The notes under the pieces are model-generated. The model was not told the DNA's origin. It did not search any database and saw only the letters and a list, made by a program, of their open reading frames with translations. From positions 1 to 35,850 of the IMG/VR virus record IMGVR_UViG_3300009702_000054: a stretch of 35,850 nt of DNA; one strand, 5' to 3'. Positions within the stretch are counted from its first letter, which is position 1. Each line of letters begins with the position of its first letter. Positions 1 to 35,850 of this stretch are shown here, one piece after another. A program made the translations under genes and the position numbers. This stretch comes from a virus.

Positions 1-300
1 CGCACCACCGTGGCGCTCCAAGGGCGCCTCCACCCCGGCACCGACGGGCGCGCGATCGATCTCCCCGAGGAGGCCGAACACTGGCATGCCGTGCTCGCCG
101 ACGCCAAGGCGCACGCCGCGCGCTACGACAAGGCCGCGGACACCGCCAAGGCCCACCTCCTCGAACTGATGGGCGATGCCGCGGTCGCGTTCCTGCCCGA
201 CGGCAGCGCCTACCACCGCAAGGAAGTCCACCGCGGCGCCTACTCGGTCGAGCCCACCAGCTACGTGAGCTTCGCCTGGCGCCGCGCCACCAAGAGATAA
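1..300 (+). CDS. YqaJ-type recombination exonuclease, C-terminal part
   Basis: This is the C-terminal 99 codons of the nuclease that begins at 35290. The frame is open from base 1. The segment has the helical tail and the final Arg/Lys-rich stretch (around FAWRRATKR) usual for YqaJ proteins, but none of the catalytic residues, so it is not a gene of its own. A methionine-like GTG at 10 could be mistaken for a start, but it has no ribosome site before it. The next gene, 322-1230, follows after 21 bases, as expected for a recombination operon. Confidence 0.85.
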   Translation, partial: RTTVALQGRLHPGTDGRAIDLPEEAEHWHAVLADAKAHAARYDKAADTAKAHLLELMGDAAVAFLPDGSAYHRKEVHRGAYSVEPTSYVSFAWRRATKR

Positions 301-321
301 CCCCAAGAGGTAAGCCATACC

Positions 322-1230
322 ATGAACGACACCACCCTCGCGCCCGTCGCGGCGCTCGACCATCAGCTCGCCGAACGAAAAGCGCAGGTGCCCGTCGCCG
401 CGCCGATTCCCGCCAACGAACTCACCGCCGCCGAGCTCCGCGACCGGGTCAACCTGATCCAGCAGGTGATGCGCTCGGTGATGAAGCCCGAGACCCACTA
501 CGGCGTGATCCCCGGCACCCAGAAGCCGACGCTCTACAAGGCCGGCAGTGAGGTGCTGCTCAGCACCTTCCGGGTGGCCGTGGTGCCGCGGGTCGAGGAT
601 CTGAGCACCGACGACACCGTGCGCTACCGCGTCTACCTCGAAGGCCGCCACCAGGTGACCGGGGCGCTCCTCGGCACCGGGATCGGCGAGTGTTCCAGCG
701 CCGAGGACAAGTACGCCTGGCGGCGCACCACCTGCGACCAGGAGTTCCAGGCGACCGACGAAGCGAAGCGGCGCAAGGTCTGGAAGCGCGGTAAGGGCAA
801 AAGCGTGCACTGCATCGACCAGGTGCACACCAACCCGTCCGACGTTGCCAACACCGTGCTGAAGATGGCCAAGAAGCGCGCCCAGATCGACTTCACCCTG
901 ACCGCGCTCGCCGCCTCCGACATCTTCACCCAGGACATCGAGGACGTGCCCGAAGAGATCCGCGAGACCCTCGCCGAGGAAAGCCGCGGCGCCCCGGCCC
1001 CCAGCAAGACCGAGCGCACGCGCGACGAGATCAACACCCGCACCGCGCCCGAGGACGGCGGGATCACCGCGGCCGAGGTGCGCACGGCCATCGACCAGGC
1101 GCGGAGCTTCGACGCCCTCAACGACGCCGGCGATCTCATCCGCGAGGTGGCCGATCCGAAGGCGCGCGCGGATCTCCGCAAGGCCCAGAACGCCAAGGCC
1201 CGCGAGATCCGCGACGGCGGTGGCGCATGA
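322..1230 (+). CDS. phage recombination-associated protein (HYGVIPGT family), possible annealing partner of YqaJ
   Basis: A 302-aa protein of a conserved phage family marked by the motif HYGVIPGT at residues 59-66 followed by a KPTLYKAGSE segment. A mid-region with spaced Cys and Trp (around residues 123-165) and a helical, charged C-terminal third follow. The start at 322 has an AAGAGGT ribosome site about ten bases upstream. It lies directly after a YqaJ exonuclease, where phages usually place a single-strand annealing or ssDNA-binding protein, so a role as the annealing partner is likely. That role is inferred from position; I see no RecT, Bet or Erf signature. Confidence 0.6.
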   Translation: MNDTTLAPVAALDHQLAERKAQVPVAAPIPANELTAAELRDRVNLIQQVMRSVMKPETHYGVIPGTQKPTLYKAGSEVLLSTFRVAVVPRVEDLSTDDTVRYRVYLEGRHQVTGALLGTGIGECSSAEDKYAWRRTTCDQEFQATDEAKRRKVWKRGKGKSVHCIDQVHTNPSDVANTVLKMAKKRAQIDFTLTALAASDIFTQDIEDVPEEIRETLAEESRGAPAPSKTERTRDEINTRTAPEDGGITAAEVRTAIDQARSFDALNDAGDLIREVADPKARADLRKAQNAKAREIRDGGGA

Positions 1231-1439
1231 ACACCTTCGTCGCCGCCCCCATCGAGGAACTCGAGGTGGAGGTCGACGCCAACGTCGACGGCGACTTCGA
1301 GGTCACGGTCTACGCACGGTTGATCGGCGAGAGCTTCCGCCGCCGCCTGGTCGATCAGTACATCGACGCATTCGACGGCCCGGGCGGGTCCACGACCCGA
1401 CTCACCGCCCCGCAGATCCAGCAGGCCCCGGTGGCATGA
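1227..1439 (+). CDS. small acidic phage protein, unknown function
   Basis: A 70-aa protein whose ATG overlaps the previous stop (ATGA), so it is probably translationally coupled. The first half is strongly acidic (EELEVEVDANVDGDFEV) and the second contains a basic RRR patch. No family recognised. Position within the tightly packed recombination operon and four-base overlaps at both ends support it as a real gene. The reading frame on the other strand is a shadow. Confidence 0.6.
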   Translation: MNTFVAAPIEELEVEVDANVDGDFEVTVYARLIGESFRRRLVDQYIDAFDGPGGSTTRLTAPQIQQAPVA

Positions 1440-1639
1440 ACGCCGCGCAGGACGAACTCACGACCCTCCGGGCACGCTGCAACCGCCTCGAGATCGAGCG
1501 CGCCGACGCCGAGCGCCGGGCCGTCCGCGCCGAGGAGCGCGCAGAGCGGCTGCGCAAGCTCTACGTCGAGGCGATGGCCGCCCTCGACCGTTACCGCGAC
1601 ACGCCCACCGTGCCGCGCGAGCTCGTAGCCGAACCGTGA
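1436..1639 (+). CDS. small coiled-coil protein, unknown function
   Basis: A 67-aa protein starting at an ATG that overlaps the previous stop (ATGA). Residues 5-50 are almost entirely Ala, Arg, Glu and Leu with heptad-like spacing, predicting one long coiled coil. An upstream in-frame GTG at 1220 would give a much longer, low-complexity protein over the preceding gene, so the 1436 start is preferred. No family recognised. Confidence 0.55.
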   Translation: MNAAQDELTTLRARCNRLEIERADAERRAVRAEERAERLRKLYVEAMAALDRYRDTPTVPRELVAEP

Positions 1640-2211
1640 CCGCGCTCCACGACATCATCCTCGCCGACCCGCCCTGGCACTTCGGGGCGTGGTCGGGCGA
1701 CCGTGGCTCGCGCACCGCGGAGAGCTTCTACCCGACGATGACCGTCGCGGAGATCTGCGCGCTCGACCCCTTCCTGCACCAGCACACCGCGAGTCGCGCG
1801 GCGCTGTTCCTGTGGGTGCCGTGCTCCGCCACGCCCGAGGGCCTGCGGGTGATCAGCGCCTGGGGGTTCCAGTACAAGACGATCGCGTTCGTGTGGGTGA
1901 AGCTCCGCCGCCGGCCGGATCCGGACAACCCGCTCCTCTTGCACTTCGGCATGGGCCACTACACCCGCGCCGGGGCCGAGCTATGTCTCCTCGGTACCCG
2001 CGGGCAACTCCCGCGCGGCGCGCACAACGTCCACCAGGTGATCCTCGCGCCACCGCGCGAGCACTCCCGCAAGCCCGACCAACAGTACGAGCGCATCGAG
2101 GCGCTCTACCCCGGCCGGCGCTACCTTGAACTGTTCGCCCGTCACCGCCGACCCGGGTGGTCGGCGTGGGGAGACGAGGCGCCGGAAACACCCGCGGAGA
2201 TGAGCGCATGA
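1636..2211 (+). CDS. MT-A70 family DNA N6-adenine methyltransferase
   Basis: A 191-aa protein with the DPPW catalytic motif at residues 11-14, near the N-terminus as in MT-A70 enzymes, and the conserved FLWVP, FVWVK and GHYTRAGAE segments further on. Family members transfer methyl from S-adenosylmethionine to the N6 of adenine. In phages this usually protects DNA from restriction or marks phage DNA. The GTG start overlaps the previous stop. Length and motif order are complete, with no visible damage, in contrast to the Dam-type gene downstream. Target sequence unknown. Confidence 0.88.
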   Translation: MTALHDIILADPPWHFGAWSGDRGSRTAESFYPTMTVAEICALDPFLHQHTASRAALFLWVPCSATPEGLRVISAWGFQYKTIAFVWVKLRRRPDPDNPLLLHFGMGHYTRAGAELCLLGTRGQLPRGAHNVHQVILAPPREHSRKPDQQYERIEALYPGRRYLELFARHRRPGWSAWGDEAPETPAEMSA

Positions 2212-3194
2212 GCACCAACACCAAGATCGGCTGGACGGACGCCACCTGGAACCCCACCACGGGCTGCACAAAGGTCTCGCAGGGCTGCAAGCACTGCTAC
2301 GCCGAGCGCGAGTGGAAACGGCTGGCCGCCAACCCGCGCGGAGGCGTGTACCAGGGCCGCGAGTTCACAGACGTGCGCTGCCACCCGGAGCGGTTAGATC
2401 AGCCCCTCAAGTGGCGCAAGCCGAGGCGCGTGTTCGTCAACAGCATGTCCGACCTATTCCACGAGAACGTGCCGGATGAGTTCATTGACCAGGTGTTCGC
2501 CGTGATGGCACTGGCCCCGCCGCATATCTTCCAAGTACTTACGAAGCGGCCTCGCCGCATGTGGGAGTACATGATTGGTCAGCACGATATCGATGGCCTC
2601 GATGACGTGACGCGCGTCGAATGCATTCGGTTTGCCGCTCAAGATTACACCTGCACCCCCGACGAGGATGTGCGCTGGCCGCCCCCTAACATCCACCTCG
2701 GCGTGTCCTGCGAGGACCAGGCGAGCGCGAACGAGCGAATCCCGCTGCTGCTCAAGACACCCGCCGCGGTGCGCTGGGTGAGCCTGGAGCCGCTGCTCGG
2801 ACCGGTCGACATTCGGCGGTGGATCACTGACGCCGCCACCGAAACGGCGCAACGAGGCGACCCGCTCGCCGCGACGCTGATGCGCCAGTCGGTAGCGGAG
2901 GGATCTGGATGGATGGCGCCGACCCTGGACTGGTTCGTGGTCGGCGGCGAGTCCGGCCCGAAGGCGCGGCCGTGCTGTGTGGAGTGGATACGCGACGTTA
3001 TCGACCAGTGTCACGAGGCCTGGGTGCCCGTGTTCGTCAAGCAGCTCGGCGCCCGGCCGGTGCGTTGGGTGCAGGCGCCGAGCGCGGATGGATACGGAGA
3101 TTACGGACCTGAAGACGTAAAGCTCAGCAACCGCGCCGGATCCGACCCGTCCGAGTGGCCCGAGGATCTAAGGGTGCAGGAGTATCCAGCATGA
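2208..3194 (+). CDS. Gp37/Gp68 family protein (DUF5131), radical-SAM-like
   Basis: A 328-aa protein of the phage Gp37/Gp68 (DUF5131) family. The N-terminus holds the hallmark IGWTDATWNPTTGC, then GCKHCYAE, a Cys-X6-Cys-X2-Cys cluster resembling an iron-sulphur site. Further family blocks are VFVNSMSDLFHE, VLTKRP and FVVGGESGPKARP. The ATG at 2208 overlaps the methylase stop. The reaction of this family is not established; a radical-SAM-like DNA or protein modification is an inference from the cysteine pattern. It sits between a DNA methylase and small Cys-rich proteins, which fits DNA modification or protection. Confidence 0.85.
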   Translation: MSTNTKIGWTDATWNPTTGCTKVSQGCKHCYAEREWKRLAANPRGGVYQGREFTDVRCHPERLDQPLKWRKPRRVFVNSMSDLFHENVPDEFIDQVFAVMALAPPHIFQVLTKRPRRMWEYMIGQHDIDGLDDVTRVECIRFAAQDYTCTPDEDVRWPPPNIHLGVSCEDQASANERIPLLLKTPAAVRWVSLEPLLGPVDIRRWITDAATETAQRGDPLAATLMRQSVAEGSGWMAPTLDWFVVGGESGPKARPCCVEWIRDVIDQCHEAWVPVFVKQLGARPVRWVQAPSADGYGDYGPEDVKLSNRAGSDPSEWPEDLRVQEYPA

Positions 3195-3430
3195 CCCGCT
3201 TGCATCGCCTGATAGCCGAATCGGTGGCCCTTGCCGGGGGCGACCTGTGCTCGATTGGTCATGAATGGACGAGTGTTGGCGGTCGAGCGTGTCCACGCGG
3301 CTCTGAGCAATGCTCGCAGGCCGTATATCGCTGCACCCGCTGCGGAGAGTATGACTACGGAGAACCGGGCGGTCCGGGGCATGACGATTGCGAAGGATGC
3401 GTGTGCGCCCGCATGGGTGTTGAGCCATGA
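3191..3430 (+). CDS. small Cys-rich phage protein, probably zinc-binding
   Basis: A 79-aa protein starting at the ATG that overlaps the previous stop. It holds nine cysteines and a GHEW motif; the spacing CTRCGEYDYGEPGGPGHDDC suggests one or two zinc knuckles. The pattern is familiar from short conserved proteins of Pseudomonas-type phages, but I know no function for them. Both ends overlap neighbouring genes by four bases, as elsewhere in this operon. Confidence 0.65.
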   Translation: MTRLHRLIAESVALAGGDLCSIGHEWTSVGGRACPRGSEQCSQAVYRCTRCGEYDYGEPGGPGHDDCEGCVCARMGVEP

Positions 3431-3693
3431 CCCGCGCCGACCGCCTCCACGCCCTACAGGAGCTGCGCGACGAGTACCTGGTGCTGCGGAACTCTATGTT
3501 CGAGGCCGCCACCAACAGCGAGGGCGAGTACCCGGACGATGAGTACGGCCAGGACGACCGGGAATCCGTTGCCGAAATGGATCACGTTCTCGCCGCGGCC
3601 GACGAAGCACTGCGCGAGATCGATGAGAAACAGAAGCGCCCCGACCCGCTCGGCGAGGCGCTGAACTCAGGCGACGGGACGTACCGGCCATGA
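3427..3693 (+). CDS. small acidic helical protein, unknown
   Basis: An 88-aa protein with an ATG overlapping the previous stop. It is acidic and mostly helical, with LHALQELRDEYLVLRNSMFEA at the start and a second helix around residues 48-67 (VAEMDHVLAAADEALREIDE). No family recognised. The gene keeps the four-base overlap pattern of the operon. Confidence 0.55.
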   Translation: MTRADRLHALQELRDEYLVLRNSMFEAATNSEGEYPDDEYGQDDRESVAEMDHVLAAADEALREIDEKQKRPDPLGEALNSGDGTYRP

Positions 3694-3809
3694 CCCGCGC
3701 CCTCCTACTGATCGTGACGGTGCTACTGGCCGACGCGCTGCTCTACCTGGTGAGCGAGCCACTGGACTCGTCGCGCGTGACCTCATGCGGATGGGGGCTG
3801 GAGCGGTGA
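3690..3809 (+). CDS. very small single-span membrane protein
   Basis: A 39-aa reading frame with ATG overlapping the previous stop and its own stop overlapping the next start. Residues 4-22 (ALLLIVTVLLADALLYLV region) form one hydrophobic helix, followed by a short polar tail. Function unknown; small membrane proteins of this kind in early phage operons often act on the host envelope. The call rests on the overlaps at both ends and the hydrophobic pattern. Confidence 0.5.
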   Translation: MTRALLLIVTVLLADALLYLVSEPLDSSRVTSCGWGLER

Positions 3810-4074
3810 GCGAAACAGGCGAATCCACGGCGTCGATAAACCGGCGCAGCGACGACGAAGCATGGCCCGTCGTGCTGTCTGCGCTACAGGACGGCGCGAC
3901 TCTGTTCGTGCACCGCAAGATCGACCGCGCCGCCGTCGACGGACTCGAGTGGCGCGATCCCCGATCGGGTCGAACCATAACGCGTAGCCGAGCCCTGCCC
4001 TTGAGCGCGAGGGCGTGCTGCACGCCATCGGCGTCGATCGCTACGCGTTGCGCCCCGGGTGGCCGAACCAATGA
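3806..4074 (+). pseudogene. small phage protein, apparently frameshifted
   Basis: From the GTG at 3806 the frame encodes SETGESTASINRRSDDEAW and then a plausible folded stretch ending around WRDPRSGRTIT near 3980. Beyond this the frame turns into Arg/Ser/Pro noise, with no stop until 4501. In the minus-one frame a sensible tail appears (LEREGVLHAIGVDRYALRPG, ending at the TGA at 4072-4074) that overlaps the next start by ATGA. The two parts together make a protein of about 88 aa, so a single base change between about 3986 and 4001 is likely. A programmed shift cannot be excluded, but I see no clean slippery heptamer. Confidence 0.45.
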
Positions 4075-4139
4075 CCGCGCTCATCGGCAACAGCGTGTGC
4101 CCGCCGGTGGCCGAGGCGATCGCGAGGGTGAACGGGTGA
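4071..4139 (+). pseudogene. C-terminal remnant of a C5 cytosine DNA methyltransferase
   Basis: A 22-codon frame starting MTALIGNSVCPPVAEAIA. The GNSVCPP(V/L)AEA pattern is motif X at the C-terminus of phage cytosine-C5 methyltransferases, which normally have over 200 residues before it. Here nothing of the N-terminal catalytic part (the Pro-Cys motif or ENV) is present upstream, so this is a deletion remnant. The ATG overlaps the previous stop and the stop overlaps the next GTG start, so the fragment still fits the operon. Confidence is high for the motif, moderate for calling it a remnant. Confidence 0.55.
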
Positions 4140-4981
4140 GCCCGCGCAGGACCGTGATGCGCTATCACGGCGGCAAGTGGCGGATCGCCCCGTGGATCAT
4201 TTCGCACTTCCCGCCGCACCGCGTCTATGTGGAGTCGTTTGGCGGCGCGGCGAGCGTACTACTCAGGAAGGCTCGCAGTTATGCCGAGGTTTACAACGAC
4301 GCTGACGGGGAGATCGTCAACCTATTTCGTGTCTTACGCGACAACACGCAAGCCGAATCTCTCCGACGGGCTGTTGAGCTCACGCCGTATTCGCGCGAGG
4401 AGTTTATCGAGTCCTACAAATCAACCCAAGACCCGATCGAACAGGCGCGCCGCACCCTCTTACGGGCGTTCGCGGGTTTTTGCTCGGGGAGTGCTTGCTG
4501 ATACCAAACCGGTTTCAGAAGCTATGTTGCGCGCCGAGGCACAACTCCGGCAGGAGATTGGGGGCGGTTCGCCGAGCACATCCCATCCATCGCCGCGCGC
4601 ATCGCTGGCGTCGTCATCGAGCATTCAACGGCGATCGATGTCATTACGCGCTACGACACACCCGAAACGCTGCACTACGTCGACCCGCCTTATTCCATGT
4701 CGACCCGGAGCAAACGCAACATCTATCGTTTCGAGATGACCGACGACGACCATCGCGCCCTTGGCGATGCGTTACGAGCGCTACGCGGCATGGTCGTGCT
4801 CTCCGGCTACGCCTGTGGGCTCTACGACGACGAGCTCTATCCGGACTGGCGCCGGGTGACGAAAGCGACCGTCGGCGATGGGGCTGTGAAGCGCACCGAG
4901 GTTCTTTGGCTCAACCAGGCGGCCGTCAACAACGGCGCGCCGTTGTTCTCGAGGGCGAATATGCGCGGAGCGATGCAATGA
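4136..4981 (+). pseudogene. Dam-type DNA N6-adenine methyltransferase interrupted by an in-frame TGA
   Basis: The frame from GTG 4136 to 4981 (281 codons) encodes a whole Dam/D12-class methylase. It has MRYHGGKWRIAPW at the N-terminus (SAM-binding GGK motif), FGGAASVLL, the helical target-recognition part, then TLHYVDPPYS with the DPPY catalytic motif at residues 183-186, and VVLSGY and TEVLWLN near the end. Codon 122, at 4499-4501, is TGA, and the frame resumes without any shift (TGFRS and AGDWGRFAEHI follow at once). The first 121 residues alone lack DPPY and would be inactive. A nonsense mutation, a sequence error or UGA read-through are all possible. Expected substrate: adenine in a GATC-like site. 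Confidence 0.8.
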
Positions 4982-5271
4982 CCCGCGGCGGCCGCAGACT
5001 CGGCGCCGGGCGCCCACCGAAGGATCGAGAGACGCTCATCGTGCCGCTCGCCGCGCCGGCGCTGCGCACCCTCAAGCACATGGCCGAGGTGTTGGAGACC
5101 TCCCCCCAGGAGGTCGCGACCGGGCTGATCGAGGCTCAGGCGACAGCGCTTCGCAGGCTGTGGCGACCCGGAGGCGCAGAAAATCAATCAGCAATCAAAC
5201 AACGGCCCGTGGCTGCGCCGGACGCCACCGCGCCGGGCACTACGGCGCTCGGCAGGGGCGAGCCGTCGTGA
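4978..5271 (+). CDS. small basic DNA-binding-like protein
   Basis: A 97-aa protein whose ATG overlaps the dam stop. The N-terminus, MTRGGRRLGAGRPPKDRE, is the GAGRPPK type of basic, AT-hook-like head seen in many small phage and plasmid proteins. A helical middle (TLKHMAEVLETSPQEVATGLIEA) resembles a ribbon-helix-helix or short HTH unit. The C-terminal third is disordered. It lies just before the excisionase-like gene and may bind DNA near it, but this is inference. Confidence 0.6.
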   Translation: MTRGGRRLGAGRPPKDRETLIVPLAAPALRTLKHMAEVLETSPQEVATGLIEAQATALRRLWRPGGAENQSAIKQRPVAAPDATAPGTTALGRGEPS

Positions 5272-5624
5272 GCGCACAGGCGCCGTCCATTCTCGTCACG
5301 GTCCCGGAAGCGGCCGAACTGCTCGCGGTGAGCCGCGCCACGGTCTACCGGATGGTCGATGACGGCGAATTCCCCCTGGTCAAGCTCCGCGGTGCCGCGC
5401 GCCTGCGACGCTCAGACTTGGTCGCGTGGGTAGACGCACAAGTTGTCCCGAACGATGATCCCGAACCATGCCCCCGTACAAACGCCCCGACAGCCCGCAC
5501 TGGTGGGCCTCGTACCGTGACGCACGCGGCCGAAAAGCTCGCCGCTCTACTGAGACGACCCACTACCGAGACGCGGTCGCGCTCGAGGAGCAGTGGCGCA
5601 CGGAGGCGCGCGCAGCCCGCTTGA
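5268..5624 (+). CDS. excisionase/AlpA-like HTH_17 DNA-binding protein
   Basis: A 118-aa protein with an HTH_17 (MerR-like) domain at about residues 8-62: ILVTVPEAAELLAVSRATVYRM, then the wing and RLRRSDLVAWVDA. This is the domain of excisionases and AlpA regulators. The GTG start overlaps the previous stop. The last 52 residues, Arg/Ser/Thr-rich, are read from the same DNA as the integrase start in another frame (157-base overlap). Position directly before int supports a role as directionality factor binding near attP. It could also be a transcription regulator only. Confidence 0.72.
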   Translation: MSAQAPSILVTVPEAAELLAVSRATVYRMVDDGEFPLVKLRGAARLRRSDLVAWVDAQVVPNDDPEPCPRTNAPTARTGGPRTVTHAAEKLAALLRRPTTETRSRSRSSGARRRAQPA

Positions 5625-6574
5625 CCGGGCGCCAGCCCGAGCGCTACTTCGACGAGCTCATGCTCGGCTACCTCGAAGCCACCGCGGGGAAGTCGCACGC
5701 CGCGCGCGACATCTACACCGCCCGCCACCTCCAGGAGTTCTTCGCCGGCCTGTCGATGGTAGCCATCGGCCGCGGAGAGATCGGCGAGTACCGTCGCCGG
5801 CGGGCAGTCGAAGGCGCCGCCGACGGCACGGTGCGTCGCGAGCTCGGCCTCCTGTCGCGAGCAGTCAACTACGCCCGGCGGGAGTGGGGATGGGAAATCA
5901 CCAACCCGGTGAGCGGACGGCTCCCTCCTCCCCCGCCCGGGCGGCTGCGCTGGCTGCGGCGCGAGGAGTACGAGCGCCTCCTCAAAGCGGCCCGCGCCAA
6001 CCCACGCGCGCCCTGGCTCGCGGACTTCATCGAGTTCGCGGTGCACACCGGGATGCGCCGCGGCGAGATCCTCGGCCTCGAGTGGCGCCGCGTCGACCTC
6101 GGGGAGCGCGTCGCCTACCTCAACCCGGAGCACCAGAAAGGACGCAGGTACAACGCGGTGCCGCTGAACGACCGGGCCGTGGCCATCCTGCGCAAGCGGT
6201 TCGCGGCGAGGGAACGGCCGAAGGCACGGTACGTGTTCGAGTACCGGAAGCACCGGATCGCGTCGCTCAAGACCTCCTTCGGCCGGGCCCGCGCCGCGGC
6301 CGGCCTCGAGGACGTAACCATCCACGATCTGCGGCACACCTGCGGCGCCTGGCTGGTGCAGGCCGGCGTCCCGATCCGCACCGTCGCCGAGGTACTCCGA
6401 CATCGCGACATCGCGACCACCATGCGCTACGCCCACCTGGCCCCCGAGGATGCCCGCGCGGCCGTCGACGTGCTGGCCCAGCGTGAACCGATCGTGAACC
6501 CCGAAGGCGACAACGCGCGTAACCCTGCGATAGTTGGAGACGAAAGTTCACGCCGAAAACTCGCAAGGCGCTGA
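5468..6574 (+). CDS. int: tyrosine-family site-specific integrase
   Basis: A 368-aa tyrosine recombinase that integrates and excises the phage at attP. The N-terminal arm-binding region begins YKRPDSPHWWASYRDARGRK; a SAM-like core-binding domain spans about 60-150, and the catalytic domain 160-335. The full active site is visible: R197 (HTGMRRGE), K224 (HQKG), H286 and R289 (HDLRH), H312 (RHRD) and nucleophile Y321 (TTMRYAH). The start at 5468 is chosen because the typical integrase N-terminus begins there, although it lies inside the excisionase-like gene. The att site lies 31 bases after the stop. No damage is seen. Confidence 0.95.
   Translation: MPPYKRPDSPHWWASYRDARGRKARRSTETTHYRDAVALEEQWRTEARAARLTGRQPERYFDELMLGYLEATAGKSHAARDIYTARHLQEFFAGLSMVAIGRGEIGEYRRRRAVEGAADGTVRRELGLLSRAVNYARREWGWEITNPVSGRLPPPPPGRLRWLRREEYERLLKAARANPRAPWLADFIEFAVHTGMRRGEILGLEWRRVDLGERVAYLNPEHQKGRRYNAVPLNDRAVAILRKRFAARERPKARYVFEYRKHRIASLKTSFGRARAAAGLEDVTIHDLRHTCGAWLVQAGVPIRTVAEVLRHRDIATTMRYAHLAPEDARAAVDVLAQREPIVNPEGDNARNPAIVGDESSRRKLARR
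6478..6499 (+). repeat. 22-bp direct repeat, left copy (candidate integrase arm site)
   Basis: A 22-base sequence with the core GTGAACCGATCGTGAAC, which itself holds two GTGAAC units, recurs exactly at 6695-6716. This copy lies inside the 3' end of int, 105 bases before the attachment core. Direct repeats on both sides of a core are what integrase arm-type binding sites look like; the assignment is inference. Confidence 0.55.
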
Positions 6575-6604
6575 TTTTCAAGGAATGATGCCCTAACCCT
6601 CCGC

Positions 6605-6650
<46 letters not shown>

Positions 6651-6694
6651 TTGAATCAGTAGGTTAGGTGATTTTCGACGAATCGGTCAGCGTG

Positions 6695-6716
6695 CCAGCG
6701 TGAACCGATCGTGAAC
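6695..6716 (+). repeat. 22-bp direct repeat, right copy (candidate integrase arm site)
   Basis: Exact second copy of the 22-base repeat at 6478-6499, located 46 bases after the attachment core in noncoding DNA. Because this copy is not inside a gene, conservation of all 22 bases is not explained by coding. A recent duplication is the alternative explanation. The rest of the gap between int and the lysis genes (6650-6779) shows no clear terminator. Confidence 0.55.
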
Positions 6717-6779
6717 TCCGCAATCGCGAGCGCTCGTAAGTTTCTGATCCTGCGTTCCCGGAAATCGGCCGCGCGCGCC

Positions 6780-7154
6780 TCACTCGCGCCGCTGATCTTC
6801 CAGCATCATTTGACGCTTCTCGATCGCGGCGAGCATCACGCTTACTCGGACGAGTGTATTGGCCGTTTCCTGCGACGCCTTCTCCAGCGCGCGCACCCGT
6901 GGACTCATCGGGTCACCAGGGCCACCGAGGCCGGCGAGGGTCTTTTCCGATTCCCGCTGCCGCTCGTCCAGCTTGGCGAGGTTGTCGGTCACCACCTGAT
7001 TGATACGGGCCTGCGCCTCCCATGCCTTCGCCGCCGCGGTCGCCGTCCATCGGTCGCCCATCTGCATCCCGGCCCAGCCGGCGCCACCACCGCCGAGTAT
7101 GAGCGCGACGACAACAGCGAGTAACGGGTTTTCTTGTATGTGCCGCATCATCAT
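6780..7154 (-). CDS. membrane-anchored coiled-coil lysis protein, possible inner spanin
   Basis: A 124-aa protein: a single N-terminal membrane helix at about 10-30 (PLLAVVVALILGGGGAGWAG), then a long helical, heptad-like periplasmic-type segment at 42-122. This is the plan of an inner-membrane spanin (Rz), which links the envelope layers during the last step of lysis. Three ATG codons in a row allow starts at 7154, 7151 or 7148; the first overlaps the previous stop. It is the last gene of the leftward late operon. No outer-spanin lipoprotein was found inside or beside it, so the spanin role is an inference. Confidence 0.5.
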   Translation of the reverse strand: MMMRHIQENPLLAVVVALILGGGGAGWAGMQMGDRWTATAAAKAWEAQARINQVVTDNLAKLDERQRESEKTLAGLGGPGDPMSPRVRALEKASQETANTLVRVSVMLAAIEKRQMMLEDQRRE

Positions 7155-7402
7155 CGCCGCTCCCTTCGGCGCGGGTCGCGCCGAATCAGTATCCGGGTCG
7201 TGTCCTCGTCCAACGTCAGATCGTGCGCGGCCGCATGCCGAAACACGGTCCTCGACAGCGACCGCACCTCCCGGCGCGACTGCCACAGTTGCCACTCGGC
7301 CCACACCATCCGAGCGAGCAACACGGCCACCAGCAGCCCGAGGGGGTTGGCCTCGGCGAGATTGGCGACCGACTCGACGGCGCTGGTGATCGCTTCGATC
7401 AT
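7151..7402 (-). CDS. small single-span membrane protein in lysis cassette
   Basis: An 83-aa protein with an amphipathic N-terminus, one hydrophobic segment at about 20-36 (NPLGLLVAVLLARMVW) and a basic, charged C-terminus. ATG overlaps the stop of the holin-like gene (ATGA). Position between holin-like and spanin-like genes suggests a lysis accessory, antiholin or second holin. No family recognised. Confidence 0.5.
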   Translation of the reverse strand: MIEAITSAVESVANLAEANPLGLLVAVLLARMVWAEWQLWQSRREVRSLSRTVFRHAAAHDLTLDEDTTRILIRRDPRRRERR

Positions 7403-7857
7403 TTCTTCCTTTCGCGCGCCCGGTCAGCAAACCACCAAGTAAGCGCGACCTCGGTCATGTAGAGGATGGTCGCGATGATCTTGTGCTGCGCCGCGCCATC
7501 CGACGCCTTCCAGAAGATGATGCCCGTCAACATGATCAGCATGATCGTGAACAGCGGGCGCATCAGGCGGAGCACGTCGACCACCCACCGATGCGCCTCG
7601 CCGAAGCTCGCGTCGTGGCGATAGCTCGCGGCAAGCATGTCGGCGCTCGCCTGGCGCTCCGCGATCAGCGATTCCTGCTCGAGTTCCTGCCCGCGCGCCT
7701 GGATGTTGAGTTGCTGGAGTTTCAGCTCGTGCGCCTGTTCGAGTTCGCGGTCCTTGCGCCGCTCGCGGGCCTCCATCCACTTGCCGAAGATCCCGAAGGC
7801 GCTGCCGAGTAGGCCCGTGATCGGCCCGCCGATCAGTGACGCAATCAAGCTACCCAT
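7399..7857 (-). CDS. holin-like protein with three membrane segments
   Basis: A 152-aa protein with a Gly-rich hydrophobic N-terminus (residues 2-24), a charged coiled coil (about 27-80) and two C-terminal membrane helices (LMRPLFTIMLIMLTGIIFW and IIATILYMTEVALTWWF). The layout matches the three-helix holins of gene-transfer agents and related phages. Holins open the inner membrane and let the endolysin reach the cell wall. The start at 7857 is the ATG that overlaps the endolysin end by eight bases; a longer frame to 7947 is low-complexity shadow. Confident as lysis membrane protein, less so as the actual holin. Confidence 0.65.
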   Translation of the reverse strand: MGSLIASLIGGPITGLLGSAFGIFGKWMEARERRKDRELEQAHELKLQQLNIQARGQELEQESLIAERQASADMLAASYRHDASFGEAHRWVVDVLRLMRPLFTIMLIMLTGIIFWKASDGAAQHKIIATILYMTEVALTWWFADRARERKK

Positions 7858-8254
7858 GATTTGCCCTCCTGTGGTCCCATTGCCGGCGCCGGCCGGTGTC
7901 GATGTGCTGGAAGGTGTTGTAGAACCCGAGCCCGGTGAACCCGGCATCGCGTGCTGCGGCGACCAGGTGCTCGCGCTCGAAGCCCCGCAACGCGATGTCG
8001 AAGGCGCGGCCGAGCTTGTGCTGCGAGAGCGGCGCGCCGCCGACCATCGCGTTGTGGATCGGACACCGGTACGCGCAGTTGAGGTGGACCGATACCCCGA
8101 GAGCGTCCCGGAGCCGCTGCAGAGCGTCGATGCTCGGCGCGTGCACCACGAGCATGCCGCAGTGCCGGCAGGCGATCTCGTGGGGGGCGAAGTTCGGCCA
8201 CCGCGCGCGCCACGCCGCGGCGTCGACCTCGCGAAAGTGCAGCCCCCCGCTCAT
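7850..8254 (-). CDS. M15-family D-Ala-D-Ala peptidase endolysin
   Basis: A 134-aa zinc peptidase of the M15_3 type that cuts peptide bridges in peptidoglycan. The zinc ligands are visible in SQHKLGRAFD (H79 and D86) and in FQHID (H117, with catalytic-region D119). The N-terminal FAPHEIACRHCG is a usual opening for phage M15 endolysins. No signal peptide is seen, so release depends on the holin downstream. It overlaps the polyvalent protein gene by four bases. Complete in length for a single-domain enzyme. Confidence 0.88.
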   Translation of the reverse strand: MSGGLHFREVDAAAWRARWPNFAPHEIACRHCGMLVVHAPSIDALQRLRDALGVSVHLNCAYRCPIHNAMVGGAPLSQHKLGRAFDIALRGFEREHLVAAARDAGFTGLGFYNTFQHIDTGRRRQWDHRRANHG

Positions 8255-10776
8255 TCGTTCACCGCCCGCTTGCGCTTCGCGTCTTCGGCCTTGGCCTGCT
8301 GCCGGTCCTCCTTCACCTCGGAGACAAGCTCCACGATGTACGCGTTGCGCTGGCGGTCGAGATCGAGAATGCTCGCCCGCTTCTGCTCCGGCGACAGGTC
8401 GGGATCCTCGATCGTCAGCGCCCGTTGGGTGCTGAACGCGCGGAGGGTCTTCGCGGCATCATCGAAGAGCTCGCGCTCCTGCGTGGCGCGCCTCTCCGAC
8501 AGGTTCTCGGCGATCGCGGGGCGGTTGTTCGTGACGGTGAAGTCGACCGAGTCGGCGAGCTCACGGGACGCGCGCAGCCAGTCGTAGAACGTGGTCTCGG
8601 CCTGGGTGCGCGCAGGGTGGCGCTGGATGAAGCGGCGGATGCCGGGCGCGCTCGCCCAGCTCCCCTCGGGCAGTTCGTCGCCGTAGAACACCCGGTCGGC
8701 CAGCATCAGCCCGTACATGCCCGACGTGTTGAGGTAGCCGCGGATGAGCGCGTTCGCGCGAGCCGGACTCACCTGCGCCCAGCGCGGCAGGGTCGCCGTC
8801 GCCTCGCCGAGCGCGCGTAGCGTCCGCGGGGTGTACGGCGAGTAGCGCAGCCCCGGCAGCCGCCGCTGCATCGACGGCGTCTCGATCTGCCGGTCGGTGA
8901 ACCGGTTGCGGTTGATGACGTAGGTCTCGTAGATGGGCTCGAAGCCGTAGGGGAGCCAGTCGAGCTTCATCTGGTTGGAGATGATCTGGAACGTGTGCCA
9001 GGTGAACGCGGGCACGTCGACACCCCGCCCCTTCACCCCCTCGATCACCTGCTCGGTCGCCCGCTCGGCCACCGATGTAAGCGCGCCGATCTCCCAGATC
9101 TTCGGGAACTTCAGGTGCAGATAGCCGCGCTCGACGAGGCCCTCGGCCTCGAGCGCGGTGCGCTGCTCGGCGGACATCCACCGGTCGGGCACGAACACGT
9201 GCCAGTGCCCATCCTTGTTCCAGTCCTCGAGTTCCTGATAGAGCGGGTTGTCGTCGTTCAGCCAGCGCAGGAGCGCGGAGAACACACCGAGCAGACCGGC
9301 GACCATCCACACGTGCCCGCGGTTGGCATCCTTGAACCCGGCGCGGTACACGCGGTCGATGCCGACCACCCCGGCCTTGAGGAACGGCACGGTGTCGTAC
9401 AGGAAGCCGATCACCCTCGCGTCGTCGCCGCGCATCGCGAAATCCGTGCTGATCTCGCGGGCCCTGAACGCGGCCTCGCGCGGGGTGAGCCCGCTCTTCA
9501 CGCCACGCTTGAACTCACCCAGGCGCGTCGCCTCCTCGAATGCGCCGGAGATCGTCTCGATCGCGAACAGCATCTTGCGCGGGGTATCGATCACCGTGTG
9601 CGGGTTGATGCCCTTGCTCCGGTACCAGGTGTGCAGGTGGCCGCGCAGCGCCTCGTCGTCGACCAAGTACGAGCTCATCCCGCCACCGTTCGCGATGTAG
9701 GCGCGGTAGTCGGGATCGTTACGCAGCCGCCCGGTGAGGCCCTTCATCGAGTCGAGCACCGGCTTGAAGCCGCGATCCGAGAGCGCCCAGGCGTGCAGCG
9801 TGTCGCGCCAGATGTTGGCGAGCATGAAGTCGGGGGTGAGCGTCACCGTCAACTGCCCGAAGCGGCGCATCTTGTTCAAGATCTGCACGGACTTCGCCGC
9901 CACCGGCCGGCTCAACGCCTGGAACGAGCGGTAGAGCAGCGGATCGCTGACCTGGTAGAAGTACGACTTGCCGCCGCGCAGCACCGCGACGATCTGCTCG
10001 CCGTTGCGCGGGGTCGGGTCCTGCCCGAGCAGCCAGAACTGCAGGAAGCCGTCGTTCTCCGCGGCCCACGTCTTCACGGCATTGACCGCGGGGATCAGTT
10101 CCTCGGGGATGTTGACGCCCATCTCCGCCTGTCGGCGAGAGAGCCCGAGGGACTCGTACACACGGGCAAGGATCTGGTCCTGTGAGAGCTTCACGGACTT
10201 GGCCTCGCGACCGATGGGCGTGATCCAGCGCCCGCCACCCTGCTCCTTCAGCGCGAAGTCGACGATCTGGCGGCGGGCGTCGTTCTTGAGCCCCTCGGTG
10301 ATCAGGGTCTCGGCGTTGGTCAGTATATTGGCGAGGATGTCGCGCACGTTGCCGGTGCCGCCGGTGAGCGGGGACCACACGGAGACGTTGCCCTCGATGC
10401 CCTTCTTGCGCTTGGTCGAGGTCTGCTGGCCGACCCGGTAGAACGGGAGGTACCACTCGCGGCGCCACCGCGCGCGCGCCTTCGGGTCGATCGCGCCGAG
10501 CTGCACGGCGAAGTCGACCACCCGCTTGTTCCAGCGCTGGTACCCTTCGAAGGCGCGCTCGAAGTCCGTCTTGCCGTTGGCGTCGCGCTTGCGGCCGCGG
10601 TTCAGGGCGAGCCCGGCCTCGATCTCGGAGACGGTAAAGAGGTTCTCCCGCCCCTGGCCCTTCAGCTCGTGCGCGCTCTTCGCGGTCGCCCACTGCAGGA
10701 AGTCCTCGATCTCGGGCGAGACTTCCTTGAGCACCTTCTCGAGTCCGTCGCCCTGAAAGTCGATGCTGGTAATCAC
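8251..10776 (-). CDS. giant internal virion (polyvalent) protein, C-terminal part, LPD38-type
   Basis: An 841-codon frame with the features of the large polyvalent protein domain LPD38 found in phages of this group: NMLAN-like segment (TPDFMLANIWRDTLHAW), DYRAYIANGGG, and helical stretches that reach LRALGEAT. It is in the same frame as the gene at 10783-14409 and separated from it by a single TAA and two codons. The GTG at 10776 has no clear ribosome site, and homologous proteins usually carry both halves in one chain. I therefore read it as the C-terminal part of one protein of about 2,050 aa, probably injected with the DNA. Separate translation by reinitiation at GTG is possible. Confidence 0.75.
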   Translation of the reverse strand: MITSIDFQGDGLEKVLKEVSPEIEDFLQWATAKSAHELKGQGRENLFTVSEIEAGLALNRGRKRDANGKTDFERAFEGYQRWNKRVVDFAVQLGAIDPKARARWRREWYLPFYRVGQQTSTKRKKGIEGNVSVWSPLTGGTGNVRDILANILTNAETLITEGLKNDARRQIVDFALKEQGGGRWITPIGREAKSVKLSQDQILARVYESLGLSRRQAEMGVNIPEELIPAVNAVKTWAAENDGFLQFWLLGQDPTPRNGEQIVAVLRGGKSYFYQVSDPLLYRSFQALSRPVAAKSVQILNKMRRFGQLTVTLTPDFMLANIWRDTLHAWALSDRGFKPVLDSMKGLTGRLRNDPDYRAYIANGGGMSSYLVDDEALRGHLHTWYRSKGINPHTVIDTPRKMLFAIETISGAFEEATRLGEFKRGVKSGLTPREAAFRAREISTDFAMRGDDARVIGFLYDTVPFLKAGVVGIDRVYRAGFKDANRGHVWMVAGLLGVFSALLRWLNDDNPLYQELEDWNKDGHWHVFVPDRWMSAEQRTALEAEGLVERGYLHLKFPKIWEIGALTSVAERATEQVIEGVKGRGVDVPAFTWHTFQIISNQMKLDWLPYGFEPIYETYVINRNRFTDRQIETPSMQRRLPGLRYSPYTPRTLRALGEATATLPRWAQVSPARANALIRGYLNTSGMYGLMLADRVFYGDELPEGSWASAPGIRRFIQRHPARTQAETTFYDWLRASRELADSVDFTVTNNRPAIAENLSERRATQERELFDDAAKTLRAFSTQRALTIEDPDLSPEQKRASILDLDRQRNAYIVELVSEVKEDRQQAKAEDAKRKRAVNE

Positions 10777-10782
10777 CCCGTT

Positions 10783-13700
10783 TTAATAGGTCGCGACCGG
10801 CACGCCGAACTTCACCGCGCCCTCTACCACGCTCATCGCCCCGCGGGTGAGACGCGCGGTCTGGTACGGGCCGAGGTCTTGCCCGGTGCGCGCGCCGGTG
10901 AGATCGGTCTCCATCGAGACGACACCCTGCAGATCGTCGAAGATCCGCTGCCGGGCGGCCTCGGTGCGACCGGTGAGGATGTGGTCGGTGAGCCGCTCGT
11001 TTTCCCCGCCGACCTTCGAGGCCGCCCGCGCGAGCGGGTGCTGCGCGTACCACGCGCGCATGCCCTCGCGGGCGTCGCGCAGTGCCTTGCCGTACGGGTT
11101 TTCGTTCGCAGGCAGGTTGACCCAGCGCTCCCACCGGGCGTGGAACTTCGGCGCCCGGGCCTCAGCCTCGGCCGGCTGCGTCATCCACAGCCGCACGAAC
11201 TCGGCGAAGCCCTCGTAGATCTTATTCGCGTCGTAGCTCACCTCCTTCAGCTCGGCGGAGAACTCGCGCGCGCCCTTCCCCACCAGCCACGGGCGCTTGC
11301 TCCCGCGCCGGAAACCGCCGAAGGCGCGGTCGTCGATGAGGTGCGCGATCTCGTGGGCCACCACCTCGAGGTCGCTCTTGCGCTTCACGCGCACGGCCTC
11401 GTGCTTCGGCAGGTAGAAGCCCAGGCGGCTGGCGCCCTTCACCCGGCCCTCGTAGACCGGGACCTTGAGGGCGCGCAGGAACGGCACGAGCACGTCCTCG
11501 CGGCGGATCGCCTTCGCCCGCTCCTTGCTCGAAGGCGGCGGCCCCTCGGGCACGTCGATCTGCTGCTCGACCAGGCCCGCATAGTTGCCGCCGGCGTCGG
11601 CGTTGACCGCGGCAGCGGCCATCGCGACGGGGCCGGTATCGCCCGGCTTGGCCGATGGGGGTACACTTTCCGTGGAGCCCGCCGCAGGCTGGATCGACCC
11701 GGGGGTGGTTCGCCGCCCCCGCTCCCCAGGTATCCCGGCGGGTTCCGCCGCCGGCACATCGACCCCCTGCGAGGCAGGCCTCGCCGCCGGCCCCTCCGGG
11801 ATCCGCATCGCAGCCCCGCCGCCTGAGCGTGACGCGGCCTCGGTGCCCGAACGCTTGCGCCGCTCCGCGTTCGTCTCGAGACCCGACTGCTGCTTGACGC
11901 CGCCCACGTCCTCGATGTCGCGCTGCCCCTGCGCGGGGCCGAAGAGTCCACCGGGACCGGCGTCTACGGGGGGCTGGTCGCGCCCTTCGCCGCGGGTCTG
12001 GGCGAGTTCGCGCGCACGGTCGGCGATCTGCTGCCGAGCGACCGGGACCGCGCCGAGGAGATCCCGGGGGCCGCCCTGGGCGCCGGACGCTACTGGACGG
12101 TTTTCGGCGGCTTGTGGGTTGGCTGCGGGTTCCGGAGCGGCCGGGTGAACTTGAGCTTGGGGTTCCAGCGCACCGGCCGGCCCTCCGCCTTGCGCTTGCG
12201 GATCTGATCCAGTGCCTTCTTTGCTCCGCTGTCGCTCACTGATCGCCTCCTCAAGGGCGTTGATGGTCTCGCCGTTCGACCACCCTCGGCTGGCTGCGGT
12301 TTCGAGTATACCCTCGCCGGCGCCCTCGGTCATGGTTTCAAGCCGTTCGGAGAGCTCAAGAATGCGCCGGTCGAACGTGCCCATGTCGTCGCTGTATTCG
12401 TCGTCGACGAGCTGATCGCCCGGAAGGGGATCGTTGCTGATGTCGAATGGGTCGAAGTTGAATGGGTCGGTGGCGGTATCCGCGCCCTCGTGGGTCGCCG
12501 CGTGCTCGGCGAACTGCTCTGCGATCTGGGCGTCGGGCTGCTGGTACGCTCCCTGCGCGTGCACCGGCTGGCCGCGCAGCGCGTCGTCGAGCGCCGCCAG
12601 GAGCGCGTTGCCGTCCGGGCGGCCCTGGTCGTTCACGAACTGCCCCCAGCCCATGTCGGCGAGGGTGATTGCAAGGTCGTCCGGGGTGCGGCCCTGGTTG
12701 GTGAAGATCCGGTAAATCTTCCAGCCGCGCTGCCCGAAGTGCGCCGGATCGACGCCTTCGGCTTCGGCCTCCGCGCGGTTCATACCGCCGAGCTTCGCCA
12801 CCGCGGCGAGCAGGGTGTCGTGCTTGGGATCCACGTGGCGCTCGCGGAAGTGGCGCTCGCGCGGGGTCTCCTTGGGCTGCGCAGGCTCCGCGGGAGGAGG
12901 CGCGGGCGCGGGCTCTGCCGCCGGTGTGGTGCCGCCGGACACGGCTTTCGGGCGAAGTTCGGTCGGCCGGCTCGCAGGGAATGTTGAGGAGGGCGCCGGG
13001 AAGGTTGTGGAGTGCGCCGGTTCGGCAGTCTGTATCGGTCGCCGCGCCGTAAGCTGCGCCTGCGACGGGTCGAGCAGCCGGGCCGCCACCTGGTCGGCAG
13101 GCGTCCCGGATCGCGCCTGATTGATCGAATCCGCGAACGCCTCACCGAGCTTCTCGGCGCGCGGCCGTGGAGTGACCGGGCCACCACCGAGCCCGCCGCC
13201 GATGATCGCACCGATGGCCGTCGAGGTGCCGACCCCCTCGAACGCCGGGTGGCCGGTGGCGAGGTTGCTGATCACCTGCTGCGCACCTTCCTGCCCACCC
13301 TCGACCACGGCGGCGAGCGCGCGCCGCGCGAGCTGCCCGCCCTTCTCCGCGAACAGGCCGTACCGGTTGGTAACGCCGACCAGCGCTGCGTTCTTCCAGA
13401 ACACCCCATCGGCCGCTGCGGCGGCCTCGCGCTCGGACTTCCCATCGGCGCGCGCCTGACTGTAGACGTTGCCCGCTTCGACGGCGGCCTCCATGCCGGC
13501 CGCGGCACCGGAGCCCAGCCACAGCGACATGCGCGGGGCGAGCACAGCAGCCGCCTGCGCGCCGCGGGCAATGCCAAGGCCCGGCACGAAGAACGACGCC
13601 GCCGAGCCTGCGCCCGAGGCCAACTCGTCAAGGAACGTCGGATCGGCGGGCAACAGGTTACGCGCCGCCTCGTCGACCTTGATCTGCCCCGCGCGCAGCG

Positions 13701-14409
13701 CCTCCGATCCGGTGGCGCGGGCGGCGAAGCCGAGGAGCCCCGACCCGGTCATTTCGGCGCCGGCGGCCACGTCGCGGAGCGCCCGGGCGCCGACGCCCTC
13801 TGGAGCGCCAATCCGGCGGGCGTACTGCGCGCCGGTGGGCACGGGCTCGCCGGGGCGGGCGCTTCGCCGCGCCGCGGCCTCGAGGAGCGCTTCGGTCTCC
13901 CCCTGCGGCGTGCCGGCGGCCGTCGGTGAGCCGAAGACCAGGTCGAGGGTGTTGCGCAGGTTCGACACTGGTGCAGCCGGCTCCATCCGCGGCCCCGGAC
14001 CCGGCGCGTGGGCCATCGTTCGTGCGAGCGCCCCACGCGCGGTCGCTGGCGCGACGAACGAACGCGGCGGCGGTTCGGCCGGCGCGGCGGGGATCCGCAG
14101 GGCGCGCAGCGCGTTGAGGTTGCCGGCCATGATCTGGCGCGGGTCATCAGACTCGACGGTCGCGAGCTGCCGCGGCGCGTGCAGAATACCCTGGTACGGA
14201 TACCCGAGCTCCGGCTCGTGCACCACCGGCTGTGGCTCGATCTGCGCTTCCGGCACGGTGAGAAGCCCCACCGAGCGCGCGAACGCGTCCCAGGGCACGT
14301 CCTGCCCTGTACGCCGCTGGTAGACCGCGTGCATGCCGCGGGTGAAGTCCGCGTCGCTCAGATCGTTGTACTGCGGGTAGGCAGCACGGAGTTCGGCGAG
14401 CAGCGCCAT
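10783..14409 (-). CDS. giant internal virion (polyvalent) protein, N-terminal part, with zincin domain
   Basis: A 1,208-aa protein starting MALLAELRAAYPQYNDLSD, a typical opening of podovirus internal proteins. It has a hydrophobic, Ala/Gly-rich part at about 200-330, a long Pro/Ala/Glu-rich linker, a polyvalent-type domain near 500-620 and a zinc-peptidase-like domain around 950-1080 with HEIAH at residues 1019-1023 and EGFAEF downstream. Such proteins are packed in the virion and enter the cell with the DNA to act early. The frame stops with TAA at 10783-10785 and reopens at once in the same frame (see 8251-10776). Confidence 0.8.
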   Translation of the reverse strand: MALLAELRAAYPQYNDLSDADFTRGMHAVYQRRTGQDVPWDAFARSVGLLTVPEAQIEPQPVVHEPELGYPYQGILHAPRQLATVESDDPRQIMAGNLNALRALRIPAAPAEPPPRSFVAPATARGALARTMAHAPGPGPRMEPAAPVSNLRNTLDLVFGSPTAAGTPQGETEALLEAAARRSARPGEPVPTGAQYARRIGAPEGVGARALRDVAAGAEMTGSGLLGFAARATGSEALRAGQIKVDEAARNLLPADPTFLDELASGAGSAASFFVPGLGIARGAQAAAVLAPRMSLWLGSGAAAGMEAAVEAGNVYSQARADGKSEREAAAAADGVFWKNAALVGVTNRYGLFAEKGGQLARRALAAVVEGGQEGAQQVISNLATGHPAFEGVGTSTAIGAIIGGGLGGGPVTPRPRAEKLGEAFADSINQARSGTPADQVAARLLDPSQAQLTARRPIQTAEPAHSTTFPAPSSTFPASRPTELRPKAVSGGTTPAAEPAPAPPPAEPAQPKETPRERHFRERHVDPKHDTLLAAVAKLGGMNRAEAEAEGVDPAHFGQRGWKIYRIFTNQGRTPDDLAITLADMGWGQFVNDQGRPDGNALLAALDDALRGQPVHAQGAYQQPDAQIAEQFAEHAATHEGADTATDPFNFDPFDISNDPLPGDQLVDDEYSDDMGTFDRRILELSERLETMTEGAGEGILETAASRGWSNGETINALEEAISERQRSKEGTGSDPQAQGGGPAGALEPQAQVHPAAPEPAANPQAAENRPVASGAQGGPRDLLGAVPVARQQIADRARELAQTRGEGRDQPPVDAGPGGLFGPAQGQRDIEDVGGVKQQSGLETNAERRKRSGTEAASRSGGGAAMRIPEGPAARPASQGVDVPAAEPAGIPGERGRRTTPGSIQPAAGSTESVPPSAKPGDTGPVAMAAAAVNADAGGNYAGLVEQQIDVPEGPPPSSKERAKAIRREDVLVPFLRALKVPVYEGRVKGASRLGFYLPKHEAVRVKRKSDLEVVAHEIAHLIDDRAFGGFRRGSKRPWLVGKGAREFSAELKEVSYDANKIYEGFAEFVRLWMTQPAEAEARAPKFHARWERWVNLPANENPYGKALRDAREGMRAWYAQHPLARAASKVGGENERLTDHILTGRTEAARQRIFDDLQGVVSMETDLTGARTGQDLGPYQTARLTRGAMSVVEGAVKFGVPVATY

Positions 14410-14413
14410 CGGT

Positions 14414-15424
14414 TCACGATCCCGGCGGCATCAGCACGTTGCGGAGGTTGAGCGGGTCGGCTGGGTTGGTGCCGGGCGCCGCGGGGAGGGTCGGAATCTC
14501 GATCCCGTAGTCGACCGCCGCCTGTCGCGCCGCCTGGAGGTGGCCGATTGCCCCCTGCTTGGCGCGGTAGATCTGCTCGGCGCGCGAGGCGATCGCGAGC
14601 ACGCGCTTCTGCACATCCTTGCTGATCCCGATGATCCGCTGCGTCTCCGGGTCCCAGATCCCACCGAACAGTCCTGCGGCGGCGCTCATGATCCGCCCGG
14701 CGTCGGCGCTCTTGTAGCCGGCGCCGGCCGCCCGCGCCGGCTGCCCCTTGCGCGCCAGGATGTTCCGAGCGTACTCCGCCTTCTGTTCCGGCGTGAGCCC
14801 GGCGGTTGCCGCCAGCGCGTTGAACTCGCTCGGCGCCCGCGGCGCCTGCGGGCGCGCGAGCACGTTGACCTCGCCGCTGCCCTTCTCGACCTGGTACGCG
14901 CCGCCGGCGGGCAACCCGCGATGGGTAGCCTCCTCGGCGGACAGGACGCGGTAGTGCTTCTCGGCCCCCTTCTTCACGCCCATCAGTCCGCGTCTGGCCT
15001 CATCGTCCCAGGTGCGCGGGAGAAACCCCGGCTCGACCAATCCGCCGCGCTCGAGGAGGCTGCGCACCGAGTCGTACTGCTGTTGCGTGCGCACCAGCGG
15101 CGCCACGCTCTTGACCACCCCCATGACCTCGGCGAGCTGGAGGGTCTGGTCGAGCGCGTTCAGGGGCTTCGGTTGGGGGTCCTGCATCTCCTTGTGGAGC
15201 TTGACGAGGGTGAGCGCCTCCTGTGCCTTACCGCCGCGCATCAGCAGGTCGGCGGTACGGGTCACGTCGAAGGTGCCGTCATCGTTGGCGCCGGCCGCGT
15301 AGGCGCTCGCGGTGGCCTGGCGATCGACCTGCTCGCGCGCCAGCGCGGCGCGCTTGTCGCGCAGGTAGTTCACGCTTCCGGCCGTCTTGTAGACGTCTCC
15401 GAGGTTGAAGGGTTTGAACTCCAT
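14414..15424 (-). CDS. internal virion / ejection-associated protein, unknown family
   Basis: A 336-aa protein starting MEFKPFNLGDVYKTAGSV at 15424; longer upstream frames are shadow. It is largely helical and Ala/Arg-rich, with a segment of repeated helices (about 45-180) like those in podovirus ejection proteins. It lies between the DNA-transfer protein and the giant polyvalent protein, the place where P22- and T7-like phages encode internal core proteins. The function is inferred from position and composition only. Confidence 0.6.
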   Translation of the reverse strand: MEFKPFNLGDVYKTAGSVNYLRDKRAALAREQVDRQATASAYAAGANDDGTFDVTRTADLLMRGGKAQEALTLVKLHKEMQDPQPKPLNALDQTLQLAEVMGVVKSVAPLVRTQQQYDSVRSLLERGGLVEPGFLPRTWDDEARRGLMGVKKGAEKHYRVLSAEEATHRGLPAGGAYQVEKGSGEVNVLARPQAPRAPSEFNALAATAGLTPEQKAEYARNILARKGQPARAAGAGYKSADAGRIMSAAAGLFGGIWDPETQRIIGISKDVQKRVLAIASRAEQIYRAKQGAIGHLQAARQAAVDYGIEIPTLPAAPGTNPADPLNLRNVLMPPGS

Positions 15425-15428
15425 CACG

Positions 15429-16202
15429 TCACCCCAACATCTTGTAGAGCAGGTAGTTCTGCATCCCGCCCTGCGCGGCGTTGTTGAGCGCGCTCGCCGA
15501 GCCGAGATACCCCTGCGCCATCGCATTCCCGGCGCCGAGATACCCTTGCGCCTGGGCCGCGCCGCCCTGCATCAACAGGTTGCCGACGCGCTGCCCGGTC
15601 GCGAGGCCCTGCCCGGCGATGTTTCCCGCCGTCGCCGTGGTCACGCCCGCCGAGTTGCTCGCCGCCGATTGTCCGAGACCGGCCAGGTTCGCGAGCCGGT
15701 TGTAACGATTGCCCTGCCAGTCCCGGAACCGGCCGTAGGCGGCGCCGTACTCCTGGCTCGCGAGGCCTTGGCCGAAGCGCAGGGCCTCCTTGACCGCCGG
15801 TCCCGAGAAGCGTGCGCCCTTCGCCGCGAGCGTCCGGTCGAGCTGCTGCCGGCCCTGCTCGAGACGGAACTGATAGCCGGGGTCGGCCTCGAAGTCGCTC
15901 ACCGTGAACTTGCCGGTGAGAGGGTCCATCTCGGCGTCGAGGGTGCGCAGCGCATTGACACCGGTCTCCATCCACGGCGCGATGTCGCCGCGGGCCCGCG
16001 CCTCGGCGGCGATCTGATCCTCGCGCGCGATGTCGAACTGCCGGCGCTGTTCGGCGACCGCCTCGCGCGAGGCTGCCGCCTGTACCTCCGCGGCCTGGGT
16101 GCTCGCGTTCGCCTGGGCCTTGGCGGCCTTGCTGGATGCACTCGAGCCGAGCACCCCGGACACGATGGAGCCGCCGACGATTGCCGCTACCGGGTTAGAC
16201 AT
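15429..16202 (-). CDS. DNA ejection/transfer protein of podovirus type
   Basis: A 257-aa protein. Its N-terminus is a glycine-rich hydrophobic helix (PVAAIVGGSIVSGVLGSSASS), followed by an Ala-rich helix, the conserved DPGYQFRLEQGRQQLDR block at about 108-124, and FSGPAVKEALRFGQGLAS. The C-terminal part is rich in Gly and Ala with repeated AQGYLG units. This matches DNA-transfer (ejection) proteins that leave the capsid and form a channel across the envelope. It overlaps the preceding gene by eight bases. Confidence 0.75.
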   Translation of the reverse strand: MSNPVAAIVGGSIVSGVLGSSASSKAAKAQANASTQAAEVQAAASREAVAEQRRQFDIAREDQIAAEARARGDIAPWMETGVNALRTLDAEMDPLTGKFTVSDFEADPGYQFRLEQGRQQLDRTLAAKGARFSGPAVKEALRFGQGLASQEYGAAYGRFRDWQGNRYNRLANLAGLGQSAASNSAGVTTATAGNIAGQGLATGQRVGNLLMQGGAAQAQGYLGAGNAMAQGYLGSASALNNAAQGGMQNYLLYKMLG

Positions 16203-16677
16203 GGGGGGCCTCCTTCAATTCGTCCTCGACCCGCTCCTCGTACCACCGCTGGATGGTTGGCCCGACCGAGCGCGCGTGATCCGGACCACCGACCAAGTAC
16301 GCGCAGTGCACGATCGCGCGCAGCAGGTAGGACCGGAGCATCCACGCCATCGCCCGATCGTGTGCGTCGCTGGATTTTTCGAGCGCGGTCGCATCACTCC
16401 AGTGCAGGAACAGCTCGGTCCACAACACGCGGAGTTCGTGCCGGTGCTGCTCATGGAACGGGTTGGCCGGCATGTCGACGGCCAGGATCCGAAACGCCCG
16501 CGAGATCTCCTCGTCGGTGCGCGCCTTGTCCTTGTCGATGAGATCATCGAGCAGATGCGCCACGTACACCATATCGAGCACCCAGCGCGTCGCCGCCACG
16601 TTCCCGAGCAACACCTCGTCGAGGCGCCGCACCAGCTCGCGCTCCATCTCCAAGTCGTTCTCGCGCCACCCTTTCAT
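16195..16677 (-). CDS. conserved helical phage protein, unknown
   Basis: A 160-aa protein beginning MKGWRENDLEMERELVRRL at 16677; the longer frame to 17331 is shadow. It is all-helical, with many Asp, Glu, His and Trp and no membrane helix. It lies among the tail and ejection genes, four-base overlapped with the previous gene. I do not recognise the family. A minor virion or assembly protein is likely from position. Confidence 0.55.
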   Translation of the reverse strand: MKGWRENDLEMERELVRRLDEVLLGNVAATRWVLDMVYVAHLLDDLIDKDKARTDEEISRAFRILAVDMPANPFHEQHRHELRVLWTELFLHWSDATALEKSSDAHDRAMAWMLRSYLLRAIVHCAYLVGGPDHARSVGPTIQRWYEERVEDELKEAPHV

Positions 16678-17036
16678 CGCCGGACCGCCGCCACGGTGTA
16701 GGTCTCTGCCGGCGGCGTGATGCTCCCGGCGGTGAGGTTGGCGAAGGTGAGGGCGAGGGTGCCGGTCGCGGAGACGCGCGCGCCGGTGAGCACGCATCCG
16801 GCCGTGTGCGATGGCTTGTTCACGACCACCACGTCGGAGGTGCTGAGACCCGTGACCGTGACGGTCTGCTCGCTGGTCGTGTTGGCGCCCACCGCGGTCG
16901 GGGTGACGGCCACCGAGTAGGTCCTGACGTAGGGCACCGCGTCGGTGAGCAGCGAGAACCACCGCGCCCACAGCTTCCAGGTTAGCCAGTCGCCGGCCAG
17001 CGGCTCGCGCGGCGGCGGTGCGATCCCCGGCATCAT
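16674..17036 (-). CDS. small structural-like protein with beta-rich C-terminus
   Basis: A 120-aa protein with two ATGs in a row at 17036 and 17033. The first 40 residues are Pro/Trp-rich (PPPREPLAGDWLTWKLWARW); the rest is Thr/Val/Ser-rich with regular beta pattern (SVAVTPTAVGANTTSEQTVTV). The stop of the stabilisation-protein gene overlaps the start. Probably a minor tail component. No family recognised. Confidence 0.55.
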   Translation of the reverse strand: MMPGIAPPPREPLAGDWLTWKLWARWFSLLTDAVPYVRTYSVAVTPTAVGANTTSEQTVTVTGLSTSDVVVVNKPSHTAGCVLTGARVSATGTLALTFANLTAGSITPPAETYTVAAVRR

Positions 17037-18445
17037 GAGTCGAGCACCTGCACATCGGCGTATCCGCCGAGGATGGCGACCGGGACCGGATCGGAGATCG
17101 AGATTTCGAACACGAAACCGCGCCCCACGCCAAGCCGATTCCAGATGGCGCGGGCGCCGTACTCGCCGCGCTTCCCGATCGGGCGCCACAACTCCCGTGA
17201 CCAGGTTTTCCCATCGTCGCGCGAGTAGCGCAGCATCGCTTGGGGATCCGAGCCCTGGCCGGACGTGAGCCCGACGCCGGCCTCGAACTCCACTTCGACA
17301 GAATTGACCTGGATGCGCCGCCGATCGGCATGGGAGACCGTAGTGCGCCGGGTGCGAGTGACGCTGCTCCCGTCCTCGGTGTACACGGCGGTGTCGAGTT
17401 CGTAGAGCTTCCCGGCTGTGTAGTCGCCCACGTAGTGCGCGCCGCCGAAGTAGCAATGCCCGCGCGCCCGCCAGCGCGCGAGCGACGGGCTGGTGCGTTC
17501 GTGCCATACCCCCGCCTCCACGTGGTAGATGAAGGTGCGGTTCGCCGCCGGGAAGGTCAGCACGTAGAAGGTTTGCCCGACCTGGCGGTAGACGAAGCCT
17601 TCCGCGTCGTCGGTCGCGGTGAGGCCCCCGATCTCCCACACGATGTCGTCGTCGGAAATCACCCGCGGGGTGAACCCGGAGATCATCACCACGAGCTTTC
17701 CGCCGACGTCGGTGCGGGCGAGGAAGAAGAGCGTCCCTTCGGCGAGCGCCACCGACGCCACCGCCTCGAGGCCGAGTTCGATCACCCCGTTGGCGTGACG
17801 GGTGAACGGGAAGTCGGCGGCGCCCGAGTCGTAGTAGATCTCCGTTGTGCGCGCGCCGAGCGCGTAGAGATCCTGGTGCGTGGCGGCCACGGCGAGCAGA
17901 TCGTCGGGGTCGGCCGCGGCGGAGGCGAAGTCGAGCGCGTTCCACGCGGTCGGGTCTTCGTTGGCGGAGATCGTGAATTGGTCGGAGCCCTGCGAGGCGA
18001 CGATGAAGTAGCCGTCGAGGTAAGTGACGCTGGTCGGGTTGGCCGGGAAGTCGGGGTCGGTGATCTGCGCGAACGTCACGCCGTCCCAGACGTAGCCCTT
18101 CGCGCCATCGACCAGCATCAGGTAGGCACGGCCCGCGGCGATGCTCACCCAGCCCGCCGAGGTCACCAGCGCGCCGACACTCGTCGAGGTGAGTGAGGAG
18201 TCGACCTTGTAGAGCGCGGCGCCGGCAGCCCAGTACATCGCATCACCGAACTCGACGCCGTTCGATCGCACCGCCCCCGTCGCGATACTCTTGGCCAGCG
18301 TCGTACCCGGGGTCGGGTAGAGGCTCGCAGCGTGCTTCGCCCCGGGCCCCTCCGGCACCGGGTAGAGGTTCACGCAGCGCTGCGGATTGGTGACGATCGA
18401 GCGCGCGGTGCGCTTCGGGCCGACGATGGGGAGCGGCACTCTCAT
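17033..18445 (-). CDS. packaged-DNA stabilisation / tail hub protein, P22 gp10-like
   Basis: A 470-aa protein of the phage stabilisation (P22 gp10) family, which forms part of the tail hub and plugs the portal after packaging. Recognisable blocks are TNPQRCVNLYPVPEGPGAK near the N-terminus, the beta-propeller-like middle with YLDGYFIVAS and ALGARTTEIYYDSG, and the C-terminal RPIGKRGEYGARAIWNRLG. Length is close to gp10. Neighbours are a gp4-like accessory factor and the fibre gene, as in P22 tails. Confidence 0.85.
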   Translation of the reverse strand: MRVPLPIVGPKRTARSIVTNPQRCVNLYPVPEGPGAKHAASLYPTPGTTLAKSIATGAVRSNGVEFGDAMYWAAGAALYKVDSSLTSTSVGALVTSAGWVSIAAGRAYLMLVDGAKGYVWDGVTFAQITDPDFPANPTSVTYLDGYFIVASQGSDQFTISANEDPTAWNALDFASAAADPDDLLAVAATHQDLYALGARTTEIYYDSGAADFPFTRHANGVIELGLEAVASVALAEGTLFFLARTDVGGKLVVMISGFTPRVISDDDIVWEIGGLTATDDAEGFVYRQVGQTFYVLTFPAANRTFIYHVEAGVWHERTSPSLARWRARGHCYFGGAHYVGDYTAGKLYELDTAVYTEDGSSVTRTRRTTVSHADRRRIQVNSVEVEFEAGVGLTSGQGSDPQAMLRYSRDDGKTWSRELWRPIGKRGEYGARAIWNRLGVGRGFVFEISISDPVPVAILGGYADVQVLDS

Positions 18446-18825
18446 ACCGGCTTCGGGTGCCGCGCTTTGATGGCGTCGCGCTTCGCCTTGATGGCGGTGA
18501 GCCTCGTGTGATCTCCGGCCTCGACCGCGTCGATGAGCGCGTCGAGAACGTCGCCCACCGCATTCTCGAAACCCGGCTCCGCGCCGAGGTCATGGGCGTA
18601 CTCGCGGGCGCGAGCGCGGCGGTATTCCAACTTCGCTTCGGCGTCGAGTTCTGGTGTGGTCAGCCACGTGTTGCCATCCCAGACCATGCGCACATCTGCG
18701 GGTGGGCCCGGCACCTCCAGCGCGCCCCGCGGCACGTTCGGGTGTTTGACTTCGACGCCCTTGGGGCTGCGCTTCTCGAACCCGCCCAAGTATCGGCCCG
18801 CGGCGTCCGCGTAGTACGTGGTCAT
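18442..18825 (-). CDS. tail-fibre-associated small protein (assembly chaperone-like)
   Basis: A 127-aa protein starting MTTYYADAAGRYLGGFEKR; the start overlaps the fibre gene stop (ATGA). The N-terminal 60 residues resemble short fibre-associated domains (YADAAGRYLGGF, MVWDGNTWLTTPE), and the rest is charged helices. This is the usual site and plan for a tail-fibre assembly protein. The longer frame to 18960 is shadow. Function inferred from position and composition. Confidence 0.6.
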   Translation of the reverse strand: MTTYYADAAGRYLGGFEKRSPKGVEVKHPNVPRGALEVPGPPADVRMVWDGNTWLTTPELDAEAKLEYRRARAREYAHDLGAEPGFENAVGDVLDALIDAVEAGDHTRLTAIKAKRDAIKARHPKPV

Positions 18826-20171
18826 GCGTAGGCCCTCACGATGAGCTTCCAGTTTGCGTTGGTGGTCGCCTGAATGGCGCCGGTCGTTTTGTCCAAAAGG
18901 TAAAAGGTTGTTGCGCTGGAACCGAACCGGATGTTTATATTCGTCGCATCCCAAACGCACGACGCTCCCCGAGATACGGATGCGGCGTCCAGCGCCGTGA
19001 GCACCTCGTCACCAACGGAATAGTTGTACTCGGCCGTCTTACAAACGAGCACCGCCTCCAGCACTTTGGGTTTGGCTCCTAAGCCGTGGGCGAGGGTTAG
19101 TAATCCCGCTGCGGTGATGGTCTGCTCTCCTGAGTCGTAGGACTGGGCCAGAATCATCGGCGCCCATGCGGGGTCGTTCGCCCCCATCTGGAGCACCTGC
19201 CCGCTGGTGCCCTTGGCGAGGCGAGCCGCGGCTCCCGCAGCACTCGCGATCACGATGTCGCCGCGGGTGGTGATGACATCCTGCTGCGCCGCGAGCGCCG
19301 TCCGGCCCGCGGCGGCCGTCGCGGCGGTGAGCACCGAGCGCCCGGTCGCAGTGGAGTCGCTGATCTCCGACGCCGTGTGCGTGTGCGCCGCGGGCTGATG
19401 CTCGGCCCACGCCGTGACGTTGTCGTACCAGGTGGTCCCAGGGGTCACGTCGGACGAGTGGCACCCGTAAAGCCGCAGCTTCGCGTAGCGGGCAGTCGCC
19501 GGCGGAGTCGCCGTAAAGTTCTTGTGCGTCCAGCTCGTCGGGTTGGCGGCGCTCTCGTCGTAGACCGAGGTGGTGCTGACCACCGCCTTGGCGCTGTCGT
19601 ACCAGAGCACGTCGACCACGTTGCGCACGTCGACCACCGAGCTCTTGATGTCGAACTCGACGCCGAGGTCGGTGTCCGGCGAGACCTCGAAGAAGCTCTC
19701 GCTTTCGAGGTAGCCGCCGCCGTTACCGACGCTCACGAACTTCATCGCAGCGGCGCCGTGGTTCTGATCGTTGGTGACCCGCTGGCAAGTCGCTCCGGTG
19801 TAGGTGGTGAGCGTCCATGAGTCCGGAGTGCCGTCGGCGTTGGTGTCGGTCTCGAACGATCCGTTGTCGGCCAGGTTGAAGTTGCCGAGCACGCTCGATA
19901 CCGACGGGTTAATGTTGTCCTCGGTATAGAGCGTGACGTCGGTGCTGTCCTTCACCACGACCTTGTAGCTGCCCGACAGCCAGATCGGCGCGCGCCCGTA
20001 GGCGTCGAGCACCACCGGGTTCGCGTTCGCGGTCCCGAGCGTCGAGTCGGTGTAGGTGTCCTTCGCGGTCGAGGTGCCGGGCTCGTAGAAGTAGACCTTG
20101 CCACCGGCGAGCGGCGCGCCGGCGTTGTCGAAGAGCTGCACCTCGCCGCCGAGGAAGATCGCCTTACTCAT
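18822..20171 (-). CDS. tail fibre / tailspike with P22-type head-binding domain
   Basis: A 449-aa receptor-binding protein. Residues 1-90 resemble the capsid-binding domain of P22-like spikes (GGKVYFYEPGTST, LDAYGRAPIWLSGSYKVVV). Residues 95-255 look like a carbohydrate-binding jelly-roll (NGSFETDTNADGTPDSW). A short Ala-rich trimeric linker with HTHTASEISDSTATGR follows, and then a compact beta-rich C-terminal knob. No lyase or hydrolase motif is seen, so it probably binds rather than digests surface sugar. Confidence 0.8.
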   Translation of the reverse strand: MSKAIFLGGEVQLFDNAGAPLAGGKVYFYEPGTSTAKDTYTDSTLGTANANPVVLDAYGRAPIWLSGSYKVVVKDSTDVTLYTEDNINPSVSSVLGNFNLADNGSFETDTNADGTPDSWTLTTYTGATCQRVTNDQNHGAAAMKFVSVGNGGGYLESESFFEVSPDTDLGVEFDIKSSVVDVRNVVDVLWYDSAKAVVSTTSVYDESAANPTSWTHKNFTATPPATARYAKLRLYGCHSSDVTPGTTWYDNVTAWAEHQPAAHTHTASEISDSTATGRSVLTAATAAAGRTALAAQQDVITTRGDIVIASAAGAAARLAKGTSGQVLQMGANDPAWAPMILAQSYDSGEQTITAAGLLTLAHGLGAKPKVLEAVLVCKTAEYNYSVGDEVLTALDAASVSRGASCVWDATNINIRFGSSATTFYLLDKTTGAIQATTNANWKLIVRAYA

Positions 20172-20174
20172 GGC

Positions 20175-20873
20175 CTACCCCGTGTTGATGTTGAACTGCG
20201 GCCCCGGGAGCAGCCCCTTGTCGACCGTGCTGATCGGGGGCCGGCGCGCGAAGGCGAGCCCGAGGATCGCGTTCTTCGTCGAGCGCGCCCGGGTGGCGAC
20301 GGTCACGCTCGGGTCCTTGCCGTACTCCGGGGCCAGATCGACCGCGAGGTTCCATTTCAGCGCCGGCAGGTACTCGTCGGGCACCGTGTCTTCGCTGGTG
20401 AGCGCCGCGAACGCGGTGAACGCCTTGAGGCTCTGCACGTGCAGCGTGTAGGCCTGGTCGGGAGCGAAGTCGAACTCCACCGCAACCGGGTCGGAATATT
20501 CGACGTAGATCCGCCCGGGGCGTCCCGACACGCTCTTCGATGCCATCCGCGACCACTCGCCGGCGCCCATCAGCGCCACCGGCGTGTCGGTCGCGTTCGC
20601 GTCGGAGAGGTAGGCCGTGCCGTCCTCGACCCGCACCGGAGGCGCGGCGTTCAGGGTCTCCCCGGTGCCCCAGGTGTAGGAGGCGGTACCGATGGTCAGC
20701 GCGAACGCATCCCAGGCCCGGAACGGGACGGTGAGGCCCTCGGCCTGCCAGCTCTGGAGGAGCGAGTTGAGCGCCGCGAGCCCGTCGGCGGCCTCCTCGG
20801 CGGTTGGATCGTAGCCCGCCGCGGCGACACCGATGGCGCGCAGCGCGCCGTTGATGATCGCCTGCGCCTTCAC
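20175..20873 (-). CDS. tail accessory factor, P22 gp4-like
   Basis: A 232-aa protein starting MKAQAIINGALRAIG, the typical opening of gp4-like tail accessory (head-completion) proteins, followed by LAALNSLLQSWQAEGL. These bind the portal ring after packaging and start tail assembly. Length and the location between coat and stabilisation genes agree with P22. No damage seen. Confidence 0.82.
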   Translation of the reverse strand: MKAQAIINGALRAIGVAAAGYDPTAEEAADGLAALNSLLQSWQAEGLTVPFRAWDAFALTIGTASYTWGTGETLNAAPPVRVEDGTAYLSDANATDTPVALMGAGEWSRMASKSVSGRPGRIYVEYSDPVAVEFDFAPDQAYTLHVQSLKAFTAFAALTSEDTVPDEYLPALKWNLAVDLAPEYGKDPSVTVATRARSTKNAILGLAFARRPPISTVDKGLLPGPQFNINTG

Positions 20874-20875
20874 AT

Positions 20876-21199
20876 TCAGCTTCCGGCGCCGGCCTCGAGC
20901 GCCTCGACCTCGGCGACGAGTTGCTTCACGGTGCGGCGGCGATCGATCTCGACGTCGAAGTGCTCACGCGCGTAGCGTTCGATCGCGAGCTTCTTGTCGT
21001 GCGCCGAGCCACCGAGGCTGGCGAACCAGGCGCCGAACGCGCTGGTTGGCGGGGAGTCGCCTGGCGCGGGCACCACCGATTCGGCGAACTTCGCCGGCGT
21101 GTCCACCCAGCCCTCGGCCTTCTCGGGCAACGCATCGGAGTCGAAGATCTTGCCCTCGCGAGCCTGCTCCGGGTGGTACAGATACGTCGGATGACCCAT
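20876..21199 (-). CDS. conserved short phage head-tail region protein
   Basis: A 107-aa protein with the recognisable N-terminus PTYLYHPEQAREGKIFDSD and GWVDTPAKF, found in many short phage proteins downstream of coat genes. The C-terminal 45 residues (LAIERYAREHFDVEIDRR) resemble a small helical SAP- or HeH-like domain. A strong GGAGGTGA ribosome site lies a few bases before the ATG. Function unknown. Confidence 0.65.
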   Translation of the reverse strand: MGHPTYLYHPEQAREGKIFDSDALPEKAEGWVDTPAKFAESVVPAPGDSPPTSAFGAWFASLGGSAHDKKLAIERYAREHFDVEIDRRRTVKQLVAEVEALEAGAGS

Positions 21200-21218
21200 A
21201 CGTCACCTCCGCAGATGC

Positions 21219-21242
21219 GGGGCGGGGCCGAAACCCCGCCCC
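21219..21242 (-). terminator. strong GC hairpin after the coat gene (attenuator candidate)
   Basis: A perfect 9-bp stem (GGGGCGGGG with CCCCGCCCC) and 6-base loop lies 13 bases after the coat gene stop. No T-run follows on the minus strand, so it is not a classical intrinsic terminator. It may stabilise the coat mRNA 3' end or partly reduce transcription of the tail genes. Confidence 0.5.
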
Positions 21243-21255
21243 GGGCCGGGCGGCC

Positions 21256-22461
21256 TCAGTTGTTGGCGATGCGGGCCGCGAGCGCCCCGCGCAACGTCTT
21301 GAACCCGTACAGCACGTCGAGGCGGCACGGGAACTTGTCGTTGTTGATGTCGTAGGCGCGCACGATCCGCATCGAGATCCCGTCGTAGACCTCGCGCGAG
21401 GCGAAGTCGACGCCCTTCGGCATCACCAGGTCGGCGGTCGCGAACGCGAACGCCTCCTTGTGGTGCGCGAGCGAGATCCCGTGGGCGGCGCCCGACGTGC
21501 CGACCACGGTGATCGCCGCGTTGTCGGCCGGCGAGCCGGTCACGTTCTGCTTCGCCCCGGTGGTCACGATCGACGGGGAAATCGCCAGCGTCGCCGGGCC
21601 GGTCGTCGCACCCGAGTCCGCGTCGGCGGTGACCACGAACTGCTGCAGCACACCTGTGTCGGCCTTGGTCTCCGGGTGGACCCGGTTGACGCCGGCGATG
21701 GTGAACACGTCGCCCTGCAACAGAATTCCGGTGGTGCTGTTCGTCCAGCCGTCGGTGATCAGCGACGCGCCGGTCTGGTAGGCGCCGTTGACGAGCGGCG
21801 TGCCCGTCTTGACGCCCACGGTATGCGACGGCACCAGCGTGGTCTCGTAGATCTCCCCGAAGCCCGCGGTGCGGCCGACGAGGCCCTCGCGGTATTGCTT
21901 GGCGATCTGGGTGCTGTCCTGGAACAGTCCCTTCAAGGCATCCACGAGATCGACGTTGTCCTGCGTGTTCAGGCACAGGCAGCGCTGGCCGTAAGGGGCC
22001 AGGTTGTCGGTCAGGAGCTTGCGGGCCGCCATCAGCTTGGCGAAGGTCGCCGCGCTGCCGACGTTGTTCGCCTGGTTGTACACGTCCTTGTACATCGAGA
22101 ACGCATCGGCCTCGATGGTCGCGGCGAGCACCGCCATCGCCGGCTCGATGATCCTCTTCGAGAAGTCGTCGAGTGACATCGTGAGATCGACGGAGGTGAA
22201 GTTGAGATCGACACCCTTCTGGGTGGCGACCTGCAGCGTGGTGGTCGACTCGGTGGTGTCCTGGGTCGACAGGGTGGCGCCGGTGCGAACCACGTATTGG
22301 TTCGGGAGCCGGATCTGGAGCGAGTCGCCGATCTTCGCGCCACTCTTGGCGAAGCGATCGTCGTACTCGCGGACGATGGAACCGACGAAAGTGAGTTTCT
22401 GGTGGAGGATCCGGAGCGCCTCCCGCGTCACCGCCGTTGGCGTGATCAGGGTGTTGGCCAT
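21256..22461 (-). CDS. major capsid protein, P22 gp5-like coat
   Basis: A 401-aa coat protein of the P22 family (HK97 fold with an inserted domain). Typical features are the N-terminal helix TREALRILHQKLTFVGSIVREYDDRF, the KIGDSLQIRLPNQYVVRTG segment, and a beta-rich middle and C-terminal GFKTLRGALAARIANN. Length is close to P22 gp5 (430 aa). The scaffold gene lies upstream and the portal before it, as expected. It should form the T=7 shell with the scaffold. Confidence 0.9.
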   Translation of the reverse strand: MANTLITPTAVTREALRILHQKLTFVGSIVREYDDRFAKSGAKIGDSLQIRLPNQYVVRTGATLSTQDTTESTTTLQVATQKGVDLNFTSVDLTMSLDDFSKRIIEPAMAVLAATIEADAFSMYKDVYNQANNVGSAATFAKLMAARKLLTDNLAPYGQRCLCLNTQDNVDLVDALKGLFQDSTQIAKQYREGLVGRTAGFGEIYETTLVPSHTVGVKTGTPLVNGAYQTGASLITDGWTNSTTGILLQGDVFTIAGVNRVHPETKADTGVLQQFVVTADADSGATTGPATLAISPSIVTTGAKQNVTGSPADNAAITVVGTSGAAHGISLAHHKEAFAFATADLVMPKGVDFASREVYDGISMRIVRAYDINNDKFPCRLDVLYGFKTLRGALAARIANN

Positions 22462-22473
22462 TTGAGGTCTACC

Positions 22474-23400
22474 TCATCGCTTGGTGAGTGCCCCGTTCCT
22501 CCACCGCATCCAGTCGTCGGTGGTCATGCGCTCGGGATTCGGCACACCGCCGCGCCCGGCCGAGCTCACTGGCTCGATCACGGGCGCGGCGCTCGCCGGC
22601 CCCGGGCCGGATGGTACGCTCGCCTGCTGTTCCACAGGTGGCGCAGCGGGAGACAATCCCCTCGTCGCGGACACCTGACCGATGGCGAGGGCAATGCTCA
22701 CGGGGTCGGGGAGCGAGGCGATCTCGGCACAGACCTCGGGGTGCGCCGCCAGGTAGTAGGCGACCTCCGCACCGTCCTCGGCCCGCATCAGCACGTCGGC
22801 CATCGGAGCCGTGATCGGCAACGCCGGGTCGAGCACCTTCTGCTCGAAGTCCGGGTGCCTGGTCTTGACGTCCGCTACCTGCTCTGCCCATGCGTCCGTC
22901 GCGGCGGTGTGCTCGGCCTGCGCGCGGATCTCGTCGAGATCCGGTGCTTCGCCAGCCTCGGCGTCGCTTGCCGAGCGCTCTGCCGCGAGCCTCTGCTCCA
23001 CTCGGTGCGAGACCAGGGCGTCGACGTATTCCTCGTAGGTTCCGAAGTCCTCCTGTCGGGGTTCCGGCTTCGCGGGAGTCGCCGCGGCCTCGGCCCGTTT
23101 CAGTGCGGTTTCGGCAGCCTTTTGGAGCGCGTCACGCGCGGTCTCGGCAGCCTTGAGCTTGCCCTTCAGCCTGCGGATGAGTTTCGCGGTATCGCCTTTC
23201 TGGTGATCAGTCTGGCGATCCGAATCGGCCTCTCCATCGCCGTCCGGCTTTGCGGCGCCGGCCTGGCCTGTCGCGCTGGGCGCGTCCGACGTTTCGCCCG
23301 GGGAGGGATCAGCCGTCGGAAGGCTGGCGAGCTCTTCGGGGGGCGCCCCGGCCTCCGTGGCCTGGGCGTTCGCGTCGCTCGCGGTGTCGTTGGGATCCAT
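22474..23400 (-). CDS. scaffolding protein
   Basis: A 308-aa highly charged, Ala/Pro/Glu-rich protein. The disordered N-terminus (1-70) is followed by a coiled coil (75-115), the EDFGTYEEYVDALVSHRVEQRL segment common in podovirus scaffolds, helices, and a short C-terminal MTTDDWMRWRNGALTKR, the coat-binding helix-turn-helix-like tail. It assembles the procapsid and leaves during packaging. Position between portal and coat supports this. Confidence 0.82.
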   Translation of the reverse strand: MDPNDTASDANAQATEAGAPPEELASLPTADPSPGETSDAPSATGQAGAAKPDGDGEADSDRQTDHQKGDTAKLIRRLKGKLKAAETARDALQKAAETALKRAEAAATPAKPEPRQEDFGTYEEYVDALVSHRVEQRLAAERSASDAEAGEAPDLDEIRAQAEHTAATDAWAEQVADVKTRHPDFEQKVLDPALPITAPMADVLMRAEDGAEVAYYLAAHPEVCAEIASLPDPVSIALAIGQVSATRGLSPAAPPVEQQASVPSGPGPASAAPVIEPVSSAGRGGVPNPERMTTDDWMRWRNGALTKR

Positions 23401-23424
23401 TGTAGTAGTCCTCGTGGGTGAAAT

Positions 23425-25428
23425 CTAGGCTCCAGCGCCCATCACTTGCTGCAGGGCTTCGGCGACCACCTGGCGGATGTGCTGGTCGAGCGCGGTCGGA
23501 TCGAGGGGCGCCCCTGGTGCTTGCGGGGGCTGGAACTGCGCGAGCGTGGCGTTGGCCTCGGCGATTTTCGCCTCGGCCTCGGCGCCGCGAGCCTGCAACT
23601 CGAGCTCCGCCACCTGCGCCTGCATCTGCTCGGCCGGACTCGGCGCGGGCGGCTGCGGCGGCCCGTCGTCGCCTCCGGGGGCCGTCAACTGCGGCGGCAG
23701 CGTGCGGGTGATCCGCTCGGCCAGCTCGTCGGCTCCGGGCCAGTCCATGTTCCGCGCGAGGATGTCGGAGGCGATCTCGCCGAGTTTCGGCACCGAGCGG
23801 AAGAGCTCGATCATCGCGTCGACCGCCTGGGCGCGTTGCGTGGTGTAGGCCGGCCCGGTGGTGACGCGCACCCCGAAGCGGGCCGCGCCGAGATCGGCGA
23901 CGGTGATCATCGCCCCGCTCTGCTCGTCGCGCACCTGCTGGTTGACCTTGACCCACGCCTCACGGTCACCCTCGAGACCCAGGCGTACAACCCGCTCCCC
24001 GGTGTAGACGTGCGGGATGAGGTCCACAAGCACCAGGCCGGCGTACTCCATCGCGCGCGCGAAATTGTCGTGAAACGCGAAGGATCCGACATCGCCCTCC
24101 TGCTGGCGGAGCTGGATCGCCTTGCCGCTGGTCTCATTGCTGCGCGCGCCCAGCGAGGCGTCGTGCAGGCCCGTCGTGGCCTTCATGTCTTCGGCGGCCG
24201 AGGCGACCTGCTGCCCGAAGCCGGAGGACGGCAGCGCCGGGGGCTGGCGCTGGGGCGCGGGAACCGAGCCTTCATGTGAATCGTAGGGCAGCACCGAGAG
24301 GTTCGTCGTGTTGGCGCTCTCCCACAGATTTTTGTACTTGGCGATCGCCTGGACGTCGGCCACGTACGGAGCTTTGGGGGCGAGCGCCACCGCCTCGACC
24401 TCCGCGCCGCGGTGGTAGTTGTACATCCGCTGCGCGTCCTTGGCGTTGCGGATGAGTCCGCGCAGGCTCGGCTTCCCCTCGCGATTGATGACCTTCCCGA
24501 AGGACGGGATGAGCGGCACGTAGCGCCCCGGCCAGTCGACCGGGCCCTGCAGCACCTTCGCCCCGGAGACCTTGTACCAGCGCATCTTGTGGCGCACGGT
24601 CCGGCGGTGGTTCACCACCTGGATGCCCGCCGCCGCGAGCTCGTCGAGCACCGGCTGCACGTCGGAGGCGAACACGATCCGCCCGTCGCTCAACGCCAAC
24701 AGTTCGTCCTGCACCCGATCCCGCTTGAAGAATTCCGCGATCCGCACCCCGGTCTCGGTGTACCAGCGCCCGCGGTCGTCGCCGAGCGCGTCGACCTCGA
24801 TGTCGGAGGCGACCGCGTCGTCGCCGAACTGGCTCTTGAAGGCGGCCGCGGTGACGATCTCGGTCACGATCCCCCAATCGGCATGCTGCGGGCCGCGCAG
24901 CACCGCGGCCGGCGGCAGGTAGACGGTGAATGGGTTGAAGATCTGCTCGAGCACCAACTCGGCGTCGAAACTGTCGCCGACGTAGCGGGTATTCACCCGG
25001 AAGGCACCGAACCCGGCGTTCACCATCTGCTCGAAGGCGTGGGTGCGCGCGAACAGCGCCTCCGGCGTCGACTGGATCGAGGTCAGGATCCCGTCGTAGA
25101 CCTCGGCCAGGGTGAACCGGGCGTCGCCACCCACCGCAGGGATCTTCTGCTGATCCTCCGCAGCCCGCCCGACCGGGACCGCATGGATGGCGATCCGCGC
25201 CTGGCGATGGTCGCCTACGACCTGGTCGACGTAGGTCGGCAACCGATTGAAGGTCAGGCACGGCCGGCCCTCGTCCTCTCGCTCCCTCTTGGTCGCCGTG
25301 GGCCACTGGTCGCCATCGAGGAACGCGAGATCGTCGAGCGCGTTCTCCCGGTTGTCGGTCTCGAAGTTGGCCGCCTCCTTCAGGGCGTCGCGGACTTCGA
25401 TGAGAATGTCGTCGCTGTTGTCGCTCAT
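23425..25428 (-). CDS. portal protein, P22 gp1-like
   Basis: A 667-aa portal of the P22 type; twelve copies form the vertex through which DNA is packed and leaves. Recognised blocks: DDLAFLDGDQWP near residue 40, RPCLTFNRLPTYVDQVVGDHRQ, the wing and stem regions, and a long Gln/Ala-rich C-terminal barrel. The ATG at 25428 overlaps the terminase stop and is preferred over the one at 25440. Length near 700 aa fits the family. Confidence 0.92.
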   Translation of the reverse strand: MSDNSDDILIEVRDALKEAANFETDNRENALDDLAFLDGDQWPTATKREREDEGRPCLTFNRLPTYVDQVVGDHRQARIAIHAVPVGRAAEDQQKIPAVGGDARFTLAEVYDGILTSIQSTPEALFARTHAFEQMVNAGFGAFRVNTRYVGDSFDAELVLEQIFNPFTVYLPPAAVLRGPQHADWGIVTEIVTAAAFKSQFGDDAVASDIEVDALGDDRGRWYTETGVRIAEFFKRDRVQDELLALSDGRIVFASDVQPVLDELAAAGIQVVNHRRTVRHKMRWYKVSGAKVLQGPVDWPGRYVPLIPSFGKVINREGKPSLRGLIRNAKDAQRMYNYHRGAEVEAVALAPKAPYVADVQAIAKYKNLWESANTTNLSVLPYDSHEGSVPAPQRQPPALPSSGFGQQVASAAEDMKATTGLHDASLGARSNETSGKAIQLRQQEGDVGSFAFHDNFARAMEYAGLVLVDLIPHVYTGERVVRLGLEGDREAWVKVNQQVRDEQSGAMITVADLGAARFGVRVTTGPAYTTQRAQAVDAMIELFRSVPKLGEIASDILARNMDWPGADELAERITRTLPPQLTAPGGDDGPPQPPAPSPAEQMQAQVAELELQARGAEAEAKIAEANATLAQFQPPQAPGAPLDPTALDQHIRQVVAEALQQVMGAGA

Positions 25429-26774
25429 GCTGCCATCCATCCACCGTTACGCGGCCGATTCGGCCGGGTTGTCCAGGTATCGTCGACGGGCTCTGCGACG
25501 AGCCCCGGGAAGAGTTCGGTCAGTACCCATATGAGTGCGTCGGCGCGGTTCGGGGACCCCTCGCCGGTGTAGCCGTAGGTCGTGAAGGCGGTCAGTTCGT
25601 CCTCGAGGTCGCCGAAGCGCCCGACGTGGCGCACCTTCCCCGCCTCGTAGAGCGCGCTGATCGGCTCGGCGCGCACCACCTTCCCGCGGCTCGCGTGGAC
25701 CTGCTTGTACGGGGTCCGCGCCCGCGAGGTCTGGATCACGTGCTCGACCATCGCGCCGCCGAAGTTGCCCTCACCGACGACCAGATCGGCCGCGTGGCGG
25801 TCGAAGGCCGTGGTCGCCACCGTGCCCCAGGTAGCCGGGCCGGCCTTGACGGTCAGATCTTCGAGCACGTAGGCGTTGCCGTCGGTCCCCAGCGCCGCGA
25901 CCGAGACGCCGATCTCGTCGTTGTTGGCGTTGTCCTCGTCGCCGGCGCCGGACGGGTCGACCCCCACCAGCACGCGCTGGAAGTCCGGCACCCGGCCGTC
26001 GAGCACCCGCCACTTCTCGATCGTCTCGTAGGGGAAGAGCTGGTTCGGGGTCGCGTCGGCGAACACGCCGTCGAGGAATCGCCGCCGCATTCGCGCGGGC
26101 ATGCCAGCCAGCGTGCTCTCGATGTAGCCCTCCGGCAGGTGCTCGCGATTGTGCACCGGGTTCATCTGCAGGTGGGCGTAGTCGCCGGGGTCGGCGAGGG
26201 GCTGCTTGGTCTCCGGATCGCGGGCCTCGATGAACAGTCGATGCAGCCAGTGCGCCGTGTTCGGGGGGTTGCAGTCGTAGTACATCTTGCGCTTGAGCGC
26301 TCGCTCGCCGCCGTCGATGGTGTACGTGCACGCCTGGGCGAGACGGGTCAGCGCGACGTTGCGCGCGCTCCACGAGATCTGCGAGGCCTCGTTGAGGAAG
26401 ATGCTCGCGTGCTCCTGGCCGAGCACCTTCTCGACGCGCTCCTTGTCGTCGAGGCCGCCGAACCAGATCTGCGCGCCGTTCTCGAACTCCGCGAACCAGG
26501 TCGATCGATCGAGCCGGTAGCGGCGCTCCGGGAAACCCCCGCGCATCAGCTTCGGGAAGGTGTCCTCGATGACGGAGGCCTTCACATGGGCAAACCGGAA
26601 ACGCAGCACCGCGTGGCGCGAGCGTTCAGCCTTCAACGCCCGCAGCACGATGGCGCGCAGGACCAGGAAGGTCTTGCCGCTGCGCGAGCCGCCGTAGAGC
26701 AGGCAGTGGGTGGCCGGCGAGGCCAGCAGCCGGTTCCCCTCCCGCTGGCGCGCGGTGAGTTCAAAGCTCGGCAT
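25425..26774 (-). CDS. terL: terminase large subunit
   Basis: A 449-aa packaging motor. The ATPase has Walker A GGSRSGKT at residues 28-35 and a Walker B-like IFLNEAS at about 125-131, with Asn where Asp is usual and the catalytic Glu kept. The nuclease domain starts at VGVDPSGAGDED with D273 and includes NNDEIG and, near the C-terminus, RADALIW. With the P22-type portal and coat, headful packaging is expected, which agrees with a circularly permuted genome. Confidence 0.93.
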   Translation of the reverse strand: MPSFELTARQREGNRLLASPATHCLLYGGSRSGKTFLVLRAIVLRALKAERSRHAVLRFRFAHVKASVIEDTFPKLMRGGFPERRYRLDRSTWFAEFENGAQIWFGGLDDKERVEKVLGQEHASIFLNEASQISWSARNVALTRLAQACTYTIDGGERALKRKMYYDCNPPNTAHWLHRLFIEARDPETKQPLADPGDYAHLQMNPVHNREHLPEGYIESTLAGMPARMRRRFLDGVFADATPNQLFPYETIEKWRVLDGRVPDFQRVLVGVDPSGAGDEDNANNDEIGVSVAALGTDGNAYVLEDLTVKAGPATWGTVATTAFDRHAADLVVGEGNFGGAMVEHVIQTSRARTPYKQVHASRGKVVRAEPISALYEAGKVRHVGRFGDLEDELTAFTTYGYTGEGSPNRADALIWVLTELFPGLVAEPVDDTWTTRPNRPRNGGWMAA

Positions 26775-27261
26775 CGTCGCTCGTCAGCATGAGCGGGATC
26801 GGGCCTCCGCCAGGCCCCGTGTGCTCGTGGCGCTCGCGGAACTTCTCGGGGCGGTGACCTTTGAGCAGGATCTCGAGCATCCGATCGCTGTACTTCTTGA
26901 TGCCGCCGCAGACCTGCCCCTGGTGGTAGACGGGCTCAACCACACCGTCGACCGCGCGCCGACGCGCCTCCTCTTCGAGCGCATCGGTCGCCTCCTCGAT
27001 CGCGTCGTCCCAGGCTTGCGCGAAATCGTCGTGGACGTCGCGGTAGTCGTACGCCGCGCGCCGCGACCACCCGACCGCCCGCGCCGCGGCCGACACGTTC
27101 CCCGTGAAACGCAGCCCCTCGATGAAGCCCTCGCGCTTCGCGCGCGCGCGATCAGCGCGTATTGTGCGAAGGGGTTTCCGCTTCGATGCGGTCTTCTTTC
27201 GCACCGCCGCTTTCTTGCGCGCCGGGGCCTTCGCGCGCGTGTGGGTTGTCGCACCTGTCAC
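26761..27261 (-). CDS. terS: terminase small subunit
   Basis: A 166-aa DNA-binding packaging protein. After a Lys/Arg-rich head (residues 8-40) comes an HTH region (FIEGLRFTGNVSAAARAVGWSRRAAYDYRDV) and an oligomerisation helix (DDAIEEATDALEEEARRRAVDG). The GTG start at 27261 overlaps the stop of the previous gene and has a GGAGG-type ribosome site about ten bases upstream. The 14-base overlap with terL and gene order support the assignment. Confidence 0.82.
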   Translation of the reverse strand: MTGATTHTRAKAPARKKAAVRKKTASKRKPLRTIRADRARAKREGFIEGLRFTGNVSAAARAVGWSRRAAYDYRDVHDDFAQAWDDAIEEATDALEEEARRRAVDGVVEPVYHQGQVCGGIKKYSDRMLEILLKGHRPEKFRERHEHTGPGGGPIPLMLTSDDAEL

Positions 27262-27482
27262 GGAGTCACCCCCCTCCTCCGATACGCCTCCCACTGGTAC
27301 TCGCTGCGGATATAGGCGAGCACCAGCCGGCGGCATCCCCCGCGGCGGTATCCGGCGACCTCGCGCGGGACCCGTCGGATCACCGCGAGCAGCTCGGCCA
27401 CGGTCGGGTTGACGCGCGGCAGGCGATCCCAGGCCCAGATCGCCCAATGCCGCGCGCGCCAGCTCGCGCGATCCGGCGGCAA
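27258..27482 (-). CDS. small basic protein before terminase, TTG start
   Basis: A 74-aa basic protein. The TTG at 27482 is chosen because GGGAGGGG lies nine bases before it; the longer frame to 27578 runs over the previous gene and is low-complexity. The helix VNPTVAELLAVIRRVPREVA and the YIRSEYQWEAYRRRG end look folded. The stop overlaps the terS start. No family recognised. Part of the ribosome site lies in a hairpin (27495-27523). Confidence 0.45.
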   Translation of the reverse strand: MPPDRASWRARHWAIWAWDRLPRVNPTVAELLAVIRRVPREVAGYRRGGCRRLVLAYIRSEYQWEAYRRRGVTP

Positions 27483-27494
27483 CGCGCTCGACCC

Positions 27495-27523
27495 CTCCCG
27501 GCGCCCATCGGCGGCGCCGGGAG
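27495..27523 (-). promoter_or_regulatory. 11-bp hairpin overlapping the ribosome site of the TTG-start gene
   Basis: A perfect inverted repeat of 11 bp (arms CTCCCGGCGCC and its complement) with a 7-base loop lies between the GapR-like stop and the TTG start at 27482. The arm nearer the gene contains the first half of its GGGAGGGG ribosome site, so folding should reduce initiation. No T-run follows, so it is not a standard terminator. Confidence 0.5.
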
Positions 27524-27537
27524 ATGGGCCCCGGCGC

Positions 27538-27951
27538 TCAGTGGGTTGGCTGCGCGCCGCCGCCGCCATTGTCGCCACCGAACAGCCCCGGCTGGATCGG
27601 CAGACTCATCGCCTTGCGCGAGATCGCGAGCGATTCGTCGTAGCCCTGGCGCTGGGTCTCGTCGAGCTTGCAGTAGCGCTCGGCGTCCTTGAGCGCCTGC
27701 TTGTTCAACCCCCGGCTCACCAGGCCCTCGCGCTCGGCCTTGATCTGGGCGTTGATGTCGCGACGCTGATCCTCGAGTTCCTTGATCCGCTCGAAGGCTT
27801 GCGCGACCGCGCTGCGGACCTCCGGATTGTCCTTAATCGACACCGCGGCCACCCCGGCGCCGTTGCCGCCGCCGACCTGGGTGCCACCCCGCGAACCACG
27901 TGGAGGGGTCGCCGCCCCGCCGTTGCCTTCACCTGTCTGTGCTCGTGCCAT
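27538..27951 (-). CDS. GapR-like (DUF2312) DNA-binding protein
   Basis: A 137-aa protein. The first 50 residues are Gly/Ala-rich and disordered; the rest resembles the GapR/DUF2312 helical domain: FERIKELEDQRRDINAQIK, KAEREGLVSRGLNKQALKDAERY and a helix before PGLFG. GapR binds overtwisted DNA in front of replication and transcription and stimulates type II topoisomerases. In a phage operon between replication and packaging genes it might relieve supercoiling during replication. The start at 27951 follows the disordered head; the longer frame to 28083 is shadow. The family call rests on pattern memory. Confidence 0.6.
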   Translation of the reverse strand: MARAQTGEGNGGAATPPRGSRGGTQVGGGNGAGVAAVSIKDNPEVRSAVAQAFERIKELEDQRRDINAQIKAEREGLVSRGLNKQALKDAERYCKLDETQRQGYDESLAISRKAMSLPIQPGLFGGDNGGGGAQPTH

Positions 27952-27962
27952 GTTCGGCCCTC

Positions 27963-28478
27963 CTATGAAACGATCCGGATCCGGATCCCGTATTGCGCCT
28001 CGACGTGACGGCGCTTCCATTTGAAGAGCGGGTCCTGTGCCTCCTCGCTCTTCGGCTTGAAGTCCTCGACGAAGTGTTGCCACTCGCCCGCGCGGTCGCG
28101 CTCCTCGTACTCAACGTCGGCCTCGTAATGACCGACGACGTGGAGGCCGCCGGCGCGGGCCGGGCACACCAGGGCGAACCGCGGGTGATGCTTGAGCCCC
28201 CGCACCCGGTCGTGGTCCTGCAGCAACCACAGCCGCATGAAGTGCTGCGCTTCGCCGGTGGAATCGAAAAAGAGGAGTTGCTTCTCCCCGCACCCGCGGC
28301 AGGCCACAGGACGACCCGGGCGCTTGCCCTCGCCGCGGCGCTCGGGGTTGTGCCAGCGCCGACAGGCCGGACACACCCAGACCTTGCGCGAGCGGTTGGC
28401 GCCCTCGAGCCGGGTGGCGAACGGCGCCGACGCACGCGACCAGCGTCGACCGGGGATGTAATGCTGCGCGGTCGTCAC
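27963..28478 (-). CDS. DUF1064-family nuclease-like protein with N-terminal zinc ribbon
   Basis: A 171-aa protein. Residues 36-63 hold CPAC and CRGC, a zinc ribbon. The rest matches the DUF1064 pattern: FDSTGEAQHFMRLWLL, then HPRFALV, a beta strand with GHYEADVEYEE and WQHFVEDFKPK. D121 and the E138-D139-x-K141 group resemble a PD-(D/E)XK nuclease core. Phage DUF1064 proteins lie in replication modules and may process DNA junctions. The fused zinc ribbon is not usual in the members I know. Confidence 0.7.
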   Translation of the reverse strand: MTTAQHYIPGRRWSRASAPFATRLEGANRSRKVWVCPACRRWHNPERRGEGKRPGRPVACRGCGEKQLLFFDSTGEAQHFMRLWLLQDHDRVRGLKHHPRFALVCPARAGGLHVVGHYEADVEYEERDRAGEWQHFVEDFKPKSEEAQDPLFKWKRRHVEAQYGIRIRIVS

Positions 28479-29080
28479 ACCGGCACCCCGATCCGCCGCC
28501 GCAACAGTGCCTCGACGGCCTGATTCTGTGCGGTTTCCCGTGAAACGCCTTCCGCCTCCAGCCTCGCCGCGCGCTCCTCGTATTCCTCAAGCGCGTCCGC
28601 CAGGCGATCGCTCGGGCTCGGCTTGCGGCGTCCGAGGGCATTGGCGCCGGGCATCAGCCGTTGGCGTAGCTTCCGCATCCGGTCCAGATAGGCACTACGG
28701 GTCTCGTCGGGCTTGCGGCGCCAATGCGGGTGTCCTTCGATGCACGCATCCACGTCACGGTCACGCCAGTTGCGGCCATGACGGTATCGATCCGGATGGG
28801 CGATGATCTCCGCCAGTTCCGCGGCGCCGGCGGCGTCCTGCGCGCGACGCTCGGCGATCATGTGCACCGAGCACCATTTGACCGGGTGCTTGCCGTAGCC
28901 GCTATCGCTCCACACCCCCGGCAACGGGCACCGCATCCCGTTCGCCTCGTAGGCGCAGGGCGTATACGTGGCAATGGAGGCCGACCCGCGCGGATTCGCG
29001 GTGCCGCATTCCGGGCATTCCGGCTTGGTGCGCGCGAACCAGGTGCCGCATTCGGCGCATTTAAGCCGCGGCTCCCTCAC
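28475..29080 (-). CDS. zinc-ribbon protein of the replication region, unknown
   Basis: A 201-aa protein starting at GTG 29080, which overlaps the previous stop. Cysteines C8, C11, C22 and C25 form a rubredoxin-like zinc ribbon (KCAECGTWF, CPECGTANP). A second Cys/His cluster follows (around CPLPGVW and WCSVHM), then helical segments with Arg and Glu. Not recognised. Its place right after the replication protein suggests a helicase-loader or primase-like accessory, but this is only position. Confidence 0.6.
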   Translation of the reverse strand: MREPRLKCAECGTWFARTKPECPECGTANPRGSASIATYTPCAYEANGMRCPLPGVWSDSGYGKHPVKWCSVHMIAERRAQDAAGAAELAEIIAHPDRYRHGRNWRDRDVDACIEGHPHWRRKPDETRSAYLDRMRKLRQRLMPGANALGRRKPSPSDRLADALEEYEERAARLEAEGVSRETAQNQAVEALLRRRIGVPV

Positions 29081-29505
29081 TGGCCCAACTCCCCCAGGTA
29101 CTGCTCGCACTTGGTGGCGTTGAACAAGGTGATCGGGCGCAAGAATTGCTCCTGGAATTCATCGGACTCGCACTGGCGCGCCTTCACGGTCACGATCGCG
29201 CGTAGCTGCTGCACCGTGATGCCGTCCGCGAGGCGAGCGCGGATTAGTTTCAGGTTCGCCTCGACGGGTCGATACCCCCGCTTGCCCGGCCGCTTCGAGT
29301 TCAGGTGATCGAGCACCTCGCGGGCCTCCGCGTCGTGCGCGCGCGCCACCTCCTCGGCCACAATCTTGCGGATCCCGGACTTCACCCGCGCCGGCGCCTT
29401 CGGCCACCAGGCCCGGAACCGGGCGATGATCTGCTCATCGCTCCGTTCGGGCGCCGGCGCGGCCGCGTGCGGCATTTGGACAACGTTGGTCTTCATTTCC
29501 TGCAA
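29077..29505 (-). CDS. phage replication protein with Phg_2220_C-type C-terminal domain
   Basis: A 142-aa protein. Residues 63-139 show the conserved C-terminal domain of phage replication initiators (Phg_2220_C): VLDHLNSKR, YRPVEANLKLIRARL, and FLRPITLFNATKCEQYL. In related phages this domain sits at the end of a replisome organiser; here the N-terminal part is only a short helical segment with no winged HTH visible. The TTG at 29505 has a strong GAGGTGAT ribosome site, whereas the ATG at 29496 has none at good distance. Likely role: recruiting host replication proteins. Confidence 0.72.
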   Translation of the reverse strand: MQEMKTNVVQMPHAAAPAPERSDEQIIARFRAWWPKAPARVKSGIRKIVAEEVARAHDAEAREVLDHLNSKRPGKRGYRPVEANLKLIRARLADGITVQQLRAIVTVKARQCESDEFQEQFLRPITLFNATKCEQYLGELGQ

Positions 29506-29838
29506 CAGATCACCTCAAGATCCCGATCCGATCGCCTTTTTTTTCTTTCCCGATCGCTTTCCCGATCCACTCTTCCGTACCCCTACGTTCTCGGTTCAGC
29601 CTCCGGCTCCGAGCGCAGCCCTCCTTCCCGACCTCGCCGGCGAAAGAGGGCTGCGTCTCACCGCTCCACGTCCTTCGGACGAGCCCCGCGGTCTTCACGC
29701 CCCGGTCGGTCTCGCAGCGCACGCTCCCGGGTTCGCCTCGTGCATTCGCCCCTCTGGCTGCAATCCCATGGTGAGGGCCTTGTTCATCCCCCGTGCGCCA
29801 CCGTCTTACCCGACCGCACGGGAGGAAGGTGTCTCAGA
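29506..29838 (-). other. 333-base noncoding segment with repeats and a 9-bp hairpin
   Basis: No convincing gene in either strand. From the gene side it holds three TCCCGATC repeats next to an eight-base T-run (29521-29567), then an inverted repeat of 9 bp with 22-base loop (GCAGCCCTC at 29615-29623, GAGGGCTGC at 29646-29654), and GC-rich sequence with several short complementary blocks. A 70-codon minus-strand frame (29510-29722) has no ribosome site and an odd composition. It could be a replication origin, a leader RNA, or a remnant of a structured RNA element. Confidence 0.5.
29521..29567 (+). repeat. three TCCCGATC repeats upstream of the replication gene
   Basis: Exact copies at 29521-29528, 29548-29555 and 29560-29567 in direct orientation, the first two separated by a run of eight T. 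They end 16 to 62 bases upstream of the replication gene start. Iteron-like repeats by an AT-tract suit an origin or operator; not tested. Confidence 0.5.
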
Positions 29839-30054
29839 TCAGCCCGTGCCCTCCGCTGCGTTGCTCGCCGCCGGCCTTGTGGCTCCGAGCGCTGTGGCGC
29901 CACCGTTCACCGCGTGTTGACGCAGCACAAAACGGCAGTACCCCGAGAGCGTGCGATCGTCGGCGTCCGCCAGGCGCGAGAGCACCAGGTAGGTCTCCGC
30001 GTCGACGTAGATCCGCAGCTCGTGGTCGTACCGCGAAAGCGCCATGGTCGGCAT
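29839..30054 (-). CDS. small RHH-like regulator candidate
   Basis: A 71-aa protein. MALSRYDHELRIYVDAETYLVLSRLAD followed by RTLSGYCRFVLRQH is the strand-helix-helix pattern of Arc/MetJ-type ribbon-helix-helix proteins; the last 20 residues are a loose Ala/Gly tail. The ATG at 30054 has GGAGG at about eight bases; the GTG one codon before is less well spaced. It lies just after an intrinsic terminator, so it depends on read-through or on its own promoter. Possible regulator of the leftward operon. Confidence 0.55.
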   Translation of the reverse strand: MPTMALSRYDHELRIYVDAETYLVLSRLADADDRTLSGYCRFVLRQHAVNGGATALGATRPAASNAAEGTG

Positions 30055-30070
30055 CACCGCCCCTCCCCCG

Positions 30071-30111
30071 AAAAAACGCGCCGCCCGGTAGGAGAAAACC
30101 CGGGCGGCGCG
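30071..30111 (-). terminator. intrinsic terminator after the cro-like gene and tRNA
   Basis: A 12-bp perfect stem (CGCGCCGCCCGG at 30077-30088 and its complement at 30100-30111) with an 11-base loop, followed on the minus strand by six T (30076-30071). It ends leftward transcription that has passed the cro-like gene and tRNA. It also stands in front of all replication and late genes. Confidence 0.85.
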
Positions 30112-30114
30112 GAA

Positions 30115-30132
30115 CCCGGCGTGCGCGCCGGG
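30115..30132 (-). repeat. short GC hairpin between tRNA and terminator
   Basis: Inverted repeat of 7 bp (CCCGGCG and CGCCGGG) with four-base loop, 17 bases after the tRNA 3' end. It may mark the tRNA 3' processing boundary or act with the terminator. Confidence 0.4.
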
Positions 30133-30148
30133 AGGGAGGAAACCAGCT

Positions 30149-30223
30149 TGGTAGCGGGAGCGGGACTCGAACCCGCAACCTGCGGGTTATGGGCCCGCCG
30201 CGCTGCCATTGCGCCATCCCGCA
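30149..30223 (-). tRNA. tRNA-Met (CAU), initiator-like
   Basis: A 75-base tRNA on the minus strand: acceptor TGCGGGA/TCCCGCT, D-arm GCGC/GCGC with a 7-base loop, anticodon arm GCGGG-CCCATAA-CCCGC, T-arm GCGGG-TTCGAGT-CCCGC, and encoded CCA. Anticodon CAT. The first acceptor pair is a T-T mismatch and the anticodon stem ends in three G-C pairs; both are hallmarks of initiator tRNAs. The 11-24 pair is C-G, as in elongators, and position 33 is C instead of T. It starts five bases after the cro-like stop. tRNA-Ile with modified CAU is the other option. Confidence 0.88.
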
Positions 30224-30228
30224 TCGGT

Positions 30229-30471
30229 TCAGGCCTCCGCCGAGGCCGCTTGTGGCGCCGCTCCGGCCGACGCCGGCGGCGGGTAAATGTCAGGGCGAAG
30301 CTCGTGGCACGTCACCGCGCCGTTGGTGGCGGCTTCGATGGCGAGGCAGCGGGCGGGGGGCGCAGTTTTCTTGCGCAACCAGAGGTGCACCGCCTGTGGG
30401 GTTACACCCACGTCCCGGGCCAGCGCGACTTGACCGCCGGCGATTTCAACCGCACGTTGCAAGGCATCCAT
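30229..30471 (-). CDS. Cro-like / YdaS-type repressor
   Basis: An 80-aa protein starting MDALQRAVEIAGGQVALARDVGV, followed by TPQAVHLWLRKKTAPP, the helix-turn-helix of the YdaS/Cro class, and a short tail. It lies divergent to cI, the position of cro in lambda, and should bind the same operators to stop cI synthesis. The ATG at 30471 is only six or seven bases after the predicted -10 box, so the mRNA is probably leaderless. Starts further upstream (30507) lie inside the operators. Confidence 0.8.
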   Translation of the reverse strand: MDALQRAVEIAGGQVALARDVGVTPQAVHLWLRKKTAPPARCLAIEAATNGAVTCHELRPDIYPPPASAGAAPQAASAEA

Positions 30472-30477
30472 GCGCTT

Positions 30478-30507
30478 AATCAAGCACAGCTTTACCCTAA
30501 ATGTCAA
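30478..30507 (-). promoter_or_regulatory. PR-like promoter for the cro-like gene
   Basis: On the minus strand, TTGACA at 30507-30502 and TTGATT at 30483-30478 (18-base spacing). Operators at 30482-30492 and 30506-30516 overlap the -10 and -35 boxes. The arrangement closely copies the early promoter at 34150-34178. Confidence 0.6.
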
Positions 30508-30559
30508 GCAGTACTTGTCTTCATTTCCCTCCGGTCCGCGTATCGTTCAAGCAGTGCTT
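30482..30559. promoter_or_regulatory. three repressor operators in the cI-cro region
   Basis: Three sites with consensus AAGC-N3-GCTT: AAGCACAGCTT at 30482-30492, AAGCAGTACTT at 30506-30516 (one mismatch) and AAGCAGTGCTT at 30549-30559, the last inside a perfect 15-bp palindrome (30547-30561). Centres are 24 and 43 bases apart. The third lies at the start of cI, so it may govern cI itself. The same motif recurs at the early promoter 3.6 kb away. Confidence 0.75.
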
Positions 30560-30571
30560 GAGGCCCAGACA

Positions 30572-31243
30572 GTGCGTGAGAAGCAAAAACAACGGCTTAT
30601 CACGGCCATCCGCGGCAGTGGCGTCACCCAGGCGCACATCGCCGATCTGTGCGGCGTCACGCCCCAAGCCGTCGCGGGATGGCTCAAGACTGGAAGCTTC
30701 GACAAAACGCACCTACCGACGATTTCGCAAGCCACGGGGGTCCGCACGGACTGGCTCCTGACCGGGCAAGGCCCCATGAAAACCCCGGAGTTGACGACTG
30801 CGCCACAATCCGCCCGCCGGATTCCGGTTATCAGTACCGTTCAGGCCGCCGATCCGGTGGGCGCCATCAATGCGTACACCGAGGGAAACGAATACGAGAC
30901 GATCACCGTGGACGCCGATCTCGCCGAAACATTGGGGCCGCACACCTTTGCGCTACGCGTCGAGGGTGAGAGCATGGGGCCTGAGTTTCGGTCCGGCGAC
31001 ACCGTGCTGGTTGATCCCGACGCCACAGTCCGACCCGGTGACATCGTGGTGGCCAAAATGGCCGCAGACGAGACCGCTACACTGAGAAAGTACCGGTCAC
31101 GCGGCAAGGATGCCGATGGTCGCCCGATCTTCGAACTGGTCCCGCTCAACGACGACTATCCAACGCTGATGGTCAACGCGGATAACCCCGGGGCAATCAT
31201 CGGGCCTGTGGTCGAGCACCGGCGGAACCTGCGGCGACGATGA
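30572..31243 (+). CDS. cI: CI-type repressor, HTH plus S24/LexA-like peptidase
   Basis: A 223-aa lysogeny repressor. The N-terminal HTH lies at about 17-40 (GVTQAHIADLCGVTPQAVAGW). After a linker, the S24 self-cleavage domain holds Ser134 (EGESMGPEF) and Lys173 (ATLRKY). The expected cleavage site is in ISTVQAADPVG: the bond is Ala92-Ala93, where many phage repressors have Ala-Gly. The GTG at 30572 has GAGG nine bases upstream; the earlier GTG at 30554 lies inside an operator without a ribosome site. DNA damage and RecA should trigger cleavage and induction. Confidence 0.9.
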   Translation: MREKQKQRLITAIRGSGVTQAHIADLCGVTPQAVAGWLKTGSFDKTHLPTISQATGVRTDWLLTGQGPMKTPELTTAPQSARRIPVISTVQAADPVGAINAYTEGNEYETITVDADLAETLGPHTFALRVEGESMGPEFRSGDTVLVDPDATVRPGDIVVAKMAADETATLRKYRSRGKDADGRPIFELVPLNDDYPTLMVNADNPGAIIGPVVEHRRNLRRR

Positions 31244-31671
31244 TCGACTTCTCGGGGCGCTTCTGGTTGAAGTCGTTGCTGGTCTACCTGGCGATGGTCG
31301 TGGCGACGGCCGCTGTCCACGTACTCACCTATGCGCCGTGGCCACTCGTTCGAGCCGACTTCCTGCTTGCAACAGAGTCGCTTGGGGAATGGCCGTGGAT
31401 CGCGTTCGCCTCTCTGACCGCTGGGGTCTCGTGTCTCGTCGCCGGCGTTCTATTCGACAGTGCCAAGAGCGAGCGCGAGCGCTACCTTGGAGCAACGATG
31501 ATCACGGCGTTCATGGTCGCGTTTTTCACACTGCTACTGGCAACGCCCCCAGATCGCGCCGCCAACTCTGAATGGTGGTTTTTCGCTCTCTTCGGGATCC
31601 AGATTTCAGGAGCGTATCTGATGGCATTCCTAATCTGGAGTGAGCACCTTGCTGTCCGCGGCGACGACTGA
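31240..31671 (+). CDS. four-helix membrane protein coupled to cI (candidate exclusion protein)
   Basis: A 143-aa protein with four predicted membrane helices at about 11-32, 52-70, 83-101 and 113-133 and a short polar loop between the second and third (DSAKSERERY). The ATG overlaps the cI stop (ATGA), so it is translated with the repressor in the lysogen. Lambda RexB, a 144-aa four-helix protein of the same locus, is a striking match in size, topology and setting, but I see no sequence similarity. A role in superinfection exclusion is inference. Confidence 0.7.
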   Translation: MIDFSGRFWLKSLLVYLAMVVATAAVHVLTYAPWPLVRADFLLATESLGEWPWIAFASLTAGVSCLVAGVLFDSAKSERERYLGATMITAFMVAFFTLLLATPPDRAANSEWWFFALFGIQISGAYLMAFLIWSEHLAVRGDD

Positions 31672-31679
31672 CGTGAGGC

Positions 31680-31685
31680 TATACT
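31680..31685 (+). promoter_or_regulatory. possible -10 box upstream of the 249-aa/PIN pair
   Basis: TATACT lies 32 bases before the ATG at 31717. No good -35 box at 16-18 bases, so it is a weak candidate for a separate promoter. It would let the pair be expressed independently of cI. Confidence 0.3.
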
Positions 31686-31716
31686 TTCAGCGTTCCGGAC
31701 GGTGAGGGATCGGGCG

Positions 31717-32466
31717 ATGGCGGCCGGCGGCATATTTCGATTTAAGATCTCCAAGTTCACGCCGGATACGCTCCCGATGGACCGCTTGGCCGCCTACCTG
31801 GCGGACCTCTCAATCCTGATGGGGAGCCCCGAGCATGTTCACCTCGTCGGGATCGAAAAAGGAAGCGCGGAGCCGCTGGCTCTCGTCGACGATCCGGCGA
31901 TCCCGAAGGTGCGTGCACATGTTGAAGCGGTGCGCACGGGCGACGCCAACCCGGAGGCGCTCCGCGCCTACGAGCGCATCGACCAACACCTCGCCGAAGA
32001 CGACGCCGACGGGAACATCTCGGAGGACGGTGCGATCGTTCTCGAATTCCCGGGGAAGAATCGCCAACCTCAAGAGTCGATCAGCACCTTCCTTCAGGAG
32101 TGCTCGCTGGAAGGGGTTCCGGTTCAGGTTGGAGGCAGCGACACGGCCGAAAGAGCGCATGTCCACCTGCAGGACGAGAAGGCACGATGGGTCTGCCGAA
32201 CCACACGGGAAATCGCGTTGCGGCTCGCGCCGTACATGTTCAGCCAACCGATCAGGGTCCACGGTGACGCTCGGTGGGAGCGCCTCGACGACGGGGAGTG
32301 GAAGCTCAGATACTTCTGGATCAGAGAGTTCGAACGTCTGGAGACCGTCCCCATGTCCGTGGCGGTGGCCGAGCTGCGGGAGGCCTACCTGAGAAGCGGT
32401 TGGACAGAGATTAGCGACCCCGTCGCGGAGATCCTGCGGCACCGACAAGGCGGCGATCCTTCATGA
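31717..32466 (+). CDS. uncharacterised protein coupled to a PIN nuclease (possible antitoxin)
   Basis: A 249-aa protein. It opens with IFRFKISKFTPDTLPMDRLAAYLADLS, then a long acidic helical part, an isolated IVLEFPGKNR strand, and a beta-rich C-terminal half (VPVQVGGSDTAERAHVHLQ, IRVHGDARWERLDDGEWKL). No HTH is evident. The ATG at 31717 has GAGG eight bases before it and is preferred over GTG 31702. Its stop overlaps the start of the PIN gene (ATGA), the usual coupling of antitoxin and toxin, though it is far larger than common VapB antitoxins. It could sense a signal as well as neutralise. I cannot name the family. Confidence 0.6.
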   Translation: MAAGGIFRFKISKFTPDTLPMDRLAAYLADLSILMGSPEHVHLVGIEKGSAEPLALVDDPAIPKVRAHVEAVRTGDANPEALRAYERIDQHLAEDDADGNISEDGAIVLEFPGKNRQPQESISTFLQECSLEGVPVQVGGSDTAERAHVHLQDEKARWVCRTTREIALRLAPYMFSQPIRVHGDARWERLDDGEWKLRYFWIREFERLETVPMSVAVAELREAYLRSGWTEISDPVAEILRHRQGGDPS

Positions 32467-33008
32467 TCGTCTTCGATGCCAACGCACTGATTTGCCTGCT
32501 CGACGAGGACGCCAACGCCCCGCTCGATCCTGCGACGAAGCAACCCGTACCGCGATTCAGGGATCGGATCCAGTTTCTCCTGGGAAGGCTCGAGGAAGAA
32601 CGACAGCACGCCATCGTGCCAACACCCGCGCTCGCGGAATTGCTGGTCAGGGCCGACGCCGCCCGTGCGGACTTCATGAGGATCTTGTCAACCAAGGCCC
32701 CTTTCAGAATCGCCGACTTCGACCGTCGGGCAGCCCTTGAGCTCTCGATCATCGAGGCTCAGGCGATCGAGGACGGCGACAAGAGAGCGGGACTCACTGC
32801 CACCTGGGTCAAGATCAAGTTCGACCGGCAGATCCTTGCGATTGCCCGGATAGCTCAGGCCGATGAGATCCTCTCGGACGACTCGGACCTGCAAGCCCTC
32901 GCGAAGCCGTACGGGATTTCGGTGATCTCGACCGCGGACCTCCCGTTGCCGCCAGAAGATCCGCAGGTCGCTCTCGATCTGGGCGAGCCGCCCCTGCCCG
33001 AAAGCTAG
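32463..33008 (+). CDS. PIN-domain ribonuclease (toxin-like)
   Basis: A 181-aa protein with a PIN domain: MIVFDANAL (D5), ALAELL (E59), KFDRQILAIA (D121) and LSDDSDL (D139/D140/D142), all four acidic positions present, so it should be an active metal-dependent RNase. The C-terminal 25 residues are Pro/Leu/Asp-rich. VapC toxins usually have about 130 aa; this one has an insert after strand 1 (residues 12-35) and a tail. Its start overlaps the partner gene. Targets unknown; tRNA is common for PIN toxins. Confidence 0.8.
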   Translation: MIVFDANALICLLDEDANAPLDPATKQPVPRFRDRIQFLLGRLEEERQHAIVPTPALAELLVRADAARADFMRILSTKAPFRIADFDRRAALELSIIEAQAIEDGDKRAGLTATWVKIKFDRQILAIARIAQADEILSDDSDLQALAKPYGISVISTADLPLPPEDPQVALDLGEPPLPES

Positions 33009-33010
33009 CG

Positions 33011-33340
33011 ATGGCCCGCTGGCTCTCCGCGATCGGTCTCCTCCTCGCCCTCGGGTACATCGCGACGCTCGCCTTCGAGAAGAAACCGACCCCGGCCCAA
33101 ACGGCCAAGTCCAAGGCCTATACGGCCGAGCTCGTGGCGCGTTCCCAACGCGGCCCCTACATCGACCGCACCACCAAGATCAGCGCCACCGAAGAGCTGA
33201 GCGAGCTCCGCATCCCGGCGACCGATTTCGACGGTGAGCTTGCCCTGCCATCGCTCGACGAACGGTGCCTGATCTACCGCAACCGGGAATTCGGTTCGGC
33301 GCAGATGCTCTGCAAGAGCTACTCGGGGACGCGGGAGTAA
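33011..33340 (+). CDS. signal-anchor protein downstream of the PIN gene
   Basis: A 109-aa protein beginning two bases after the PIN stop. Residues 4-21 (WLSAIGLLLALGYIATLA) form a signal anchor; the remaining part is polar, with two cysteines near the C-terminus (RCLIYR and MLCKSY), and would lie outside the inner membrane. No lipobox. It may belong to the same transcript as the PIN pair and act at the envelope, or be an unrelated conversion gene. Family unknown. Confidence 0.6.
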   Translation: MARWLSAIGLLLALGYIATLAFEKKPTPAQTAKSKAYTAELVARSQRGPYIDRTTKISATEELSELRIPATDFDGELALPSLDERCLIYRNREFGSAQMLCKSYSGTRE

Positions 33341-33349
33341 ACGAGTGCG

Positions 33350-33583
33350 CTACACCCCTCCCAGGAGCCGCAGGTAGCGCTTCCGGGACATTCCGGCCGT
33401 GCGCATGTTCGAGCGGATGATGTGCACGCCGATCTCCGAGTACCGCGGGATGATCACCGGGCGCAGCACGCCCTTCTTGACGAGGGCGATGTGAGAACCG
33501 GCGTTCCGGTCCTGCACGAATCCGTCGGACTCGAACACTCTAACGAGCGTTTCCCATCCGACCGGTGTGATCTTGTGTCCCAC
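33350..33583 (-). CDS. hicA: HicA-type mRNA interferase toxin
   Basis: A 77-aa toxin of the HicA (YcfA) family, a double-stranded RNA-binding-fold RNase. ITPVGWETLVRVFESDGF and AGSHIALVKK with catalytic H31, then VIIPRYSEIGVHIIRSNMRTAGM, fit the family closely. It is translated from GTG 33583, 44 bases inside the end of hicB. The usual order is hicA then hicB; here hicB comes first. It ends ten bases from the convergent end of the upstream plus-strand gene. Confidence 0.85.
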   Translation of the reverse strand: MGHKITPVGWETLVRVFESDGFVQDRNAGSHIALVKKGVLRPVIIPRYSEIGVHIIRSNMRTAGMSRKRYLRLLGGV

Positions 33584-33914
33584 GGCGTGCCACCAGCGAG
33601 AGCGGCACATCGAGCCACGCGCTCCCCTCTTCTGCCTCCCGTTCGCGATCCGGGCGCCGCCGCGCGGGGCGGAACCCCGCCTGCTTGAGCACCGCATCGA
33701 GGGTCCCCCGCTCGAAGCAGGACTGCACGAACAACTGCAACGCCTCGACGAGGTTGCTCCTCGCCTCGGCCTCGGTGCGCCCCTGGGTGTGGATGTCGAG
33801 ATCCTCGCAGGACGCATACACCCAGCCGCCCTCGGGCCACACGCGCACCGGCACGGTCATCGTGACCGTCATGTGCGCTTGGCGCACGCGGTGCTGGACC
33901 GCAGCCTCGCCCAT
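33540..33914 (-). CDS. hicB: HicB-type antitoxin
   Basis: A 124-aa protein. The HicB fold is visible at residues 20-82: TVPVRVWPEGGWVYASCEDLDIHTQGRTEAEARSNLVEALQLFV with the typical helix after the strands. The C-terminal 40 residues are basic and charged; no clear HTH or RHH DNA-binding part. ATG 33914 has GGAGGGAGAGG before it. HicB blocks HicA and, with a palindrome in front of the gene, may repress its own promoter. Confidence 0.8.
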   Translation of the reverse strand: MGEAAVQHRVRQAHMTVTMTVPVRVWPEGGWVYASCEDLDIHTQGRTEAEARSNLVEALQLFVQSCFERGTLDAVLKQAGFRPARRRPDREREAEEGSAWLDVPLSLVARRGTQDHTGRMGNAR

Positions 33915-33948
33915 CGCCCTCTCCCTCCGTTGCCCGGTCTGCGCCGGC

Positions 33949-33968
33949 GGCCCGGGATACCCCGGGCC
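33949..33968. repeat. perfect palindrome in the hicBA leader
   Basis: GGCCCGGG and CCCGGGCC separated by ATAC lie between the likely hicBA promoter and the hicB start. It is either a HicB operator or a leader hairpin that limits translation. Confidence 0.5.
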
Positions 33969-33978
33969 TGTGATCCAC

Positions 33979-34008
33979 AGTGTAGTCCCGCGCTCTCCGC
34001 CGTGACAA
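33979..34008 (-). promoter_or_regulatory. likely hicBA promoter
   Basis: On the minus strand, TTGTCA at 34008-34003 and TACACT at 33984-33979, spacing 18. It faces hicB and lies in the 316-base gap that also contains the early promoter on the other strand. The rest of the gap (34009-34138) shows no gene. Confidence 0.45.
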
Positions 34009-34138
34009 GAAATCAATCTCGAATTCAAACAGCCACGGTCCGGGGCATTCTCAACCTGTATCGACCATCGCGCCCCGAACTTTACTCCCCGCCCCCTCCC
34101 CGAACCGTGACATGAGTCCGGGGGGCTGATGCCCGAAC

Positions 34139-34176
34139 TAAAGCTCAGCTTGACATCTAACTAAAGCTGTGCTTTA
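34139..34176. promoter_or_regulatory. two repressor operators at the early rightward promoter
   Basis: AAGCTCAGCTT at 34141-34151 and AAGCTGTGCTT at 34164-34174, the latter inside a perfect 15-bp palindrome (34162-34176). Centres are 23 bases apart. Both fit the AAGC-N3-GCTT motif seen near cI, so the CI and Cro-like proteins should bind here. Confidence 0.75.
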
Positions 34177-34178
34177 TT
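34150..34178 (+). promoter_or_regulatory. PL-like early promoter
   Basis: TTGACA (34150-34155, perfect -35) and TTTATT (34173-34178), spacing 17. The first operator touches the -35 box and the second covers the spacer and -10 box, so bound repressor would exclude polymerase. It drives the operon from 34231 over the window edge to int. Confidence 0.75.
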
Positions 34179-34230
34179 TCTCCCCACGCCCCCAAATTCA
34201 ATCCGAAATCAGAGGGGCCCGGAGGAAACG

Positions 34231-34431
34231 ATGACCGACCAACGGAAACTACTGGCGCTGGTGCTGCTCAACCTGCTGGTGCTCGGCGCCTGGGCGTTCG
34301 ACCAGTACGAGACCCGCGTGGTCGCCGCGCGCTACGGCTGGACGGCGGTGGAGGCGCGCTGCGTGCGCGCCCGTGACGTGATCAACTCGCCCGCCTGCCT
34401 GGTGCTGGCCAGCCGGCTCGACCGCCACTGA
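34231..34431 (+). CDS. small single-span membrane protein, first gene of early operon
   Basis: A 66-aa protein with one N-terminal membrane helix (residues 7-23, LLALVLLNLLVLGAWAF) and a short exterior part with two cysteines (CVRARDVINSPAC). GGAGGAAA precedes the ATG. Being first after the early promoter, it is made very early; role unknown. Confidence 0.65.
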   Translation: MTDQRKLLALVLLNLLVLGAWAFDQYETRVVAARYGWTAVEARCVRARDVINSPACLVLASRLDRH

Positions 34432-34441
34432 GGTGGGCGCC

Positions 34442-34648
34442 GTGAGCTACCAATGCGCCCGGCAGCGGATCACGCAGATCGCCCAGGCCCGCGCCTGGGC
34501 GGCTGCCTATGCGCTTTGCCGGGACATCGGCACCGTAATCGCGATGCCCGCGGTCCACCAGGATGCCGACCTGGTCGACCGGTTGATCGAGGCGCGCGCC
34601 CGCGTCTCGGCGGTGGCCGCGGTCCTCGAGCGCAGGGCTGAGCCATGA
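34442..34648 (+). CDS. small helical protein, unknown
   Basis: A 68-aa Ala/Arg-rich helical protein. GTG at 34442 is chosen because GAGGTGG lies a few bases before it; GTG 34433 would place the start within that ribosome site. Two cysteines; no family recognised. The stop overlaps the next start. Confidence 0.5.
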   Translation: MSYQCARQRITQIAQARAWAAAYALCRDIGTVIAMPAVHQDADLVDRLIEARARVSAVAAVLERRAEP

Positions 34649-34875
34649 GCCTATACGTCACTACACCCGATTCGTTTCTCTACGGCCATGCCGTGCGCCG
34701 GGCGCGCAAGACGTACACCTGCGACGGCTGGACGAGCCGCCTGTGCCGCACGCAGATCAATCCGGGCGATCTCTACGTCGAGGGCGACCCTGCGCCGGAT
34801 CGTGCGGGCGGATTCGGAACGTACCGGTACTGTGCTAAATGTTGTTCGTGTGAGATTGAGGAGGCGGGCGAGTGA
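34645..34875 (+). CDS. small Cys-containing phage protein, probably zinc-binding
   Basis: A 76-aa protein (ATG overlaps previous stop) with ARKTYTCDGW and a C-terminal YCAKCCSCE cluster: five cysteines that can form one zinc site. The layout resembles short proteins often found beside phage recombination genes. Function unknown. Confidence 0.6.
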   Translation: MSLYVTTPDSFLYGHAVRRARKTYTCDGWTSRLCRTQINPGDLYVEGDPAPDRAGGFGTYRYCAKCCSCEIEEAGE

Positions 34876-35075
34876 GCAAGAACGGCCTCGTCTATCACCA
34901 CTGCGGTTTCCCCCTGTGGGCGCAGACCGAATGGAACGGCATGAGGTACGTCACCCGGCGCTACCGCGTCTACGAGACCCGCCGCGCGCTGACCAAGTGC
35001 CCGAAGTGCGGCGAGCGGCTGCGCGACCGGGACGCCGACTGGATAGCGCATCCCCCCGTGGAGGTCGCCGAGTGA
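34872..35075 (+). CDS. small zinc-ribbon protein
   Basis: A 67-aa protein with GTG overlapping the previous stop. HHCGFPLW near residue 10 and KCPKCGERL at about 42-50 give a likely C-x-n-CxxC zinc ribbon. Similar short proteins accompany phage replication and recombination genes. Function unknown. Confidence 0.6.
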   Translation: MSKNGLVYHHCGFPLWAQTEWNGMRYVTRRYRVYETRRALTKCPKCGERLRDRDADWIAHPPVEVAE

Positions 35076-35296
35076 ACGCCACCGCGGTGATCCCCCCGGC
35101 CGACGCCATCGCCGAGCTGATGCCGCACATCCACGGCGACGCCCTGCGCCGGATCATCGACGAGCACCACGCGGGCGTCGTGTGCATCGGCCGGCGGCGC
35201 TTTCTGGTGCCGCGGCCCGCACGCCGGCCGTCGATGGCCGAGCGCCTCGTGCACGTGCTGCCCCTGAAACTCGGACGGAGGCGACCCCCATGCTGA
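35072..35296 (+). CDS. small protein preceding the YqaJ exonuclease
   Basis: A 74-aa protein from GTG 35072, which overlaps the previous stop. It has a short helical head (ADAIAELMPHIHGDALRRIIDEH), one strand (GVVCIGRRRFLVP) and a basic tail. The stop overlaps the YqaJ start by seven bases. No family recognised. Confidence 0.5.
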   Translation: MNATAVIPPADAIAELMPHIHGDALRRIIDEHHAGVVCIGRRRFLVPRPARRPSMAERLVHVLPLKLGRRRPPC

Positions 35297-35850
35297 CCAA
35301 CGAACAGATCGAACTGCGCCTGGCGGGCGTCGGCGGCTCGGACGCCGGCGTGGTGACCGGGCGCTCGGAGCGCATGACCGCGCGCGAGCTCTACCACGTG
35401 AAGCGCGGTGAACTCGCCCCGGAGGCCTTCGACGACAACGGGCTGCTGGCGTGGCTCGGCCACCAGATCGAGCCGGTGCTCGCGGCGTGGTACGCCGAGG
35501 AGGTCGGCTGCAAGGTGCGCCGCCCGACCAAGACGCACTACCACCGCGATCTCGACTGGATGATCGCGCACCCCGACGCCTTCGCGGTCGGGCGAAAGCG
35601 CGGCATCGAGTTCAAGATGCGGGCCCGGGCCGACGGCTGGGGCCATCCCGGCACCGACCAGGTCCCCGACGACGTGCTGCTGCAGTGCCAGCACTACCTC
35701 GCCTGCTACCCGCGGGTGGAGGCCTGGGAGCCGGTGGCGCTCATCCGCGGCACCGAGATCCGCCGCTACGAGGTGCCCCGCGACCGCGGACTCATTGACA
35801 CCCTGATCGATGTCGAGGGCGAGTTCGTGCACCGCATGCGGACCGCGCAG
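35290..35850 (+). CDS. YqaJ-type recombination exonuclease, N-terminal part (continues at base 1)
   Basis: This is the N-terminal 187 codons of a YqaJ/lambda-exonuclease-like nuclease, which resects double-stranded DNA ends for phage recombination. No stop occurs before the window ends, and the frame continues exactly at base 1, giving about 286 aa in all, normal for the family. The PD-(D/E)XK core is visible: GGSD at residues 15-18, E61, HPDAF with D96, IEFK with E107 and K109, and the LLQCQHY helix near 130-136. The ATG at 35290 overlaps the stop of the preceding gene. The family is clear from the motifs; the join across the edge is inferred from frame and from the typical C-terminus found at 1-300. 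Confidence 0.9.
   Translation, partial: MLTNEQIELRLAGVGGSDAGVVTGRSERMTARELYHVKRGELAPEAFDDNGLLAWLGHQIEPVLAAWYAEEVGCKVRRPTKTHYHRDLDWMIAHPDAFAVGRKRGIEFKMRARADGWGHPGTDQVPDDVLLQCQHYLACYPRVEAWEPVALIRGTEIRRYEVPRDRGLIDTLIDVEGEFVHRMRTAQ

Follow-up and report, generated by a model that had tools for sequence, protein, structure and literature searches.

A single in-frame TAA divides a long phage gene

The window analyzed here is an IMG/VR virus record of 35,850 bases with a G+C content of 68%. On its minus strand, a 1,208-aa open reading frame that starts at an ATG (14409-10783) ends at a TAA (10785-10783), after which the same frame stays open for a further 843 codons (10782-8251). The codons that follow the stop read AAC GGG GTG, and the GTG—the third codon after the stop (10776-10774, minus strand)—is a candidate site of reinitiation that would yield an 841-aa product (10776-8251). 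The first-pass annotation had described two same-frame reading frames that are separated by the TAA plus two codons, the second lacking a ribosome site. Both observations were confirmed on the minus strand: the GTG shows no Shine-Dalgarno pairing, with a ribosome-site energy of +0.4 kcal/mol. Across the 2,052 codons of the joined frame, the TAA is the only in-frame stop. It is contained in TATTAAAA (10781-10788), the only A/T run of at least seven bases in the 6.2-kb gene; by our own estimate, composition predicts about half of one such run, and we draw nothing from it.

The gene product is a phage polyvalent protein with a zincin-like metallopeptidase motif upstream of the stop and an LPD38 domain downstream. 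LPD38 (PF18857; 8647-9243, minus strand; E-values of 2.7e-25 and 4.5e-28) occupies residues 514-712 of the 843 in the part after the stop and scores 90 bits against a Pfam cut-off of 27. The putative metallopeptidase core (11197-11355, minus strand) comprises HEIAH (11355-11341) followed by EGFAEF (11214-11197), fewer than 200 codons from the stop, and both HExxH and EGFAEF are conserved across the aligned homologs. Although Pfam gives no match at this region for the window protein, some homologs weakly match MPTase-PolyVal and other zinc peptidases. A fold search against solved structures returned no significant match; its best weak matches, covering only ~140 columns, were zinc peptidases of the zincin fold, in line with the peptidase part. 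Motif and weak matches among relatives together suggest that LPD38 is fused to a zincin-like metallopeptidase (HExxH plus Glu). In polyvalent proteins of this kind, the MPTase has been proposed to cut the chain into units (Iyer et al. 2017, PMC5512222).

The gene lies among virion genes of a circular-looking record

Around the interrupted gene, and on the same strand, lie genes of the terminase, portal, scaffold, capsid, head-closure and DNA-ejection type. This neighborhood was confirmed, with the head-closure, capsid, scaffold, portal and terminase genes all upstream of the polyvalent protein gene, and it fits a protein that is loaded into the virion and expelled together with the DNA, which is probably the role of this one. 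The record further encodes an integrase and an S24-type repressor, which makes a temperate lifestyle probable for this podovirus-like phage. Its sole tRNA gene is a tRNA-Met (CAT) at 30149-30223, and a 345-aa protein (2157-3194) very strongly matches DUF5131 (E-value of 6e-82).

The record has no end repeat. However, a RecE-like (YqaJ) exonuclease is found in two pieces at the contig ends (35182-35850 and 1-300), which are in frame across the ends, have continuous profile coordinates and score 182 bits when joined as opposed to 150 and 28 bits separately. This arrangement gives the record the look of a circular genome opened inside a gene rather than of a prophage trimmed from a chromosome, and the genome is probably complete despite the missing repeat. 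Its other genes look intact, and the combination of a circular-looking record and intact head genes suggests DNA of a recently active phage.

The stop is absent from homologs that cross the site

To collect homologous segments that cross the position of the stop, we used a 643-residue read-through probe. Homologs came from phage isolates, IMG/VR contigs, Sneathiella prophages and a Kiloniellaceae MAG, with about 90 loci added by two IMG/VR scans and one bacterial-genome scan. None of 90 non-identical segments carries a stop at the site. With the C-terminal part as tblastn query, 51 phage records were matched (30 of them over at least 80% of that part), and homology of this part to single-chain phage proteins runs along its length: in each of nine annotated phage regions that we fetched, the match fell within a single long CDS. 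These results bear out the earlier claim that homologs carry both parts on one chain. The converse pattern—relatives that encode the parts separately with a conserved stop—had been set beforehand as the outcome that would speak against an interruption, and was found in none of the 90.

The frame is open at the site in each of the six nearest homologs (about 40-46% identity): an IMG/VR locus (L011, IMGVR_UViG_3300026519_000042), a Kiloniellaceae MAG contig (L171), a Sneathiella prophage (L172) and three further loci (L174, L175 and L190). The closest relative sampled is about 46-47% identical, the latter value applying to the join region; relatives this distant set no bound on the age of the stop. 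Only two homologs (L060 and L077) are split at all, and they are broken about 70 codons upstream of the site, where a rearrangement (around 8752) has replaced the upstream part of the gene with unrelated sequence; both are prophage-type remnants. As far as these sequence comparisons go, the stop occurs in this record alone among all the sequences sampled.

Searches for closer relatives came back empty. IMG/VR yielded none with either half of the protein, a search with the junction DNA, the stop position left free, hit no other viral contig, and megablast against phages and tblastn against plasmids gave no matches. The 61, 25 and 385 genomes examined around two bacterial matches contained only more distant homologs, all of them without internal stops. 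For the head genes, we found capsid relatives of up to 72% identity and portal relatives of up to 41%. None of the 31 records reached through capsid or portal matched either half of the polyvalent protein, an empty answer that is itself weak. Given these capsid and portal relatives without a polyvalent match, the ejection-type gene may be an exchangeable module (region 14409-27500).

The stop maps to the turn of a predicted hairpin

An AlphaFold2 model of the read-through region (m0a8cf5129dd0), built from 38 aligned sequences with the phage-collection loci left out, reached a pLDDT of about 86-93 around the stop and of 80.7 overall. It places the stop codon at the turn of a predicted beta-hairpin (10753-10803, minus strand; strands 237-243 and 246-253) that is flanked by helices 215-234 and 257-285 and forms with them one confidently predicted domain. 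In the alignment, FGVPVATY-stop-NGVITS of the window stands opposite FGVPVWDNTEG-VAKIS of one homolog (L036). The stop thus substitutes for a single residue, and the hairpin keeps a near-normal length, that of L011 being longer there. By this model, the break is inside one domain and not at a domain boundary, though at a turn of variable length.

Origin of the interruption

Taken together, the data argue for a recent, non-programmed event in an ordinary single-chain gene—either a nonsense mutation or a wrong base in the assembly consensus—which we regard as the probable explanation. The gene would encode an ordinary polyvalent protein, one internal codon of which now reads TAA in this contig, through a mutation carried by this phage or by most of the sampled population, or through a consensus error. 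If the stop is real, most ribosomes would terminate behind the metallopeptidase part, giving a 1,208-aa product without LPD38. We infer both the non-programmed nature of the stop and this effect. A lesion or consensus error is favored because none of the 90 non-identical homologs carries the stop and the six nearest are all open, because the alignment runs straight through with the stop in place of one residue, and because the hairpin and its flanking helices form a single confidently predicted domain. Absence from relatives is also what marks a derived stop in a pseudogene or lesion. Departures from family-invariant residues number 27 of 182 downstream of the stop and 6 of 57 upstream, a difference too small to indicate decay. 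This leaves three possibilities: a recent event, an error in the sequence at this position, or a downstream part that is still made. Against a lesion, a complete-looking circular record with intact genes may represent an active phage, for which the loss of an intact ejection protein would come at a high cost, and the break falls at the variable-length turn, where a split is structurally easiest to tolerate. The circular appearance makes old decay a less weighty option, and a consensus error, a mutation in a minor population or a tolerated split weightier ones.

A tolerated split would mean that translation stops at the TAA and reinitiates at the GTG six bases downstream, releasing the 841-aa LPD38 part as a separate protein. 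The two parts would then come together again or work separately, processing into units having in any case been proposed for polyvalent proteins. The in-frame GTG three codons after the stop, the undecayed frame behind it and the otherwise intact-looking phage speak for this, as does a break that falls at a hairpin turn of variable length and leaves the metallopeptidase, the proposed processing enzyme (PMC5512222), upstream and LPD38 downstream. However, the site is unsplit in every relative—the two rearranged remnants are broken elsewhere—and in the model the C-terminal part would begin in the middle of the hairpin. In addition, the ribosome-site energy of the GTG compares poorly with the median of −2.9 kcal/mol of random sites in the window, although several other genes in the window likewise score weakly. 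For reinitiation near a stop, a ribosome site is not strictly required, so the GTG could still serve as a start. On balance we consider a real split unlikely. Its fullest form, an active phage whose single-chain ejection protein is now made in two pieces through a stop at the hairpin turn, with the LPD38 part reinitiated without a ribosome site, strikes us as distinctly unlikely; if true, the split would replace or anticipate proteolytic processing by the linked metallopeptidase.

Programmed read-through, which would give a short and a long product, is a poor candidate and in our judgment very improbable. The frame is the same on either side and the long product would equal the normal homolog, yet the stop is UAA, reported as the least leaky of the stop codons in bacteria (PMC5289835), the next base is A, and no relative out of 90 conserves it. 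Nor does the RNA around the stop fold better than shuffled sequences (z of 0.15), and a suppressor tRNA is absent, tRNA-Met being the only tRNA of the record. Decoding of TAA as an amino acid by phage or host would account for the replacement of a single codon, but there is only this one in-frame TAA in 2,052 codons, a 378-aa gene (16195-17331) ends at a TAA where its family profile ends, and TAG and TGA end genes in the record as well; with all three stops terminating genes, recoding is excluded for practical purposes. Two long adjoining frames might also be listed as an ordinary conserved gene pair, a reading that retains next to no probability with no split at the site in any of the 90 homologs and one CDS in each of the nine annotated phage regions. 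Of the three options that the first-pass annotation had proposed, the lesion—widened to include a consensus error—is the one retained. Read-through is made unlikely by the use of an unshared UAA with no RNA structure above background and no suppressor tRNA, and the split is left with a possible reinitiation at the GTG, weakened by its mid-hairpin start and missing ribosome site.

Relation to known polyvalent proteins

On sequence comparison, the locus is an interrupted copy of an LPD38 polyvalent protein gene, the chain being uninterrupted in all 90 relatives. It resembles the described LPD38 proteins (PF18857; Iyer et al. 2017, PMC5512222) in carrying LPD38 in its C-terminal part and a zincin-like motif upstream, in its location among virion genes and in its total size of about 2,000 aa, and differs from them in the TAA between metallopeptidase and LPD38. 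The loci L011, L171 and L172 (the latter from Sneathiella chungangensis) are about 41-46% identical to it on both sides of the break, but have a single open frame across the site and a different hairpin length. More distant are the large proteins of Vibrio phage VvAW1 and Thalassomonas phage BA3, whose match to the window protein, at 26-29% identity, crosses the join and extends almost to the C-terminus; unlike the window protein, they are uninterrupted and about 2,630 aa or longer.

What we describe is thus a known protein family with an interrupted copy in one metagenomic contig, and a caution for annotation, which would report a pair of genes in place of the family's single one. A functional split, if demonstrated, would imply that a giant ejected protein tolerates synthesis as two polypeptides, and would indicate where the metallopeptidase and LPD38 parts are able to work independently.

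Follow-up and report, generated by a model that had tools for sequence, protein, structure and literature searches.

An initiator-type tRNA-Met with C33 behind the cro gene of a temperate phage, and recurrent anticodon-loop changes in viral initiator tRNAs

Introduction

U33 is nearly universal in bacterial tRNAs. The initiator tRNA enters the P site directly, and G2-C71, C3-G70, G4-C69 and A73 are acceptor-stem marks of the bacterial tRNA-fMet. The vertebrate cytosolic initiator tRNA carries C33, together with A54 and A60.

Formylation depends primarily on an unpaired position 1:72, with A11:U24 as a secondary determinant, and the free anticodon loop of tRNA-fMet is unusual in its C32-A38 pair and in the position of U33 (PMC4611024). 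The anticodon arm is where tRNA-fMet is cut by VapC toxins from Shigella and Salmonella (PMC5408214). Changes in the loops of phage tRNAs have been proposed by van den Berg et al. 2023 as an escape from host tRNases; the same work reports that phages generally avoid coding the VapC-targeted tRNA-fMet (PMC10264068).

Here we describe a tRNA gene in the virus record IMGVR_UViG_3300009702_000054, of which positions 1 to 35,850 (the window) were analysed. The phage is temperate: it encodes an integrase, a portal protein and a terminase, and it has a lambda-like switch. A preliminary description made from the letters alone had noticed an initiator-like tRNA-Met with C33 in this record.

Results

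Exactly one tRNA, a tRNA-Met(CAT) on the minus strand, was detected in the window by ARAGORN. The Rfam family RF00005 matches positions 30152-30223 with 62.8 bits (gathering score 29, E=1.7e-11). The gene is thus real, as had been described, and a chance tRNA-like fold was ruled out by these two calls. Its sequence, 5' to 3', is UGCGGGA UG GCGC AAUGGCA GCGC G GCGGG CCCAUAA CCCGC AGGUU GCGGG UUCGAGU CCCGC UCCCGCU A CCA.

The comparison with gammaproteobacterial tRNA-fMet shows a largely shared set of features: the anticodon CAU, a U-U mismatch without a Watson-Crick pair at 1:72, the retained pairs G2-C71, C3-G70 and G4-C69, an anticodon stem with GGG:CCC at 29-31:39-41, A37/A38, and A73 followed by a CCA that is encoded in the gene. 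Unlike tRNA-fMet, which has U33 and A11:U24, the window tRNA has C33 in the loop CCCAUAA and C11:G24, lacking the A11:U24 that is otherwise a criterion of tRNA-fMet; it is also phage-coded and adjoins cro. The U1-U72 mismatch is ordinary among gammaproteobacterial hosts, where 7 of the 10 unique GGG:CCC initiators share it, so that C33 and C11:G24 are the only unusual features. Among unique viral initiators, 25 of 168 have C11:G24 (17/84 with C33, 8/84 with T33), compared with 0/10 unique host initiators. A coupling of C33 to C11:G24 was considered and discarded, the difference between 17/84 and 8/84 being a weak tendency only.

To classify the tRNA, simple profiles were built from tRNAs of Pseudomonadota genomes, with 17 unique host initiators on one side and 13 unique CAT tRNAs of other kinds (elongator Met and Ile2-type) on the other, and the candidate was aligned and scored by log-odds. 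The window tRNA scored +28.5 bits toward initiator over other CAT tRNAs. In the same test, host initiators scored 88 to 107 bits and other host CAT tRNAs −133 to −33, all of the latter below −32, while unique viral tRNAs with GGG:CCC and C33 had a median of 45.5 bits, every one above zero. The D stem of the window tRNA is among the regions that scored most strongly against the initiator profile. The closest host initiator was 79% identical to it, the closest of the other host CAT tRNAs 63%. Because of the profile score, the closer identity to host initiators, the unpaired 1:72 and the GGG:CCC stem, assignment to the initiator type, in a somewhat diverged form, is well supported by these sequence comparisons. 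A tRNA-Ile2 (lysidine) or elongator tRNA-Met mistaken for an initiator could account for the elongator-type C11:G24, which does not exclude the initiator class because A11:U24 is only a secondary feature; neither a paired 1:72, nor the lack of GGG:CCC, nor the profile match expected of an Ile2 or elongator tRNA was found, and we rejected this identity on the profile score as very improbable. The T-T at 1-72, the three G-C pairs at the base of the anticodon stem, the elongator-type 11-24 pair and the initiator character itself had all been named in the preliminary description and are borne out here; the outcome that it had named as refuting, an Ile2 or clear elongator tRNA, did not occur in the profile classification.

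The gene begins 5 nt past the stop codon of a Cro/YdaS-like repressor gene on the same strand (Table 1). A strong intrinsic terminator lies about 40 nt past the tRNA, and its fold was matched by 0/200 shuffles. This arrangement, with cro just ahead, the terminator behind and cI on the opposite strand, predicts that the tRNA is made together with Cro on a short early lytic transcript and is not expressed in the lysogen. A conserved pairing of cro and tRNA was not found among TerL relatives and Cro relatives, which are without a tRNA at the corresponding spot. The placement behind cro therefore looks like a recent gain. In one other phage with a C33 initiator (L045), a relative of Cro is encoded upstream of the tRNA at a distance of about 800 bases.

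Table 1 Features of the cro-tRNA region in the window. The table indicates the feature, its coordinates, the strand and the supporting evidence.
Feature	Coordinates	Strand	Evidence
Next downstream gene, replication-initiation-like protein (Phg_2220_C)	29077..29505	-	profile matches
Intrinsic terminator 3' of the tRNA, 12-bp G+C-rich stem, U6 tail	30071..30111	-	-29.9 kcal/mol, z -3.47
Initiator-type tRNA-Met(CAU) gene: C33, C11:G24, U1-U72 mismatch, GGG:CCC anticodon stem, encoded CCA	30149..30223	-	ARAGORN, Rfam, alignment, profile
Cro/YdaS-like repressor gene, likely ATG start 30471	30229..30507	-	Pfam YdaS_toxin 3.7e-26, P22_Cro 6e-9; phrog_35
CI-like repressor carrying an S24 peptidase domain, transcribed divergently from cro	30470..31243	+	Pfam Peptidase_S24 1.4e-19; phrog_4 2.5e-40
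Three operator-like repeats TCAAGCA..CTT(G) between cro and cI, at 30480, 30504, 30547	30480..30560		sequence

Elsewhere in the window, an attP-like tRNA 3' end with a long variable arm (...GGTTCGAATCCTCTCACCCCGACCA) lies at 6580-6650, directly 3' of the integrase gene, and the integration target is probably a tRNA-Leu. Since this end adjoins the integrase and the initiator-type gene is complete, the latter was ruled out as an integration-site remnant. Near the lysogeny operon, the segment 33350-34028 encodes a HicA-like toxin, preceded by its HicB-like partner. In the early region, genes for an MT-A70 family methyltransferase and, next to it on the downstream side, a DUF5131 protein occupy 1636-3194.

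We then searched for the C33 initiator arm as GGGCCCATAACCCNNAGG. This arm, with the loop CCCATAA, was present in at least 119 viral contigs, and it makes up about 8% of a sample that was not selected on the loop. Among the matches listed, the backbones that carry C33 are very different from one another: grouping them at 95% identity gives 96 clusters, and at 85% still 45, and a few clusters contain both C33 and T33 initiators. The same arm was found in 0/399 Pseudomonadota genomes, and any C33 CAT tRNA, as sought by a second pattern, in 0/299, while a closely similar T33 pattern matched 58/60 host genomes; this host sample covers one phylum, and some of the viral contigs may have hosts in other phyla. 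Isolate phages and E. coli, when searched for C33 with short probes, which are insensitive, gave no match. The C33 initiator is also present in isolates, namely the Pseudomonas phages D3 and BUCT566 and the Janthinobacterium phage Donnerlittchen, and the D3 tRNA gene recurs at 98.7-100% identity in seven Pseudomonas records. The initiator-type tRNA-Met of D3 and its relatives (BUCT566 was examined) shares GGG:CCC, CCCATAA with C33 and the unpaired 1:72 with the window tRNA; that of D3 differs in its retained A11:U24, its different genome location and the other tRNAs nearby. Judged by these matches, C33 is a recurrent phage variant that occurs in many unrelated phages and is absent from the sampled bacterial genomes.

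No other tRNA lies within 3 kb of the initiator tRNA in 80 of 113 C33 loci and 67 of 106 T33 loci, many of these loci being shorter than 3 kb. In the viral loci L002-L240, C33 is also present in 26 of 640 non-CAT tRNAs (~4%) and G33 in 6. Loss of U33 in the non-initiator tRNAs of these loci is apparently commoner in phages with a C33 initiator.

C33 is one of several changes in the loop. A loop-free pattern, GGGNNCATNNCCCNNAGGTCG, which leaves positions 32, 33, 37 and 38 unconstrained, was run on viruses and hosts; the viral sample consists of the first 80 matches in database order, which is not random, and 71 of them were confirmed by ARAGORN. The common loop CTCATAA was found in 46 of these 71 tRNAs, and the other 25 (35%) were altered, including CTCATAT (8), CCCATAA (5) and TTCATAC (3). 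The host run matched 109 of 200 genomes, and the tRNA-like ones among the matches listed were all CTCATAA; the few remaining host matches were unlike initiator loops. By position, changes in the 71 viral tRNAs affected 38 in 18, 32 in 10, 33 in 6 and 37 in 5 cases, and positions 21, 53, 58 and 61 in 2-3 of the same tRNAs. Variation at positions 8 and 14 was disregarded as a possible artefact of uncertain tRNA starts. In this sample, variability is clearly concentrated in the anticodon loop as a whole, and position 33 alone is only moderately above background (6/71).

Two unannotated initiator-type tRNAs were encountered in isolate phages, one with the loop TTCATAC between terL and nrdJ of Pseudomonas phage PaMx74 (L354) and one with CTCATAA in Nocardia phage NTR1 (L356).

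Discussion

The C33 of this tRNA had previously been likened to that of vertebrate initiators. C33 in CCCAUAA is indeed there, and GGG:CCC is likewise common to both; the likeness is nevertheless superficial, since the window tRNA has U54 and U60 and not A54 and A60, and its unpaired 1:72 is bacterial-type. To judge from these positions it is convergence only, and the better comparison is with other phages, in which C33 is found repeatedly, as are further changes of the loop. In having a loop base that is absent from host tRNAs of the same type, the window tRNA resembles the phage tRNAs of van den Berg et al., with the reservation that its C33 was compared to Pseudomonadota, a sample that may miss the actual host. 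In contrast to the avoidance of tRNA-fMet described there, many phages in our census encode an initiator-type tRNA, with a changed loop in a third of the sample.

We give an even chance to a reading in which the tRNA is a supplementary phage initiator, made from the early cro unit, with a loop change that the P site tolerates and that may confer resistance to anticodon nucleases. In such a scheme, cro and tRNA would form a short immediate-early transcript, stopped by the strong terminator, with the tRNA as its second half, from which it would probably be released by RNase P and 3' processing. MetRS would charge it via CAU, and formylation would be expected from the unpaired 1:72 and the retained G2-C71, C3-G70 and G4-C69. 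The counterpoint is the C11:G24 found in place of A11:U24, the pair that acts as a secondary determinant of formylation (PMC4611024). Through its GGG:CCC stem the tRNA would enter the P site and supplement the host initiator pool during lytic growth. There, C33 would cost little; it should be cheap for an initiator because the free loop is unusual and P-site entry is direct. The loop changes may then keep the phage tRNA working while nucleases such as VapC cut the anticodon loop of the host tRNA-fMet. We found nothing in the accessible literature on the importance of U33 to any initiator-cutting nuclease. Nuclease escape at a tolerated cost is the explanation that we favour, but in it the resistance is inferred from the changed loop. 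Extended to many phage lineages, it would mean that initiator loops were remodelled, by C33 or at 32, 37 and 38, to survive initiation-blocking nucleases, here wired into the immediate-early transcript of Cro; this wider proposal is tentative, and we think it rather unlikely.

Relaxed constraint could suffice as well and forms with nuclease escape the two serious explanations. An extra or barely needed initiator would let U33 drift, since the geometry of A-site decoding is dispensable to it, and no nuclease would be involved. The scatter of the variation over 32, 33, 37 and 38 in differing combinations is consistent with this, C11:G24 would be a further loss, and the presence of C33 in about 4% of other viral tRNAs means that a part of C33 may indeed reflect relaxed constraint. 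Against a general decay, other invariant positions (21, 53, 58, 61, T-loop) are changed in 3-4% of the tRNAs versus 25% for position 38, although ARAGORN prefers tRNAs with a normal T loop and this selection could contribute to the T-loop conservation. We regard drift of this kind as a possibility of some weight, if on the whole somewhat improbable.

The remaining explanations fare worse. The distance of 5 nt to the cro stop and the strong terminator right after the tRNA would also fit an element that serves mainly RNA processing or transcription, in which RNase P cleavage ends the cro mRNA and decoding is secondary. Such an element would not need the unpaired 1:72, GGG:CCC, A73 and CCA, all of which are nevertheless retained, and tRNAs of this kind are located elsewhere in other phages, for example between terL and a ribonucleotide reductase gene; we therefore hold this to be quite unlikely.

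Behind cI, at 31702-33008, the window encodes a 254-aa protein (phrog_19868) and a 181-aa PIN-like protein (phrog_21691) with a 4-bp overlap, an order also seen in Pseudomonas phage Ostro (L394), and the two genes are possibly a toxin-antitoxin or exclusion module. It may be speculated that the PIN-like nuclease of this cI operon (32463-33008) cuts the host initiator but spares the C33 tRNA, which would be transcribed from the opposite, lytic promoter. The position of the gene behind a conserved partner, the shared order of CI, partner and nuclease in Ostro and the 26% identity of the Ostro nuclease to the window protein are in line with such self-protection. On the other hand, support for a PIN domain is weak (Pfam E=0.29 for the window protein and 7.8e-4 for that of Ostro, both below the cut-off), the structure model of the PIN-like protein is too poor for use, no close relatives of the protein were found, and Ostro has no listed tRNA beside cro. 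C33 is also not associated with PF01850 nucleases: one scoring over the cut-off was found in 0/50 C33 phages and 0/50 T33 phages, so that there is no sign of C33 going together with a PIN nuclease of the phage. Self-protection of this kind is highly improbable.

A further suggestion of the preliminary description, that the tRNA favours leaderless mRNAs and the many GTG and TTG starts of this genome, did not find support. Since the anticodon CAU is identical to that of the host initiator, there are no grounds for such a preference, and the many GTG and TTG starts arise mainly from the choice of the first possible start by the ORF lister; most recognisable genes start with ATG (judged by eye, uncounted).

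Phage initiators that repeatedly replace U33 are a natural experiment on what is required of an initiator loop. They also bear on the debated question of why phages carry tRNAs, as codon supply cannot account for a lone initiator tRNA whose CAU anticodon is the same as that of the host. The loop pattern predicts which host nucleases matter, and D3 of Pseudomonas aeruginosa offers a ready test system.
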